A DNA stretch of 64,000 bases from Nitrosococcus wardiae (GTDB taxonomy: Bacteria > Pseudomonadota > Gammaproteobacteria > Nitrosococcales > Nitrosococcaceae), in assembly GCF_004421105.1 (NCBI RefSeq), contig NZ_CP038033.1:1-64000 (forward strand), read 5' to 3'. This document shows, in pieces, positions 1 to 64,000 of this stretch. Both the position numbers and the translations under genes were made by a program. The notes under the pieces are model-generated. The model was given only the letters and a program-made list of their open reading frames with translations, did not search any database and was not told the DNA's origin. Every line of letters starts with the position of its first letter. The first letter of the stretch is position 1.

Positions 1-1122
1 AATGGCGGGGTGCTCTATCTTTAATTGCTGAGGGTCCGGCCAGTCTTCAGCCGTACCACTCTTTAAAGCCTCAGCTACCTCTGCCCCATGCCCTCTAGCT
101 GGGTCCACCCATCCATGCTCCTCGGCAAGCCTCCTGACAGTCCCTATATCAACAGGCGGGCTACCATTACCGTTGCGTTTGAAAGAGGTCCATTTCTCTA
201 CGATCTCGCTTGTCCCTTTATACTTATCAGATTTGGCACTCCATTCATCCCAGAGGCGGAATCCATTCCTAGAATCTATCCTATGGAGGGCCATGCCTAC
301 CCCTATCCATGTGTCATAATTATCAGCCGGTATTGCCTCAAGCATCTCTTTAATGTTTAGAGGAAATTCCCCGCTAGGCTCGGGCAAGTCCTCCACTGAG
401 TGGAGGTGCGGCTTTTCCTCTATGAGTTCAATAAACCACTCTGGCGGGTCTACGGGCAAAACTCCCTCGGTAGGGTCTGAACTCGCCTCCCATTCATAGC
501 GCCGCCGCCATGACTCATGCAGGGATGGAGGGGCCACGATATAGCCCCCATCGGCCCGGCTATCTACCCTGGGGTTGGTTTGGAATATTGGTATAGGTTC
601 TGTATTTCTTATCCGTTTTCGGCCTGATATAAATTAAATGCCGCCCACCGGAACCTGTGGTTTGCTCCACGGTGTCAGGGAGTTGTCTATCCCCAATAGC
701 TTCTTCTCCATCAATGCCTTCCTTCCTGTCTATGTCTATAACGACAATCCCCGACCCTTTCCCTGTGGCAATCCCGATATTGGCACCGGGCCATTTGCAC
801 CACCAGCCCTCAATAACCTGGGGTCTGTGGTGGCGTCTTTCAGCCCGTTCCTAGTGCGCGGGTGTTTGCCGACGTTTTCACATTTAGGATTTCTGCACGA
901 ACAACCCCCGCCTTTTATTGGAGTATGGACAGGAAAAACCCGCCATCCCCATTCAGCATATAGTAGGGCGTGCGCTTTCAAGTCATGGGGGGCTAGGGTA
1001 TAATAGGGGTTAATCTTTTCCAGTTTTGCCCCATCAGAAGCCCCTCCCCCCAGTGGGGCTTTTCCATTTCTAGAGACGCAACCTTCTCGCCCCGTTTCCG
1101 GGCTTAAGTTTTGGTATTTCAT
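1..1122 (-). pseudogene. Prim-pol replication protein, frameshifted 5' part (copy A)
   Basis: This is the N-terminal third of the replication protein seen intact at 16638-19196, cut by the window edge. Relative to that copy it has run-length changes near positions 509, 579 and 820, plus a missing base near 590, which split the frame. The start equivalent to 19196 is at 1122, with the same purine-rich ribosome binding site. Because all differences are indels, consensus error is as likely as true decay. Confidence 0.8.
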
Positions 1123-1133
1123 TGAGCACCCCC

Positions 1134-1364
1134 TTAGCCACGCGGTAGGCTTTTCAGCCAAGCGTCAACTTCATCGACAAGCCAAGCTTTCTTTCCGCTG
1201 GGGAGGATAATGGGGAGGGGACTTTGCCTTGCTTCATCCAACGCCATAGCGTTGATTCATGAATGCCGCCGATGGCTTTGCGTAGTTCAGGGGCAAGGGA
1301 GAACCTTACGAGCAGGATCGATCTCGCAGTCAAGACCACAATAAGTTAATTTCTTGTTAGACAT
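1134..1364 (-). pseudogene. AlpA-like regulator, frameshifted copy A
   Basis: This is the second copy of the 76-residue helix-turn-helix protein at 19208-19438. A lost G near 1210 and an extra G near 1300 shift the frame, so the protein is not continuous here. The N-terminal 30 residues and the upstream region are otherwise the same as in the intact copy. Confidence 0.8.
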
Positions 1365-1714
1365 TTGTTGGCTCTTACTCCTATGTTTAGGAGGCCAACA
1401 GCAAGGCGGGGTAGCAACCAAGGGTTGTGTGTTAGTTTTACTAACTGGTACACTTTGTCTTGTTAACCCTAAGTTAACGACCCTTAGCCCAATAATTAGG
1501 CTGGGTAAAAATGTCGAGTTACTTGCACTAACTACGACCATGTTTTAAATGCCTTGCTGGAAGGCCGATTGTAAAAAAACAAAAACCCCGTTACCGTTGG
1601 GCGCGGTGCGGGGTTTCCCTTTATAGGACCCCGCAGGGTTATCCAATACAGTACCACGTTTTAATATTGCTTGCAATAAGCATTTGTTTTCGTTAACAAA
1701 AATATTAATACAGT

Positions 1715-2926
1715 TAATATTTTTTTTAGCACCACCACCTCGGCACACTCCCCACCATAAACAATTTGGTCCACCTTCCGCCCCAAGCCTCCAATGCTTG
1801 CCGCTTCTCAGCGTTATAGTCGTGGCGATCGTAGATAGCGGTAATGTCCCCCCGGGTCTGTGTGGTTGAGTATTTTGGATACGACAAGCCTAGGTATTCC
1901 TATTCCCCGTCATGTGGCTGGCTGCCGTACGCCTTAAATCGTGGCTGGTAAAATGGTTAGTCCCCAGGGTAGGCAACGCGAGACGTAATTCCTTATCTAT
2001 GTTCCGCCCCGTCATGGGCCTATCGCCTTTTTTTTTACCGGGTAGCAGGTAATCCCCGCCAAGGAAATGAAGCCGCTGGGCTATCTCAAGGGCTTGGGGA
2101 CTTAAATGTTACGGTGTGGGTCCGTCCGTTTTTGGCAATGCTACCGGGGATAGTCCAAACTGCCTGGTTAAAGTCAAATTGGTCCCATATTGCCTGAAAG
2201 TATTTCGCCTTTACGCTGGGCGGTGAGTAGCTGAAACTTGAGGGCTAACTGAATCCGTTCAGCCATATGGGTTTTCTCAAGCCCCGTCCAAAACGCCTTA
2301 ATTTCATCCTCGGAGAGTACCCGGTCCCTTGGGGTTTCCTTTGCTGGCGGACGTATCCCGGCGGCGGGGGAGACATCCAGCATGGCCCGCTCAACGCCAA
2401 AATTAAACAGCCTTTTAATTAAGGATAGGGTCCGATTGGCGGCCACTGGTGCACTCCGGTCCTGTATCCCGTCTAACAGCAAAAACCACATCACGGCGGG
2501 TAATGCCTTTAGCTTTAATCCTCCCCCAGGCGGTAGCACGTCCTTGTTCAACATTCGTTCGTCAGCTTCCCAGCTTCGCTTATTCGGTTTGGCATGCCGG
2601 ATCAGGTATTCCTTAGCGAGTGTGTTTACCGTAATAGCATGGCGTTCTTGCTGTTTGCGTGCGGTTTCCAAATCGCCAGGGTCCAACCCTTGGGAGAGCA
2701 ATTGCTGAGCCTCGGCATGCTTTAAGTGCGCCGTGTACAAGTCCACTTCCGGGTAGCTGCCAAAGGTGACCCGCCTGGGCCGTCCATTGTGGCGATACAG
2801 CCAAAACCATGACTTTTTGCCCTTGGGGGTCACACGCAAGCCGAACCCTGGCCGCCCATCCTCAAAGACTTCAAAGCGGCTTTCTTTGGGTTTGAGTTTC
2901 TTTATAGCAGAGTCGGTAAAGCGCAT
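1715..2926 (-). pseudogene. Tyrosine integrase, frameshifted copy A
   Basis: This is a copy of the integrase at 19785-20990. The N-terminal DUF4102-like part and most of the core-binding region read through, with a short garbled patch between two compensating indels at about 2480-2535. Further indels near 2194, 2110, 2030 and 1858 break the catalytic part. The hairpin terminator seen at 19646-19690 recurs here at about 1580-1625. Confidence 0.8.
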
Positions 2927-3218
2927 TTGCTACCCTCGGGTTTCAATAGGGTAGCATTATGGCCGCAATAGAATGCAAAGACAAGGTGCAATGAGTTGCA
3001 AAGAAATAAAAGGCTATAAATACAAATACAATAGATACTTATATGAGTATTTTTGGGGGATATTGGGCTTGCATTTTGCTGCTTAGGTTTTCTTTTATTT
3101 GCAAGTTCTAATGTTCGCCGGTCAAGGGAAATGATGATCGTATAATTATTACGTATCAAAGGCTTATTATACATTTATCCACCCAAAAAAAGCTTTGGGT
3201 AGCAAATAGGGTAGCATT
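2925..3218. other. attP-like junction with candidate arm-type sites
   Basis: The core at 3108-3130 equals the last 23 bp of pcm including its stop codon. It joins the integrase end of one element copy (left) to the opposite end of the element (right, from 3131). Four copies of a GGGTAGCAWT-type motif flank it: 2925-2935 (inverted), 2949-2958, 3197-3207 and 3208-3218. Two lie on each side of the core, the layout of integrase arm sites around a phage-type attP. The arm role is inference. The junction means either two elements in tandem or reads from an excised circle. Confidence 0.65.
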
Positions 3219-4203
3219 TCAAGGGCTCAATGCGGTTTTCGGCTCTTTTACAACCTCCACTGCCTCCGTTTTTTATAGGTACCGCAAAATTCCCCTGTTA
3301 GAGGCTCCAAAAATTATTTTTTCTAAACACCTACAGTGAGATAGTGCCAAAAGTGCCAAAAGCCCCCTTTAGGGAGCCAAAAACTGTAGCCTTTTTACGG
3401 ACTAAAGCAATTACCCATGTTTATAAGTTATAAAAGTAATCAATCCCGCGTGTATGATGATGGGCCGCAAAAACTTAGCCGGTTTGCCCTTTTTATAGCC
3501 TCGCTTATATCTTAATTCATTCCCCACCTACACAGGGGAGCCTTTTTTAGGGACTCCGAAAATTCACCCCCGCACCCAGGGCTAACTGCTTAGCCACCAT
3601 CGCCGCGAAACGCCAGGGGGTAATCTCTCTACTCGTGGGATTTTTCCTGTCTGCTCATCTCACTAGGCGGTAATATGCTTGCCCCATAAAGGAAAAGGGC
3701 ACGCAGCAAAGGAGCTACGTGCCCGGCACTTACTTACTTATGCCCGTATTAAGAGCAGGTGCGGTTAATGAGAAGAGAGCACAACTCTTTAACGCACACC
3801 TATCATTAAAAATAGCTTTTGCTTGGGTATGTGCAAATTCACTTGCCCAAAGTGTGATATAGGTCACATTTAAGCGCATGAGACAAAAAAATAGCCCGGT
3901 GGGAGAGCCGGGCTAGAGTGCGAATGTTGGTATGCGCCACGAAATTTCCGCCTCGTGGCCGGCGGTGTGAGTGAAACTCTTAATATTTGAGTGTATCTCC
4001 TGCTTGATGGTGTTCTATAAGGAATATCCCTATCAGGGGGAACTCCGCTCTGTTATTGCGCTTGCAAAGATGGCTCGCAGGAATTTCTGGTAAGTCAAGG
4101 TAGTAGTGGGTAATTGGCTATTTGGCAGATAATCTAAGAAGGGCCTGTACGCCAGGTGGAATAAAAACCTGGACAGGATTCTCTGGCTATATACAATATT
4201 GAA
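3131..4203. other. Gene-free left end of the island
   Basis: I find no supportable gene in this 1.07 kb. It holds a tandem GTGCCAAAA motif at about 3343-3361 and several AT-rich stretches. Two strong inverted repeats are present: 3697-3724 (7-bp stems, followed by a T-rich run on the minus strand) and 3757-3801. The terminator at 3885-3916 is listed separately. The region may hold cis-acting sites of the element. Confidence 0.5.
3885..3916 (-). terminator. Rho-independent terminator, minus strand
   Basis: Stems AGCCCGG (3893-3899) and CCGGGCT (3908-3914) enclose an 8-nt loop. Read on the minus strand, the hairpin is followed by seven T residues. It lies about 290 nt past the stop of the ImmA/IrrE-like gene, the nearest minus-strand gene. 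Confidence 0.75.
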
Positions 4204-4770
4204 TTACTCAATAATGCGTAGTTTCCTTAGGCGGTACTCCATCGCTTTGCTTGATACTTCAAACTTATCTGCCATACCCTCAACAAATGTGGTCAGAAGG
4301 GCTTTTTCTTCACAGGTCTTTTTTATAGATTCGATTAATTTCTCCCCCTCTTCCAGGATAAGATCTTGGGGCATTAAGAGCTGTGCAGCGAAGTTATTTG
4401 CCTCGGATTCATAAGAATCCCAATATGACTCGCTTCTGCTCATTGCTTTCTTTGAATCAGTAAAACCTTGTTTAGATTTAGCACTATGAAGGCAGTAGTG
4501 TCCAATCTCATGCGCCAAAGTAAACCTTCTTCTAGGGGAATACGAATTCTGTAGAGGATTGATTTTTACAATAGGTGTCTCATCTTTAAAGAAAATCTCC
4601 CCTACGATATTCCTTGAGTCGAGGGAAAAATCTAACTCTACCAGAATACCTAGCTCCTTTGCGATTCTGTCAACATCAATTGGTGCTTTAACTTCAAAGG
4701 CCTTCTCCTTGGCAAGGTAAAATAAAAGCTCAGACGCATTAGAATAAAGCCTTTTTTCCTCGTTAATCAT
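4204..4770 (-). CDS. ImmA/IrrE family metallo-endopeptidase
   Basis: A 188-residue protein with a zinc-protease HEIGH motif at about residue 90 (LAHEIGHYCLH) and a downstream ESEANNFAAQLLMP segment supplying the third ligand Glu. This is the standard ImmA/IrrE (DUF955) layout. Family members cleave repressors such as ImmR or DdrO to trigger excision or stress genes. The C-terminal helical part (FEVSSKAMEYRLRKL) is typical. The gene overlaps the upstream membrane-protein gene by 8 bp, so the two are probably co-transcribed. No XRE-type repressor partner lies beside it, which is unusual for the family. A role in stress response or phage defence is inference. Confidence 0.85.
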   Translation of the reverse strand: MINEEKRLYSNASELLFYLAKEKAFEVKAPIDVDRIAKELGILVELDFSLDSRNIVGEIFFKDETPIVKINPLQNSYSPRRRFTLAHEIGHYCLHSAKSKQGFTDSKKAMSRSESYWDSYESEANNFAAQLLMPQDLILEEGEKLIESIKKTCEEKALLTTFVEGMADKFEVSSKAMEYRLRKLRIIE

Positions 4771-5254
4771 CGTTTTCCTTCCCTTTTAGCTGACTAGCTA
4801 ATTGCTTAGTAGCTGCACCTGTTCGATCAATTTTTGTCGCTGTTACTTGATTGTCCTCTATACGTTCCTGAATAAGTTGCTCCACTTTAGATATTAGCTT
4901 TATCTTTAAGTGCCGTTTAACATCCGGATTCTCTAAAATGGAATTAGCTAATTTTATCCCGCAGCCCTCATCCGATTGAATTTTTTCTTGTAATTCCTCA
5001 GTTATTTGCTTCTCTAGAGACTCTTTTGAAGCTGAGAACTGCTGCATAAATACATATCCTGCTATTGCAAGAACTACGGTGATGCCAACAAATATAATTG
5101 TAGTGAAGACTATGTAAGTATTCGCAATCGCGATTGCATTGGATGGGCTTTGTACAGTAGCATTTTTGAGCCATCCCAAGAACCAAGGTGCAATTGCACC
5201 GCCGATAAACCCAGCCAGCAGCACCGCTATAATTTTACACACTTTTTTCAACAA
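4763..5254 (-). CDS. Two-helix membrane protein paired with the ImmA/IrrE protease
   Basis: A 163-residue protein of no recognised family. Two hydrophobic segments (about residues 8-28 and 45-70) are followed by a charged, Glu/Lys-rich cytoplasmic tail predicted helical. The start is TTG at 5254, supported by a GGAG ribosome binding site 7-8 nt upstream; no in-frame ATG precedes the first membrane helix. The 3' end overlaps the protease gene by 8 bp. It could anchor or sense for the protease, but nothing in the sequence proves this. Confidence 0.65.
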   Translation of the reverse strand: MLKKVCKIIAVLLAGFIGGAIAPWFLGWLKNATVQSPSNAIAIANTYIVFTTIIFVGITVVLAIAGYVFMQQFSASKESLEKQITEELQEKIQSDEGCGIKLANSILENPDVKRHLKIKLISKVEQLIQERIEDNQVTATKIDRTGAATKQLASQLKGKENDD

Positions 5255-5334
5255 TTAGAGTTCTCCATTCTTCGATGAGGAGTCGAATAGGAAGCCCCAT
5301 GAATTTAAAGGTAAGCCGTGAAACCCTAAGGAAC

Positions 5335-5595
5335 TACCGACAAAGCACCTCACAAGGCACTCCATCCCCATCGCCATCAAGCCTAGACAGCCCACAAGCC
5401 AAATACCTCAAAGCCTCCGTACAGCTATCCATATGACCACAATACCTCTTAGGTCCACATTCAGAAGCCGCCTGCTTGGCCCTGGTCCGCTTATCCCGCC
5501 TCCATTCCCATCATGGCACCCTCTGCGTCTCTGAATGCGCCTACAAGCTCCTATAGGCCGCTCTCCTTGGTTCACCTTCATAGGGATTCATTGCC
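5335..5595 (-). pseudogene. Staphylococcal-nuclease/Excalibur gene relic
   Basis: Translated on the minus strand, 5337-5500 gives an Excalibur calcium-binding domain: CGPKRYC, a DSCTEALRYLACG stretch and a DGDGDGVPCE loop, then a stop. Upstream, the nuclease C-terminus is only recognisable in fragments (for example TQRVP and WEWRRDKR) separated by frame changes and stops. No start codon or catalytic domain remains. Two other broken nuclease genes lie at 9114-9730 and 11049-11252. Confidence 0.7.
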
Positions 5596-5671
5596 TGTAG
5601 ACCCAGATAGATTCGTGAGCCGCTCAGTATGGACCCGCATGCCTCGGTGATGTGGGGACTGGGGGTTAGAA
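5596..5671 (-). repeat. attC-like site
   Basis: Bounded by GTTAGAA (5665-5671) and TGTAGAC (5596-5602), which read on the minus strand as the R'' and R' boxes of an attC. Its length (76 bp) and sequence closely match the site at 11333-11408, sharing for example the GTGTGGGGACT-type arm and ACCCGCATG centre. It sits 73 bp past the subtilase stop codon, in the position expected for that gene's cassette end. Confidence 0.65.
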
Positions 5672-5744
5672 GTCCAGTAGCGGCTTCGAGAACCTTTTTC
5701 CCCAATCAATTATTTGGGGACCTCGTTGACCCCTAACTAATTTT

Positions 5745-7856
5745 CTAATCTCCACTCACAGAAGCAGCACAGAAGGCAATCCCCTCTCCCACCCAACCTC
5801 GTGAGATCATGGCACCGTATTCCCGAAGTGAACTGACAAAACGGTGGTTGGAATCATTATGCATCCAGCGATTGTTATAGACTTGGTAAATGGGAGCAGA
5901 GTCGCCCGGGCAGACGCCGTCAGTGGGCAGTTTGGCATAGAAGGCAATCCCTTCATAAGTCCATTGATCAGGGGCCAACACATTGTCGGGATTGAGGGAA
6001 CGAAGATAAGCGCAGTCTTCCCAGTTCGCCGTATAAAAGTGGGAATTTGCCCCCTGGGTATAAAACCGGCAGACGGGCAGCGCCCCTTCTTCTGGTCCCG
6101 ACCACGCATAGAAATAGCGCTGAGTATCGTACCAACCCGGTCCCGCCCCGCCTTGGTTGACAATCGCCGCATCTTCTTTAGAGCCTGTTAGAAAGTAATG
6201 ATTAAGATCGACATTGTAGAATTCATAGACGAGGCGGTAACGATTGAGCACATTGGCAAGGACTACAGACCCATGCCCATCCGCGATTCCTATACCACAG
6301 AACCCATAGGTCGCGCACGCGTTCCCAGCGGGAAAAGGCTTACTAGCAAATTGAAGCACGGCATTGAGTTCTGCTCCCACTAAATGCGGATTCACGGAGA
6401 GCATCAGCGAGGCGATTCCAGAGATATGGGGGGCTGCCATGCTGGTGCCTTCACTCCATGCATAGTCGAACCCCTGAGGAGTGGCGGCGCCATTATCCAT
6501 GGTAGAGAGGATTCCAGCTTCTAAGTGGCCATACCAGGAGATATCTCCGCCGGGGGCGGCAATTCCCGCGCCAGTAAAATCCAGATTGGTATATGAAGCG
6601 AGTTCCCCTTTATGATTCGTGGCAATAACGGTAAGCACGCCCTCGCAATTAGCGGGATAATAATATCTAATATCATCACTCTTGTTGCCGGCGGCCACCA
6701 CCACAAGTACGCCCTTCCCTAGGATTTTATTGATGATTTCCTGATGTGATCGCGGGCAAGGTCCATTTCCCCCTAGGCTGAGATTAATCACCTGGGCGGG
6801 ATGGAGATTGGGGGGAGCGCCGGGCACTGGAAGACCCGCCGCCCACGCCATCCCGTTGGCAATATCGCTCGCAGTTCCACCACATCTCCCTAGTACCCGC
6901 ACGGGGAGAATTCGGGTATGCCAATCCACTCCGGCCATACCGAAGCCATTGTCACCGCGCGCCGCAATGATCCCCGCCACATGAGTCCCGTGCCAGGAGC
7001 TATCTCTTGCAGCTTGACCCCCGCACTCACCCTCCACGCGCCAGTTCCCTGGGTCCGTGGCATCGCTATCCATACCATCCCCATCATTCGCGCTGCCGGG
7101 TTCAGAGACAAAGTCATACCCTGGCAACAAGCGCGCGGCGAATTCCGGGTGAGGTCTTATTCCACTGTCCACCACCGCCACAATCGTATCGGCGGAGCCG
7201 CGGGTGATCTCCCAGGCACGAATCGCCTCGATTCCGCCTAAAAAACCTTCCTTTTCACCTTCCAGATTCCACTGGTGGTGGAAGAAGGGGTCATTGGATA
7301 GCGACTGGGCTTCCATGCGTGTATCCGCCTCGATCCACTCGATACCGGAAAATCGCTCTACACGCTGGAGGAGAGAGAAAACCGTCTCGCTCTCCTTGGG
7401 CGCTAAAAAGCGGAACACGTGGGCCTCATTGACCATCGCTCCGTGGAACACCAGTGCTTCACCCAAAGCCGATTCCAGTTCGGCAATCACCTCTTTAGGA
7501 GGCGGCAAATTAGCCCGGGCGAGTGCTTGGATTTGAGGAGATTTAAAGCGGACGATGATTCCTTCCACGATCACCGCCGGCGGGGGCGTGGGTTCCAAAC
7601 GAAATCTATTCGATTCTGAAGACTGGTATTCAGCCTGCTTAGCCACCGCTTCTCTTGCCGTGGAAACTCGCTGATTGAGAGTGAAAGGAAGGGTTGTTTT
7701 CTCTAGCAATAGGCCTTCGATCAGCGGGGACAATATCGAGGCGCTCAGTTTGGCCGGCCTCTCTTCCAGAATTTCTCCAGCAACGCTATGCGCGCATAGA
7801 ACAAGGCCGAGAAAAGTCCAAGCCCATACATACATTCCAATTTTAGAGACTAACAT
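5745..7856 (-). CDS. Secreted subtilisin-like serine protease with C-terminal DUF5648 repeats
   Basis: A 703-residue protein starting with a signal peptide (cleavage near SVAG/E, residue 26). The S8 catalytic triad is visible: Asp in VAVVDSGIR (about 230), His in SWHGTHVAG (about 290) and Ser in GTSMAAPHISG (about 473). An N-terminal propeptide-like region of about 170 residues precedes the catalytic domain. The last 165 residues hold repeated YxFYNxxxNHYF-like units of the DUF5648 family, often found on secreted hydrolases. The gene sits in a minus-strand array and is followed by an attC-like site. At 2.1 kb it is large for a cassette. Likely role: extracellular proteolysis; target unknown. 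Confidence 0.9.
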   Translation of the reverse strand: MLVSKIGMYVWAWTFLGLVLCAHSVAGEILEERPAKLSASILSPLIEGLLLEKTTLPFTLNQRVSTAREAVAKQAEYQSSESNRFRLEPTPPPAVIVEGIIVRFKSPQIQALARANLPPPKEVIAELESALGEALVFHGAMVNEAHVFRFLAPKESETVFSLLQRVERFSGIEWIEADTRMEAQSLSNDPFFHHQWNLEGEKEGFLGGIEAIRAWEITRGSADTIVAVVDSGIRPHPEFAARLLPGYDFVSEPGSANDGDGMDSDATDPGNWRVEGECGGQAARDSSWHGTHVAGIIAARGDNGFGMAGVDWHTRILPVRVLGRCGGTASDIANGMAWAAGLPVPGAPPNLHPAQVINLSLGGNGPCPRSHQEIINKILGKGVLVVVAAGNKSDDIRYYYPANCEGVLTVIATNHKGELASYTNLDFTGAGIAAPGGDISWYGHLEAGILSTMDNGAATPQGFDYAWSEGTSMAAPHISGIASLMLSVNPHLVGAELNAVLQFASKPFPAGNACATYGFCGIGIADGHGSVVLANVLNRYRLVYEFYNVDLNHYFLTGSKEDAAIVNQGGAGPGWYDTQRYFYAWSGPEEGALPVCRFYTQGANSHFYTANWEDCAYLRSLNPDNVLAPDQWTYEGIAFYAKLPTDGVCPGDSAPIYQVYNNRWMHNDSNHRFVSSLREYGAMISRGWVGEGIAFCAASVSGD

Positions 7857-8051
7857 TCCTCCCTCTTACAAAGGTTATTAATTGGTTATCCTAAAAGTTT
7901 GCGGTTAGAAAAAGGGCTGAATCTTCCCCAGAGAAAAGTCGCCTTTGTGCTGAGCAAAGCGTGATGATTGGCAGTAAAATGCTGCTGCCAATTTTGGAGC
8001 AACATTTGCTTTCTTCATTTTTAAATTTCGAAGGACAAAGACCACATGCAG

Positions 8052-8101
8052 GCCGTTGGGAAAACTGGGGTTAGAGAGTTCCCGGTTACCGGATTTTAGG
8101 C
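8052..8101 (-). repeat. Possible attC-like site, weak
   Basis: On the minus strand GCCTAAA is followed by paired GGGAACT / AGTTTTCCC arms and a CAACGGCC end. It lies just past the stop of the lipoprotein gene at 8108. The right-hand box is poor, so this is a tentative call based mainly on position. Confidence 0.3.
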
Positions 8102-8107
8102 GCACTG

Positions 8108-8539
8108 CTACTCTTCAACGCCAGATACCTGTTGTTTATTGCCGTCTGCTGCTTCTTTGATGGGAATTGCGGGCTTTGGAGTAATGAATGCATCGCACTT
8201 TTTCTGGATTGCGGCCTTTTCTAGGGCGTCTCTCTCTCCCTTTAGCCGACCATATTCAGCCGCCTCTGGTCCATCACCCCCCTCCAAGAAAAACAGCGCT
8301 GGCCAAAAAACAACCATCCCAAGTGCCATCTGGGCTTTATCGTTATCTGCTGTTTTCTTAAGGTTGCCATGCAGTTCATTGGCGCGATGTGAGATACGTC
8401 CCAACTCACCCGCTATCTGGTCACAGTCATAGTTTTTGTATTGCATCGGTGACACGTAAGAGGTTTGGATTTTGTCAGGACTTGAGGCACACCCCACAAT
8501 CATTACTGCTAGAGCAGACCCAAGAAGTACTTTCTTCAT
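8108..8539 (-). CDS. Small lipoprotein, conserved hypothetical
   Basis: A 143-residue protein with a lipoprotein signal (MKKVLLGSALAVMIVGC, lipobox IVGC at residues 14-17). It resembles a small family seen in marine and environmental proteobacteria, with a central SPMQYKNYDCDQI segment, a short hydrophobic FWPALFFLEGG stretch (about 80-90) and a charged, helical C-terminus. The ribosome binding site AAGAGG lies 6 nt before the ATG. The function is not known. It lies within the cassette-like array on the same strand as its neighbours. Confidence 0.75.
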   Translation of the reverse strand: MKKVLLGSALAVMIVGCASSPDKIQTSYVSPMQYKNYDCDQIAGELGRISHRANELHGNLKKTADNDKAQMALGMVVFWPALFFLEGGDGPEAAEYGRLKGERDALEKAAIQKKCDAFITPKPAIPIKEAADGNKQQVSGVEE

Positions 8540-9113
8540 TTTTTTCCTCTTTTGGTGAATGAATGTCCCTCACGAAACTGAAGCGGTGGCGATCGAGTGG
8601 GTCATAGCCAGACGAAGTTCAGCTACTTGCACTTTCAATGCGCGTTACAACCATTGCCGCTAGAGCCCCAGAGAGTGCCAGCTTCAATGCCAATAGTAAG
8701 GGGCTCGCCTGCATAGTTGAAGATCAAGGGAGGGGTTCCGCTGGCAAGGCCACCTTACGGTATTCCTGTATTTTGCTATCGGGTATAAGGTTTTACGGCG
8801 CCGCTTGCAAAATCTTTAGGAAAGACTTCCTATGGGCTACTGGTCCTATCAGAATAGGAAGTAGTGGTGCTCTGGCAGCTGCAAAGAAACCAATCGCCAT
8901 GGGATATTCTTACCAGCATGGGTTTCTTAGCGGGCAGAGCACACAGAGAGGCGGTCAAGTGCGTTGAGGAAAGACCCGATAGTTCGAGAGAAACAAGCAC
9001 CAGGTCTATGCTATGGCGGTTGTAATTGCATGGAATTCGTCAGTGCCGGTGGTTTCCCTAATACCGGTGCTGGGGTGGTCTAGAGTAAGGGCCAATAAGC
9101 CTAGGGGGGATGT
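8540..9113. other. Region with no supportable gene
   Basis: About 570 bp between the small lipoprotein gene and the nuclease relic. Reading frames in both directions are short or look random in composition. On the minus strand 8870-8760 gives short protein-like runs interrupted by stops. It could be a decayed cassette. No clear attC-like boundary was found. Confidence 0.4.
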
Positions 9114-9730
9114 TTAGCTCCCAGCTTCATGGCTGCCTCCCTGCAAGGGCGCATCACCATGAATCATTCCCAGGCTAAGACTAAGGAAACTGTAAAAATT
9201 CGCCCCCGCTCGCCCTGCGGAAAGCCCTGCACCCCAATTTCCGTTCAGCATTGTTACATCACAAGCTAGATAACTCATCGCCTCGGCACAGCTAGCCATC
9301 TGCTTGCAATACCGCTTAGGCCCACACTGTGCCGCCGCTTTCTTTATCCTATCCCGTTTGTTATGCCTCGCCTCTGGAAGCGCTCACAAACCCCTGTGCG
9401 CCTCCCTGGCGGCTTTCTCTATGTCCAATAGGGTTCGGTCCCGTAGATAGTCCCTGTAGACCCAAGCCGCGCCCTGGCGCACCATTTCCCGGTTGACATC
9501 CACGCCATTGACAAATACATGACCCACGGTACGCCCATAGCGATCTACAGTCTCCACCACTACCCGCGCTTGTTTGCCGAATAGCAAATTAGAGAGAGCC
9601 TGCTTTGCCCGGCTGCCATAGGGTTGCCCCTTCTCGGGTGTGTCGATCTCGGCTAGTCGGACTTTAACTTGCTCTTTGGCGGGGGGCAATAAGGAGGAGA
9701 AATAGAAACAAGGCTAGTGCTTTCTTCATG
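9114..9730 (-). pseudogene. Staphylococcal-nuclease-like gene with Excalibur domain, disrupted
   Basis: The relic starts with an apparent signal peptide (MKKALALFLFLLL from 9730). It then loses about 25 codons, including the expected DGDTLT strand, together with a frame change. The nuclease core reads at 9384-9689: KVRLAEIDTPE and DRYGRTVG keep the catalytic Arg and Glu positions. A second frame change follows, and an Excalibur-type end (CGPKRYCKQMASCAEAMSYLAC) reads at 9114-9299. With the first beta strand deleted, an active enzyme is unlikely. Confidence 0.75.
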
Positions 9731-9732
9731 GG

Positions 9733-9819
9733 ACCTCATGGCGCGCATCACTGGCAGCAAAAAACAGAGCGAGTAACGAGCGGCGCTTTTTGATGTCCGA
9801 GTTCATAACGTTTTTAGGC
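9733..9819 (-). repeat. attC-like site, partly decayed
   Basis: The inner arms (GGCAGCAAAAAACAGAGCGAG and CGGCGCTTTTTGATGTCCGAG) are nearly the same as in the attC at 62622-62714, some 53 kb away. On the minus strand the R'' box is altered to GCCTAAAAAC and the R' box to GCCATGAGG. It immediately follows the stop of the gene at 9814, whose TAA lies inside the R'' box, as is usual for cassettes. Confidence 0.7.
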
Positions 9820-10446
9820 ATTCTGTTCCCAATACCATGCATTTGCTTCGATTGATCTCTTTTTGATGTTTTCAAAGATATTGATAAGAGCTTGGTATAA
9901 CAATTCGAAATCAAGATCAGGCACCGGATTACCATTGAACGTCGACTCACTGAAAGTAACAGTACCAGCGGAAATGTCGTGCACAAGCTCACTTCGCACC
10001 CTTTCGTACGAAATGGCGGCGATTGTCCCTTTGAAGAGATTCTCCTGTAGCCAAGATTCCTGCCTATCAGATAGATTGCCACTAAGCTTGTCACGAACCA
10101 CTTGCTGGGGTTGCAACTCATTTCCAAATTGATCGATCAGAGGCTCGATTTTGGATAAATCGACCTTGAAAGGTTTGGCATTCTGGATCACGAGACGAAG
10201 CCGCTTCGGATGCACCAATGAAAATAATAGGTTGCCGCTGTCTTCTTCGAGAATTCTTGCGTAATTTTTTAATTTCCGACTCGATTGATGGTGTTTCCGG
10301 CTTCCGAGAGCCTCAATATAGCAACAGCAAAGCATGAGCGCCTCATCGGGGTGTCCCTCCTCTCTAAGGCGAGGCAAAAACTTTATTCGAGCCTCAAGGT
10401 CATCGAAGTAAGCCTGAATCATGAATGCCTTTGTATTATTGTCCAA
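9814..10446 (-). CDS. Cassette protein, HEPN-like, function unknown
   Basis: The protein is 210 residues from a TTG start at 10446 (GGAG 7 nt upstream) or 202 from ATG at 10422; the TTG is closer to the preceding attC. It is mostly helical. An RSELVHDIS segment near residue 150 resembles the R-x4-H motif of HEPN RNases. I do not recognise a named family. It is flanked by attC-like sites at 10458-10513 and 9733-9819. Cassettes often carry such toxin-like or defence proteins; that role is inference. Confidence 0.6.
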   Translation of the reverse strand: MDNNTKAFMIQAYFDDLEARIKFLPRLREEGHPDEALMLCCCYIEALGSRKHHQSSRKLKNYARILEEDSGNLLFSLVHPKRLRLVIQNAKPFKVDLSKIEPLIDQFGNELQPQQVVRDKLSGNLSDRQESWLQENLFKGTIAAISYERVRSELVHDISAGTVTFSESTFNGNPVPDLDFELLYQALINIFENIKKRSIEANAWYWEQNA

Positions 10447-10457
10447 GTAGGAACTCC

Positions 10458-10513
10458 GCCTAACGCTACCGATAAGCCGCAGTGCTTTCCGGCGTTGGTT
10501 TCATCGGTTTATT
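10458..10513 (-). repeat. attC-like site
   Basis: The box GCCTAAC (10458-10464) matches the R' consensus when read on the minus strand as GTTAGGC. The arms CTACCGAT and ATCGGTTT pair across a 56-bp span. The other box (GTTTATT, 10507-10513) is a poor match. It separates two minus-strand genes and lies 12 bp before the TTG start of the next one. Confidence 0.7.
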
Positions 10514-11039
10514 AGGTAAGTTGCGTCTTGATTCGGATGAAGTCATGTTTCAACTCGATTAGCAATAAGAGGAACGAATTCGCCTCGAACCCATAGAGGC
10601 CCTGCCACTCATCCCCACCCTTCTGGACAGGATAGCGATATAGAATGCTAGGAGCTGGTATTTCCTTTCTGAAGGCGTCTATTTCTGCCTCAGAAAACCC
10701 CACGGGAAATTCCCCCTGAAAGGGAATATCCCAGTTGAACGAAGGCTCAGGAAAGTGTGACCGGTAGTCTGCTGCAAGCTCATGAAGATTGTGGCCTCGG
10801 TTCCAAGATATGTTGAGGGTTTCCCGCGCGAGAATAGCTCCCTTTAGAAACAGTTCGACGGCATGCGCCGCAAGCATTAAGACCACCGCCGCGTTTGACC
10901 ATTTTCCCGAAGCAGGGTCCTGTACCATCTGCTGGCACATGGCATTGGCCGCTCCCAGATATGCCTCAGCATATGTAAAGAACCGCTCTGGCGCGGATAA
11001 GGACCGAATATCTTCATACGTAATCATGTCCCACGTCAT
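10512..11039 (-). CDS. HEPN-domain-like cassette protein
   Basis: A 175-residue helical protein. A long central helix (AAVVLMLAAHAVELFLKGAI, about 52-71) is followed by a GHNLHELAADY segment, the pattern of HEPN domains that bind nucleotides or cleave RNA. The canonical R-x4-6-H active site is not obvious, so it may be a non-catalytic HEPN. The stop codon lies in the R'' part of the attC at 10458-10513. The partner and role are unknown. Confidence 0.65.
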   Translation of the reverse strand: MTWDMITYEDIRSLSAPERFFTYAEAYLGAANAMCQQMVQDPASGKWSNAAVVLMLAAHAVELFLKGAILARETLNISWNRGHNLHELAADYRSHFPEPSFNWDIPFQGEFPVGFSEAEIDAFRKEIPAPSILYRYPVQKGGDEWQGLYGFEANSFLLLLIELKHDFIRIKTQLT

Positions 11040-11048
11040 TTGATTGGA

Positions 11049-11252
11049 CTAAACAATTCCCATCGAGGAGGCGAGAGTACGGCTGTCCCCCTCTGGTGTG
11101 TCGGCTCCAGATAATCGGACTTTAATCTGCTCTTTTACGGATGTCAGTAGGGTTAGGGTATCGCCATCGGATATGCCCACCACGCGGCCATGGTAGTCGG
11201 CTAGGGCGGTAAGGGGGAGAAATAGACACAAAAACACTATTATTTTTTTCAT
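11049..11252 (-). pseudogene. Truncated staphylococcal-nuclease-like gene (N-terminal part)
   Basis: 67 codons: a signal peptide (MKKIIVFLCLFLPLTALA), the first beta strands with DGDTLTLL, and the catalytic-loop start KVRLSGADTPEG. The frame ends at codon 67, where a complete nuclease of about 150-200 residues would continue. This fragment holds the part deleted from the relic at 9114-9730. An attC lies upstream at 11333-11408, but no complete attC follows it. Confidence 0.75.
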
Positions 11253-11332
11253 GGTACCTCAGACAAAAGAAAACCCCGCCAGGGCAAACCATAGCGGATA
11301 TAGTAAAAGAGGGTTATCCCGCAAATATTGCT

Positions 11333-11408
11333 TGTAAACCTAGACAGCTTCGTGAACTGCTTGGTGCGGACCCGCATGTCGCGGTAGTGTGGGGACTAGG
11401 GGTTAAAT
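11333..11408 (-). repeat. attC-like site
   Basis: GTTAAAT (11402-11408) reads ATTTAAC on the minus strand, a full match to the RYYYAAC box. The other end is TGTAAAC (11333-11339). Arms AACCTAG and CTAGGGGTT pair across a 76-bp span. It is closely related to the site at 5596-5671 and lies 17 bp past the stop of the gene at 11425. Confidence 0.75.
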
Positions 11409-11424
11409 GCCCCCGCTTACATAG

Positions 11425-11748
11425 CTATGAGCCGAGACGTTGCAATTTGAAGTAAGCCTTTCCAAGTGGCCTTAACTCCAATTTCGGTGGATTGCCTTTG
11501 GGCCAAGGGGCCAAATCAACTTCCAACAACCACTTCCCTATCTGGCTGTGAATAAGCTCTCTACAAGTTCCGCTCCAAAAGGACTTCTTGCCAACATTTA
11601 CCTCTATTTCAGCCCCATCTTCCAGCGTGAGCTTCACTGATTGCCAGCCACGCTCAAAATAGCGGTCTCGATCCTCAATGGACAGCTTTACACCATAGCC
11701 AGCGCCTGATTTTTTGTGGCTTCCGTTACTCCACGCTATTACCTGCAT
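11425..11748 (-). CDS. Cassette hypothetical protein
   Basis: 107 residues from ATG at 11748, chosen because AAGGA lies 8 nt upstream; a start at 11769 would add seven residues. It is rich in beta strand and basic residues (for example YGVKLSIEDRDRYF and GWQSVKLTLEDGAEIEV), with a conserved-looking FWSGTCRELIHSQIGKWLL segment. This composition is typical of integron-borne proteins of unknown function. It is bounded by attC-like sites at 11772-11841 and 11333-11408. Confidence 0.65.
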   Translation of the reverse strand: MQVIAWSNGSHKKSGAGYGVKLSIEDRDRYFERGWQSVKLTLEDGAEIEVNVGKKSFWSGTCRELIHSQIGKWLLEVDLAPWPKGNPPKLELRPLGKAYFKLQRLGS

Positions 11749-11771
11749 AGTTTTTTCCTTCAGGCTCAATG

Positions 11772-11841
11772 ATGAAACTCAGCCGCAGCTCTGGCGGCGC
11801 GAAGCGCCGACATAGACGTTGGCTGGAGTGCGTTGTTATGC
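11772..11841 (-). repeat. attC-like site
   Basis: The minus-strand boxes are GCATAAC (11835-11841, one mismatch to consensus) and GTTTCAT (11772-11778). Arms ACTCAGCC and GGCTGGAGT pair, and the centre holds an inner GGCGCGAAGCGCC hairpin. The TAA of the upstream gene (11836-11838) lies within the first box. Confidence 0.65.
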
Positions 11842-12183
11842 ATACTGGTACCAGGCCAGAAGACGCTCCAAACCATCTTGTGAAAGTATGGTTACCTTAA
11901 ACGCGTGATGATTGAAGCCCAAAGTCTTTGTGATTAGCTCAAGATTGGAATGCCTTCCTATTTTTGATGCCGTTGGAGTATATGTGCCGTCCGGCACAAC
12001 ATCAGGCATGTGCTGCGGAATGCAGCTCAGGTACACAGAAACCTTCCTTTCATTCTCTTCGAGAAGAGCGATCTCGCGACCAGAGCGAAGCCTGAATGCC
12101 GATAGCTTGTCTCGCTCGTCGATAAACGATACGAGCGCAGATCCGTCCAGACATTCGCGTGCTTTATGTGGATTCCAAGCCAT
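11836..12183 (-). CDS. Cassette hypothetical protein
   Basis: A 115-residue protein of no recognised family; there is no signal peptide or membrane segment. The sequence looks like a small mixed alpha/beta cytoplasmic protein (GREIALLEENERKVSVYLS, then a C-terminal KVTILSQDGLERLLAWYQ). The ATG at 12183 follows the R' box of the upstream attC by 8 bp, and the stop falls inside the next attC. This is a textbook cassette arrangement. Confidence 0.65.
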   Translation of the reverse strand: MAWNPHKARECLDGSALVSFIDERDKLSAFRLRSGREIALLEENERKVSVYLSCIPQHMPDVVPDGTYTPTASKIGRHSNLELITKTLGFNHHAFKVTILSQDGLERLLAWYQYA

Positions 12184-12191
12184 TTATTTTC

Positions 12192-12306
12192 TTTCAACTC
12201 CGATGCCTGCTCGGCTCAACCGCCCGCAAAAGCGGCACGCCATGCGCAAGAAAAAAACCAAGAGCTGACCCAATTTTGCAGATCAGGCTGGAGCCGAATG
12301 TTAGAT
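12192..12306 (-). repeat. attC-like site
   Basis: GTTAGAT (12300-12306) reads ATCTAAC on the minus strand, a full RYYYAAC match. The other box is TTTCAAC (12192-12198), giving GTTGAAA. Arms TCGGCTC (12211-12217) and GAGCCGA (12291-12297) pair. The 115-bp length is in the range of large attC sites. Confidence 0.7.
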
Positions 12307-12315
12307 TGATTCGGC

Positions 12316-12564
12316 CTAGAGGAGATCATCGACTGAAAGATTTAGATGTTTTCCATCAATAATTTCCTTGCCAAACTGGATAGCATGGCTCTCCGCATCT
12401 TTTCTTTCCTTGAATGCGTTGCTGGCAGAGAACGGCTTCACTAGTGACTCGTCGCGGCTATCGTGGTGCTTTGTGATCATTACTCTCACCGTCCATTCTC
12501 CCGTCTCCCGCAACTGGTATGGAGAAGGAGACAATTCAAATCCTTTGTAGATGGTAGCAAGCAT
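12316..12564 (-). CDS. Cassette hypothetical protein, HlyU/DUF6566-like
   Basis: An 82-residue protein. The pattern of a central TVRVMITKHHDSR strand, an FSASNAF motif and a C-terminal AIQFGKEIIDG resembles a widespread small family I associate with DUF6566 (that name is from memory). The gene lies between attC-like sites at 12578-12644 and 12192-12306 and ends 10 bp before the latter. There are no signals for export. The function is unknown. Confidence 0.65.
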   Translation of the reverse strand: MLATIYKGFELSPSPYQLRETGEWTVRVMITKHHDSRDESLVKPFSASNAFKERKDAESHAIQFGKEIIDGKHLNLSVDDLL

Positions 12565-12577
12565 GTATCCTCCTTCA

Positions 12578-12644
12578 ATCTAACGCCGCGGCTTACCATT
12601 CCGCTGCATTCCAGGGTAAGCCGTGATCGAGGCGGCTGTTATGT
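12578..12644 (-). repeat. attC-like site, upstream end of the first array
   Basis: The minus-strand boxes are ACATAAC (12638-12644, one mismatch) and GTTAGAT (12578-12584, full GTTRRRY match). Arms GCGGCTTACC and GGTAAGCCG pair around a short loop. No gene was found immediately upstream, so this is the last recognisable site at this end. No integron integrase or attI was found next to it. Confidence 0.7.
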
Positions 12645-13139
12645 GCCTCCAGTTATTCCGAAAAAATGTCAGTAATATCCTTCGCATGCCCAGTACGAAA
12701 CAACTATGGCAATAGCTCGGTTTTGAGTTGTTTCGGCATCTTACCAAAAACCTGTATATTAAGCGCTGCAGAAAGGAGCAGCGCTGCCACTATACCGGCA
12801 CAGAAAATGCATTTAAGTCTTTGAAAAAATGAAACTTTATGGCTTTAAGGTAGAAGCTCAGGCCTCACCCACCAGGCTCGTATCTATTCCGTAAGCTGAA
12901 GCCCAGGCCAGACACTCTTCCCCCTCTTTCCCGGTGGTGGCATGTGTTCCCGTGCTTAGATGGGTGAGACTAAAGGCCAGCAACCTAAGTTCTGGAGTAA
13001 GAGGAGAGTGTCTCCAAGGTGAGTACCGAGGTACCACAAATCAATAGCAGCTCCAAGTCTTGCGTAAAGCATGGGGGCACGTCAAAATCTAATCTATTAC
13101 TAGAATTCTTATTCATTAAATTCTCGGCTTAGAGCACGC
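12645..13139. other. Gene-free region between the cassette array and the methyltransferase
   Basis: No supportable gene. A perfect 10-bp inverted repeat (CGAAACAACT at 12696-12705, AGTTGTTTCG at 12726-12735) encloses a 20-nt spacer and may be another degenerate attC. The stretch 12930-13080 has a coding look on the plus strand but is interrupted; I could not assign it. AT-rich DNA at 13085-13130 probably holds the promoter of the restriction-modification genes. Confidence 0.4.
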
Positions 13140-14357
13140 ATGTCATTGGGACAGCCTGATTTATTTGAAGTATTTGGCCTTGGCGACTCTCGATCTCGCC
13201 CAAGTTATGGAAATTATATTCTAAAGGAGCGATTCTCCCCCTTATTGAAGTGGCCTGGGGGTAAAACGGCGGAGCTTAGCCTTATATTGCCTCGAATGCC
13301 GCAAAGAATTGGTCGTTTTTTCGAGCCATTTGTTGGAGGGGGTGCGGTATTTTTTTCGCTTTCAAGTAAAGTTCCCGCTTATCTCAACGATTTCTGTACT
13401 GATTTAATTGCTTTTTACCGGCAGGTGGCTACTTCAAACGAAGATTTTTATTCGATGCTAGAGGCGATTAATCGCTATTGGAAAAATATTGAAGAGGTAA
13501 CAGTATGTTATTCCGGTGATCTTATCCGTATTTATCTTCAGTATAAACATAACTACTTAAATAACCATGACCTTAAAAATCGCCTCGTTGAATTTATTAT
13601 TCAGAATTCTGAAGAGTTCAACAGCATATTCAGCAATGCATTTAATTATGACATACAGCATCTAATTGGCGAGATTGAGTCAAACCTCTTCAATAAGATG
13701 CAGCGCATGAAAAAACTAGAAGCAAAGCAGGGGGAACTATCACAAAAAGACTTACAGAGCAATTTAGAGGGTGCAATAAAATCTGCATTTTATATGCATA
13801 TGCGATACCTATACAATTACCCATGCAAACACAACATTAGCGAAGCAAAGTTTGCAGCGATTTTCTTCTTTATAAGAGAATACGCTTATGCTGCAATGTT
13901 CAGATTTAATAAATCCGGCCAATTTAATGTTCCCTATGGTGGAATTTCCTACAACAGAAAAGATATAAAATTAAAAGTAAATCGTTTACGTCAGCGGTCA
14001 CTTCTAGAAAAGCTAGAGAAAGCTGTTTTCGAAAACATGGATTTCGAGGAGTTTCTTGAAAAATTTAGACCTAAGAAAGGCGATTTTATTTTTCTAGATC
14101 CACCTTACGATACGGACTTCAGCGACTATGACAAAAACATTTTTGATAAAAGTGATCAAAAGCGTTTGGCTAATTATTTAATTAATCACTGCCAGGCAAA
14201 CTTCATGTTAGTTATCAAAGCAACTGATTTTATTATTTCTCTCTATGAAAAGAAAGATCTTAATATACAAGCCTTTGATAAAAAGTATATGTGGACTATA
14301 AAAGAACGCAACATACGCGAGACAAAGCATTTAATGATAACCAATTACAAGCTATGA
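13140..14357 (+). CDS. D12-class DNA adenine N6-methyltransferase of a restriction-modification system
   Basis: A 405-residue protein. Motif X (LKWPGGKTAEL, about residue 36) precedes the AdoMet motif I (FFEPFVGGGAVFFSL, about 60) and the catalytic DPPY motif (FLDPPYDTDFSDYD, about 320). This is the order of Dam/DpnM-like alpha-class enzymes. It is longer than the usual 270-300 residues because of a roughly 120-residue lysine- and asparagine-rich insert between motif I and the target region. It is clearly more AT-rich than neighbouring genes, a sign of transfer. An HNH-nuclease gene follows 18 bp downstream, so it probably protects the host from that enzyme. The recognition sequence cannot be read from the gene. 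Confidence 0.9.
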   Translation: MSLGQPDLFEVFGLGDSRSRPSYGNYILKERFSPLLKWPGGKTAELSLILPRMPQRIGRFFEPFVGGGAVFFSLSSKVPAYLNDFCTDLIAFYRQVATSNEDFYSMLEAINRYWKNIEEVTVCYSGDLIRIYLQYKHNYLNNHDLKNRLVEFIIQNSEEFNSIFSNAFNYDIQHLIGEIESNLFNKMQRMKKLEAKQGELSQKDLQSNLEGAIKSAFYMHMRYLYNYPCKHNISEAKFAAIFFFIREYAYAAMFRFNKSGQFNVPYGGISYNRKDIKLKVNRLRQRSLLEKLEKAVFENMDFEEFLEKFRPKKGDFIFLDPPYDTDFSDYDKNIFDKSDQKRLANYLINHCQANFMLVIKATDFIISLYEKKDLNIQAFDKKYMWTIKERNIRETKHLMITNYKL

Positions 14358-14375
14358 TAATAGTGTGGATAGACT

Positions 14376-15245
14376 ATGCCAGATCGCTCAGAAAAGGATT
14401 TGATCCTACCTGCCCTATGGCTCATGTCTAATTCAGAAAATTACACAACAGACACAACAACCCTCATTGAGAGTCTTACTGAGATCCTTAAACCCATAGA
14501 CAAAGATGCTCGACAACTGAAAAATCGTAAGGATACTCACTTTTCACAGAAAGTGAGAAACCTGAAATCTCACAATGTACTTGATGGGTTAGCAGTTTAC
14601 CAGTCTATGGGTGGGGGTAAATCGGGCTTATGGACCATCACTCCCAAAGGCCAATGCATTGTTAAAGATAATGTGGAATTGCTTACCTACCTATTCGAAA
14701 ACGATTTTACTGGGGATGATATAGTCACCGGACTTAAGCAATTTGCTACAGAAGAGGTGCGCAGGCTACTTAAAATAGTGAATAAAAGAGGCAGTGAGGG
14801 CGCTGGAATTACTAACCAAGCTGTTACAGCTAGAGCAAAATCAAATAAAAATAGCCAAGTCTCGCATCTAAAATTATTTGACGAAAATGTCCTGATTAGG
14901 GAAGGTAAAAAGAAAATCACTGAAAGCAGCACTTATGAACGATCAAAACAACTTCGAGATTATGCCGTAAATTATTACTCGCAAAATGGACATATTAAAT
15001 GCCAAGTCTGCAGGTTTGATTTCTTAGAAAAATACGGTGAACTTGGTCGGAATTTCATAGAAATTCATCATAAATATCCTATTTTCATGACTGAGGGTGA
15101 AAATCTCCAACAGAAGCTAAGTGAAGCCGTTACAAAAGTTTCTCCCCTCTGCTCAAACTGCCATCGGATGATCCACAGGAGTCGAAAAAAACTAATTAGT
15201 GTTGAAGATTTGAGAAGGAAATTTGAACGAAATAATCAACAGTAG
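14376..15245 (+). CDS. HNH-type restriction endonuclease with winged-helix-like N-terminus
   Basis: A 289-residue protein. The C-terminal 85 residues form a zinc-bound HNH (beta-beta-alpha metal) nuclease: CQVC (about 207), the catalytic IEIHHKYPI (about 226) and CSNCHRMIH (about 262). The first 100 residues look like a winged helix (PALWLMSN, then a GLWTITPKG wing) of the Mrr-N type, probably for DNA recognition. A linker rich in Ala/Asn/Lys joins the two. It lies directly downstream of the methyltransferase and shares its AT-rich composition, so it most likely supplies the cutting activity of a type II system. Confidence 0.85.
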   Translation: MPDRSEKDLILPALWLMSNSENYTTDTTTLIESLTEILKPIDKDARQLKNRKDTHFSQKVRNLKSHNVLDGLAVYQSMGGGKSGLWTITPKGQCIVKDNVELLTYLFENDFTGDDIVTGLKQFATEEVRRLLKIVNKRGSEGAGITNQAVTARAKSNKNSQVSHLKLFDENVLIREGKKKITESSTYERSKQLRDYAVNYYSQNGHIKCQVCRFDFLEKYGELGRNFIEIHHKYPIFMTEGENLQQKLSEAVTKVSPLCSNCHRMIHRSRKKLISVEDLRRKFERNNQQ

Positions 15246-15634
15246 AAGAGAAATTTTCTCCTAGTGCTAACTTAACTTTACCCTGCCTTTGCACCTATGG
15301 AATTTTAACTCAGGAATAACAGCTACATATACATAGCCTCCCCATAACTGACTACAGGTATAAGATATACCCCCTACTTAATTTTGCGGATGCAAAAAAA
15401 TGGCTGCCCATCCGGTTTTGGTGCATGAAGTTGTAGAAATTTAGGGTAGGCGGGTACTTATATAAATTTTGTGGACATAAAGAATTGGCTACTCGTCCGG
15501 TCTAGAATCTGAAACCTCTAGAGATGGAGAACAGGGGATATTTACATAAACCCCAGCACCATTCATTGTAGTTGAATGCGTTTCACCAAATCTCTACCGA
15601 TGCTGGCGCGCCACATTTGGGCTTTTTAGGGTAT
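15246..15634. other. Gene-free, AT-rich spacer
   Basis: I find no gene here. Two loosely related stretches (about 15386-15416 and 15473-15505) share a TGCAAAAA/ACATAAAG...TTGGCT-C-C-TCCGGT pattern and may be old duplicated DNA. The spacer separates the convergent restriction gene from the DUF5681-type gene. Confidence 0.35.
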
Positions 15635-16048
15635 CTATATGCCTCCTTTAAACATGGCATCAAACGACTGGTAATCGCGATGCCTTTTTAAAGACTGCTC
15701 CTTGCCAACAAGCCCTCCATAGTTCGCCAAGGAGGCTAGCAGGTGATTCCCTTCCTCTGGCGTGATCTCCCCCTTACTGACTGCCTTTAAAATCTCTTGG
15801 CCTTTCTCAAGTAATGACTCGCCATTAAACTGAATGGATACCGGCTCTGCCTGGGGTCTGAGGTTAGGGATTAGTTTATCTAGGCACAACTTTAACGCAG
15901 TGGCATCCCCCTCTAAAGCCATCTCTACCGCCTTCTTAATTAAATCCGGCGCATGGGGGCGCAACAGCTCCCTAAACTCAGTCCGCTTGTCTTTGGTCCC
16001 TTTCGGTCTCCCTGCTGGATTGCCGCTTTTCCCAGGCTTAAAACTCAT
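15635..16048 (-). CDS. DUF5681-type small protein
   Basis: A 137-residue protein opening with the FKPGKSGNPAGRPKGTKDKR signature that defines DUF5681 proteins, common in phages and integrated elements and sometimes annotated as terminase-small-subunit-like. The rest is helical (residues 25-60 and 85-125). The ribosome binding site AAGGAGA lies about 7 nt before the ATG. It is next to the replication region, on the same strand as the integrase. Its exact role is unknown; DNA binding is likely from the basic N-terminus. Confidence 0.7.
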   Translation of the reverse strand: MSFKPGKSGNPAGRPKGTKDKRTEFRELLRPHAPDLIKKAVEMALEGDATALKLCLDKLIPNLRPQAEPVSIQFNGESLLEKGQEILKAVSKGEITPEEGNHLLASLANYGGLVGKEQSLKRHRDYQSFDAMFKGGI

Positions 16049-16117
16049 CAGTTGATCTCCTTCTGTAAATATCAGTAGACATTAAACTAATTCCTTGGTT
16101 TAAACCGCTCGCCAGTT

Positions 16118-16366
16118 CTACAACTGCCCCCTAAACCCCTCACACCGCCTAGGAATATCCGGCACCGGGTAGTAACGCCTCGGCACCGCCCCGGCTTTCT
16201 CGGCGTTCAGGCATAGGCCGTTACTCTTTGCTAGGTATATGCATTCCTGGCAGGTAATACGGTTGTCCCACCATGGGCGCTTGTTCTTCCTGCCTTCCTC
16301 TATGGGGATAACGGTAGCAAGCGGCCTTCTTTTGGGCAGGCTGTGAATCTTGTCAAATAGGCTCAT
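16118..16366 (-). CDS. Small cysteine-rich protein of mobile elements
   Basis: 82 residues from the second ATG, which has AGGA 8 nt upstream; an ATG six bases earlier is too close to that site. It holds CQECIYLAKSNGLC and a C-terminal YYPVPDIPRRCEGF. This is a zinc-finger-like pattern I have seen in small proteins next to phage and plasmid primases. The function is unknown. It lies between the DUF5681-type gene and the repeat cluster in front of the replication protein's 3' end. Confidence 0.6.
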   Translation of the reverse strand: MSLFDKIHSLPKRRPLATVIPIEEGRKNKRPWWDNRITCQECIYLAKSNGLCLNAEKAGAVPRRYYPVPDIPRRCEGFRGQL

Positions 16367-16393
16367 ATACATTTTCCTAGGGTTAGGGGGTTA

Positions 16394-16624
16394 CTATTTT
16401 TGCTATTCTTGCTACCGAACGCCTGTAGCCCTTGTCCCATGGGGATTTCAGCGGTAGCGGGCGTTTGCTACCGTCTGCTATTCTTCTGCTACCGTTCTGC
16501 TATTTTTGGAAACGGCAGCGGAAAAATAGCAAACGCTAGCAGAAGAATAGCAAGGAGCTACTACCGTCGGAGCCCCGCCCCCCACGGGCTAGAGCCCAAC
16601 GGTAGCAAAAATAGCAAGAATAGC
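16394..16624. repeat. Nested inverted-repeat cluster, candidate replication origin of the island
   Basis: Two near-complementary 33-bp arms (16475-16507 and 16522-16554, about 29 of 33 matching) with a 14-nt loop can form a large hairpin. Outside them lie inverted blocks at 16394-16417 and 16600-16624. All arms are built from repeated TGCTATT(T/C)TT and TGCTACCG units, resembling iterons. The cluster is next to the prim-pol gene, which is where an element-encoded replication protein often has its origin. The origin role is inference. Confidence 0.6.
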
Positions 16625-16637
16625 AGGGAGTAGAAGG

Positions 16638-19196
16638 TCATGAACTGTAAACAACACGCCCCAACAGCTTGGGGTTTACCTCGATGAACTTCTTTCTGCC
16701 TTCCTGAACTCTTCTTACCCTATTCAGTGCTGCAAGCTCATCTATGGCCGCGTCAAGCTTTGCCTTTTCTCTCAGCTTACCGGGGGCATACTGCTGGATA
16801 AGCTTGGTAGGAGCCCTTGTAGTTCTATGCTGCTCGCAATACGAAAGCAACCAGTCCTCGATTTTTTCGGCGTTCTCCCTCCCCTCTGGTGGGGCAACCT
16901 CGTTGAAGAACCGGAGACTTTCACCCAGGTGCCACAGGGTTATGCGACTGGCCGAATCGAAAGAATGGGCGCTTATGGGGCCTCCAACGCCATCAAAAAC
17001 ATGGAACAGGGCCGCCATCCTGGCCGCGTTTTCAGCAATTTTGCTTGCCACGTCTTTAATGTCTTCGAGCTGGCCCCCGGCTTTTAGCTCGCTTTCAATC
17101 TCATCGTGAAATTCAACCCAAGCATCTTTTGCCCCCGGCGATAGGTCGAGCATATTAGGGGTTAGCTCCCAGTTTTTATCCATTAGCGTGGGTGCGTCTA
17201 GAATTTCCGCGATCCTATCTTTGAAGCTGTCAAGGGCTGGCCAATCCTCGTTGGGGTCCGTAAAAAAACGAGTCCCCTGGGTGGACCTTGGCCAGGAAAT
17301 TAAGAAACGGGCCATAAAACCAGTCCCCCTAGCCAACCCCCCCGATTGCTCAAAGAACCGTTCTAAAACTGATTTTTGTATCTGCAAATAAGCCGACACC
17401 CTTGCCCCTCTCACGATAAAGCATTCGCTTGTACGTCTGCTTATGGGCATTGCTGTCCCGTCCCACAATTTGTTTAGTGTGGCCAAGCTTCGCATGATGG
17501 AATCCTTGCCCATGCCATGAGAGCCAAGCACAATCCCCGCCTCGGACGACATAATCCCAGCCGAAGGCCATTTCGTGGCTAAGTCCCACTTCAACCCCTC
17601 TGGTGTAAAGTCTTCGTAAACCAGCCTGGGGGTTCTGTGTTCCTCTGGCCTGTTGTGGTCTAGCTCTTTCAGCCTTTCTCTTTCCTTCTCTGTACTCTTG
17701 CCCTCCTTTGCCAGCCTTTTGATTTTGTCCTTAACGCCGCTATACTCGGCTTCCCAGGCCGCTTGCTCGGCCCTGTAGTCGCTGAGCAAAGGCTTTGCTT
17801 GCTCTTCCTTCTGCTTTTCCCAATTTTTGATAGGGTCCAGGAAATATTTATCGCAACTCGATTTTCTCTCTCCGCTATCAGCGATCACCAGCATAAAAAG
17901 GCTGGTAGGACCATCAAGCTTTGATGCTCTCCTAACATCAACATGGGCTTGAGCGGCCAGAGATAGCGCCGATATGGCGGAAGACGCCACCATGGGGACG
18001 GGTGCCTTAACAAACTGTTGCACCTCGATAACGGCTTCTTTAACCCTGGCGGGTAGCGCGTCTATTGGGTATTCAATGGCGGGGTGCTCTATCTTTAATT
18101 GCTGAGGGTCCGGCCAGTCTTCAGCCGTACCACTCTTTAAAGCCTCAGCTACCTCTGCCCCATGCCCTCTAGCTGGGTCCACCCATCCATGCTCCTCGGC
18201 AAGCCTCCTGACAGTCCCTATATCAACAGGCGGGCTACCATTACCGTTGCGTTTGAAAGAGGTCCATTTCTCTACGATCTCGCTTGTCCCTTTATACTTA
18301 TCAGATTTGGCACTCCATTCATCCCAGAGGCGGAATCCATTCCTAGAATCTATCCTATGGAGGGCCATGCCTACCCCTATCCATGTGTCATAATTATCAG
18401 CCGGTATTGCCTCAAGCATCTCTTTAATGTTTAGAGGAAATTCCCCGCTAGGCTCGGGCAAGTCCTCCACTGAGTGGAGGTGCGGCTTTTCCTCTATGAG
18501 TTCAATAAACCACTCTGGCGGGTCTACGGGCAAAACTCCCTCGGTAGGGTCTGAACTCGCCTCCCATTCATAGCGCCGCCATGACTCATGCAGGGATGGA
18601 GGGGCCACGATATAGCCCCCATCGGCCCGGCTATCTACCCCTGGGGTTGGTTTGAGAATATTGGTATAGGTTCTGTATTTCTTATCCGTTTTCGGCCTGA
18701 TATAAATTAAATGCCGCCCACCGGAACCTGTGGTTTGCTCCACGGTGTCAGGGAGTTGTCTATCCCCAATAGCTTCTTCTCCATCAATGCCTTCCTTCCT
18801 GTCTATGTCTATAACGACAATCCCCGACCCTTTCCCTGTGGCAATCCCGATATTGGCACCGGGCCATTTGCACCACCAGCCCTCAATAACCTGGGGGTCT
18901 GTGGTGGCGTCTTTCAGCCCGTTCCTAGTGCGCGGGTGTTTGCCGACGTTTTCACATTTAGGATTTCTGCACGAACAACCCCCGCCTTTTATTGGAGTAT
19001 GGACAGGAAAAACCCGCCATCCCCATTCAGCATATAGTAGGGCGTGCGCTTTCAAGTCATGGGGGGCTAGGGTATAATAGGGGTTAATCTTTTCCAGTTT
19101 TGCCCCATCAGAAGCCCCTCCCCCCAGTGGGGCTTTTCCATTTCTAGAGACGCAACCTTCTCGCCCCGTTTCCGGGCTTAAGTTTTGGTATTTCAT
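16638..19196 (-). CDS. Prim-pol/DUF3987 replication protein of the island
   Basis: 852 residues from ATG at 19196, preferred because AAGGGGG lies 6 nt upstream; a start at 19235 would overlap the preceding gene. The N-terminal bifunctional primase-polymerase domain (about 25-190) shows the IVVIDIDRKEG catalytic acidic pair and a TGSGGRHLIY motif. A PriCT-2-like domain follows (AIPADNYDTWIGVGMALHRI, about 250-330). The C-terminal 450 residues are DUF3987-like helicase/ATPase-type sequence with an SGERKSSCDKYF loop near 425. Such proteins start replication of integrated islands and satellites. It is the third gene of a minus-strand run from int and the alpA-like gene. Confidence 0.85.
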   Translation of the reverse strand: MKYQNLSPETGREGCVSRNGKAPLGGGASDGAKLEKINPYYTLAPHDLKAHALLYAEWGWRVFPVHTPIKGGGCSCRNPKCENVGKHPRTRNGLKDATTDPQVIEGWWCKWPGANIGIATGKGSGIVVIDIDRKEGIDGEEAIGDRQLPDTVEQTTGSGGRHLIYIRPKTDKKYRTYTNILKPTPGVDSRADGGYIVAPPSLHESWRRYEWEASSDPTEGVLPVDPPEWFIELIEEKPHLHSVEDLPEPSGEFPLNIKEMLEAIPADNYDTWIGVGMALHRIDSRNGFRLWDEWSAKSDKYKGTSEIVEKWTSFKRNGNGSPPVDIGTVRRLAEEHGWVDPARGHGAEVAEALKSGTAEDWPDPQQLKIEHPAIEYPIDALPARVKEAVIEVQQFVKAPVPMVASSAISALSLAAQAHVDVRRASKLDGPTSLFMLVIADSGERKSSCDKYFLDPIKNWEKQKEEQAKPLLSDYRAEQAAWEAEYSGVKDKIKRLAKEGKSTEKERERLKELDHNRPEEHRTPRLVYEDFTPEGLKWDLATKWPSAGIMSSEAGIVLGSHGMGKDSIMRSLATLNKLWDGTAMPISRRTSECFIVRGARVSAYLQIQKSVLERFFEQSGGLARGTGFMARFLISWPRSTQGTRFFTDPNEDWPALDSFKDRIAEILDAPTLMDKNWELTPNMLDLSPGAKDAWVEFHDEIESELKAGGQLEDIKDVASKIAENAARMAALFHVFDGVGGPISAHSFDSASRITLWHLGESLRFFNEVAPPEGRENAEKIEDWLLSYCEQHRTTRAPTKLIQQYAPGKLREKAKLDAAIDELAALNRVRRVQEGRKKFIEVNPKLLGRVVYSS

Positions 19197-19207
19197 TGAG
19201 CACCCCC

Positions 19208-19438
19208 TTAGCCACGCGGTAGGCTTTTCAGCCAAGCGTCAACTTCATCGACAAGCCAAGCTTTCTTTCCGCTGGGGAGGATAATGGGGGAGGGGACTTT
19301 GCCTTGCTTCATCCAACGCCATAGCGTTGATTCATGAATGCCGCCGATGGCTTTGCGTAGTTCAGGGGCAAGGAGAACCTTACGAGCAGGATCGATCTCG
19401 CAGTCAAGACCACAATAAGTTAATTTCTTGTTAGACAT
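19208..19438 (-). CDS. AlpA-like helix-turn-helix regulator / excisionase
   Basis: 76 residues from ATG at 19438. The winged-helix pattern VLLAPELRKAIGGIHESTLWRWMKQGKVPSP followed by a SGKKAWLVDEVDAWL strand-helix is typical of AlpA/MerR-like excisionases in integrative elements. The reading frame extends further upstream, but that part looks non-coding. An AGGAG lies 13 nt before the start. The gene ends 11 bp before the replication gene start. By analogy it could drive integrase expression or act as the directionality factor for excision. Confidence 0.75.
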   Translation of the reverse strand: MSNKKLTYCGLDCEIDPARKVLLAPELRKAIGGIHESTLWRWMKQGKVPSPIILPSGKKAWLVDEVDAWLKSLPRG

Positions 19439-19645
19439 TTGTTGGCTCTTACTCCTATGTTTAGGAGGCCAACAGCAAGGCGGGGTAGCAACCAAGGGTT
19501 GTGTGTTAGTTTTACTAACTGGTACACTTTGTCTTGTTAACCCTAAGTTAACGACCCTTAGCCCAATAATTAGGCTGGGTAAAAATGTCGAGTTACTTGC
19601 ACTAACTACGACCATGTTTTAAATGCCTTGCTGAAGGCCGATTGT

Positions 19646-19690
19646 AAAAAACAAAAACCCCGTTACCGTTGGCGCGGTGCGGGGTTTCCC
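19646..19690 (-). terminator. Rho-independent terminator of the integrase gene
   Basis: Stems AACCCCG (19656-19662) and CGGGGTTT (19680-19687) form a hairpin, followed on the minus strand by a TTTTTGTTTTTT run. It lies about 100 nt past the integrase stop codon. A plus-strand reading also has a T-rich tail, so it may work in both directions. Confidence 0.7.
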
Positions 19691-19784
19691 TTTATAGGAC
19701 CCCGCAGGGTTATCCAATACAGTACCACGTTTTAATATTGCTTGCAATAAGCATTTGTTTTCGTTAACAAAAATATTAATACAG

Positions 19785-20990
19785 TTAATATTTTTTTAGC
19801 ACCACCACCTCGGCACACTCCCCACCATAAACAATTTGGTCCACCTTCCGCCCCCAAGCCTCCAATGCTTGCCGCTTCTCAGCGTTATAGTCGTGGCGAT
19901 CGTAGATAGCGGTAATGTCCCCCCGGTCTGTGTGGTTGAGTATTTTGGATACGACAAGCCTAGGTATTCCTATCCCCGTCATGTGGCTGGCTGCCGTACG
20001 CCTTAAATCGTGGCTGGTAAAATGGTTAGTCCCCAGGGTAGGCAACGCGAGACGTAATTCCTTATCTATGTTCCGCCCCGTCATGGGCCTATCGCCTTTT
20101 TTACCGGGTAGCAGGTAATCCCCGCCAAGGAAATGAAGCCGCTGGGCTATCTCAAGGGCTTGGGGACTTAAATGTACGGTGTGGGTCCGTCCGTTTTTGG
20201 CAATGCTACCGGGGATAGTCCAAACTGCCTGGTTAAAGTCAAATTGGTCCCATATTGCTGAAAGTATTTCGCCTTTACGCTGGGCGGTGAGTAGCTGAAA
20301 CTTGAGGGCTAACTGAATCCGTTCAGCCATATGGGTTTTCTCAAGCCCCGTCCAAAACGCCTTAATTTCATCCTCGGAGAGTACCCGGTCCCTTGGGGTT
20401 TCCTTTGCTGGCGGACGTATCCCGGCGGCGGGGGAGACATCCAGCATGGCCCGCTCAACGCCAAAATTAAACAGCCTTTTAATTAAGGATAGGGTCCGAT
20501 TGGCGGCCACTGGTGCACTCCGGTCCTGTATCCCGTCTAACAGCAAAACCACATCACGGCGGGTAATGCCTTTAGCTTTAATCCTCCCCCAGGCGGGTAG
20601 CACGTCCTTGTTCAACATTCGTTCGTCAGCTTCCCAGCTTCGCTTATTCGGTTTGGCATGCCGGATCAGGTATTCCTTAGCGAGTGTGTTTACCGTAATA
20701 GCATGGCGTTCTTGCTGTTTGCGTGCGGTTTCCAAATCGCCAGGGTCCAACCCTTGGGAGAGCAATTGCTGAGCCTCGGCATGCTTTAAGTGCGCCGTGT
20801 ACAAGTCCACTTCCGGGTAGCTGCCAAAGGTGACCCGCCTGGGCCGTCCATTGTGGCGATACAGCCAAAACCATGACTTTTTGCCCTTGGGGGTCACACG
20901 CAAGCCGAACCCTGGCCGCCCATCCTCAAAGACTTCAAAGCGGCTTTCTTTGGGTTTGAGTTTCTTTATAGCAGAGTCGGTAAAGCGCAT
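19785..20990 (-). CDS. Tyrosine recombinase, P4-type integrase of the island
   Basis: A 401-residue protein. The N-terminal DUF4102 domain (LKPKESRFEVFEDGRPGFGLRV) is followed by a core-binding domain (about 100-185). The catalytic domain shows Arg in TAQRKGEI (about 240), the HxxR box HDLRRTAASHM (about 330) and the Tyr in IYDRHDYNAEKR (about 366-372). Length and order match P4-like integrases, which use the 3' ends of genes as targets, here pcm. The start at 20990 lies beside the GGGTAGCA-type repeats, so the enzyme may repress its own promoter. Confidence 0.95.
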   Translation of the reverse strand: MRFTDSAIKKLKPKESRFEVFEDGRPGFGLRVTPKGKKSWFWLYRHNGRPRRVTFGSYPEVDLYTAHLKHAEAQQLLSQGLDPGDLETARKQQERHAITVNTLAKEYLIRHAKPNKRSWEADERMLNKDVLPAWGRIKAKGITRRDVVLLLDGIQDRSAPVAANRTLSLIKRLFNFGVERAMLDVSPAAGIRPPAKETPRDRVLSEDEIKAFWTGLEKTHMAERIQLALKFQLLTAQRKGEILSAIWDQFDFNQAVWTIPGSIAKNGRTHTVHLSPQALEIAQRLHFLGGDYLLPGKKGDRPMTGRNIDKELRLALPTLGTNHFTSHDLRRTAASHMTGIGIPRLVVSKILNHTDRGDITAIYDRHDYNAEKRQALEAWGRKVDQIVYGGECAEVVVLKKY

Positions 20991-21171
20991 TTGCTACCCT
21001 CGGGTTTCAATAGGGTAGCATTATGGCCGCAATAGAATGCAAAGACAAGGTGCAATGAGTTGCAAAGAAATAAAAGGCTATAAATACAAATACAATAGAT
21101 ACTTATATGAGTATTTTTGGGGGATATTGGGCTTGCATTTTGCTGCTTAGGTTTTCTTTTATTTGCAAGTT

Positions 21172-21194
21172 CTAATGTTCGCCGGTCAAGGGAA
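21172..21194. other. attR core: pcm 3' end shared with the element
   Basis: 23 bp covering the last codons and the stop of pcm are present here and at 3108-3130. The shared block ends exactly where pcm-specific sequence resumes. Insertion therefore leaves pcm with an intact C-terminus encoded by the element end, the common strategy of P4-type integrases. Confidence 0.75.
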
Positions 21195-21891
21195 CAAACT
21201 TAACGGGGATGAGTCGTCGAGTTTCTATTTTTTCCCCCGATCCTTTTTTTACCTGCATAAGCTGCTGGAAATCACGACCCACTGGAATAACCAAGACACC
21301 ACCGGGTTTAAGCTGCTCAATCAACCTGGGAGGAATTTGCTCGGGGGCAGCAGTAACGACAATGGCATCAAAGGGGGCGTGCTCTTCCCACCCATAGTAG
21401 CCGTCACCAATCCGTACTTCAATGTTATCAAGGCCTAGCCGACGCAAACGCTCCGTCGCTTGTCTGCCTAATTCTGGAATAATCTCAATAGTATAAACTT
21501 GCTTGGCTAATTGGGCTAATACCGCAGCCTGATAACCTGATCCCGTCCCCACTTCTAACACCACATCTTCCGGATCAGGCTCAGCCAAATGGGTCATAAG
21601 CGCCACAATGTAGGGCTGGGAAATCGTTTGCTTATCGCCAATAGGTAAAGGGTGATTCCAGTAGGCCAACCGGCGATATTCTTCCGGCACAAATTGATGT
21701 CGGGGCACTGTTCCCATTGCTTTTATCACCCGCGGATCCAATGCAGTCTGATCCATCCACTGACTGGTGAGGCGAACCTGTTCCTCAATAGCCTGCACCA
21801 TGGCAGCCCGCTTTTCAGCGTAATCATACTCAGCCACCGGACTGCAAGCGCACAGGAGCAGAACCAGCAAGAGGCATTTCATACGCATCAT
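21172..21891 (-). CDS. pcm: Protein-L-isoaspartate O-methyltransferase, lipoprotein form
   Basis: A 239-residue protein. It repairs L-isoaspartyl residues by AdoMet-dependent methylation. Family motifs are present: the substrate region RHQFVPEEYRRLAYWN, AdoMet motif I VLEVGTGSGYQAAVLA (about 110), post-I VYTIEI, and DAIVVTAAPEQIP (about 175). The first 17 residues form a lipoprotein signal peptide (LLLVLLLCAC), so the enzyme is probably periplasmic, unlike cytoplasmic E. coli Pcm. AdoMet supply there is unclear. It lies 59 bp after the last yej gene on the same strand. Its last eight codons are the island attachment site. Confidence 0.9.
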   Translation of the reverse strand: MMRMKCLLLVLLLCACSPVAEYDYAEKRAAMVQAIEEQVRLTSQWMDQTALDPRVIKAMGTVPRHQFVPEEYRRLAYWNHPLPIGDKQTISQPYIVALMTHLAEPDPEDVVLEVGTGSGYQAAVLAQLAKQVYTIEIIPELGRQATERLRRLGLDNIEVRIGDGYYGWEEHAPFDAIVVTAAPEQIPPRLIEQLKPGGVLVIPVGRDFQQLMQVKKGSGEKIETRRLIPVKFVPLTGEH

Positions 21892-21950
21892 GGCTTCCTG
21901 GAATCTAAAACAACCTTTAGTGATTGACTAATTATAGAGAAAAAGATCCT

Positions 21951-23966
21951 TTAGCGATGTAAAAAACAATAAACTTTATGGGTAGTGGAAATTTGAACAA
22001 CACCAGGATACTGCTCCTGGCAAGTTGTCATGGCATGGGGACAGCGATGATAAAAATGGCACCCCTTCGGTGGGTTGGCCGGCGAGGGGGGAGCATCTCC
22101 TGAGTGGTTTACTCGCTTGGATTTTTGTTCCCTTTCTATCATGGGCACCGCCTCAAGAAGCATTTGGGTATAAGGATGCTGAGGCTGCTGGAGTACTTCT
22201 TTTACTGTGCCCTCCTCCACGATACGACCTAAATACATTACCGCTACCCGATGGGCCAAATATTCAACCACCGCCAAATTATGGGTAATGAATAAGTAGG
22301 ACAAACCAAACTCGTGCTGTACTTCACGCAGCAAATTGAGAATCTGCGCTTGAACCGAAACATCCAAGGCGCTGGTAGGCTCATCACAGACAACAAATTT
22401 AGGTTTGACGGCCAAGGCCCGGGCGATACAGATCCGCTGCCGCTGCCCCCCGGAAAATTCATGAGGATAGCGATCCCGAATTTCAGCGGGCAGTCCCACC
22501 CGCCGCAACAATTCAACTATCCGTTGTTGCCGAGCTTCAGCACTGTCCTCCACCCGCTGCACAATCATGCCCTCTTCCACAATATCACCAATGGTCATGC
22601 GTGGATTCATGGAGGCAAAGGGGTCTTGAAAGATAATCTGAAAATCAGCCCGCCGCCGGCGCAGAGCGCGGCCTTTAAGCCGAGTCAATTCTTCACCGCC
22701 AAACTGCACCCTACCCGCCGTCACCGGCAACAACTGCAGGATTCCTTTACCGGCAGTGGTTTTGCCACAGCCTGACTCACCCACTAAAGCCAAAGTCTCG
22801 GCCCGCCGAATTTCCAAGGAAACCCCGTCAACCGCTTTGATATAGCCCTTAGTCCGCTGCAAAATTCCCTTTCGAAGGGGAAAATAGACCTTAAGATCTT
22901 CAACCTTGAGCAAGACCTGCCCAGCGGGCTGCACCGTTGACAAAGGTGAGTGATAACTGCTGCCTTGGCCTGGATGAGGACGAGTTGGCGCAATCTCCGG
23001 ATCATAAAGGTGACACCGAACATGGTGACCAGACTTGGCCAAAAGCCACTTGGGGGCCTGTATCCGGCAAGCTTCCCAAGCAAAATCACAGCGGTCAGCA
23101 AAACGGCAAGCTTGAAAATGTTGGGCCAACGAGGGAACACTACCTCGGATCACATTCAAACGCTGATCCCGCTTACCCCAGCGAGGAAGGGCCTCAAACA
23201 GCTTACGGGAGTAAGGGTGAAGGGGATCTGAAAAAAAACGTTCACGGCTCGCCTGCTCCACCAAATGACCCGCATACATCACCCCGATCCGATCGGCCAC
23301 CTGGGACACCACCCCTAAATCATGGGTGATCAGGAGAATGGAGAGACCCTGTTCCTCCTGCAGCCGTTTCAACAATGCTAGGATCTGGGCTTGGATGGTT
23401 ACATCCAAAGCGGTTGTAGGCTCATCAGCAATCAGCAATTCCGGCTCTCCGGCAAGAGCCATGGCAATCATTACACGCTGCTTCATCCCTCCCGAGAACT
23501 GGTGGGGATAATCATTTACGCGCTGCCCGGGATCGGGAATCCCCACTGCCTCCAAAAGATCTAGAATTCGGCGACGCAGAGAACGACCCCGCAAGCCAAG
23601 ATGAACCCGCAAACTTTCGCCAATTTGATCCCCCACGGTAAAGACGGGATTGAGGGAAGTCTGGGGTTCTTGGAAAATCATCCCAATTTTCCGGCCTCGC
23701 AGCTTGCGCATAGCTACTTCCGGCAACTCCAGCAGATCCTCCCCATCAAAGACCACCCTGCGTGCAGTCATATGGCCTGGGGGAACAGGTATCAAACGCA
23801 TCACAGAAAGCGCCGTCATGGATTTACCGCAACCCGACTCCCCCAACAAAGCAAAAGTCTCGCCTTGGCAAATATCAAAATCGACCCCATCGACGGCCTG
23901 TACTGTCCCTGCTGAGGTTTCAAACCAGGTTTTGAGCCCTTCAACCCGCAACAAGGGCTCAGTCAA
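21951..23966 (-). CDS. yejF: Duplicated-ATPase peptide ABC transporter subunit (YejF type)
   Basis: A 671-residue protein with two complete ABC ATPase domains. Domain 1 has Walker A GESGCGKS (about 39) and signature FSGGMKQR; domain 2 has GESGCGKT (about 395) and FSGGQRQR. Each carries an oligopeptide-transporter C-terminal extension ([24 protein letters not shown]). YejF-type proteins energise import of peptides such as microcin C in enterics. The gene is downstream of two matching permeases and overlaps the small gene before it by 8 bp. No periplasmic binding protein (YejA) lies in the window. Confidence 0.9.
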
Positions 23967-24231
23967 GGGGACGCTCCTTTATCTCCTCCAGGCGAGTCCG
24001 CGTTACCGTTTCCAGCCGTTCCTGCAACCGCCCTAGAGTGGCCTGGGTTTCCCGTAGTTCAGCAAGCAACTCCTCCACCTTAGGGGAATACCGTAATTCC
24101 TCCAAATGCTCCCGCTTCGCCGCCTCCAAATTATTCAAAACCACCGCCATAAACCGCTCAAAAGCCTTGGTTTCCACCAAGTTTCGACAATATTGTTTTA
24201 GGGCTAAAGGATGTGTTTGTTCTACCGACAT
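23959..24231 (-). CDS. Small coiled-coil protein inside the yej operon
   Basis: A 90-residue, highly helical protein with heptad-like charge patterns (about 45-85: EELLAELRETQATLGRLQE). It has no signal or membrane segment and I do not recognise a family. It begins 2 bp after the yejE stop and overlaps yejF by 8 bp, so it is surely translated with the transporter. It could be an accessory or assembly factor; that is inference. Confidence 0.75.
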   Translation of the reverse strand: MSVEQTHPLALKQYCRNLVETKAFERFMAVVLNNLEAAKREHLEELRYSPKVEELLAELRETQATLGRLQERLETVTRTRLEEIKERPLD

Positions 24232-24233
24232 GA

Positions 24234-25643
24234 TTACCTCGCTCGCGGGTCTAAAGCCTCCCGTACCACATCAGAAAATAGATTGGCGGCAAGCACCAGA
24301 ATAAACATAAACAGGAAAGCTGCAGTCAGGGACCACCACACCATCGGTTCACGGGCCATCTCAAGGCGGGCGCTGTTGATCATATTGCCCCAGCTCATGG
24401 TCGCAGGATCAACCCCTACTCCCACATAGGACAATACCGCCTCGGCCAGCACCAAACCACTAAAATCCAGCACTACCGATATCAAAACAATATGCATTAC
24501 GTTGGGCAAGATATGACGGGATAAAATCTTGGTCCGGCTCACCCCAAAGGCTTGGGCCGCCTGAACATAATCAACTTCCCGAAGCTTGAGAGCCTCTCCC
24601 CGTAGAATCCGACACAATCCCGTCCAACTGGTCACCCCAAGAATAAGACAGAGAAATAAAAGGCGCAGATCGGCTCGCTCAATCACGGTCTCAAACTGCT
24701 CCGGATGGTTACCCATATAAACTTGCAACATCAGAATTGCCGCGGCAATGAGCAGCACCCCGGGAATAGAATTAAGCGTGGTATAGAGGTATTGAATCAC
24801 ATCATCCACCCAGCCCCGAAAATAGCCTGCGGCAATGCCCAGCGCCAACGCAAAAGGCAGCATCACCAAAGTGGTGAGGGTGCCGATGACAAGCCCTGTA
24901 CGAATACTCTTTAAACTCTGATAAAAGACATCTTGGCCGACTTTATTGGTTCCCAAAATATGATAATCATGGCTCAAAGCCACCGCCATAAAAGCAAGTA
25001 CCACGACAATTCCCGCCGTGATAAAGGCAACCCGCCACGGGGCTTCCGGGTGACCTTTCAGGACCTGCCCCAGATAAAGGGGATAACTGACGCCCTGCCC
25101 TTTAGCCAACCAAGCCAGTCCTAGGAGGGTGAAAAGCAACCAGCAAACAATACCACTGCCCCCCGCCTGCAGTACCGTTTGCCCCACATCGTACCAACGC
25201 GCCGACGGATCCGCTAAATGGGCGCCCCCGTATTGTAACCGGGGATAGGTGCGCAATTGTTGCCCATCCGGCAGTTCCACCTGTTCCTTGACGTAAAGAT
25301 GAGTGGCAAAAGGAGCCGAGTAAGTAGTCTCTGTTTGTTCCCGCAAATGAGAGACCCAGATATCCAGGAGGCTGAGCACCTCGGGAGAGTATTGGACCCG
25401 GGTTGTCTGGAAGGAGGAGTGCTCCAAGGCCGGGCGGAAGTGGATGGAGTCCAAGAGACCAACCACAGCATAAGCAATGAGAATCACCAAGGCAATTTGG
25501 CCCCGGCGGCTATGCAGAATACGGCGCCAAGGTGCACGTAGATGCTCACGCCGACGGATCATGCCTATCCCTACGGCTAGCACCACCAATAACAGGTAAA
25601 TAAGAATATCGGTCCAAAGAAAAACAGGCTGAAAAGGCATCAT
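24234..25643 (-). CDS. yejE: Peptide ABC transporter permease (YejE type)
   Basis: A 469-residue inner-membrane protein. Two N-terminal hydrophobic segments flank a periplasmic loop of about 100 residues. The C-terminal half holds the binding-protein-dependent permease domain, with the EAA-type loop EVDYVQAAQAFGVSRTKILSRHILPN (shown in part) near residue 365. It is longer than E. coli YejE (341 residues) because of the extra N-terminal region. It starts directly after the yejB stop codon. Confidence 0.9.
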   Translation of the reverse strand: MMPFQPVFLWTDILIYLLLVVLAVGIGMIRRREHLRAPWRRILHSRRGQIALVILIAYAVVGLLDSIHFRPALEHSSFQTTRVQYSPEVLSLLDIWVSHLREQTETTYSAPFATHLYVKEQVELPDGQQLRTYPRLQYGGAHLADPSARWYDVGQTVLQAGGSGIVCWLLFTLLGLAWLAKGQGVSYPLYLGQVLKGHPEAPWRVAFITAGIVVVLAFMAVALSHDYHILGTNKVGQDVFYQSLKSIRTGLVIGTLTTLVMLPFALALGIAAGYFRGWVDDVIQYLYTTLNSIPGVLLIAAAILMLQVYMGNHPEQFETVIERADLRLLFLCLILGVTSWTGLCRILRGEALKLREVDYVQAAQAFGVSRTKILSRHILPNVMHIVLISVVLDFSGLVLAEAVLSYVGVGVDPATMSWGNMINSARLEMAREPMVWWSLTAAFLFMFILVLAANLFSDVVREALDPRAR

Positions 25644-26621
25644 TTAGCTAAGGCGCACCCGAGGGTCCACCAAAGTATAAGAAATATCCGTCAAGATGAG
25701 ACCCAAGATATAGAGTACTGAGCCCAGAAATACCATGGCCCGCACAATCGCAAAATCCTGGGCATTGATGGCATCAATGGTATAACTGCCAAGACCTGGA
25801 ATGCCGAAAAAAGACTCCAAAATGAGGCTACCTAAAAATAAAGTAGGCAAGATCACCACCGCCCCAGTCAAAATGGGGATCAAAGCATTTTTTAGTATAT
25901 GCTTAAACAGCACCTTGAGTTCGGATAGGCCCTTTGCACGGGCAGTGCGAACATAGTCCTTGCTAACCTCTTCCAAAAATAGGGTTCGGTACCACCGGGT
26001 ACCAGCCCCAATACCCGAAATAACCCCAATAATGACAGGTAAGATAATGAATTTTAATGCCCCCAATCCACTAGCATAGCCGGAAATAGGCACCAAATGC
26101 ATCAACTTACCCACGATATATTGACCAGTAATTACATAAAATAGGGTGGAGATGGACATTAAGACCACACAAAACACGACCCCCCCTAGGTCGAAATAGG
26201 TCCCGCGGAAAAACACGATGAATAGGGCAAAGGTAATATTGACCAATAAACCCACCATAAATACAGGTACCGCAATAGCTAAACTGGGCCACATACGGGT
26301 ACGGAGATCCTGTCCGATATCACGACCATCATCGGCACGGCCAAAGCGGAAGGCAAATAAAACAACAGATTTAGAAAAAAAAATAGTTTCGGTAAACTTT
26401 TCCTTCCCCTCCGCATCCTTATTCCAGAATAAGGGCTTATCATAACCTCGCTCCCGCTTCCAAGCCTCTATGGCTTCCTGGGTGACCCGCTTAGTTCCCA
26501 GATGCACCCGGGCCATGTCATCCGGGCTGTTAATTCCAAAAAACAAAATAAAGGTCAAAATATTGATCCCGACTAGAATCGGAATAGCATACAAGATACG
26601 ACGAATAATATAAGCAAGCAT
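25644..26621 (-). CDS. yejB: Peptide ABC transporter permease (YejB type)
   Basis: A 325-residue integral membrane protein with about six helices and the EAA loop DYVRTARAKGLSELKVLFKH near residue 230. The opening MLAYIIRRILYAIPILVGI is typical of DppB/YejB permeases. It is the first gene of the minus-strand yejBE-x-yejF run, possibly extending to pcm. The 222 bp upstream separate it from a divergent gene and should hold its promoter. Confidence 0.9.
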   Translation of the reverse strand: MLAYIIRRILYAIPILVGINILTFILFFGINSPDDMARVHLGTKRVTQEAIEAWKRERGYDKPLFWNKDAEGKEKFTETIFFSKSVVLFAFRFGRADDGRDIGQDLRTRMWPSLAIAVPVFMVGLLVNITFALFIVFFRGTYFDLGGVVFCVVLMSISTLFYVITGQYIVGKLMHLVPISGYASGLGALKFIILPVIIGVISGIGAGTRWYRTLFLEEVSKDYVRTARAKGLSELKVLFKHILKNALIPILTGAVVILPTLFLGSLILESFFGIPGLGSYTIDAINAQDFAIVRAMVFLGSVLYILGLILTDISYTLVDPRVRLS

Positions 26622-26843
26622 ATTTATTCAAGGTTATAAGGTAGAAGGATGGGAACTATACTCTAGCCATACAACCCATTATGCTATTTTAAAGATCCCG
26701 TATTCAATAAGCCCCCTCCAGCGCCATTGGCGTCCGGGGACACTTGGCCCAAAAGAAGCGTCCGTCCTTCTCATCATAGTGGAGGTTTAATTCTCCAGTC
26801 ATTCATAAAATATTCGATTTACAATCTAAAGGATGTGAAGACA

Positions 26844-27140
26844 ATGAACTTGCAAGAATTCAAAAATCTACTAGCCGCAAATAATCCACCTCAGGATATC
26901 CCTTTACCACTTCAGGCCTTATGGTATGAGGCTAAGGGGGATTGGGATCACGCCCATCATCTTGCCCAATCAGCGGGGGATGCGACAGGGGCTTGGGTCC
27001 ATGCCTATCTGCATCGAAAGGAAGGGGATCTTTCAAATGCTGCCTACTGGTATTCTCGCGCTGGCAAAACCGTCTCCCAGTTGCCTTGGGATGCAGAATG
27101 GGAAGAAATCACCCAAGCATTGCTGCAACAACAGATCTAA
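26844..27140 (+). CDS. Conserved small hypothetical protein
   Basis: 98 residues from ATG at 26844; the open frame extends 117 bp further upstream, but only this start has an AGGA-type site, about 10 nt before it. The sequence WYEAKGDWDHAHHLAQSAG and a second YWYSRAGKTVSQLPWDAEW unit suggest a TPR-like helical fold. No export signal. It lies 9 bp before a secreted-protein gene on the same strand, so the two may be co-expressed. Function unknown. Confidence 0.7.
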   Translation: MNLQEFKNLLAANNPPQDIPLPLQALWYEAKGDWDHAHHLAQSAGDATGAWVHAYLHRKEGDLSNAAYWYSRAGKTVSQLPWDAEWEEITQALLQQQI

Positions 27141-27149
27141 AGAATCACT

Positions 27150-27920
27150 ATGAAAGCGATATCATCAAAATCGTGGTTTTGGCTTGCGATAGTAGGGTTC
27201 TTGGCAATTGGAGGAGAAAGTCCTGCCTTTGGGGAGGAAACCCGTATCATGATTCGAGCGCGTGCTGTTGATGCTAAATTTATTGGCAGTAGTGTCGGCG
27301 GAATGCGCGCTGTGGTAGAAAACGTAGAAACTGGTGCAATCCTTGCTCAAGGGCAGATTCGAGGAGACACCGGCGATACGGATTTATTAATGAGAACCCC
27401 TCCTGAACGGGGCCAACGAATAACCACTAAAACCACAGCTGGCTATCTAGCTACAGTGGATATTGAGCGGCCCCGCCTGCTACGTTTTCGAGTATGGGGG
27501 CCCACTGGTGCCCGTCAATCCCAACAAGAAGCCACGGTGACCTCTTGGGTGATTCCCGGCAAGGACATTATTGGCGATGGTATTATCATTAATTTACCCG
27601 GTTTCATTGTCGATGCCTGGACTCGAGTATCAGCAGGGGGCCAAACCGATATTTATGGGAAGATCACAATGATGTGTGGCTGTCCCATTATGGGTGATGG
27701 CCTATGGCCACCAGAGAAATTTGAAGTCAAAGCTCTCTTGATGCAAAACGGCAAAAAATTACGAGAAATTGCCCTCCCCTTTACCGGTTCTGTCAACCTT
27801 TTCCAAGGGAAAACAGTGATTGAAGAGCCGGGGACTTATGAGGTGGTCGTCTATTCCTACGATAAAGCGACAGGGAATACGGGGGCAAACCAAACAATGC
27901 TCCAAATCACCGCCCAGTAA
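27150..27920 (+). CDS. Secreted hypothetical protein
   Basis: A 256-residue protein with a signal peptide (hydrophobic core about 9-21, cleavage near AFGEE, residue 28). The rest is beta-rich. A conserved-looking MMCGCPIMGDGLWPPEKF segment (about 175-192) with two cysteines may be a disulfide or metal site. I do not recognise a named domain. It sits between the small helical protein and the FHA-sigma54 activator, all in one direction. Confidence 0.7.
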   Translation: MKAISSKSWFWLAIVGFLAIGGESPAFGEETRIMIRARAVDAKFIGSSVGGMRAVVENVETGAILAQGQIRGDTGDTDLLMRTPPERGQRITTKTTAGYLATVDIERPRLLRFRVWGPTGARQSQQEATVTSWVIPGKDIIGDGIIINLPGFIVDAWTRVSAGGQTDIYGKITMMCGCPIMGDGLWPPEKFEVKALLMQNGKKLREIALPFTGSVNLFQGKTVIEEPGTYEVVVYSYDKATGNTGANQTMLQITAQ

Positions 27921-27997
27921 ACCCTGGCCAGGATACCAAGATAAATATCGATAACAAAGGATTTTGCCAAAGTGCCCGCACTACAAGCGAGGCGAAG

Positions 27998-29332
27998 ATG
28001 TCTTCAGAAAAAACAACTACGATAGCCGTCCCTCGGCCTAGCAGAGGCCGACGGCTCAAATTTAAAGCCCTCGCCTTAAAAGTGCTTTCGGGACCCGATG
28101 CAGGATTAGAACTCACCCTGTCCTTGCCCATAATAAGGATCGGCACCGCCCTCGATAATGACCTCATCTTGCACGACCGCTCAGTGTCCCGACACCATGC
28201 CGAGATCCGCTCAACGCCAGAGGGGTATCTCTTTCGTGATCTCGGCTCAACGAATGGCTCCTTTATCGAATCTCTTCGGGTAACCGAAGCTATTCTTGGT
28301 ATGGAGGTCACAGGCATGCTGGGCAGAACGCAAATCCTATTGCGCCAACTCACAGAAGAGCATGAAATAGCCGTAGCCCAGGAGAATCAACTGGGCCCCT
28401 TAGTGGGGGGGAGCCAACCGATGCGTGAACTCTATGGCTTCTTGCGAGCGGTCGCCCCCACCCTCACGACTCTACTTATCCAAGGTGAATCCGGATCGGG
28501 AAAAGAACTGGTCGCCCGTACTCTGCACCACCTCTCTCGCCGCAACGGCCCTTTCGTCGTCTTTGATGCCTCCGTAACCGATAGAGAGCTTATCCGCAGC
28601 GACCTGTTTGGACATACCAAAGGAGCTTTTACTGGCGCCGCCGGTAGTCGAGAAGGCGCTTTTCGCAAGGCGAATCAGGGAACATTGTTTATCGATGAAA
28701 TCGGCGAGCTTCCCCTTGAGCTGCAACCCCGGCTCTTGAGAGCCCTAGAAAATCGTGAGGTGACCCCCCTGGGTTCAGACCAACCTGTTCGGGTCGATGT
28801 GCGCGTCATTGCAGCCACCCACCGCAATCTTGCCGCCATGGTCCAAGCAGGCACTTTCCGCGCTGACCTATTTTATCGCCTTTCTGTCATTATTATCGAC
28901 GTCCCTCCCCTACGGGATATTCCTGAAGACATCCCGCTGCTGGTGCAACACTTTCTCAAGCAACGGGGCCTTGACTGCCACCTCACTCCCGCCGCCTTAA
29001 AGGCGCTGCAAACTTACTCCTGGCCTGGAAATATCCGAGAACTTCGCAATGTCCTGGAACGCGCTGCTGCTTTGACTAAAGGAAATCCTATTCACCCCCA
29101 AGACCTCCACTTTCTCCCCCTTGCAACTGCTGAAAGATCCTCCTCTAAACCTCCCCCTTCCCAGCCGCCCGCTGGCTCTCAACTCAAAACTTTAGAGCGG
29201 CAGATGATCCAAGAAGCCCTGGCGCGAAACCGATACAATAAGGCCGCCACCGCTCGGGAATTAGGCATCTCACTTTCCACTTTGAAGCGCCGGCTAAAAG
29301 AATACGCAATCCCATTCCAAAAGCAGCCTTAA
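27998..29332 (+). CDS. Sigma54-dependent transcription activator with N-terminal FHA domain
   Basis: A 444-residue protein. FHA domain at about 35-110, with RIGTALDNDLIL, SVSRHHAEI and GSTNGSF, the phosphothreonine-reading loops. AAA+ domain at about 130-360, with Walker A GESGSGKE, the sigma54-contact loop GAFTGA and Walker B GTLFIDEIGEL. A Fis-type helix-turn-helix ends the protein (RYNKAATARELGISLSTLKRRL). FHA-bearing activators respond to Ser/Thr kinase signals, as shown in Myxococcus and in some type VI secretion clusters. The kinase and phosphatase in this locus are probable partners. Confidence 0.95.
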   Translation: MSSEKTTTIAVPRPSRGRRLKFKALALKVLSGPDAGLELTLSLPIIRIGTALDNDLILHDRSVSRHHAEIRSTPEGYLFRDLGSTNGSFIESLRVTEAILGMEVTGMLGRTQILLRQLTEEHEIAVAQENQLGPLVGGSQPMRELYGFLRAVAPTLTTLLIQGESGSGKELVARTLHHLSRRNGPFVVFDASVTDRELIRSDLFGHTKGAFTGAAGSREGAFRKANQGTLFIDEIGELPLELQPRLLRALENREVTPLGSDQPVRVDVRVIAATHRNLAAMVQAGTFRADLFYRLSVIIIDVPPLRDIPEDIPLLVQHFLKQRGLDCHLTPAALKALQTYSWPGNIRELRNVLERAAALTKGNPIHPQDLHFLPLATAERSSSKPPPSQPPAGSQLKTLERQMIQEALARNRYNKAATARELGISLSTLKRRLKEYAIPFQKQP

Positions 29333-29736
29333 TACCCGGGAAATGCCATAAAAAGCGGGTCAGATTGACCTCGCCGGTTCACTTTGAACCGGTTCATATT
29401 GCTCCTAGAGCAGCATGAGGCCTTATAGGGGAAAAGGAAATATCGCCCCGGCCCCCTTCTTCACCCACTATCTTCTTCTCTTCTCCAGATTTGGGCTCTA
29501 TTGGAATGCATTCTGCATATGCACTTATAGAGTTAAGAGCAATTACAGGTAAAGTGATGCTATGAGTCCCAAACAAAGCCAACGGTCAACCACCATATGC
29601 TGTACAACGGGCCGAAAATTTTACTTCTTATTTAAGTTAATTCCTTGATTAACTGATGTATTATACTTTTAATTTGCTATGGCGATATGACTGCCTTAGT
29701 CGCAAGGATAACCCCCCGAGGCAAGGGGCTGTATCT
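29333..29736. other. Intergenic region before the outer-membrane factor gene
   Basis: A perfect 7-bp inverted repeat (CCGGTTC at 29374-29380, GAACCGG at 29386-29392) follows the activator gene and may stop transcription, though no T-run follows. The rest is AT-rich DNA with no gene I can support, and presumably the promoter of the downstream gene. I saw no convincing -24/-12 sigma54 site. Confidence 0.4.
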
Positions 29737-31221
29737 ATGCGGGAGAGTAGAGAAATGCGGGCTCAAACCCAAAAATTAGTGCTTCATCGTTTACTCTCCA
29801 TCGCTTATCCTGAGTACCAAAACGGTATGCTTAACCTCGTATTGCTATGGCTTATTGTCGGCATTTGTTTACTTATTTTGCCCTCTTGCGCCAATTTGGG
29901 TGGCCCCGCCTACCAACGCCCGGAGCTTCCCGTTAAAAAGGAATGGTCACGGGGCACCTCGACAGCAGAAGCAATACGATTGGACTGGTGGACTGCCTTT
30001 GGCGATCCCTACCTTGACAGTCTGATCGAAAAAGCGATTGCCCAAAGCATCGACCTTAAAATATTAGCTGCCCGCAGCGAAGTTGCAGAAGTGGCCATCG
30101 AGCAAGCAAGAGCGGGGGCACTACCCACCGTAAATTTAGGATTTGGAGTAAACACCCAGAAGGTTACCGGACAATCTTCAACCACCCAGTACAACGCCGC
30201 CAGCGCACTGAACTGGGAACTGGATATCTGGGGCAAGTTTAGAAAGGGTGTTAAGGCGCAAACGGCTGCTTATAAAACCACCGAGGCAGATTGGCGAGCA
30301 GGATATTTAACGTTAGTCTCCAATGTTGCCACCTCCTATTTCCAAATTCGCCAATTCGATGAACAAATCCAGCGGCAACAAGCCTACTTGAACCAGAATG
30401 AGGAAATCTTAGCCATCTATGAGTCCATGCATCAAGAAGGGCTCATTCCCGAAACCCAGATATTGCAACAGAAAGCAGAAATTAGCCGACTGAACACGGG
30501 GCTGCTAGAACTCCATCGCTTACGCACCGTCACTGAAAATGCCCTAGCCACATTGCTTGGAATTCCCGCCGGTGAACTGCAAGTTCCCCGTAGTTATCTC
30601 CAGGACAGCGTAGATATCATTGGCGTACCTTCAGGTCTACCGGCAGACCTCTTATCACGGCGGCCCGATATTATCGCTGCAGAATACCGTATTCTTCAAG
30701 CCCATGAACTCTCTGGTCAGGCGAAGTTAGCCAAGCTTCCCTCCATCACATTGACAGCCAGAGGGGGCACCGCTAGCTTTGAGTTGACTGATTTAATGAA
30801 AATGTGGACTTTTGGAATTATGCCGTCCATCAATTTTCCTATCTTTGATCCCAACATTAATGCGCGAATCAAAGTAAGCAAGGCTGAAGCTAAAGTAGCT
30901 GCGGAGAAATATCGCCGCACGGTATTCCAGGCCTTTGAAGAAGTTGAAAATGCACTCACGAATTTGGCAAGCCGAAAAGAACAAAAAAGAGAATTAGAGC
31001 AACAAATTGTCGATCTAAAAATTGTCTCGGATCAGATCCAGGCCCAATTGGAGGAAGGCTTAATATCTCAACTGCAGGTTTTTGAGATTCAACGATCCTT
31101 ACTAGCGGCAGAACTGGCCATGCTCAGCAATTATCAACAAATTCTATCCAGCACTGTCACCCTATATAAAGCGCTAGGAGGTGGTTGGCCAAAGACGAAT
31201 ATCCAGCAATCCCTTCAATAG
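29737..31221 (+). CDS. TolC/NodT-type outer-membrane efflux lipoprotein
   Basis: Up to 494 residues. The start at 29737 has AAGGGG 8 nt upstream; an internal ATG at 29827 gives a more standard lipoprotein signal but a weak ribosome site. The lipobox LPSC follows a hydrophobic segment, then YQRPELPVKKEW and DWWTAFGDPYLDSLI typical of NodT/OprM. Two TolC-type outer-membrane efflux repeats cover about 120-480 (SRRPDIIAAEYRILQA in the second). It is the probable outer-membrane channel for the exporter 5 kb downstream. Confidence 0.9.
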   Translation: MRESREMRAQTQKLVLHRLLSIAYPEYQNGMLNLVLLWLIVGICLLILPSCANLGGPAYQRPELPVKKEWSRGTSTAEAIRLDWWTAFGDPYLDSLIEKAIAQSIDLKILAARSEVAEVAIEQARAGALPTVNLGFGVNTQKVTGQSSTTQYNAASALNWELDIWGKFRKGVKAQTAAYKTTEADWRAGYLTLVSNVATSYFQIRQFDEQIQRQQAYLNQNEEILAIYESMHQEGLIPETQILQQKAEISRLNTGLLELHRLRTVTENALATLLGIPAGELQVPRSYLQDSVDIIGVPSGLPADLLSRRPDIIAAEYRILQAHELSGQAKLAKLPSITLTARGGTASFELTDLMKMWTFGIMPSINFPIFDPNINARIKVSKAEAKVAAEKYRRTVFQAFEEVENALTNLASRKEQKRELEQQIVDLKIVSDQIQAQLEEGLISQLQVFEIQRSLLAAELAMLSNYQQILSSTVTLYKALGGGWPKTNIQQSLQ

Positions 31222-31261
31222 GGTGAAGCACTCATCACCATTATCTTATAGTCAATGACCT

Positions 31262-33764
31262 ATGTACGCCGTCGCAGAAAAAAGATTAAATGTTGCACTC
31301 AAGCCCTTGTCTCATCCCGAGCTAGGCAAAATCCTCGTAGAGGAGTCTTTATTTCCTATTGGCCGCAATGAGGCACCTTTTTCAACCTATCCACGGGATT
31401 TGATTGCCGCACTTTCCCGACGCCATGCGCGAATATTTAAGGAAAATAATAGGGTTTATCTTGCCGATCTGGGTTCCCATAATGGGACCACTGTCAATGG
31501 TAACCCTATTTGCAACACTCCCCTAGAACTTCACTCTGGTGACCAAATATGTTTTGCCGGCATACTGACTTATCAGGCGGATATAGTCCAGTATAACTCT
31601 CCCCATGCTGCCTCAGAACCTATAACTCCTTCCATTCGCCTTACTCTTGTCCCGCACCGAACAGATACCAACCTTGCTTCCATTGTGATTTCCCAGTTCC
31701 CGTTTCTAGTTAGCAAAACCAACGAAATTTTTCTGCGGTACAAAGATCAACACCCACAAGAAGTTAATTTTATTTCCCGGCGTCATGCCCATTTTTTTTA
31801 AAAGAGGGTGCTCTCTACGTTGAAGACCTAGGAAGCACCAACGGAACCTTTGTTTCAGGCAGCCGCTTAGATGAGCATGCAAGGCACCTTAACAATGGCG
31901 ATACAATTGCCTTTGGTGGAAATCATTTTGTTTATACGATAGCCATGGAGGGCTCTGAGGATCAGGAGCTCAAAATATCCGACCGACCCTCATATTCCAC
32001 AAACCGGGTCGATCGACTCCATCCAGAACCAGCAAAAACAACTTTTGTAGCCTCCGCGACTTCTTTTTTGGATATTTTTTGCATTGACGAGGAGAAAGCC
32101 GGCAATCAACCTACAAACGGTGAAGATAGCAGTTCTGCTGCTAGCACTCATTCTTCCCAATCTTCTGCCAAAGACCAACCATCAATAAGCAACACCACCC
32201 CAAGATGGATTAGAAAAGCAAAAATTTTTCTTTCAGAAGTAAATAATGAACTTTCAGAAAAAGATCCCAAGAAAAGAAAACGATTTCGTATCATTTTAGC
32301 AACTACCGCCGGAACGCTTATTCTTGCAGTAGGCGTTTACCTGACGAGCAACCACCAACAGGAAATTGAAGAACTGCTCGAACAGGGTCATTATGGAGAA
32401 GCCGTTTCTCTAGCCAACGAGTACTTAGAAAAGAATCCTGAGAACAAAGAAATTAAAGATCTGGCAACAGAAAGTTTGCTTAAATCAATAATGCCTGACT
32501 GGATAGCACAACTTGACAACCATGCCTTTGCAAACGCGAATGGGATAGTAGAGCAGGCTAAGTATCAGAACCCGCTTAATAGCGATCTCCTACCTATGCT
32601 AAAGCTATTAGGCTGGATCGTCGACATGGAAGAATTTATTTATAAACGTGGCGGCCTTGATACACCGATTACCATCTATAAGCATGAAAATTCAATCAAC
32701 TCCTTAATTGAGCGGTGGGATAGCGAACGGACAAACAACCGTCGCTTAATGACTCATATCCTTACTCTAGCTCCGGAGTTTAAATCCGTATATAACCAAA
32801 TTTTTAGCTCTCTACGAACCTTACAAAACGAGAAGGCAGCTTATCTTACTGCAATCGAGAAATTAAAGACCACCATAAAAGAAAAACTTGAATTCAACAA
32901 GGCAAAGGAGCTTACATCCATATTTAAGGAGTTCTCTGATAAATACCCCCGCATTAACGGTATTGATAATCTGCAATCTGATCTGGAAAAGTACCTCACG
33001 TTCCAAGCGGATATCGGCCAAACCAACGCTATTCATATTTCCAAAAAAATTAAGACATTAGCACCCATTACTCCACCATTTAAAGAAAAGTTAGCTGAGT
33101 TGCAAGCTGCTGTCATGTTGCCCCCTAAAATCAATGAGCAATTTCAACAGGCGTCTGAAGCCTGGCAGTCAGGGCAGATACGGCAGTCACTGTCACTGTT
33201 AAAAAGCCTAAACCATGGGGAATGGACAGAGCTAGCAAGCCAAAGGCTACAGCGAAATACACAAATTCTTCGGAATTTTCTTACCTTAAAAGAGGCACAG
33301 GAGAGCGATAATTATAGAGAACACTTATTCACCTTCTATAATTCTTTAGATCCTGAACAAGATATCTATTTTCACGCCTTCTTGCCGAAGATTTTAAATA
33401 CCATAAAGAGAAAGCTCTGGCTAAAGCGCAAGAAATAATAGCCAGAGCCCAAAAACAATGGTCCACTTATCTAGAAGAAGGAGGGATTGAGGGCATTCAT
33501 CAACTCGAGACTACTATATCAGATACTTTTAGAGTACGGTCTCACCTGTTAACCCAGGCTCATAATTATTTGGCCGAAGCCATGCATACTTATAAATTAA
33601 TACAGCTTGATTTCCCCGCTGAGGCCAAAGTCCTCTACCAGAAAATTATCCGAGAAATTAGATTACAACGGCAATCATTAAGGGAATTAAGTATGGTATT
33701 AGACAATGCTTTGCTAGAAGCCAAACTCAAGCTCATTGTGGAGCCTTCTTATAGTAATCAATAG
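31262..33764 (+). pseudogene. Double-FHA membrane protein with helical C-terminal domain, two frameshifts
   Basis: Three frames join into one protein of about 834 residues. FHA 1 (FPIGRNEAPF, LSRRHARI, GSHNGTTVNG) is followed by a second FHA (SRRHAHF, then GSTNGTFVSG in the next frame), a Ser/Thr-rich linker, one membrane helix (IILATTAGTLILAVGVYL, encoded at about 32290-32345) and a large TPR-like helical region. A base is missing in the T8 run 31792-31799 and another in the T4 run 33392-33395. Either consensus error or recent inactivation would explain this. It would read two phosphothreonines in the cytoplasm and reach into the periplasm. Confidence 0.8.
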
Positions 33765-33838
33765 GATAATGCACCACAAAGCTATCATTACCGTTGCGAT
33801 CCTTCATTGATAACAGAAAGCTACCCTAAGAGGCGACT

Positions 33839-35215
33839 ATGAGTTCAAAAGAACGCAGCTATAAAAGCTTTCCTGAGGCTTTAGGAGAGCATAGTACCGA
33901 GGGCATTGCCATATTGACCTCTGAGCCTTCACGTCTCATGGGAGCCACGATCGGTGTTTTGGTCGCACTGCTGCTTGCCGGTATCATCTGGTCTTTTGTA
34001 GGGCGAGCAGATGTGATCGTCACTACCCACGGTTCTCTAAGTCCAGACTCTGAAGCACGCCGCTTTTATGCTCCTATTGGTGGTGAAATCGTGGATATTT
34101 ATATGGCTGAGGGACAACCCGTACTCAAAGGTGATGTCCTCGCCCGTCTTAATGCACGGGGAGCCATTGAAGCAGCAACAAACGCCCTGGATGCAGAACT
34201 CAAACTTGCAGAAGTAGAACGGGAATACAAGGCATGGCCTGAGCGAAAAAGCCTACTCATGCGTCAAGCCGAAGCCCTTAAAAAACAAATTGCCATTGCT
34301 GAAGAACGCCATAAAAAGCGGGTATCGGAGGTCCTAAGGAAACTGGCCGAGGCCCAAAAAGCAAGACTAGAAGAAGCACGAGGAACACTTGATAAAGCAG
34401 CAAGGCAACTGGAAATCGCCAAACGCAAATGGGAAAAATATAAGCGACTATTCAATAATCCGGGAGGAGGAGGCGTTTCAAAAAATCAAGTTGAAGAAAA
34501 GAAAAGTGATTATCTTTCCGCCGCAACCAATTATCGGATCGCTAAAGCTCAGTTTGGAAAACTAGATTATGAATTGAGCAATGAGTATTCACAAGCCAAA
34601 TCGTAACTAGAAGGAAGCGATCAAGAGCTAATCAAACTTCGAATTAAATATGAGGCCCTCCTTGATGACATCAAGCGAGAGGAAAACCGGCTACTCATAA
34701 ATCTTCGCGGTGCTCGCTTGGCTGCAGAAGCAGCCTCACGGATTAAATTTGAAAACATTGACGAAGATAATTTCCTACGTATTCTGGCGCCTGTTTCCGG
34801 TGTTATCACTGAAATCACCTATACCCAGATCGGAGACAAAGTCCAAGCTAACACTCCCCTAGGTGCCATCGCCCCTGAAAAGTCGAGAGCCATCCTGAAA
34901 ATTGAGATTCCAGAAAAAGATCGGGGATTTCTTGAAGAAGGCTTACCCGTGAAAGCCAAATTCAGCGCTTTCCCCTATCAACGCTATGGCGCGATTGATG
35001 GAACACTAGAGTATATTTCGCCGGCGGCGAAACCCTCCTCCCAAGATAAAAATCTAGTGTATACAGGCCATATAGGGTTAGAGAAGACTTATTTCTCTAT
35101 CGAGGAGGTTGACTATCCTCTACGGTATGGAATGACAGCCACAGCAGAGATCGTGGTCCGAGAGCGGCGTTTGATTGATTTGGCATTAGATCCTTTCCGG
35201 AAGGTGGCTGGCTAA
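33839..35215 (+). pseudogene. HlyD-family membrane fusion protein, in-frame stop
   Basis: 458 codons with one internal TAA at 34604-34606. One N-terminal membrane helix (about 43-62), a biotinyl-lipoyl-like half (PIGGEIVDIYMAEGQPVLKG), a long coiled coil (about 120-310), then the second lipoyl half (ILAPVSGVITEITY) and a beta-barrel. These are the parts of a periplasmic adaptor linking an ABC exporter to TolC. The stop lies in the coiled coil and would leave a non-functional piece; a single G-to-T change from GAA would explain it. Export genes follow on the same strand. Confidence 0.85.
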
Positions 35216-35295
35216 TAGACAGTATTAAGAACTTTTTAATTTGGGATATTGATAACACTGAGTCCCCGGGTTTCCAAGAGAAATGGAGGCACACC

Positions 35296-36048
35296 ATGAA
35301 AGATATCGTAAGAATTGATGACGAAGTTATCACTGCTGATGCTTTTCTAAAAACGCTCAAACTCACTGGACGATTTGAAGAGCTTATTGAGGAAATGGTT
35401 AGAGATAAGCTCAAGGTTCACGCCGCTAAACGGCGGGGAATTTCCTTAACGACTAATGAGGTCCAAGAGCGGGCCGATCAATTCCGGCGTGTCTACGGTC
35501 TGCACCGGGTTAAAGACATGAATCAATTTCTTGATGCTATTAGCGTTTCTCTAGATGACTTTGAAAACTTCATTATTGAGATCCTCTATCAAGAAAAGAT
35601 CATGGCTGAAGTTTGTAGTGAGGACGCCATAGAAGAATACTTCCGGATGCACTCACCAAAATTTGAAAGCATTGAATTGGGTCATATTGTCCTCAAATCC
35701 GAGGGTAAAGCAAAAGAAATTTTTTCCATTCTCGAAGAAGAACCGGAACTTTTCCCAGAATTAGCAAAGGAGCACTCCATCGCAGATACCCGAGACCACC
35801 ATGGCATGGTTGGCAAAGTGCTGCGAGGTTCATTGTAAACGGAAGTTGAGAGTAAAGTTTTCAATGCCCCTGTTGGCGAACCTCTTGGCCCCTTCGCATC
35901 TAGTGATGGCTCTTTTTTTGAAATTTTTAAGGTAACTGCCAAGCATGAGGCTAAACTTGATGAAGAAACGAAGTCCGAGGTACGCCGTTTAGTCGTGGAT
36001 GATTGGTTGTCTATCCAGGCCCAGGAACACCGAATAGAAGCATTGTAA
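35296..36048 (+). pseudogene. PpiC/SurA-like peptidyl-prolyl isomerase, in-frame stop
   Basis: 250 codons with an internal TAA at 35836-35838. The SurA-N-like helical part (about 1-110) is followed by a parvulin domain (ELGHIVLKSEGKAKEIF, FPELAKEHSIADT, then after the stop APVGEPLGPFASSDGSFFEIF). It lacks a signal peptide, so it may act in the cytoplasm on the export substrate. Similar foldase genes accompany C39-type exporters in some cyanobacteria and other bacteria (recalled, not checked). It lies 7 bp before the ABC gene. Confidence 0.8.
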
Positions 36049-36055
36049 TCCGCCT

Positions 36056-39000
36056 ATGGCTAGAAGGAGTCCTTTTGTGAGTAACGAAGCCCTCGTTGAA
36101 TTCCTTTCTTCTGTCGAAATTCTCTCTGTCTTTAGCCGCTCGGAAATAGAAGAATTAGCGGCGCAAGCCGAATCAAAATTCTTTGATCTTGGTGATACTG
36201 TCTGCCAGGTCGGTGACACCAGCAGTGGTCTCTATATTGTCAAGTCCGGGATGGTCCGCATTTTTACCGAACAGATAGGAAAGGAAATTAGTATGGGACT
36301 GCGAAAACAGGGGGATGTTTTCGGTGAGATTGCGATTATTCGGGAATATCGGCATGAATCCTCGGTGCGCGCCTCAGCAAAGACAGAGATTTTATTTATA
36401 CCACGTGAAGCATTTTTACCTCTCTTAGAAAAGAGCAAGGATACGCAAAAATTTATAGCCAGTTATGTGGCGATACGCTCCGCAGGCGGGTTTATCTCCC
36501 AACTTTTTGACCTGCGTAAAAAAGTTAGCCAAAGTGAGGTTGAGAATTTAGTGCGCAGCGTTGGCATCAAACGGGTAGAGCCTGGGCAAATCATTCTCGA
36601 ACAAGACTCCCGCAAAGATCGACGACTGTACGTTGTACGCCAAGGTGAAGTAAGCATCCTCCGGGAGGAGCATGGTACCAAGTATCATCTCGCCACCTTA
36701 CACCAAGGAGATATTTTTGGCGATAAAGCTTGCCTATTGCGGCAAGAACAACCTGTTTCCGCCGTTGCTGATACTGATACAACCTTATTAGTCATTCCAG
36801 AACAAGCTGCCCACTTCATGTTGGAGCGCAATCCCAAGCTCCGAGAAATACTTGAGGAACGGATTCAATTTACCGAACGGGAATTGCACCGCCAAAGAAA
36901 ACTCGCCGAACGCCGGAAGCGCCCTTTAATGCTCGATTTACATTCAAAACCAAGACGGGGTGAAAGAATTATCCGGCGTTTTCCTTTGGTTGAGCAAGCT
37001 GAAGAGATGGACTGTGGGGCAGCTTGCCTATCAATGATTTGTAAACACTACGGCATTCCTATCACAATGGGAAAGCTACGTGAGATGGCAAACGTCACCA
37101 CTGAAGGTGCCACCCTTGATAGTATAGCCCGAGTCGGTGAAGCACTTGGCTTCACTACCCGCGGAGTACAATGTACTTACCAGTCTCTCTTGGGTTTTGA
37201 ACTACCATTTATCGCCCATTGGGAATGGTTATCACTATTTCGTTGTCTACGGTATTTCCGATGAACATGTCTGGGTTGCAGATCCTGCCATCGGTTTCCG
37301 AAAATTTACAGTAGAGGAATTTGAAAAAGGCTGGAGTGGTACCTGCTTATTATTTACGCCAGGCTCAGACTTAGTACAGATTGCAACTACTCGCTCACCA
37401 TGGCTTCGCTTTATCAGGTATCTCAAGCCCCATAAGAAAATGCTTGCCCATATTTTCTTGGCTACTTTTATTATCCAAGTCCTTGGTGTAGCCCCCCCAT
37501 TATTATTCAATATATTTTAGATCGGGTAATTGTCCATCAAAACGTTGATCTTCTTCATCTGCTAATTGTCGGTTTGGTAATAACGAATATTTTTATGCAG
37601 CTGACATCAATGCTGCGTGCTTTTTTATCTAACTTTATGATACGAAAAATGGACTTTGCGATGATGTCAGAATTCTTTAAGCATACCCTATCTCTACCCA
37701 TTTCCTTTTTCTTTAAACGCAAAACTGGCGATATCTTCGCGCGCTTCCAAGAAAATCAGACTATACAGGCATTTTTAACCGAATCGACCATCACAACTGT
37801 TCTTAATCTATTGATGGTTTTTATCTATTTCACCGCCCTCTTTTTCTAGAATGTCAAGATGACCTTAATCCTTATTGGATTTGTCATCCCATTACTGATT
37901 TTAACCGTTTCGGTAACGCCAAAACTAAAAAGATACGCTCGTGAAGCCTTTGCTGCCTCGACCGAGTCGGAAGCAATTCTCATGGAAACGATTGGGGGAG
38001 CAGAAACTATCAAAGGGATGGGAATCGAGCGGCCGATGCGCCTAAAATGGGAAAAGAAATATGCGCATTCCCTTGAAGTCCAGTATCGGGCCCAACAGTT
38101 TCAAATTCTAGTAGGCCTTGCCAGCCAACTTTTAAATGCTGCCACGACAGTAGTTATTTTATGGATAGGCGCTAGCCTTGTCCTGGCCCAAGAACTGACC
38201 ATCGGTCAATTGATTGCTTTCAATGCCCTGATGGGCAGTGTCATGTCGCCATTGCTAGGGCTTGTGGGGCTCTGGGATCGGCTTCATGAGGCCGGCGTGG
38301 CGATGGAACGTCTGGGGGATATCCTGGATATGGAACCCGAACAAAAGCCCCAGGACTTACCCTCTCGCATCGTGCTGCCGGATGTGGAAGGCAATATCCG
38401 CTTTGAGAATGTCTATTTCCGGTATGGGGGTAATGAAACGCCCTATGTGCTTGAAAACCTCAACTTTGAAATTAAAGCGGGGGAGTTGATCGCTATTGTT
38501 GGCCATAGCGGTTCAGGAAAAACAACGCTAGCCAAACTTTTGGTTGGTTTCTATGGCCCTACAGAAGGCCATATCCTTGTTGACAGCTACGATATGGCGG
38601 TAGTCGATAAAGAAGCCTATCGAGCACAAATTGGTTATGTAATGCAAAATAATTTGCTATTTTCTGGCACTATTGCTGAAAATATTTCGGCAGGTGACGA
38701 AAACCCAGATGGCCGGCGGATTGAAGAAGTTGCCAAAATGGCTGATGCCCATGGATTTATCAGCAAAATGCCCTTGGGGTATGAACAGATCGTTGGGGAA
38801 CGGGGGGTAGGCCTCTCTGGGGGACAAATTCAGCGCATCTGCATTGCCAGAGCCCTTTACCATGATCCCCGTTTACTCATTTTTGACGAGGCAACTTCTG
38901 CCTTAGATACTCAGTCTGAAAGTAATATTTTAAAAAGTATGCAAGATATACTCAGGGGGAGGACCGCAGTAGTCATTGCACATCGGCTTAGCACCATCAT

Positions 39001-39127
39001 GCGGGCCGATAAGATCCTGGTCCTCTATAATGGTGCTATTGTGGAGCAGGGACAGCACCAAGAATTGGTGAACAGGAAGGGGATGTATTACGAACTTGTT
39101 CAAAAACAAATGTCGGGCGGAGCATGA
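36056..39127 (+). pseudogene. C39-peptidase ABC exporter with two cyclic-nucleotide-binding domains, disrupted
   Basis: About 1023 codons. Two cNMP-binding domains come first (about 20-135 with GDVFGEIAIIREYRHESSVRA; about 150-265 with GDIFGDKACLLR). A C39 peptidase follows (EEMDCGAACLSMICKHYGI with the catalytic Cys; His in GYHYFVVYGI; Asp in VWVADPA). Then come six membrane helices and an ATPase with Walker A GHSGSGKT and signature LSGGQIQRI. An extra G near 37220, a lost C in the run 37492-37498 and a TAG at 37847-37849 break the frame. Proteins of this class cleave double-glycine leaders and export the peptide. Confidence 0.9.
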
Positions 39128-40386
39128 AACTATATAACCTCAAAAGTAGTTCGGCTATTTCCTACGGTGGTCTCATTGAGAAGATCGAAATTTTGCGCTC
39201 TACACTGCGATGGGCAACCAAGTTAGAACGTCCCGAGATACAAAAACTCCTCAGCCAATGCAATGCTTTGCGCGATGAAGTTATGCGGCTGTCACATAAA
39301 GAACGTTTTGTAACCGCCTCGGCCACTACTGAAGCGCGCGCGAATCTACCGGCTAAAGAGCGGCGTCAAGCCTTAATAGATCGCAGCTTTGTCTTTGAAG
39401 GTGTATTTGGTGAAAGTCCAAAGTTATTGGAAACACTAGAAATTGCCGAAAAAGCAGCACCGACCGATCTCCCTGTACTCATTGAGGGGGAGAGTGGCAC
39501 GGGGAAGGAGTTGTTGGCAAAAGTGATCCATGCCAATGGAAGCAGAGAGGATAAACCCTATATTTCTGTCAACTGCGGTGCAATCCCACAAGAGTTGCTT
39601 GAATCTGAACTGTTTGGTCATAAAAAAGGCGCTTTTACGGGGGAATCCTCTGATCGTAAAGGAAAATTCGAGAGCGCTGATGGGGGGACTATCTTTCTAG
39701 ACGAGATAGGTGAGTTACCCCTTCATGGTCAAGTCAAGTTGCTTCGGGTACTACAGTCCAATGAAGTCCAACGAGTCGGCTCTGACGAAATCACCCAGGT
39801 AGATGCTCGAATCGTGGCAGCCACCAATCGAAATTTACGGGAAATGAGTCAGCAAGGGAAATTCCGTGAGGATTTATTTTATCGACTCAGCGTCATTCAT
39901 GTCACTCTGCCCCCTTTGCGAGAACGTCGAGATGAGATTGCACTACTTTTTGAGTATTTTATCGATGAGGCTGCTGAAAAACTTAACCGTCGCCCCATCA
40001 AAATGGCGCCACGACTAAAAACGTTTTTATCAAACTATAGCTACCCTGGCAATGTTCGAGAACTGCGCAATATTATCTTTCGCCTCTCTTGCCTAGCCGG
40101 TGAAATCGCCGATTATGAACATTTACCGGATTATATTCGCCCCCAAAGCACATCCTCCCAACTAGTGAACGTTGACAAGCTCGGAATAGGAAGCTCTCTA
40201 AGCGAGGTCAAAAAGGCGGCCAGCGATGAAGCTGAAAAACTTTTCCTTGAAAGGAGCCTTCGGGAAATGAACGGTAAAGTAACGGAACTGGCTAAACAAA
40301 TTGGAATGAATCGTTCCCACTTACAAACTCTTTTAAAAAAACATGGTTTAAGTGCCAAAGATTTCCGCTCCAGGAACCCGGGGTAA
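39124..40386 (+). CDS. Sigma54 activator with a GAFTGE loop, no sensor domain
   Basis: A 420-residue protein. The first 85 residues are helical and of no known sensor family. The AAA+ domain (about 97-335) has Walker A GESGTGKE, Walker B GGTIFLDEIGEL and an arginine-finger region. The sigma54-contact loop reads GAFTGE instead of the near-universal GAFTGA. A Fis-type helix-turn-helix closes the protein (KVTELAKQIGMNRSHLQTLLKK). The start overlaps the exporter stop (ATGA), so expression is tied to the exporter. With the altered loop, sigma54 engagement may be weakened or altered. Confidence 0.9.
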   Translation: MKLYNLKSSSAISYGGLIEKIEILRSTLRWATKLERPEIQKLLSQCNALRDEVMRLSHKERFVTASATTEARANLPAKERRQALIDRSFVFEGVFGESPKLLETLEIAEKAAPTDLPVLIEGESGTGKELLAKVIHANGSREDKPYISVNCGAIPQELLESELFGHKKGAFTGESSDRKGKFESADGGTIFLDEIGELPLHGQVKLLRVLQSNEVQRVGSDEITQVDARIVAATNRNLREMSQQGKFREDLFYRLSVIHVTLPPLRERRDEIALLFEYFIDEAAEKLNRRPIKMAPRLKTFLSNYSYPGNVRELRNIIFRLSCLAGEIADYEHLPDYIRPQSTSSQLVNVDKLGIGSSLSEVKKAASDEAEKLFLERSLREMNGKVTELAKQIGMNRSHLQTLLKKHGLSAKDFRSRNPG

Positions 40387-40405
40387 ATTTTTAATTTGCT
40401 GTTCT

Positions 40406-41197
40406 TCATGGGTTTGACATTAATGGATTTAGGAGGGTTATCGTTCCATCTATTTGATCTTCGGCACATACCACCACAACAGTCACATTATCTCTTCCTC
40501 CTCTTTCAAGTGCGAGCTCTACTAACATTTCAGAACTTTTCTGGCAACTTTCCTCCTTAAGTATCCCCTTGATATCTTCATCGCTCACCTCGTTATGGAG
40601 ACCATCACTACATAGAAGAAAAATATCACCACTTTTGGCCTCTAAGGTACCCCTATCCAACTCCAGGGTATCAACAGCACCGACCGCCCGGGTAATCGCC
40701 CCTGCCGAGGGATGATTCTGGGCTTCCCTCCGGTCGAGCAAACCATGGTTAATAAGTGCTTCTACATGACTATGATCGTGGGATAGTTGTCTCAACCTCC
40801 CATCCCGGAAAACATAAATCCGGCTATCACCTGCCCAAAGATAGATACAATGCTGACCGTAACTAAGCAGTACAACGACGGTACTACCGATGACTCGCTC
40901 ATTGCGAACAGCAGCTTCCTCCCGTAAACGGTGATTAACTTCTTGTAAACGACGTCGAACCTCTGCCTCGAATGCTTCTAAATCAGGCTGGTAGGGCATA
41001 TCAGCCAGGGTACCCACTACCATCTGACTAGCCACATCCCCAACGGCATGTCCCCCCATCCCGTCCGCAACGACCCAAATACCATAGTCGCTTCGCTCCA
41101 AAAATGAATCCTCATTAATTCTACGGATTTTACCCCTATGGGTTCGGGCTGCTGAGCGCCAGTGGAGCGCACCTTTATTACTCATAGAAAACTTCAC
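40406..41197 (-). CDS. PP2C-family Ser/Thr protein phosphatase
   Basis: A 263-residue protein. PPM-family metal-binding motifs are present: RRINEDSFL, VVADGMGGHAVGD, WAGDSRIYVFR, HSHVEALINHG, FLLCSDGLHNEV and GGRDNVTVVVV. It is cytoplasmic, the size of Stp/PppA phosphatases, and would remove phosphates added by the kinase at 46864-48137. The gene is convergent with the upstream activator, separated by 19 bp. Confidence 0.95.
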   Translation of the reverse strand: MKFSMSNKGALHWRSAARTHRGKIRRINEDSFLERSDYGIWVVADGMGGHAVGDVASQMVVGTLADMPYQPDLEAFEAEVRRRLQEVNHRLREEAAVRNERVIGSTVVVLLSYGQHCIYLWAGDSRIYVFRDGRLRQLSHDHSHVEALINHGLLDRREAQNHPSAGAITRAVGAVDTLELDRGTLEAKSGDIFLLCSDGLHNEVSDEDIKGILKEESCQKSSEMLVELALERGGRDNVTVVVVCAEDQIDGTITLLNPLMSNP

Positions 41198-41508
41198 CTA
41201 TCTGAGAAGGTACTGAAATGTTTATCGAATTTAAAATTAAATAGTAGATGATCAAAGATCAAACGAATGAGGCTAAATCGAATTAGAAGCCAAACGGTAT
41301 GGTTTTGCTGGAAGTAAAAAGGATTTCAACACATATTCACCTATCGATAAGGGTTGATGGGGTACCTGCCAGCATTGAGCATAATCCATACCATAAAAAT
41401 AATCCCAACGAATGCTCTTTAAAGGCTTGCGATTTATAGCATTTCCAGTTTAAGTATCTCGGTAAAAATTTTGCAGTATTCCTGGAACGAGTCGGTGGTG
41501 GGGAGCCA

Positions 41509-41555
41509 GGGGACTGGGAAGTCCCCGCCCCGATTCGCTGGGAGCGAATCGGGGC
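41509..41555. repeat. Two adjacent perfect hairpins
   Basis: GGGGACT (41509-41515) pairs with AGTCCCC (41520-41526). Directly after it a 13-bp stem (41527-41539 with 41543-41555, GCCCCGATTCGCT and its complement) encloses only GGG. A GC-rich tract with more short inverted repeats follows to about 41600. This resembles a REP-like or regulatory structure; no T-run follows. Confidence 0.6.
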
Positions 41556-41707
41556 ATCCGGAGGAGGCCCCTCAGGGGGCGCGCCAGGGAGGGCGCACAT
41601 CCAACCTTTTTTCAGGGAGGAAAAACGGGTTTGCGGAACACCACCAGCTCGCTCCTAAAACACCTCATATCTTATTCATAGGTACTTAAAAATTAGACTT
41701 AAGGAAC

Positions 41708-41901
41708 TTGGGGCAGGGATGACAAGACAGGCTGTCAATCCGTCCGGCTCGACGCCGGCTTACCACATCAGGCTTTCTTGTCTGGTGAGCAAGTCCAACC
41801 CGCCCCTTCCTGGGGCGGGCGTTCACCGGTCTGCGTGGGGCCATCAGACCTACGGTCTCGGCTCACCCTTGCCGCCGACGGTCTTGTCACCCCTGCCCCA
41901 A
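41708..41901. mobile_element. MITE-like unit with 21-bp terminal inverted repeats
   Basis: The ends (41708-41728 and 41881-41901) are inverted copies with 20 of 21 bases matching, starting TTGGGGCAGGG. The 194-bp unit has internal palindromes and no gene. No clear target duplication flanks it. It could be a miniature transposable element or a large structured repeat. Confidence 0.55.
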
Positions 41902-42318
41902 GCCCAGCTGGATTCCATCTCAATGGGAACCACTATACAAAACCCAAATGCAAAGAAACGGTGTTGCCAAAACTCCGCTGCTAATTGTCGCCATGGGAGA
42001 AACACTCTATGATGGCGAATGGTGAGTATTTTTGGTTCTTTATAAAGGATAAAAATAAATACCATGACACTAAGAAGGGGCCGGTGTTATTCTTAAAATC
42101 CCTCATTTATACCTATAGAAAAGGGACGATGAGAATTTTTTATATCTTACATCGACACCACTGGCTCGCTTTAAAATACCAGCTATTCTATAGGGTAGGT
42201 ATTTGCCTCACCTAGAGGAGGTGGCTATTGCTCAATAGTGATTACAGCCATCAGCAACAACAATATGGGGGGAACAATGATTAAATTTAACCCACCTCTA
42301 TAAACAGCAAAAAGAACT

Positions 42319-43692
42319 ATGCTAAAAATCGCTTTTTCTCGCCTTTCTAAGGCCTCCCTATCTCGGGGAGGATTACAAAAACACTCCTTCTCTTGGTTTT
42401 TGCTCCAATTAAGCACCTTGGTGGCCCTTGTAGGGCTGGGTAATCCATTGGAGGCTCAGGTACCGGAGAACCTCGCCTCTGGTCTCAACCCAACCCAATC
42501 TAATATTGAGAGAGTAATTCTTGATGTCTGCCCGCGAGGTCTGGAGTTCGGCAACTCCACGGCATTCCAAGAACGCTGTAATGCGCTAGTGGGAGCCGCA
42601 GGAGAGCCGGAGGTCCGTAATGCTCTACAGCGGGTATCTCCGGAACAGATTATTAGTCAGGGGACTGAATCAACCAAAGCGGTGCGGATTTTGCAGTTTA
42701 ACCGTATACTTGCTTTGCGTACCGGGGCCCATGGACTCCTAGCCGGTTATGATGTGGACGGACAACCTACTGCGGTTGCCTGGTCACCCAGCAATAGGAC
42801 GGGTGGCGCAGCAGGAGCAGATGGAGCGGATATATGGAGCCGGCTGGGTATTTTTGTCAATGGCCTAGGCGGCTTTGGCGATGTGGACTCCACCTTCAAT
42901 CAACTAGGCTTCGATTTCGACAGCTCAGGCGTTATTGCAGGCGTTGATTATCGATTTACTGATAACTTTATCTTAGGCCTTGCCTTTAATTATCTCCGCA
43001 CTGATACCGACTTTGATCGAGAAGGAGGCCAGCTAGATAGCGATACCTATAGTGGTTCTATCTATGGTACCTTCTATGCGACTAATAGCTTTCATGTTGA
43101 TTGGGTCGCCACCTACGGTGGGATCGATTATGACTCCACCCGTAATATCAGTTATGCTGTTCCAGGCGATGTCGTCAATACTCAATCCACCTCCTCCCCA
43201 GAAGGCAATCAATTTAGCGCTGCCATTAGTGCGGGCTACGATTTTTCCCTCAACGCCTTAACTATCAGCCCTTATGTGCGCGGTGAATATATTAATCTTG
43301 ATATTGATTCATTTAGCGAACGGGATATTCTCGGTTGGGGCGTGCGCTACTCAGATCAAACGATTGAATCATTAACTACGGCGGTAGGTACGCAAATTGC
43401 CTATGCCGTCAGTACCCAATGGGGTGTTTTACAACCCTTTATCCGGGGTGAGTGGTTCCATGAATATGAAGATGACAGTCGTAACATTTCCGCTACCTTC
43501 GTGGAGGCAGGGGGAAACGTACCTTTTAACATTGTTACTGAAAGCCCCGATAGAAATTTCTATACCTTTGGGGTGGGCATATCGGGTACCTTTGCCAAAG
43601 GGGTTTCGGCATTTTTCAACTATGACGTCTTGCTAGATCGAGAGGATATATCAAGCCATGTGTTCTTGGTAGGTGCCCGCATGGAATTGTAA
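42319..43692 (+). CDS. Autotransporter-type beta-barrel outer-membrane protein
   Basis: A 457-residue protein. A long N-terminal signal region (hydrophobic core about 29-44, ending LEAQ) precedes a conserved segment (NIERVILDVCPRGLEF and LVGAAGEPEVRNAL). The last 280 residues form an autotransporter beta-barrel (GVDYRFTDNFILGLAFNYL, YGTFYATNSFHVDW, ending in the C-terminal aromatic/hydrophobic strand GARMEL). The passenger is very short, so it may be a pore or surface anchor rather than a classic autotransporter. It lies between phosphatase and caspase genes. Confidence 0.85.
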   Translation: MLKIAFSRLSKASLSRGGLQKHSFSWFLLQLSTLVALVGLGNPLEAQVPENLASGLNPTQSNIERVILDVCPRGLEFGNSTAFQERCNALVGAAGEPEVRNALQRVSPEQIISQGTESTKAVRILQFNRILALRTGAHGLLAGYDVDGQPTAVAWSPSNRTGGAAGADGADIWSRLGIFVNGLGGFGDVDSTFNQLGFDFDSSGVIAGVDYRFTDNFILGLAFNYLRTDTDFDREGGQLDSDTYSGSIYGTFYATNSFHVDWVATYGGIDYDSTRNISYAVPGDVVNTQSTSSPEGNQFSAAISAGYDFSLNALTISPYVRGEYINLDIDSFSERDILGWGVRYSDQTIESLTTAVGTQIAYAVSTQWGVLQPFIRGEWFHEYEDDSRNISATFVEAGGNVPFNIVTESPDRNFYTFGVGISGTFAKGVSAFFNYDVLLDREDISSHVFLVGARMEL

Positions 43693-43698
43693 ATTTGG

Positions 43699-43740
43699 CC
43701 TTCTCCTGCCGCTTCTGGAATGGGAAGTGGCAGGAGAAGG
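43699..43740. terminator. Bidirectional hairpin between convergent genes
   Basis: A perfect 12-bp stem (CCTTCTCCTGCC and complement, extended with one mismatch) lies between the autotransporter-type stop and the caspase-gene stop. There is no long T-run, so termination may be imperfect. Confidence 0.6.
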
Positions 43741-43767
43741 GTCCAAAAATAGCTTTTAAAAGTTACC

Positions 43768-46700
43768 CTATTGAGCATGGGCAAACAGCTGTGGCTCCTT
43801 TACTCTCTTGGCAGCTAACCGCGCCGGAAAAAAGAAAAACTCTCCCGCTTCATGCCCAGCATATTTTATCGGTACATATTGGGGATCTTGTTCTACACCT
43901 AAAGCGTCTGCTGCCTGGACTACACGTTTTTGTATCTCATTGTATAAACGAAAACCTTCCAGGATATCATTATTCTCCTGGAGTACTTCCAGAAAAGCCT
44001 TTGCAAAAATAGAGTGATCTCCTGCACCTGCATCCAGAACTGGTTTAAGGCCCCCTGATGTCAACGCAATACGCGCCTTAGTCTTGGCCATCACTTTAAA
44101 CCACTTTATTTTATTTTCTCCTGACATTCCAGTCTGTAAGCGGGCAAGGGATGAGCGAGTCAGCGCCCCTGAATAACAAGAATCCGCGACCACCAATATA
44201 TGTTTCGCAGCCATCACATTGAGAATATCGGTAATGGCAACATTAGAGATCCAATTGGCGCTACTACCTGGCTCAGAATCAACGGGAAGCCAATAACCCC
44301 GCAAATTGGCATTCTCCAGATGGCCATGCCCTGCATAATAGAGAAGGAAGTTGTCCTGTTCCGTCAACTTCTCCCGAAATTCATTCAGTGCAGAAAGAAT
44401 GGCGTAGCGATCCGCGTCAAGTAAAACTTTTGTGTTGAAACCATACTTTGCCTCCAGTATATCGGCCACTACCTGAGCATCCTCCCGGGCCGCTTTAAGG
44501 TCAGGGAGGTGTTTGTAGTGATTATTGCCAACGACTAGGGCATGGTAGTTGCCAAAATCAATGGCTTTTAGCTCTTTCGATCCCAATCCAGGAGGGTTTT
44601 CCCTTTCTACTTTTTGAGCTTTTATGGTTGCTGGAACAATTGAGAAATCCAAAGCGGTACGGTTTCCGCTACTATCGATGGCAACAATATTTACCGGGGT
44701 TTCTGGTCCCTGTATGGACAAGCGCAGCTTAAATAATCCATTTTCCCGTAGTTCCTGGGCTTGGTCATTAATACGAAAAGATAATAGCTCATCTTTTGGT
44801 GCCACTTTGCCCACAAGCTCTATATCCGATACAGCAGAACGCAAGAGGGCACTTAAACTGCCGCGGGTGGACGACAAGGGGGGTTCAATGATCTCAATAG
44901 AAGGCCCTACCGCTGATGTCTCTACAACGACAGTCATTGCCGAGGCTTCCGGAACCGTCAATTCCGCCATCAGTTGCTCAATCTTCTGCTTCTGTTGCTC
45001 AAGCTCGCGCTTTTGCTGCTTAATTCTAGCATCCCGACGCGCTAATTCTTCCTCTAAGGCCTTGATTTCTGCGTGGGCATCTTTTTGGCCTGCCACTAAA
45101 TCCACAAGCTGACTTTGCAATACCTTAATTTCTTCGTTGCGCTTATTCAGGGCAAGTTGTAGCTGCTGGGTTTTATCCTGTTCCTGGCGCCATTCTTCTG
45201 CTAACTTCGAACGCTGTTCTTGGAGTATGGATTCCAATGAAGCAATATTGTCTTTTTGGGTGTTAACGACGCTTTGAAGCTGATTTAATTTTGCTTTTAG
45301 GCGTTCAACCTCTGCGGCTTTATCTTCCTCAGCGCCTGTCGCTTCGAGGCGTTCAAGTTCCGCTCTCATCTGCTCACGTTGAGTTTGTGCCGTTTGGAGT
45401 TCGGTTCGTCGTTTCTCAAGCTCTTCCCGGGTCTGTTCTAAGACCTGGTGCAAATCAGCCGTTTTCAATTGCTGCTGTGCGAGTTTATCCACCAACCGCT
45501 GTTGTTCTTGCCGTTCTTTCTCTATTTTCCGCTCCATCTCTTGGATAGCAGCGGCTAACTGTTGGCGCGAGCTGACGAGCTGCGTTTGCAATGCCGCAAT
45601 ACGCTGATTACGTTCCTCCAATGTCTGCCGTAATTGCCGTTCCTCATGCTGCACAGTCTGGAGCTTAGCCTGCAAGCATTGCTGCGCTTCCCCTTGTCCA
45701 GCGCCTGATTTTCCCCCAAGTCCCTCCTGGGCCTGCTGCTCCAAGGCTTGGCGCAAATTGGCTGTCTCTAGTTGCTGCTGCGCTAAGCCCGATTAAACGC
45801 TGCTGCTCTTGTCGTGTTTCCTGTAACTGCGCTTCTAATTTGGCACGGGTTTCCTTATCTAGCGTGTCCCCTACTTTTTGAGCATCCGCATCCCCTGAGG
45901 GAGCTGGAAGCAGACGTCCTTGCTCCTCAAGCTGTTTTTGCTTTAATAAGATCTCTTCCTCAAGCTGCTTTAATAATAGTTCTCGTTCTTGTTCGGCCCT
46001 TTGCAACTCCGCTTGGCTACGCTCCAAGATTTCCTTGGCCTCGCGCAGCTGGCTCTGCAACTGGGCAACATTTTGTCTCAGCCTTACGGCTTCTTCTTTT
46101 ACCGCTTGGCGCTGCGCTGCTTCAATGGAAGAGACGAACTCTAAATCTCCCTCCGTCAGCCCGGATGCCTTCCGATACCAATTCATGGCAGTAGTGAGGT
46201 CCTGTGGGACCCCTAGGCCCGCCTCATAGAGATAGCCCAGGTTGATCTGGGCTCGGGAGTAGCCCTTGGGCAGCGGCCTTTTGGTACCAGTGGAAAGCCA
46301 ACTCATAATCCGCCTTTACGCCCAGCCCCTTTTCATAAATCTCACCGACATAGGTTTGTGCCGCGGGATCGCCCTCTTGAGCCTTGGGAAGCCATATTTT
46401 CAAAGCCGTGGCATAATTTGCCCGATCATAGGCCACATACTCCCCACCCCTGATTTCACAATCTATAATGGTGGTTTTGATCGGTCGACGGGGAGTCAGA
46501 TAGGTAAACTGCTGGCCAAGCTTTCTGACCTGCCCCGGAAGCAAACAGTCAACGATTAACAATTCCTCGGCGTTACCAGAATTAGCCCTTGTCTCCTCTA
46601 CCGACGCCGAACCTGCAGCACACCCCCCCAGGAACACCCCTAAGGCCACGATCAATATTAAAAGCGGTGGGCGCGATCCCTTTGAAAAAAACGCAACGCG

Positions 46701-46769
46701 TATCGGCGATATCGCTACCAATAATGAAGTTTTTCTATAATGAAATACGCTTAGCACAGCGAGAACCAC
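43768..46769 (-). pseudogene. Caspase-like (C14) lipoprotein with Sel1 repeats and long coiled coil, two frameshifts
   Basis: About 1000 codons in three frames. A lipoprotein signal (LGVFLGGC) is followed by a conserved N-terminal segment, two Sel1 repeats (YVGEIYEKGLGVKADYELAF; LGYLYEAGLGVPQDLTTAM), a coiled coil of about 450 residues, and a caspase domain with catalytic His in YYAGHGH and Cys in VADSCYSGAL. Both active-site residues are present. Extra G residues near 46263 and 45786 (plus-strand C runs) break the frame. As a lipoprotein it would act in the periplasm or at a membrane. It could process envelope proteins on a signal. Confidence 0.85.
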
Positions 46770-46863
46770 GCTTTAATGGATAAAAACTTAAACACTAAGG
46801 GAATTCCTATCAGCAGATTAGCTCCCCCTTTTCCTAGAGAAAATAATAGAACAACCGCCCAGT

Positions 46864-48137
46864 CTATTCATACTTTTGTAGCCTCAGCTTCTCAATTTTC
46901 CGGAGCGCTTTTTGGGCCTGTTCATTCTCTGGATCAATTTCTAACACCATTTTGTAAGCTTCATAGGCATTGCTGCCCGGAGGTTCGGTTAATCGCCCTA
47001 TTGCCGCGTGGGCTTCAGCAACATTAAGCAGATGTTCGATTCTTTCTTGATCCCGAGATTTCTTAAGAAATGCTTCTACCTGCTTTGGGGACTGATTGGA
47101 TTCAGGCCCTATAAGCGAGGGGAAAAAAAGAGGTAAGTCCCCACAAAGACTACAGCCAGCAATCCAATCCCCATGGTCCAGCGCCTGGTCCTGTGGATTA
47201 ATGATTTCTTCTCCGGGCTGGGCTCAATGAATACTCGGGTCTCTCCCGCCATTACTTGGGTAGGAAACAAACGCGAAGTCCCCGTTTTTTGAACTACCTC
47301 CCTCTCGGCAAGGCCAGAGAAATGATCAACGAAAGTGATTAATGCCCCCGCATCCTCAAATCGGTCATTAGGATCTTTAGCTAACAAGCGCTCCACAAGG
47401 GGCTGATAAGTGGCAAACTGAGAAGGTAAACTAGGAATAGGGCTTTGCGCATGCATCAAAATGGTAGCAATCGCGTCCTCTCCGATAAAGGGTTTTTGGC
47501 CTGTCAACATTTCATAGAATACGACCCCCAAGCTGTAGAGATCAGAACGTCCATCTAGCTTTTTGCCCGTCGCTTGCTCCGGACTCATGTATTCGGGTGT
47601 TCCAACACAGAAGCCCACTGCAGTCAACTGAGTATGAGCAGTCAGCGGTTTAGCGATACCGAAGTCAGTCAGAACGGCAGTGCCATCCTCCTTAAAGAGA
47701 ATATTCGCCGGCTTGACATCCCGATGGACAAAACCGTGAGCATGGGCATAGCCAAGGGCACTGGCAACTTGTCGGATAATTTTTAAAGGGCAGGCCAGGG
47801 GGGCTTGCTGCTGGATGCGCTGCTTAAGATTAGCCCCGCCAAGATACTCCATAGCCATATAGTAATAGTTACCAAAACAACCAACGTCATACACAGTGAC
47901 AATGCTCGGATGGCTTAATTGGGCGACAATCTTCCCCTCCTTTAAGAACCGCTCGCACAATGAATGGTCGATATCAAGAGGAGGCGTCATGATCTTGAGA
48001 GCAATCTTTCGATCGAGGGACTCCTGGATGGCAAGATAAACCTTCGCCATCCCCCCCTGACCGATCATCCTCTGGATCTTATAGCCAGGAATCTTCAGGG
48101 AAGAGACTTCTTTTGCCTGCTCCTCAGAAATGCTCAT
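46864..48137 (-). pseudogene. Hanks-type Ser/Thr protein kinase with membrane anchor, frameshift in the tail
   Basis: The kinase domain (about 18-275) is complete: glycine loop GQGGMAKVY, Lys in IALKIM, HRDVKPANI, DFGIAK and the GTPEYMSPEQ activation end. A membrane helix lies at about 322-340. A base missing in the A7 run 47123-47129 (plus strand) then shifts the frame. Beyond it about 88 codons encode a small TPR-like periplasmic tail ending at 46864. The uncorrected frame stops at 47109 and would still give an intact, anchored kinase. It probably phosphorylates the FHA partners of this locus. Confidence 0.85.
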
Positions 48138-48182
48138 CGAAAAAAATTCTATACTCTGTCATCTTCATGGCATGAGTTTGCC

Positions 48183-49028
48183 TTAATGGCTTAACATCGT
48201 CTCAGACACCATTGGGTGATCCCTTAAGTGAAGGGCAGCGAGCACAGATGGCCAAATTCTCCACCAACAACAAACGTGATCAAAATCCGCTAATAAATGT
48301 AGCTTAGCATGCTTCTGCCGAGACACAGCAGGGCGCACCATAGAAGGCAAAATATTCTGGTCCCGGCCACCTAATAAATGGAGTTGAAAAATGACAGGAT
48401 TAAGGGGCGGTTGTTGGCTTGGATTAAGAGAATCCCAAAGAGAAGTATACCCATGATGTCGTGCCCAAGCCACAGGGTTGAGATTACCAGCAATCGTCAC
48501 GACCGCTACCGTTTGCGGAAGGCGCTCGGCAAGCAACATGGCTAATGCGCCTCCCCCGCTATAGCCGATCAAAACAAGTTCATTGAAATTGTCTGCTCCT
48601 AATAGATGGGTAAGTGCTACCGCCATACTATCCACTACCCGAAGGGAATATCTGCCATAGGTCCAAAGCTGGGGGGTGCAAGGGGGGTCATTAGCCAAAC
48701 CATGGTAGCAGGGCCGCCCCAAATAGACGCTGGGAACACTATCTTGGGCCATCAGTCGAAGTGCTAATGGATTTCTCGGGGTGGGATCCCTTGAGATCCA
48801 CCTTCGGTTAATCCAAGGCGAACCATCACCGTCCAGATAAACATGGAGGGTTTTCCGTGGTTGCCCGAAATGGTGAGTATAGACCACATGCCGAAACTCA
48901 GCCCCCGGTATTACCTTGCGAGTCATCCCCCATTCACGAGCCTTTGCATCGAGACTCAGAGTGGGGGAAACAACACAGCCCATAAGAAATAAGAATAGCC
49001 CCATAAGGGGAAAGGATTTGACCGGCAT
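48183..49028 (-). CDS. Alpha/beta-hydrolase lipoprotein
   Basis: A 281-residue protein. Lipoprotein signal with lipobox FLMGC (residues 14-18). The nucleophile elbow GYSGGGA (about 155) and a late His in DFDHVCCWW match a serine hydrolase. YLDGDGSPW (about 64) is typical of a family of secreted esterase-like proteins. Substrate unknown. It lies between the kinase and the vWA-FHA gene and is itself undamaged. Confidence 0.8.
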   Translation of the reverse strand: MPVKSFPLMGLFLFLMGCVVSPTLSLDAKAREWGMTRKVIPGAEFRHVVYTHHFGQPRKTLHVYLDGDGSPWINRRWISRDPTPRNPLALRLMAQDSVPSVYLGRPCYHGLANDPPCTPQLWTYGRYSLRVVDSMAVALTHLLGADNFNELVLIGYSGGGALAMLLAERLPQTVAVVTIAGNLNPVAWARHHGYTSLWDSLNPSQQPPLNPVIFQLHLLGGRDQNILPSMVRPAVSRQKHAKLHLLADFDHVCCWWRIWPSVLAALHLRDHPMVSETMLSH

Positions 49029-49220
49029 AGGCTGTAACTATCTCCTCCGGCGAGAAAAGAATAGGCCTCCGTACCCTCTCTCATTTTATGGAGGCTATGC
49101 TTGATCTTATGCATTGTTTAGCCCCCTTTGGCTTGGGTAATAAAGGAGAAAGTGAGAGATGGCAAAATGCCTAGCTAGTATACTGGATAGAGCACTCCCT
49201 GAATGCAAGGTAACGGAAAA

Positions 49221-50743
49221 ATGGCCAGATTAGTTAATATCTTAGTACTTGTTTTTACTTTTTTACTGGGGGGTAGCCTGCCTGCCTCGGCCGCAACCGA
49301 AAAAAGAGACATCGTCCTGCTCTTGGAAAATTCCCAAAGCATGCAGGAAAATGACCCCGAGTTTCTTACCCAAAAATTAGCCCTTAATCTCATCAATGGG
49401 CTAAGAGGCAATACCCAAATCGCCATCATCTTATTTGATGGAGGAACGTCTGTCGCGATGCCCCTCGTTCCCGTTTCCCAGGAAACACGGGATGCCCTGG
49501 CTGCTAATCTGGATAAACTCAGCTATAGCGGTCGCTTTAGAAATAGTGCCGCCGGGATGGAGCGAGCACTCTATGAACTAAAAATCTATGGCCGTCCTGA
49601 GGCTGAAAAAGCCATTATCTTATTAACTAACGGTCCCATTGAGACCGGTGACAAAAAACGGGACCGTGATTTCTCAAGATGGATGCAGGAATATTTAGCC
49701 CAGGAGGCCGCTGAGACAGGCGTTAAGGTATTCGGAATCGCATTTACTGAGGCGGCCGACTTCCATCTCATCCAGATCCTGGCCCATACGACAGGGGGAA
49801 CTTATTATCGAGCCCCGCAAGCCGCTGATCTGCAAGCGGCATTTAACCGAATTAGAAAGGCTATCACCCCTACCAGTGCAGCCCCAGCAGTGCCTGCCAT
49901 TGATATTCCAGGACTAGCGGCAGATTCTCCCTCATCCCAGGTAGAATCCCCTGTCTCTGAATCTACAGAAAACTCCGCAGCGCCGTTAAGTGCTGAAAAC
50001 CGGCTTCTCTCCCCCCCCAGCAAAAGGCTGAAGAGGGTACCTCTCCATCCCTGTGGGATACTCCTTGGTTACAGCCCTATGTGACCCAGTTAAAGGCGGA
50101 ATGGAAATGGATAGTTGCTATTGTCAGTCTGATGCTAACCACCATTCTCATCATGACAGCGTTGATCAAACGCTCCCGGCGAACCACCATTCCTGTGACC
50201 CCCACAGACGACGACAATTCCAGGAAATATATCCCACCGGCTCAACTCGAGGGCCTGACCCGTCCCTCCCACTACGATATCACCGGCAAACTCGCTTGGA
50301 TTAGTAGAGCACCTGGAGAGAATTCAAAAGATACGGCAACCATTTGCATTAAAGATGATGTTATCAGTCGGGACCATGCCCTCATTCAATACCGGGATAA
50401 TGCTTACTGGATAAGCGACCGGGGCAGCATTAATGGCACCTTTGTCAACGATGAAAAGATCACGGGAGAAAGGGCATTGCACAATGGAGATCGAATTCGC
50501 TTCGCCAAGTACGAATTCAGGTTTATCCTCCCCCATCGTACCGACATGGCGGATACCATGCTCATCCAGTCAGACAACTCAGATGAGCGCACCGAACTCA
50601 TTAGCCTAGACGACAGGGCCTCCCCTCAACCAACGGCACTACCTTCCCCCAATCCTTCTCCCCAGAATCACGATGATGAGGAGGCTACCATCATCCGACC
50701 CGTTGAGCGCAACGGGTCTCCACCGCTGAAACAGCAACGCTAG
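49221..50743 (+). pseudogene. vWA-FHA membrane protein, one frameshift
   Basis: The start at 49221 has AAGG 9 nt upstream. A signal peptide (FTFLLGGSLPASA) is followed by a von Willebrand A domain (about 25-200). Its metal site reads LLLENSQSM, so the usual first Asp is Glu. A Pro/Ser-rich linker follows, then one membrane helix (IVAIVSLMLTTILIMTALI) and a cytoplasmic FHA domain (ISRDHALI, GSINGTFVND). A base is missing in the C8 run 50011-50018. The layout would connect a periplasmic binding domain to a phosphothreonine reader inside the cell. Confidence 0.85.
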
Positions 50744-50793
50744 CTTAAATGCTGTCCCGGGATACAGGGGCAACCTTCAGCCACCGGGTAGAA

Positions 50794-50994
50794 TCAGCTC
50801 TTCCGTCCAGAAGCCATCGCCCTTCTGGCCGCTAATGAATTAGCTAAGTTAAAACCAAGCCGCTCCAAAATGCTGCTAGGCTGGCTCTGCTGGGGATTTA
50901 ATCGAAACCGTGTACCGCCGCCTATTACCGCAGTCATTGCCTTCTGATCTAGCGCTACGCTTTCCGGGAGATCCTTAATAACGATATTAGCCAT
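50794..50994 (-). CDS. Putative double-glycine leader peptide, exporter cargo candidate
   Basis: 66 residues from ATG at 50994, with GAGG about 10 nt upstream. The first 27 residues resemble C39-peptidase leaders: an IVIKDLPESVALD stretch, hydrophobic positions, then AMTAVIGGG. Cleavage after GG (residues 25-26 or 26-27) would release a core of 39-40 residues that is basic, free of cysteine and rich in Arg, Ala and Leu. No modifying enzymes lie beside it, so it may be an unmodified bacteriocin or signal peptide. The C39 exporter at 36056-39127 is the plausible carrier. Confidence 0.65.
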   Translation of the reverse strand: MANIVIKDLPESVALDQKAMTAVIGGGTRFRLNPQQSQPSSILERLGFNLANSLAARRAMASGRKS

Positions 50995-51099
50995 AATGAC
51001 ATTCCTCATTGTCTCTTTGAATTTTAAAACTCCACCGGCTATTGACGTCGTATTTCCCACGCCCATGCCCTGTTCACAAATTTAGCACATTAGATCCCG

Positions 51100-51485
51100 T
51101 TACGAAAAAATCATCACCTTTTCCCCCACCTGAACACCGCTTAAAAGCTCGACACTTTCCGCAGAGCAAGGACGACCGGTCCTAACAAACCGCCGCTCTA
51201 ATCTGCCATCAGGATGTACCACTTCTACGAATTCCAATTGACCAATCCGTTGTACCGCCCCAGTAGGCACACACAGATGGACTCGTTCCTTGACGGGAAT
51301 TATCAACCGGCCAAACATCCCCTCATGTCCTTCCTCTTGGGCATAGCGAATAAAGTCGATCAGGACCACTGAATTCCGCACCACGATTCCGGCCAAGGCG
51401 ATCATGCCGATCATCGCCGTGGCGGTGAAATAGATAGGATTGGGATAACCCCCGAAATTATAAGTAAAGGCGGCAGTCCCTTGCC
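51100..51485 (-). pseudogene. Relic joining an RND pump fragment to a membrane-fusion-protein end
   Basis: Read on the minus strand, the 5' part encodes [20 protein letters not shown] and [13 protein letters not shown], a transmembrane segment typical of AcrB/CzcA-type pumps. It passes directly into [20 protein letters not shown] and a tail typical of RND adaptor proteins. The two belong to different genes, so a deletion has fused an operon. No start codon or complete domain remains. Confidence 0.75.
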
Positions 51486-51557
51486 GCCAAACCTAGAGGC
51501 GGTCTACAGATATCACTCTAGGAGGATCATTTGAATATTTATTTTCATGGAATGGGA

Positions 51558-52637
51558 TTAATGTCCCATCTTCTCATCGCTGGAAACCTCTATCACCGGG
51601 AGCGGGGTCCCCTTGGTGTGAGGTGGCAGAATAGGATATTCCACTTTGGGTTGCTCACCCGTCAAGGTTTTCAAAAAGGTCACAATGGCTGCGGTCTCGT
51701 TGTCATTGAGGTCTACACCCAGTTGTGATGACCCCATAATAGCCACGGCTTGTTCAAGATCCCATACCTCGCCGGAATGGAAGTAGGGAGGGGTTAACTC
51801 TATATTGCGCAAGGAAGGCACTTTGAAGACGTACTCATCACTGGCTGTATTCGTCACTGCAAACCGCCCCTTGTCCTCCGTTGGAAGGATCTCGCTACCA
51901 GGTTTCTCCACGACCCCAAAGGGGTAATAGCCCCCGCCACCTAGGTTAATTCCATTGTGACAACTTGAGCAGCCTTTATCCATAAAAAGCTTAAGCCCCT
52001 TTTTCTCCGCTTTGGTGAGGGCTTGAGCATCACCCTTAAGGTATTGATCAAATTTCGATCCAGGGGTCAATAAGGTTGCTTCAAAGGTCTCTATGGCCTC
52101 GGCCATATTCTCAAAGGTAACTGGGTTTGAATCATCGGGAAAGGCCTTTCGAAAGCTCTGAACATATTCGGGGATACTTCTAAGAGTCTGCTTCACCCGC
52201 TCCGGAGTATTGTTCATCTCTACTCCTGCCTGCACGGGTCCCTGTGCCTGGGCCGCGAGATCTTCTGCCCGTCCATCCCAGAATTGTGCAACATTGAACA
52301 CGGCGTTGAGCACGGTAGGCGCATTGCGCGGTCCCTTTGCCCACCCGTGGCCAATGGAAGTCTCCTCTAGGTCTACCCCTCCAAGCGCTAGGTTATGACA
52401 GGTATTACAACTAATCAACCAACTTCTAGAAAGGCGAGGATCGAAATAAAGCCATTTACCGAGCTCGACCCTCTCCGGTGTCACGGTAATGCCCTTGATG
52501 GTTGGTAGCTCATCTGGAATCGGCTTAAATTGGGACTGAGCCTGCTTCATTAAATTCCCATCGTCCTCTCTTGCAAGGACATGGCTGACGTAAGTGGCTC
52601 CTATTGCTAGCGCCAAGCAAAAAGCAATTTTTCTCAT
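51558..52637 (-). CDS. Di-haem cytochrome c peroxidase family protein
   Basis: A 359-residue periplasmic protein with signal peptide (cleavage near VLA/RE, residue 22). Two haem c motifs, CNTCH (about 77) and CSSCH (about 221), occur at the spacing of the CcpA/MauG family. Conserved RNAPTVLNAVFN and FKVPSLRNIELTPPYFHSG support the peroxidase branch, which reduces hydrogen peroxide with electrons from small cytochromes. RBS AGGAGG lies 9 nt upstream. It is monocistronic here. Confidence 0.92.
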   Translation of the reverse strand: MRKIAFCLALAIGATYVSHVLAREDDGNLMKQAQSQFKPIPDELPTIKGITVTPERVELGKWLYFDPRLSRSWLISCNTCHNLALGGVDLEETSIGHGWAKGPRNAPTVLNAVFNVAQFWDGRAEDLAAQAQGPVQAGVEMNNTPERVKQTLRSIPEYVQSFRKAFPDDSNPVTFENMAEAIETFEATLLTPGSKFDQYLKGDAQALTKAEKKGLKLFMDKGCSSCHNGINLGGGGYYPFGVVEKPGSEILPTEDKGRFAVTNTASDEYVFKVPSLRNIELTPPYFHSGEVWDLEQAVAIMGSSQLGVDLNDNETAAIVTFLKTLTGEQPKVEYPILPPHTKGTPLPVIEVSSDEKMGH

Positions 52638-53148
52638 TCTTCTCCCTCCTACAAAATAGTGGGCACATAAAAAAACATGGAGGTAAATCTATTCTATTAC
52701 ACCTATTTCAGGATTTATCCAGAAATATCGGTTATTTGATTAATCCTCGGTTTAAGAGATGAAATTAAAACATACAAAATATTTAATAATAGATGAGATT
52801 ATGGGCGATGTCTTCTAGGCTCTTTTATCGAATGGGGACAAACAGCCCCAACCCCCAATACTGCGGCCTTAACAAGCACTCGTTAATCAGCTAAGGCTGA
52901 GCTTGCAAATCAAGCTCTGGAGAAACTTAGGATAAAATTAACCCCACAATCTCACCATGAGAAATCCTATAAAATTTCTCCGCTTACAGCAAATTCATCA
53001 TTTCAAGCAACCGTTTCTTCAGATTGGCAGATTAGCATCTTCTGAGCTTCCACCCCTATTAAAGGTGGATCCGAAATGATGATACCCCCAGGAGAGCCAT
53101 AACCGATATCTTGTAGCCTTAAAAGCCGAATTTGGTGAGAGTTGGTTC
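52638..53148. other. Intergenic region
   Basis: AT-rich DNA upstream of the peroxidase probably holds its promoter. At 53003-53148 the minus strand has an open frame with protein-like composition (GYGSPGGIIISDPPLIG), but it begins inside the neighbouring gene and has no credible start. I see nothing else assignable. Confidence 0.4.
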
Positions 53149-53919
53149 CTATCGTGCTAAATTCTGATATTGGCGATATAAGATATTCCCGCCCCAAACT
53201 AATGAGAGCAAAATCAATACTTCTCCCATAAGATTTACCCCTCCTGCGATCAGGTGATCGTAGTCGAGAAGCCCCAAGTCGCCCAGGATATTCCGCCAAT
53301 CATGATGCCCCGGATTATCCCGTCCTGTTGTGCCCCCTAATAGAAGGAGTTCACCAGCCCGAGCGTCGTTGATGTAAGGTGCCAGATCCATAACACTTTG
53401 CCCTAACCACCAGAGACCTATACTGGCACCAAAAGTATCTCGCTGTTGAAAAAGAAAAACGCCAATTACAACCATAGGCATCAGTAACTGAGCCAGCGAG
53501 CCCCCTAAGATGGTCATAAATTGGCCAAAAGGGATAAACAGGATATGACCGGCTTCATGGAAGATCAAATCTACCAAATGCATAAATGAGCCATTAATTT
53601 CGGGAAGTCCCCCCGTCAATTGGCTGTAATCTGTCTGGATGAACCAGCATCCCCAAAGGACAAAGCCAACAAAAAGAAGTAAACGGCCATAAAAACGGCT
53701 GCTACTCACTGGGGACTCCACATAGAGTACCCTTTCCTTGATCTGTCCTAGCAAAACCTCAGTTTTGCTATTTCTGCTCCTAGGGGATAATGACTCTGGC
53801 GAGCGAAATCGCTGCTTCAGCCAGCGAGTAAAAATCAACCCGCACGCTGGACACTGGGATTCGGGAGCAATATCGCCATTTTGCCGCTGATAGCCGCACT
53901 TAGGACAAGTTTGGTACAT
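53149..53919 (-). CDS. Membrane metalloprotease-like protein with N-terminal zinc ribbon
   Basis: A 256-residue protein. An N-terminal zinc ribbon (CPKCG at 5-9, CPACG at 23-27) is followed by about five hydrophobic segments. HEAGH (about 121) within the second helix is the zinc-binding motif of M50-like site-2 proteases, and GHHDWRNILGDLGLLDYDH lies near residue 204. The family is uncharacterised; intramembrane cleavage is inference from the HExxH motif. Confidence 0.75.
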   Translation of the reverse strand: MYQTCPKCGYQRQNGDIAPESQCPACGLIFTRWLKQRFRSPESLSPRSRNSKTEVLLGQIKERVLYVESPVSSSRFYGRLLLFVGFVLWGCWFIQTDYSQLTGGLPEINGSFMHLVDLIFHEAGHILFIPFGQFMTILGGSLAQLLMPMVVIGVFLFQQRDTFGASIGLWWLGQSVMDLAPYINDARAGELLLLGGTTGRDNPGHHDWRNILGDLGLLDYDHLIAGGVNLMGEVLILLSLVWGGNILYRQYQNLAR

Positions 53920-54083
53920 TTTCTTCGCCTTAATCAGCCCTTAATGAGGAGGTGTAAACCCCGGCTATGGGTGTTTTCGACGAAAAAAGTGACTTCTTTA
54001 AAACTTATTTGATCGACAAATTTTATCTGATTTTTATCGCAGATTCTTGACTCTCTAAGAAGGTCTTACCTAGGCCTTTGGCC

Positions 54084-54527
54084 CTAACGATGGCGCCGTC
54101 CCCTCCCCCGACTACCCGCTCCCTCTTGCCCTCTGTCTGCGCATCTCTGAAATGCAGGCAGATGATTTTCCTGAGAAGCTCTTTTTAATTGTAAAAATAC
54201 GTGATAAACATCGGGATATGCTTGGGTAAGGTGAAGTAGCCGATCATACATTTCCGTATTGTCTATTTCTGCTTGAACACCACTCTGACAGGCTTCCGAA
54301 ACAGAAGAAGGAACGTCAACCTTAGAATCCCAATCATCTTCCGGAACGGGGATATCATATTTATGAAATAAGGGAAGCAATGCTTGAATATGTCGCTCCT
54401 CGGCCTCCAAAATATTGACAAAGGGCCTAATGTCTCCATATCTGCTAATTACCTGGCGATAGGTGGCCCGGGCCTTATACTCATCATTCATGGCTTCTGT
54501 AAGCGCCTTTCTCAATTTCTCTGACAT
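54084..54527 (-). CDS. DUF2202 ferritin-like protein
   Basis: A 147-residue, four-helix protein. Metal-ligand patterns of DUF2202 are visible: EAMNDEYKARATYRQVI (about 11), ILEAEERHIQALLPL (about 39), EIDNTEMYDRLL (about 86) and RASQENHLPAFQR (about 115). It is related to the rubrerythrin/ferritin superfamily and is likely to handle iron or peroxide. The last 20 residues are Gly/Arg-rich. Confidence 0.85.
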   Translation of the reverse strand: MSEKLRKALTEAMNDEYKARATYRQVISRYGDIRPFVNILEAEERHIQALLPLFHKYDIPVPEDDWDSKVDVPSSVSEACQSGVQAEIDNTEMYDRLLHLTQAYPDVYHVFLQLKRASQENHLPAFQRCADRGQEGAGSRGRGRRHR

Positions 54528-54699
54528 TATCAGCCCTCACGAGATTAATAAGAGCACCTATGTGAGCTTACGCAGTTGGTCTTTCCCACGTAGACAGAAT
54601 CTAATCACTGCCCGAAAAAACGGGTAAGTTTCCACTGATACACCACAATAAACATTTTCTCACCACAACCTCACCTATAGATCAATTAGCAAAAACGGA

Positions 54700-56502
54700 T
54701 CAATTATTCTGGTTTATCAACTCCAACTCTTCCCACCGCTGATACAGCTGTGCTACCTTATTCTCTGCTTCTTTAAGCTGAGCGTATAGCTCCGTTAATC
54801 GTTCAAAATCACTGGTAATTTCAGGATCATGAAGCCGTTGCTGAAATGCATCGACGACTTGCTCCGCTTTTGAGATTTTTTGCTCAATTCGGTTGAGCTC
54901 TTTCCGTTCTTCATAGCTCAGCCCTTGAGACACCTTCTGTTTGGGCGGAGGAGAATGACCAGTGGAAGCTTCTTTTGAAGGTTGGGAGTTTCTAGCCTCT
55001 AGCCATTGGTGGTAATCGGCAAAAATTTCCGCTTTCCCATGACCATCCAAGTAAAGCAATATGTCGCTGAGACGATCCAGTAAGAAACGGTCATGGGTAA
55101 TCAGGACGATAGCGCCTGGAAAATCCTGCAAGCTTTCCTCTAGCACCTCAAGGGTAGGAATGTCCAAATCATTGGTTGGTTCATCCAACAATAAAATATC
55201 CGCAGGTTTTAGCATCAAATTGGCAATCAAGACCCGGGCTTGTTCTCCACCGGAAAGCTGGGATACCGGAAGCCCCAACTTTTCACTGGGAAACAGAAAA
55301 CGCTTAGCCCAAGAGGCGATATGGAGAGCACGTCCCTGGAAAATGACCTGATCCCCCTGGGGGCACAAGGCTTCCTTTAAGGTCTGGGTCGGATCTAATT
55401 GCTCCCGCTTTTGATCAAAAGTCACGATTTGAACCCCATCCGCCCACTTGATAGAGCCGGAATCGGGGCTAAGATCTCCTTTCAGCAGTTGCATCAAGGT
55501 ACTTTTCCCACTTCCATTCCGCCCTAAGATCCCTGCACACCTGCCTGGAGAAAGCTGTAGGCCCAGATGGGCAAAGAGTTGCTTTCCGCCCCGGCTGATT
55601 CCTAGATCTTTGGCCTCCAAAAGCTTCTTGGTTTTTCGCTGAGTCGCCTCAAAATCAATTTCTGCGGCTTTGCCTTGGGCGTTGCGGGCTTTCACTGCGC
55701 CCAACTCATCCTGGAGCTGTTGCGCACTGTCAAGACGATAACGCGCTTTCGAGGTCCGGGCTTTAGGACCTCTCCGCAACCAATTGAGTTCCCGGTGTAC
55801 TTTATTGGAGAGAACCAGTTCCTGCTGTGCCTGCTGGTTAAGCATTTCTTCCCGCTTCTGAAGAAAACTGCTGTAATTCCCCTCCACCTTCAGAAAACCC
55901 TCTGGATACTGCTTATTGAGCTCCACAATCCGGTTGGTGGTGTTTTCCAGAAAATAACGGTCGTGACTCACCAACACAAAAGCAAAAGAAGCCTGCTTCA
56001 GCAACCCTTCTAGCCATAAAATCCCTTCCATGTCCAGGTGGTTGGTGGGTTCATCCATGAGCAATAAATCCGGTTCCTGTATCAAAGCCTGGCTAATGGC
56101 AAGCCGTTTACGCCATCCTCCCGATAAAGTGCCTACCCTCTGCTCCCTATTTGGAAACACCACCTGACGGCTAATTTCCCGCAGGCGTTGATAGTGCTCC
56201 GCTTCTCTATGCTCCTCTGAGAGGGCATGGAATAAAGTCTCCTCAACGGTTTTTTCCGGGTCGAATCGATCCTCCTGAGGTAAATAAACCACGAGCGCAT
56301 CTCGTTTTTGGACAATCTTTCCTGAGTCAGGATTCTCAATTCCTGCAAAAATTTTCAACAAGGTGGATTTTCCAGAACCATTGGGACCAATTAACCCTAA
56401 ACGTTCATCGGAAAAGAAACCCAAAGAAATATCGGAAAATAAAGTATGAGTCCCATAAGACTTGCTAATGGCATGACTGTTAATCAGGAGATTTGAAGAC
56501 AT
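54700..56502 (-). CDS. uup: ABC-F ATPase, Uup type
   Basis: A 600-residue cytoplasmic protein with two ATPase domains (Walker A GPNGSGKS about 40 and GRNGSGKS about 329; signatures LSGGWRKR and LSGGEQAR) and no membrane segments. The linker between domains and the C-terminal coiled coil (about 525-598) match Uup, a ribosome- and DNA-associated ABC-F protein that limits transposon excision and resolves stalled ribosomes. Single gene on the minus strand. Confidence 0.9.
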   Translation of the reverse strand: MSSNLLINSHAISKSYGTHTLFSDISLGFFSDERLGLIGPNGSGKSTLLKIFAGIENPDSGKIVQKRDALVVYLPQEDRFDPEKTVEETLFHALSEEHREAEHYQRLREISRQVVFPNREQRVGTLSGGWRKRLAISQALIQEPDLLLMDEPTNHLDMEGILWLEGLLKQASFAFVLVSHDRYFLENTTNRIVELNKQYPEGFLKVEGNYSSFLQKREEMLNQQAQQELVLSNKVHRELNWLRRGPKARTSKARYRLDSAQQLQDELGAVKARNAQGKAAEIDFEATQRKTKKLLEAKDLGISRGGKQLFAHLGLQLSPGRCAGILGRNGSGKSTLMQLLKGDLSPDSGSIKWADGVQIVTFDQKREQLDPTQTLKEALCPQGDQVIFQGRALHIASWAKRFLFPSEKLGLPVSQLSGGEQARVLIANLMLKPADILLLDEPTNDLDIPTLEVLEESLQDFPGAIVLITHDRFLLDRLSDILLYLDGHGKAEIFADYHQWLEARNSQPSKEASTGHSPPPKQKVSQGLSYEERKELNRIEQKISKAEQVVDAFQQRLHDPEITSDFERLTELYAQLKEAENKVAQLYQRWEELELINQNN

Positions 56503-56566
56503 CTTTTAGTTCAAATGGCATCTAAATAAGATTTTCGAATCGCAGAGGCACGCACATGACCTGTTA

Positions 56567-56884
56567 TTATTTTAAAAACACATATTTATCAATGAATCCA
56601 GGCCATGAAAAAAGCGCTTTCTGATTTTGTTCAGGGGACAGTTTTGCGGCCGCCTCCTGAATGGCCGCCATATCGCCGCTCATTGAGGCAATGATAAATG
56701 CGGCCTCTTCTGCAGGCAGTTTGCTCTGGGTTTCCTCGTACATACATTCACACTGGGCACGATTAGCTCCTCGACTTTTCAAACATCCTTCCATAAAAGA
56801 ATCAGCCTGGCCACCCACGCCGGTCTGACTCCAAATAAGAAAAGTGAGGGTCAATACTGTGCCAAGGATACCTTTATTTTTCAT
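56567..56884 (-). CDS. Small secreted hypothetical protein
   Basis: A 105-residue protein with signal peptide (cleavage near VGG/QA, residue 25). Three cysteines (GCLKSRGANRAQCECMYEE) and a helical C-terminus suggest a small disulfide-containing periplasmic protein. It lies 13 bp after the DUF2141 gene and is likely the last gene of the rnaseT2-DUF2141 run. No known family recognised. Confidence 0.65.
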   Translation of the reverse strand: MKNKGILGTVLTLTFLIWSQTGVGGQADSFMEGCLKSRGANRAQCECMYEETQSKLPAEEAAFIIASMSGDMAAIQEAAAKLSPEQNQKALFSWPGFIDKYVFLK

Positions 56885-56897
56885 CTTGCTTTCCTAT

Positions 56898-57389
56898 TTA
56901 CTGGGAGTTTAGATTCCAGCTTTCTAGTTTTACCTCAACTTCCTTAGCTGAATTCACAACAAATTTGACTTCATCCCATCGGGGGGCTCTAAAAACAGCT
57001 TTCACATTATTAGAAAAACCATAGGCCTCTTTAGGTATCCCAAGAAAATTACGATCAGCTTCGCCATTTTTATTTTGATCGTGAAAAGCCGCTATCCCAT
57101 ATTCCCCCTCGGGGACACCATCGACTCTCCACTCAACTTTCTGGCTCTTCACCTCCAGCACAGTATTGAAAAATGATTCTTCCAGCCATTTCTCGGCAGC
57201 ATTATAAAGAGCAACCCGAACCTGCCCTTCCACAGGTTTAATGCCTATAATGTTGATAACTAACGTAGTTACCTTCCCCGTTTCGGCCATTGCCAAATGA
57301 CTAGAACCGCCCCCCCAAAGCCACAGCACAATACCGACGGTAAAAAAAATGGTTCTGAAGCCTTTGCGAAACATGGGGGACAAGTTCAC
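56898..57389 (-). CDS. DUF2141 secreted protein
   Basis: A 163-residue protein with an N-terminal signal (hydrophobic about 13-30). The DUF2141 pattern is clear: GQVRVALYNAAEKWL, GVPEGEYGIAAFHDQNKNGEAD and PKEAYGFSNN. These are beta-sandwich proteins of unknown role in the envelope. The start overlaps the RNase T2 stop by 4 bp, so the two are translationally coupled. Confidence 0.85.
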   Translation of the reverse strand: MNLSPMFRKGFRTIFFTVGIVLWLWGGGSSHLAMAETGKVTTLVINIIGIKPVEGQVRVALYNAAEKWLEESFFNTVLEVKSQKVEWRVDGVPEGEYGIAAFHDQNKNGEADRNFLGIPKEAYGFSNNVKAVFRAPRWDEVKFVVNSAKEVEVKLESWNLNSQ

Positions 57390-58399
57390 TGGCTAGATAA
57401 TCCTATGGGATCCACCCGGAAATGGGACCCGCAATCCGAACCGCTCCGTTTAGGCGCTTGGGCGATGAGGACCTCCAAATCGGCGCCTGGAGTCAAACCC
57501 CCCCGCAAGCTCATTTGGACCTCCACCAACATCCCTTGTTCACACTCCAGCTTGATCCGTTCCCGGGCTCCTGGACCCAGCACAGCGGCCAGCCGGGTGA
57601 GAAAATCCTCGGTTCGGACTTCCCGGCCAATCTTTCGGTTCATAAAGTAGGCCATACCAGCATCATTGAACTGGCGCGTCAAATCCACCGACACCTGGAA
57701 GTATTCCTCCGCTGACCAGTCCGTTTGGCAAGTACCGTGCTTGTGCCACTCGTGACGCTCAAGGCAAGAGCCGACTTCCACACTGGGCATCACCTGGGCC
57801 AGTGCATAATGGAAAAGAGGGGTAAGGACAACCTCCGGATAGTCGCAAAAATCCCGTTCCTGCATTTTGATCTCTCCACAGAAACCATAGCTCCCGCCGC
57901 ACGCCTGCTTGTTAGGCCAGAGACCGTGGAGGGTGAAATGACGAGCTTGATAAGCACTCGGATCAGTTAGGCGGCAAACCGGTTTTTGGGGCTTAGTTTC
58001 GCAAAAAGCTGACTGCCAACTCAAGACCAGCACATAGCTATCCCCTTGACCGGCAACATTGCAAGCATTGCCTCCCGTTTCATTCCCCCCTGGGTCTCCT
58101 GCCTGAAATTTGCCACAGTCGACACTGACCCAGCGTTCCTTAGGCTCGGCGGAAGGGACCCGGATTCGGTACCAACCTGGATTATCGGACTTGTTGGCCT
58201 CAAATGCCCGGTAACGCTCCCCCGCCACGATCTGGGCGCTATCTGGATTGGTCTGCTTATTTTTTGAAACATAGGCGGGACAAAACCGCTCGGCGGTAAA
58301 AATACCGCTCACCGGGGCTGCCCAAAGGACTTGAGCATAAAAAAAGCCAACGGCTACGGAGCATACCAGAGCAGCGTTTTTTATCCAGCGGGACATCAT
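57386..58399 (-). CDS. Secreted ribonuclease T2 with N-terminal SH3-like region
   Basis: A 337-residue protein with signal peptide (cleavage near LWA/AP, residue 28). Both active-site blocks of the T2 family are present: FTLHGLWPN (about 155) and ERHEWHKHGTC (about 215). The histidines make it a likely active RNase I-type enzyme acting in the periplasm. An extra 100-residue N-terminal part with paired cysteines looks like an SH3b domain. Eight or more cysteines fit an oxidised protein. Confidence 0.92.
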   Translation of the reverse strand: MMSRWIKNAALVCSVAVGFFYAQVLWAAPVSGIFTAERFCPAYVSKNKQTNPDSAQIVAGERYRAFEANKSDNPGWYRIRVPSAEPKERWVSVDCGKFQAGDPGGNETGGNACNVAGQGDSYVLVLSWQSAFCETKPQKPVCRLTDPSAYQARHFTLHGLWPNKQACGGSYGFCGEIKMQERDFCDYPEVVLTPLFHYALAQVMPSVEVGSCLERHEWHKHGTCQTDWSAEEYFQVSVDLTRQFNDAGMAYFMNRKIGREVRTEDFLTRLAAVLGPGARERIKLECEQGMLVEVQMSLRGGLTPGADLEVLIAQAPKRSGSDCGSHFRVDPIGLSSQ

Positions 58400-58508
58400 A
58401 CTTGCTCTATCCTTAATCTCTGTATTAATGTGGGAACTGCTCAGTCATCTACACTTGGGGCTCAAATGGGTCAAAAATGAATACTAAGCACTTAATAAGT
58501 GGCCACAA

Positions 58509-58775
58509 ATGGAAAATTTAATACCCTCAGATTTACTTCCCTATATACTCATTGTTTTTGTTCTCGGCGTAATTATTGGGATTTTCTCTCGTCGTTTTTT
58601 ATGGGGCTTTATCGCACCGCTTCTTGCCGCCGTTTTTTTTTATGGGGTTGAGTCCGGCAGCCTTGTGGGGTTCGCCTATGCCCTATTTCTCGTTATGACG
58701 CCACCTCTAATACTCGCTTCAGGAGTCGGTGCCTGGCTCGGCATAAACATTTCCAAAAAACTTCAAAATAGATAG
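58509..58775 (+). CDS. Small hydrophobic membrane protein
   Basis: An 88-residue protein, almost entirely hydrophobic, with about three membrane segments (13-27, 32-50, 54-78) and a basic tail. Not assigned to a family. It is divergent from the RNase T2 gene and has no partner on its strand. No strong ribosome binding site is seen before the ATG, so the start is uncertain. Confidence 0.5.
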   Translation: MENLIPSDLLPYILIVFVLGVIIGIFSRRFLWGFIAPLLAAVFFYGVESGSLVGFAYALFLVMTPPLILASGVGAWLGINISKKLQNR

Positions 58776-59154
58776 GCGAAATACTCACCAGACAGGTATT
58801 CCTTCGGTTCAGGAGGGTGGTGTTCCGGTTTGAACAGTACTTTTTCCCGTATCTAGTGGAGCTTCTTGCCGCCCGGAAACTTAAGGCTGTTGATCCGGTG
58901 ATTTAAGAATGCGGTCGGTTTCGCACGGCTCAACCGCTACTACAAGCCGGCAAGTAGCGTGCGCTGGGCACACGGGGAGGAATCACCTGCTGGGATAAAA
59001 GGCCAGGAGGAACAACTCCTCATACCCATTTAACCAAAGAATACAATCTATTCTCGTCTACGCTTCCGAGAACATCGCCTATCTTCTAAAGACCATCCAT
59101 GCCACTCATAATTAAAACCTAACAAACTCACCGGCTACTATTATGCATTACTTG
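58776..59154. other. Intergenic region with a possible gene relic
   Basis: A stretch at about 58800-58905 reads on the plus strand as protein-like sequence (FFPYLVELLAARKLKAVDPVI) and then stops. It might be a transposase remnant, but I cannot name a family. The remainder shows no gene. Confidence 0.3.
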
Positions 59155-59170
59155 ATTATGGTACCATAAT
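59155..59170. promoter_or_regulatory. Palindromic operator before the toxin-antitoxin pair
   Basis: ATTATGGTACCATAAT is a perfect 16-bp palindrome 33 bp before the antitoxin start. Ribbon-helix-helix antitoxins of FitA type bind such inverted repeats to repress their own operon. Binding is inferred from position and symmetry. Confidence 0.6.
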
Positions 59171-59203
59171 GAAACCATTAATATGGATTGGAGCATTTTC
59201 AAT

Positions 59204-59446
59204 ATGCCCACACTGACCATAAAAAACATCCCAGATGATTTATACAATGCGTTGAAACATATTGCAGAACAGCACCATAGGAGCATCAACAGCGAAGTCA
59301 TTGTTTGTCTGAAAAAAACACTATTGCCTAGCCGTATCTCTCCAAATGAGAGACTCCAGAATATCCAATCTCTACGCTCCCAGATAACACCTGGAGTGAT
59401 TTCAACAGAGGAGATAGATCAAGCGATTAATGAAGGCAGGCCATGA
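59204..59446 (+). CDS. FitA-type ribbon-helix-helix antitoxin
   Basis: 80 residues from ATG at 59204, where GGAG lies 10 nt upstream; an ATG at 59183 lacks a site. The N-terminus (TLTIKNIPDDLYNALKHIAE) followed by HHRSINSEVIVCL is the Arc/FitA fold, which binds DNA as a dimer. The C-terminal part would block the toxin. The stop overlaps the toxin start (ATGA at 59443-59446). Confidence 0.85.
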   Translation: MPTLTIKNIPDDLYNALKHIAEQHHRSINSEVIVCLKKTLLPSRISPNERLQNIQSLRSQITPGVISTEEIDQAINEGRP

Positions 59447-59853
59447 TCGTTGCCGATACAAATGTTATTTCATCTCTGCTACTTCCCACACTATTTTCTG
59501 ATTCAGTGGATACACTGTACAGAATAGATCCCGTCTGGGCTGCCCCCTCTCTTTGGAAGAGTGAATTCAAAAATGTATTAACTCTTTACCTCAGAAAGGG
59601 CCTCATTACTCTTGAAAAGGCACTTCGACTCCAAGAGAATGCTGAATTGATGATGATAAATAATGAATTTGATGTACCTTCTCCTCATATCCTTGCGCTC
59701 GTAAATGAAAGCAAGTGTTCATCATACGATTGTGAATTTGTTGCACTTGCTCACCAGTTAAACACACCGCTCATAACCCAAGACAACAAATTGTTAAAAG
59801 AATTTCCCTCCATTGCTATTTCTATTTCTGAGTTTCTTGATAGAAAGTCCTAA
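59443..59853 (+). CDS. PIN-domain toxin, VapC/FitB type
   Basis: A 136-residue protein. The four PIN acidic positions can be picked out: Asp in VADTNVISSLL, Glu in WKSEFKNVL, Asp in SSYDCEFVALA and Asp in LITQDNKLL. These coordinate the metal for RNA cleavage. It is coupled to the antitoxin by a 4-bp overlap. Unlike the minus-strand array next to it, this pair lies on the plus strand and has its own operator. Confidence 0.9.
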   Translation: MIVADTNVISSLLLPTLFSDSVDTLYRIDPVWAAPSLWKSEFKNVLTLYLRKGLITLEKALRLQENAELMMINNEFDVPSPHILALVNESKCSSYDCEFVALAHQLNTPLITQDNKLLKEFPSIAISISEFLDRKS

Positions 59854-59938
59854 TGGGGCTATAGAAGATCCCCAAAATGCTTCATTTTTAGTGCTTTCAA
59901 AATCGTGCTTTTTTGGCATCCGAGTGAACATTCCTTAT

Positions 59939-60277
59939 TTATGCTAGCTTTGCACCATTAGGCACTTCGGTATCTGGCACTGCCAGTACAACCGCGCCAT
60001 CATCGCAGTGAAATCCCGTAACCAAACACTCAGACATGATTGGCCCTATTTGCTTGGGTGGAAAATTTACAACCGCCACCACCTGTTTACCAAACAATGA
60101 TCGCTTATCATAAAGATTGGTAATTTGTGCACTAGATTTCTTGATTCCTATTTCATCACCAAAATCCACTTTCAGCTTGAAAGCAGGTTTTCTTGCTTCA
60201 GGAAAGTCTTCAACCTCGACAATGGTCCCCACTCTCAGTTCAACTTTTTGAAAATCACTCCATTCAATAGGGTTCAT
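59939..60277 (-). CDS. CsaA-like tRNA-binding protein
   Basis: A 112-residue OB-fold protein. FQKVELRVGTIVEVEDFPEA, the KKSSAQIT segment and VNFPPKQIGPIMSECLV are the hallmarks of the EMAP-II/CsaA tRNA-binding domain. CsaA proteins are export-linked chaperones or tRNA binders. It lies 48 bp downstream of the acetyltransferase gene with no attC between, so the two could share one cassette or be ordinary chromosomal genes. Confidence 0.85.
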   Translation of the reverse strand: MNPIEWSDFQKVELRVGTIVEVEDFPEARKPAFKLKVDFGDEIGIKKSSAQITNLYDKRSLFGKQVVAVVNFPPKQIGPIMSECLVTGFHCDDGAVVLAVPDTEVPNGAKLA

Positions 60278-60325
60278 ATCAATTCCTAAATAGTTTGCAT
60301 GCCTTTCTCGTAGTTTCGCGGATAT

Positions 60326-60877
60326 TCATTCTCGCCAATGCTTTGGATTATTGAGGACATCAGCGCATATCACTTGCCCTTTAACATGCCCAATAACTCC
60401 CGGATGGAGTTCCTGGACCATCCAAGCATCGGAATTTTCAGGTGGAATTGGATACGGTGCGTCGAATCCTTTTATCCCAGCGGCGGAAAAGCCATACTTT
60501 AGATAATAGCCAGGATGTCCGAGTACAAATACTAGTTCAATACCCGCCGCCTTCAGTTGTTTGAGTCCTTCTTTGATAAGTCGACCTCCGATGCCCTGAT
60601 TTTGGTATTCTGGGTGCACCGATAGAGGAGCAAGAATTGCTGAGGGAACTAGCCGTTGAGAATGCTTAATTCTTACGTTCGTGAAAAGAATATGCCCGAC
60701 AACATGATCATTGACAGTTGCAACAAGGGACAATAATGGCTGGGCACTTGGATCTGCCAATAGATCGATAATAAGATCCGTGATCTCGTTTTCTTGCGCA
60801 GTGCCAAAGGCGGCAATCACAACAATCGAGATGCTCTGCCTATCCGATTCAAGCGCCTTCCGCACCTGTAAATTCAT
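60326..60877 (-). CDS. GNAT-family N-acetyltransferase
   Basis: 183 residues from ATG at 60877; the frame continues upstream but without homology. The acetyl-CoA site is VHPEYQNQGIGGRLIKEGL (about 95-113), followed by VFVLGHPGYYLKYGF. This resembles YhbS-like acetyltransferases. Substrate unknown. Such enzymes are common in integron cassettes. An attC-like region (60917-61050) separates it from the HicB gene. Confidence 0.85.
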   Translation of the reverse strand: MNLQVRKALESDRQSISIVVIAAFGTAQENEITDLIIDLLADPSAQPLLSLVATVNDHVVGHILFTNVRIKHSQRLVPSAILAPLSVHPEYQNQGIGGRLIKEGLKQLKAAGIELVFVLGHPGYYLKYGFSAAGIKGFDAPYPIPPENSDAWMVQELHPGVIGHVKGQVICADVLNNPKHWRE

Positions 60878-60916
60878 AAATAAACTCTTCCGGCAAAATG
60901 CCGGCTTACTTGAGAA

Positions 60917-61050
60917 GGCCAACCCATGACACACCTCCACTAGGCTACCTACACCTACTGTACGTCATTTCGTACGTACGAGGGAAGCGTCCCCTTTTTC
61001 TGCTTCAGCGGCACAGCTTTGCCTCGTCCGGCTGGAAGCGTTGGTTAGGT
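60917..61050 (-). repeat. Possible large attC-like site
   Basis: GTTAGGT (61044-61050) gives a full RYYYAAC box on the minus strand, overlapping the HicB stop as in other cassettes here. The far end is GGCCAAC (60917-60923), a weaker match. The arms pair poorly, so only the R'' end is convincing. Confidence 0.4.
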
Positions 61051-61275
61051 GATTTTCTCGGCCACATTCCTCCCAGCGGTAGGAGGTGGCAGTGGTTTTC
61101 CTTCCTGCTTCATATGCTCAATCCATTCATCTACGATATTACAAAGCTCTGCGTAGACTTGTGCTTCGTCGGGGCCATGACAACATGGACCGATGATGCC
61201 TGGACATTGACCAACAAAGCTTTCGTCTTCATCAGACCATTCCACGATTTTGATATACCGGGCACTTTCTTTCAT
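61045..61275 (-). CDS. HicB-family antitoxin
   Basis: A 76-residue protein. IVEWSDEDESFVGQCPGIIG matches the partial RNase H-like HicB fold, and the CCHGPDEAQVYAELCNIVDEWIEH helix continues it. No DNA-binding C-terminal domain, so it is a minimal antitoxin. It overlaps the toxin gene by 4 bp. Confidence 0.8.
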   Translation of the reverse strand: MKESARYIKIVEWSDEDESFVGQCPGIIGPCCHGPDEAQVYAELCNIVDEWIEHMKQEGKPLPPPTAGRNVAEKIT

Positions 61276-61460
61276 TGCTGTAACTCTTGAATCCTTTGTT
61301 TCACCTCACGTTCTTGATAGGGCTTAGCGTCTGTACCGGGTTTTCCAGAGAGAGTGACGCGCATGCCTTTGGGGTGTTTAAAGTTCCTATGACTTCCCCT
61401 TGCGTAGACGCCCAATTTATAAAACGCACTCCCGTTGCAGATGGAGGGCTTAATGGTCAC
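61272..61460 (-). CDS. HicA-like toxin with altered N-terminus
   Basis: 62 residues from GTG at 61460. The C-terminal two-thirds (RGSHRNFKHPKG with the catalytic-type His, then SGKPGTDAKPYQEREV) are HicA-like. The first 20 residues do not look like the normal first helix and probably derive from the adjoining group II intron fragment. The toxin may therefore be truncated and inactive, although the coupling to hicB remains. Confidence 0.65.
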   Translation of the reverse strand: MTIKPSICNGSAFYKLGVYARGSHRNFKHPKGMRVTLSGKPGTDAKPYQEREVKQRIQELQQ

Positions 61461-61469
61461 GTGCCCACT

Positions 61470-61649
61470 GGCCCCGAGTACGTCACACCTCTTATTGGGT
61501 TCTTGCCCATCGCCCCGCGATTTTGCCTTGGGCTTCCTCCAGACCTCCCCTCACATGTTGGCCCTTGCCCTTTAGCTAACCTTCGGCTCTGCGAATACCT
61601 GGTATCGGGACTTTCACCCGACTAGTTAAGTGCCATGCCTGGCACACAC
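61470..61649 (-). ncRNA. Group II intron 5' fragment
   Basis: Read on the minus strand from about 61649 the DNA begins GTGTGCCAGGC and continues with CGGGTGAAAGTCCCG, TATTCGCAGAGCCGAAGG and TAGCTAAAGGGCAAGG. These are domain I features of bacterial class C group II introns that insert at attC sites. The insertion point is directly next to the attC at 61655-61718. No reverse transcriptase or 3' domains V/VI follow, so it is a truncated relic. Confidence 0.65.
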
Positions 61650-61654
61650 GTTTA

Positions 61655-61718
61655 GCGTAACCGGCCGGCTTTGGAGCGCCAGCGGAAAAGCCGGCCCGCG
61701 TTGACGCTTTTGTTAGAC
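61655..61718 (-). repeat. attC-like site carrying the intron insertion
   Basis: GTTAGAC (61712-61718) gives GTCTAAC on the minus strand, a full R'' box; the other end (GCGTAAC, 61655-61661) gives GTTACGC. Strong arms CCGGCCGGCTTT and AAAGCCGGCCCG pair around a short loop. It follows the Mrr-type gene by 10 bp. Confidence 0.8.
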
Positions 61719-61728
61719 GATATGCAGC

Positions 61729-62604
61729 TCACAGCTTGTGAAACCACTTCTTGTTCAAAGTTACCTTCTCGATCATTTCTGTATTGACGCCCAATCGGAA
61801 CTCTTTGAGTTTTTCGGCTAGCTCTTCCCCATCCACAAGGTCAATCGGGGGGGCGCCATCACGCGTTGCCTCCTTAATTGCAGCTGGGGTGAATGTACCG
61901 GTCGTGATAAAGAGGCCTTTATCTGCGCGACCAACCATTGCGCCCCTAAAATCGCGTATCTCTCCGGCTGAGACTGACCCTTGGTATTTCTTGCATTGAA
62001 ATATGACGTGAAATCTCATGAAGCCGTGAATTCGGGCAATTCCCCGACCATCGATTCCTCCATCACCGGTTCTACCCGTAACTTCAACCTGCACGAATCC
62101 AGACTCTCTCAGTAGCCGCTGAGTAAGCCGCTCAAAGGCATCGGGGGCGATCTCTTTTGTAAGCAGATGATAAAGTTCTTCATGCCACGAGTCGCTGTCA
62201 ACGCTGTCAATATTACTTAACTCAATCGATTCGCTTCGATTAGTCTTTCGGGCTTTTTGTCGAGATACTTTTTTGTCTGCCTCGCGTACCGTTTTCACCA
62301 CATCTTTAGGGTTTACCTTTCGCTTTTCGCGGGCAAGCGGTGTCAGGGCCCAGACGCCACGCGTAGAATTTTCCAGGAACCCGAACTTCTTCAGGTAGGT
62401 CCGAGCCCAAGCCATTCGATAACCTATCTCTGTCAGGTTGCTTTTCTCTGGATTGTGAGGCACGGAGGCCAGCTCGTCATCGATGTCCTGCATTTCAATG
62501 ACGGTCTCGTAGATTTCATCTATTGAACCTGATCCACCGAGCTCGAATAGCGCCTCCAGTAGCGGGTTCATTAGTGAATCGAATGTTGGCATTCGGTCTG
62601 ACAT
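61729..62604 (-). CDS. Mrr-type restriction endonuclease
   Basis: A 291-residue protein. The N-terminal winged helix (Mrr-N: about 1-95, with IGYRMAWARTYLKKFGFLE) is joined to a PD-(D/E)xK catalytic domain with GRTGDGGIDGRG and FQCKKYQG (about 185-210). Mrr enzymes cut modified DNA, so no methyltransferase partner is needed. The gene is flanked by attC-like sites on both sides, which makes it a clear cassette with a defence function. Confidence 0.92.
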   Translation of the reverse strand: MSDRMPTFDSLMNPLLEALFELGGSGSIDEIYETVIEMQDIDDELASVPHNPEKSNLTEIGYRMAWARTYLKKFGFLENSTRGVWALTPLAREKRKVNPKDVVKTVREADKKVSRQKARKTNRSESIELSNIDSVDSDSWHEELYHLLTKEIAPDAFERLTQRLLRESGFVQVEVTGRTGDGGIDGRGIARIHGFMRFHVIFQCKKYQGSVSAGEIRDFRGAMVGRADKGLFITTGTFTPAAIKEATRDGAPPIDLVDGEELAEKLKEFRLGVNTEMIEKVTLNKKWFHKL

Positions 62605-62621
62605 TCAGTACACCTTTATTC

Positions 62622-62714
62622 ACCTAACGCTTTGCATCACCGGCAGCAAAAAGCAGAGCGACGAGGTACGAGGAGCGGCGCTTTTTGCTGTCCGAGTGCA
62701 TGCGATTGTTAGGC
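62622..62714 (-). repeat. attC-like site
   Basis: Boxes ACCTAAC (62622-62628) and GTTAGGC (62708-62714) both match consensus. Long inner arms (CGGCAGCAAAAAGC and GCTTTTTGCTGTCCG) pair well. It is a close relative of the site at 9733-9819. The Mrr-type ATG lies 18 bp beyond its R' end. Confidence 0.9.
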
Positions 62715-62730
62715 TTATAATGAATCATTG

Positions 62731-63906
62731 CTACCAATCCATATTTGCAGCTCGATCAAATTCCCAGCTCAAGTGCTCTACAAGCTGTTCCATTTCATCC
62801 ACCGACTTCATAGCTGATGCATACGAGCCATCTTTGGCCATAGTCAGTATCAGCGGTAAATCACTTTCGATATACAGCTTAGCTGGTTCTCTTTCTTCCG
62901 CCCAAAAGAACAAGATAAACCTTTCAATGAAGGCTATCACGTCTTCTTCATTGAACCCAAGATCACCGTAGAATGAAAAACGACTGGTTCCCTTTTGGTG
63001 CGGTAGTAGCAGCGGAACCGCGCCTGCCCCAGAATGAAAGCTACAAGCTTCACTATTCTTGCCAAACGCTCCATGGGCCATGTAGTTTCTTAACTGCCTT
63101 TTTACTACTACTAATTGGTCGTAGAATTCTTTAGCCGTTCTTTTATTGATATCTATCGCGGCCTTGAATTTGTTAGCCCACTCATTGTCTGCCAAGTCCG
63201 CCACATCTTCGCCAGTAACTGCCCTTCCATTCAAAGTGGCGCAATGAGTGAATACATGCTCAGTCCAGCTAAAAAACGAATCAATTGCTGATAGAGCTAA
63301 CCATTCAGCATTTCTTCTTAGCTCAAAATTTGGCATATGAATTGAAGTATTACCCCCTTCATGCTTGGTGATAATTCGCTCCTCAGCTCGCTCCTTAGCC
63401 TCACGGCTTAGTTCTCTATACCTCTCCAAGAAGTACTGAAGCTTTTCAAACAGGCGCCGATGATGGTTTTTTACATTCAGCTTTGATTCCTTTGCTGCTT
63501 CTTGGGCTAGCCATTCAAAATAAGGTCTTGCTAATTTCACACCCTTGTGGATTCTTTTAACAATCTCCTTTGCTTCGCATTCTTGGCTCTTGGCATCATG
63601 CGCAAACACACCAACACCAAATTTTCTATGCTCAATGAGAAATGCCACGCCATTGAAATCGATTGGCACTGACCATGAGATTTTTTCAAATTGACCGAGA
63701 TTCTTAAAACCGAGCAGTTCTACCAACAAGAAATAACAAAGGTAATACTCTGGCAAAGAACGACCTGTATCCGTTCTTTGGGCGTTGAACAGGAATTTGT
63801 CTTCTGCCTTTGTCTGGTCAGTAATTGGCGCAATAGGAGATATAGCCTTCAACACCTTATCCTTAAGGTCAGCCACATCATTTAGAAATTGGTACGTCTT
63901 TGCCAT
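62731..63906 (-). CDS. Large HEPN-like cassette protein
   Basis: 391 residues from ATG at 63906, chosen because an attC box (GTTAGGC on the minus strand, 63919-63925) lies just upstream; a start at 63942 would run through that box. Helical throughout; QLRNYMAHGAFG near residue 280 has the R-x4-H motif of HEPN ribonucleases. No other domain recognised. Its position in the array next to an Mrr-type nuclease suggests defence, which is inference. Confidence 0.7.
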   Translation of the reverse strand: MAKTYQFLNDVADLKDKVLKAISPIAPITDQTKAEDKFLFNAQRTDTGRSLPEYYLCYFLLVELLGFKNLGQFEKISWSVPIDFNGVAFLIEHRKFGVGVFAHDAKSQECEAKEIVKRIHKGVKLARPYFEWLAQEAAKESKLNVKNHHRRLFEKLQYFLERYRELSREAKERAEERIITKHEGGNTSIHMPNFELRRNAEWLALSAIDSFFSWTEHVFTHCATLNGRAVTGEDVADLADNEWANKFKAAIDINKRTAKEFYDQLVVVKRQLRNYMAHGAFGKNSEACSFHSGAGAVPLLLPHQKGTSRFSFYGDLGFNEEDVIAFIERFILFFWAEEREPAKLYIESDLPLILTMAKDGSYASAMKSVDEMEQLVEHLSWEFDRAANMDW

Positions 63907-63918
63907 TGCTGATTTAAA

Positions 63919-64000
63919 GCCTAACAGAAACTTTCTAGCCATAAGAAGTTGATACTTTACTCAGTATGGCCTTAATTATCCAGCAACAACAACAAGTTAT
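63919..64000 (-). repeat. attC-like site cut by the window end
   Basis: GCCTAAC at 63919-63925 is the R' box on the minus strand. GCCATA/TATGGC arms at about 63969 and 63940 may pair. The opposite box is not visible within the window. Confidence 0.4.

Follow-up and report, generated by a model that had tools for sequence, protein, structure and literature searches.

C39 exporters commonly carry bacteriocins. In the account of LahT given in PMC6363468, hydrophobic pockets of the C39 domain take leader positions −4, −7, and −12, and change at −8 is tolerated. Cyanobacterial bacteriocin-type clusters, as described in PMC3140520, hold up to sixteen precursors each, and the C39/ABC proteins of their long type have about 300 extra N-terminal residues. 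In Azoarcus BH72 a protein with a weak C39 match was examined for another activity, as PMC3262810 relates. C39-exported double-glycine peptides are already known as a kind; our literature search found nothing on this leader family, on an exporter with two cNMP-binding domains in an FHA/sigma-54/PP2C context, or on its four-class cargo set. Here, we analyzed a 64,000-nucleotide stretch of the Nitrosococcus wardiae genome (contig NZ_CP038033.1, positions 1 to 64,000; hereafter the window) and a 66-codon gene within it. Judged from sequence, this gene likely encodes a precursor for a peptidase-containing ABC transporter (PCAT) exporter of type I secretion, the machinery for which appears to be decaying in its own genome.

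The gene (50794–50994, minus strand) reads from an ATG to a single terminal stop, with the ribosome-binding sequence GAGGA (51003–51007, minus strand) 8 nt before the ATG. Its product comprises a 26-residue leader assigned from family alignments, MANIVIKDLPESVALDQKAMTAVIGG (50917–50994, minus strand), and then the core GTRFRLNPQQSQPSSILERLGFNLANSLAARRAMASGRKS (50797–50916, minus strand). The leader register places GG at residues 25–26 and predicts a cut after residue 26, which would leave a cationic core of 40 residues with a predicted mass of 4387.9 Da, a computed pI of 12, and a charge of +5.8. The sister species (G001) has a 66-residue orthologue at the corresponding place, ~13 kb from its exporter; between the two genes there are 10 nonsynonymous changes over 151 sites and 14 synonymous changes over 47 sites, and the resulting dN/dS of 0.18, low in leader and in core each, indicates that the protein is under purifying selection. 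These results bear out a first-pass annotation of the same DNA, which had described a 66-residue frame with an N-terminus ending in AMTAVIGGG, a good start, and a short basic core about 12 kb from a C39 exporter (11.7 kb to the end of the C39/ABC gene).

The window peptide matched neither Pfam nor NCBIfam at E ≤ 1, and this covers the NHLP/Nif11-related precursors and other curated double-glycine families. NCBIfam gave only weak matches for its 30-residue N-terminus and for 30 family leaders (best TIGR04149, E 0.0033; 8 of the 30 at E ≤ 0.1; none convincing); the paralogues gave nothing convincing in curated families either. Shortness and the lack of a curated family match at the cut-off are what a chance open frame or an ordinary cytoplasmic small protein would show, but the conserved orthologue, the ribosome-binding sequence, purifying selection, and a family-wide leader tied to the exporter make such an origin extremely improbable. 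On this sequence evidence the 66-codon gene is genuine and beyond a chance frame. The predicted model of the class III peptide (the class to which this precursor belongs, see below) is weak (pLDDT 61.1), with helices at residues 10–25 and 42–61. A strongly amphipathic antimicrobial helix was considered for the core and is unsupported, the hydrophobic moment being at most 0.42.

A search of the own genome (G000) with the whole peptide returned, besides the peptide, eleven weaker hits with E from 0.017 to 3.1, each of them to the leader. Twelve leaders from this search formed a profile (A1) that matched 16 places in the own genome, 12 of which had gone into building it, and 15 in G001, all with E below 1e-4; three rows at E 0.15–0.74 (two in the own genome, one in G001) were left out. 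Congeners G002 and G003 gave no match to A1 at E ≤ 0.001, and the N-terminal 389 residues of the exporter, found in G001 at E 3e-249, were matched in these two at E about 1e-7 or weaker.

Across 220 family leaders, L at −12 was present in 215, M at −7 in 205, and V or I at −4 in 209, positions that also guided the register, and G at −1 in 206, the register having been set to put G at −2 so that this position is no independent count. Further residues are specific to the family, namely D at −19 (216), L at −18 (211), D at −11 (194), and R at −3 (164). The window leader has V at −4, M at −7, and L at −12, the hydrophobic positions needed for C39 recognition, and carries Ala at −8 in place of the Glu of the ComA consensus. 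With these residues at −4, −7, and −12, the positions taken up by the LahT pockets, the family leaders agree with known C39 recognition. Together, these leaders form a distinct and apparently undescribed double-glycine family common to many small bacterial peptides.

Using two conserved heptapeptides of the exporter alignment, we scanned a collection with one genome per species (84,980 species) and obtained 298 matches, 274 of them exporter relatives, from which the best 80 loci were kept. These 80 belong to Noviherbaspirillum, Paraburkholderia, Caballeronia, Cupriavidus, Aromatoleum, Trinickia, other Burkholderia-type records, and gammaproteobacterial bins. A leader profile built from G000, G001, G231, and G202 only, and from none of the 80 loci, detected leader genes at 72 of the 80 (184 frames at E < 1e-3), and there were no leader matches among reversed or shuffled control ORFs. 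Every one of 18 exporter genomes tested, including all eight without a leader at the locus, carries 1 to 18 leaders, as detected with a profile (A7) that includes leaders from other loci among the 80.

Presence across genomes followed the same pattern. Among 299 genomes from the family of Paraburkholderia xenovorans, leaders were found in 114 (E ≤ 0.001) and the exporter in 109 (E ≤ 1e-220; one of these exporters is only 501 aa long): 109 genomes have both, 5 leaders only, 185 neither, and none the exporter only. Leaders therefore occur in 109/109 exporter genomes versus 5/190 exporter-less ones (Fisher p 2e-76), a comparison within one family whose related genomes share descent, so the counts are not phylogenetically independent. 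One of the five leader-only genomes contains an exporter fragment with stops; in the remaining four, nothing closer than weaker ABC or C39/ABC relatives was present. In a class sample of 323 evenly drawn genomes, leaders were matched in 5, and all three genomes whose exporter reaches at least 70% identity (the own genome, G231, whose order, at 2 genomes, is too small to be useful, and G202) are among them; of the other two, G060 shows a weak leader match over 17 positions that contains a stop, while in G239 one clear leader match stands without an exporter at E ≤ 1e-80. Homologues lacking the GG motif or a C39 exporter, which the first-pass annotation had named as evidence against its proposal, were thus largely not what these genomes showed. 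The leader anatomy, the linkage at 72/80 loci, and the co-occurrence of 109/109 versus 5/190 strongly support the prediction that the peptide is of a kind carried by this exporter clade.

In G001, the exporter operon runs from TolC through a two-FHA-domain protein, HlyD, a PPIC-type isomerase, and a 1016-aa exporter to a sigma-54 activator, and the exporter unites two cNMP-binding domains, a C39 peptidase, and an ABC transporter in one protein. This gene order is kept in ten of 11 loci compared, the exception being Noviherbaspirillum L125, where TolC, FHA, and HlyD had no match; the sigma-54 activator adjoins the exporter in all 11, and a PP2C homologue is present in 7, with only a short stretch of sequence available for two of the four loci in which it was not found. 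Modification enzymes, noted as absent by the first-pass annotation, were likewise not found by Pfam among the nine G001 system proteins, the clusters of relatives having been searched for G001 homologues only; within this scope, an unmodified product fits.

Compared with G001, the operon is broken in the window. The TolC-type outer membrane efflux protein (29656–31221, plus strand), the sigma-54 activator of the AAA+ type (39124–40386, plus), and the PP2C-type phosphatase (40406–41197, minus) are intact, as is an FHA-domain sigma-54 activator (27998–29332, plus). The frame of the two-FHA-domain protein (31262–33761, plus; 832 aa in G001) is broken twice; the HlyD membrane-fusion protein (33839–35215, plus; intact at 473 aa in G001) has an in-frame stop at 34604, and the PPIC-type peptidyl-prolyl isomerase (35296–36048, plus; intact at 250 aa in G001) one at 35836. 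The two-cNMP-C39-ABC exporter (36056–39127, plus; intact at 1016 aa in G001) is interrupted, being out of frame at ~37.2–37.5 kb, where the C39 domain ends, and another stop follows at 37847. Toward the peptide gene, frames are broken in a Sel1-caspase protein (43768–46757, minus), in a Ser/Thr protein kinase (46867–48152, minus) after the kinase domain, and in a vWA-FHA protein (49203–50743, plus) that is split near 50.02 kb. In G001 the peptide gene is preceded by RND, TolC, and HlyD genes of the same orientation. These three have been deleted from the window, and only 44 RND residues (aa 985–1028) and 78 HlyD residues (aa 284–361) are left upstream of the peptide (51103–51453, minus).

Counted against G001, 10 of the 15 genes that make up the system or lie in its neighborhood are broken or deleted versus 1 of 8 flanking genes (Fisher p 0.027), with the split between system and flank being our own choice. 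The single flanking case is a 289-aa gene reduced to a remnant. The intact flank comprises oligopeptide transport genes, PCMT, the FHA activator, a 256-aa gene, and cytochrome c peroxidase. The remnant, at 23962–24243, corresponds to a gene that is whole in G001 between oligopeptide transport genes and looks ion-channel-like by eye. Leader genes read as damaged number 4 of 16 in the own genome and 0 of 15 in G001 (p 0.10, not significant alone); the second glycine is changed in two, the usual start codon lost in one, and the core truncated in one. Elsewhere in the window, two copies of a primase/integrase segment (736–2926, truncated, and 16638–20990) look by eye like a duplicated, decayed integrative element, and two overlapping small genes at 59183–59853 resemble a VapBC-type toxin-antitoxin pair, again by eye.

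Were the interruptions sequencing errors, the exporter would still be functional in this genome, and the low dN/dS retained by HlyD (0.04), the isomerase (0.10), and the N-terminal part of the exporter (0.05) fits such a situation. Yet three in-frame stops together with frame breaks fall within one operon, the adjacent RND-TolC-HlyD genes are physically deleted, and both the system-versus-flank contrast and the cargo-gene damage point the same way, so that we hold sequencing error to be very unlikely; the low dN/dS of the interrupted genes only says that the decay is recent. Since the HlyD, isomerase, and C39/ABC genes are all interrupted, the window peptide is probably stranded, an orphan in its own genome, and neither processed nor exported now. 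The break in the exporter had escaped the first-pass annotation. The first-pass proposal of C39 exporter cargo hence stands for the exporter clade and is doubtful for the exporter of this genome.

The own genome has one other C39 match at E ≤ 0.001, a stand-alone peptidase of 243 aa at ~1.04 Mb (locus L012). Besides an outer-membrane-type protein, its locus (L012:3554–7203) encodes three small proteins that look secreted and carry an L-x4-MDxVTAG-like motif similar to the LDxxAMxxVxGG of the leader. We take this locus to be reminiscent of Fap systems. Processing of the window peptide by this peptidase was considered and is unlikely, as the enzyme and its small neighbors look secreted by eye.

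With respect to regulation, 122 of 183 cargo genes have a sigma-54-like box that scores at least 21 of 24 in the 350 nt before them (the 184th had too little upstream sequence and was left out). Among 1000 stretches drawn at random from these loci, which include coding DNA and are not matched intergenic DNA, 31 have one. TGGCA-type boxes stand 81–89 nt before the start in 13 of the 14 class I genes of G000 and G001. Upstream of the window peptide, only CGGGATCTAATGTGCT was found, at 89 nt, and its score of 17 against a control mean of 17.4 is background; boxes were at background (15–18) also for the TolC, PP2C, vWA, and two sigma-54-activator genes of the window and for the TolC and RND genes of G001. 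The kinase, phosphatase, and FHA proteins may act on the sigma-54 switch.

The cores of the 184 leader frames were assigned to four classes by a composition rule, partly by eye: 103 N-rich cores (class I), 8 of a FANV/NxQ type (class II), 62 starting with APWVYGWI (class IV), and 10 short basic cores (class III), with one unassigned. One of the ten (L190), a truncated class IV, was dropped, and class III was aligned as 12 sequences, i.e., the window peptide, its G001 orthologue, one G231 member, and nine from the loci, where reading of the flanks placed it in Noviherbaspirillum (1), Aromatoleum (3), Trinickia (2), and gammaproteobacterial bins (3). R at −3 is absent from 10 of 12 class III leaders versus 46 of 208 other leaders.

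In Aromatoleum L144, classes I, II, III, and IV and then PP2C follow one another on one strand with short gaps, and in Noviherbaspirillum L125 and the two Trinickia loci the same classes lie on one strand with other genes interspersed. In G000 and G001 the classes are scattered, with class II adjoining 7 of 14 class I genes. One class I and class II cargo pair is situated just outside the window (G000:C1:64388–64827), 13 kb beyond the window peptide. Another leader-peptide pair is shared by the two species (G000:C1:3815425–3815709, L019; G001:C2:1038570–1038942, L075): one of its peptides has PGPTFP-type repeats whose number differs between species (core 23 vs 49 aa), and the other has a glycine-rich SLAIGGLVGGITAAALGEKVGETAAKLW core that looks more bacteriocin-like than the window peptide.

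We propose that sigma-54 promoters would switch on the cargo genes, with the FHA proteins, kinase, and PP2C phosphatase acting upstream, that the C39 domain would cut the precursor after GG, and that HlyD and TolC would carry the core out of the cell; in relatives, class III genes are found alongside those for the N/Q-rich peptides of classes I, II, and IV. Tentatively, the peptide set may be secreted surface or matrix material with class III as a cationic accessory part, a possible role for which we count the N/Q-rich partners, their multiplicity, the lack of a clear immunity gene in six loci, and the precedent of PteB and EbfG1–4. A later paper reportedly describes a cell-surface and matrix protein of the PteB/EbfG system. 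The surface-material idea draws on composition and analogy, and modeling of class I by AlphaFold2 (mean pLDDT 50.8, no strands) gave it no fold evidence. With a functional amyloid of the curli/Fap type in mind, 33 members of class I were compared with Pfam at E ≤ 0.1, and neither an amyloid family nor anything else convincing came up.

The first-pass annotation had instead thought of a bacteriocin or a signal. If class III cores were unmodified antimicrobial peptides leaving through the C39 system, with the N/Q-rich peptides as carriers or serving a separate function, their cationic nature (pI 11.7–12 and charge +2.6 to +8.8 over 11 computed cores) and strong sequence variation between genera, as in arms races, would be accounted for; PMC10986499 notes that C39 exporters commonly carry bacteriocins, and the Cdz peptides treated in PMC5380434 are small, type I-secreted, and kill on contact from the surface. 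Two Trinickia loci have, beside class III on the opposite strand, a conserved 77–81-aa gene that could be an immunity gene, but none of the nine other class III loci contains a match to it at E ≤ 1e-3, and no other small neighbor of class III was clear by eye in six loci. The ORF list likewise shows, by eye, no clear immunity gene beside the window gene, and in L144 only some 55 and 107 nt separate class III from the genes on either side. Moreover, the core is only weakly amphipathic, its dN/dS is low too, and the set is dominated by N/Q-rich cores, which together leave an antimicrobial role for class III rather unlikely. In the Trinickia loci (L176:16513–17387 and L186:16611–17513), the 77–81-aa protein is accompanied by an LRAT/NlpC-like protein (by eye), between class III and class IV on the other strand; these genes are possible further system parts or an immunity gene.

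In a second alternative, class III would be secreted as a signal that kin perceive and would control the FHA/kinase/sigma-54 circuit. The class has a single copy in each of the nine exporter loci that have it, versus an often multi-copy class I, regulators lie in the same cluster, and Gram-positive C39 exporters release pheromones according to PMC10986499. A signal of this kind is nevertheless improbable here: no sensor was identified for class III, its cores are poorly conserved between genera in the alignment of 12, and among the 80 loci, as far as their flanks were read, it is confined to the four groups listed above.

We thus return to surface or matrix material as our preferred, if tentative, reading of the peptide set. 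More speculatively, and with considerable doubt, the loci could represent a widespread, undescribed beta-/gammaproteobacterial system in which a cyclic-nucleotide-gated C39 exporter has its own kinase, phosphatase, FHA, and sigma-54 circuit, four co-regulated peptide classes assemble outside the cell, and the hypervariable class III serves as a strain-specific part (a kin marker or an antimicrobial tip), with the window captured just after the loss, when cargo genes outlive their exporter. At the best 80 loci, the leader profile picks out 184 candidate substrates for exporters in which cyclic-nucleotide-binding, C39, and ABC domains are fused, many of them in genera with cultured strains (e.g., Paraburkholderia and Cupriavidus), making cleavage, nucleotide gating, and function directly testable. 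The window adds a natural loss in which the exporter is broken and cargo genes are still present.

Set against known systems, the window leader has GG at −2/−1 and hydrophobic residues at −4, −7, and −12 in common with the ComA/LahT-type double-glycine leaders described in PMC6363468, and it departs from them in the Ala at −8 and in D −19, L −18, and D −11, which are peculiar to the present family. Cyanobacterial bacteriocin-type clusters, as presented in PMC3140520, likewise hold HlyD, a SurA/PPIase-type gene, and, in their long type, a C39/ABC gene; compared by gene content, the present operon adds TolC, an FHA protein, a sigma-54 activator, and, in 7 of 11 loci, PP2C nearby, and its leader family differs. 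HetC of Nostoc also joins cyclic-nucleotide-binding, C39, and ABC domains in one protein, for which the account in PMC10986499 gives no membrane-fusion gene nearby and an unknown substrate, whereas here there are two cNMP domains, HlyD and TolC, and a clear substrate family. Cdz of Caulobacter likewise sends two or more small peptides through type I secretion and, in the description of PMC5380434, has glycine zippers and a dedicated immunity protein; the class I–IV cores appear by eye to be without such zippers. Finally, in Synechococcus elongatus several small double-glycine proteins, EbfG1–4, likewise pass through one C39 transporter, PteB, and enable biofilm formation, as reported in PMC4997328, a likeness to the present peptide set at the level of the system.
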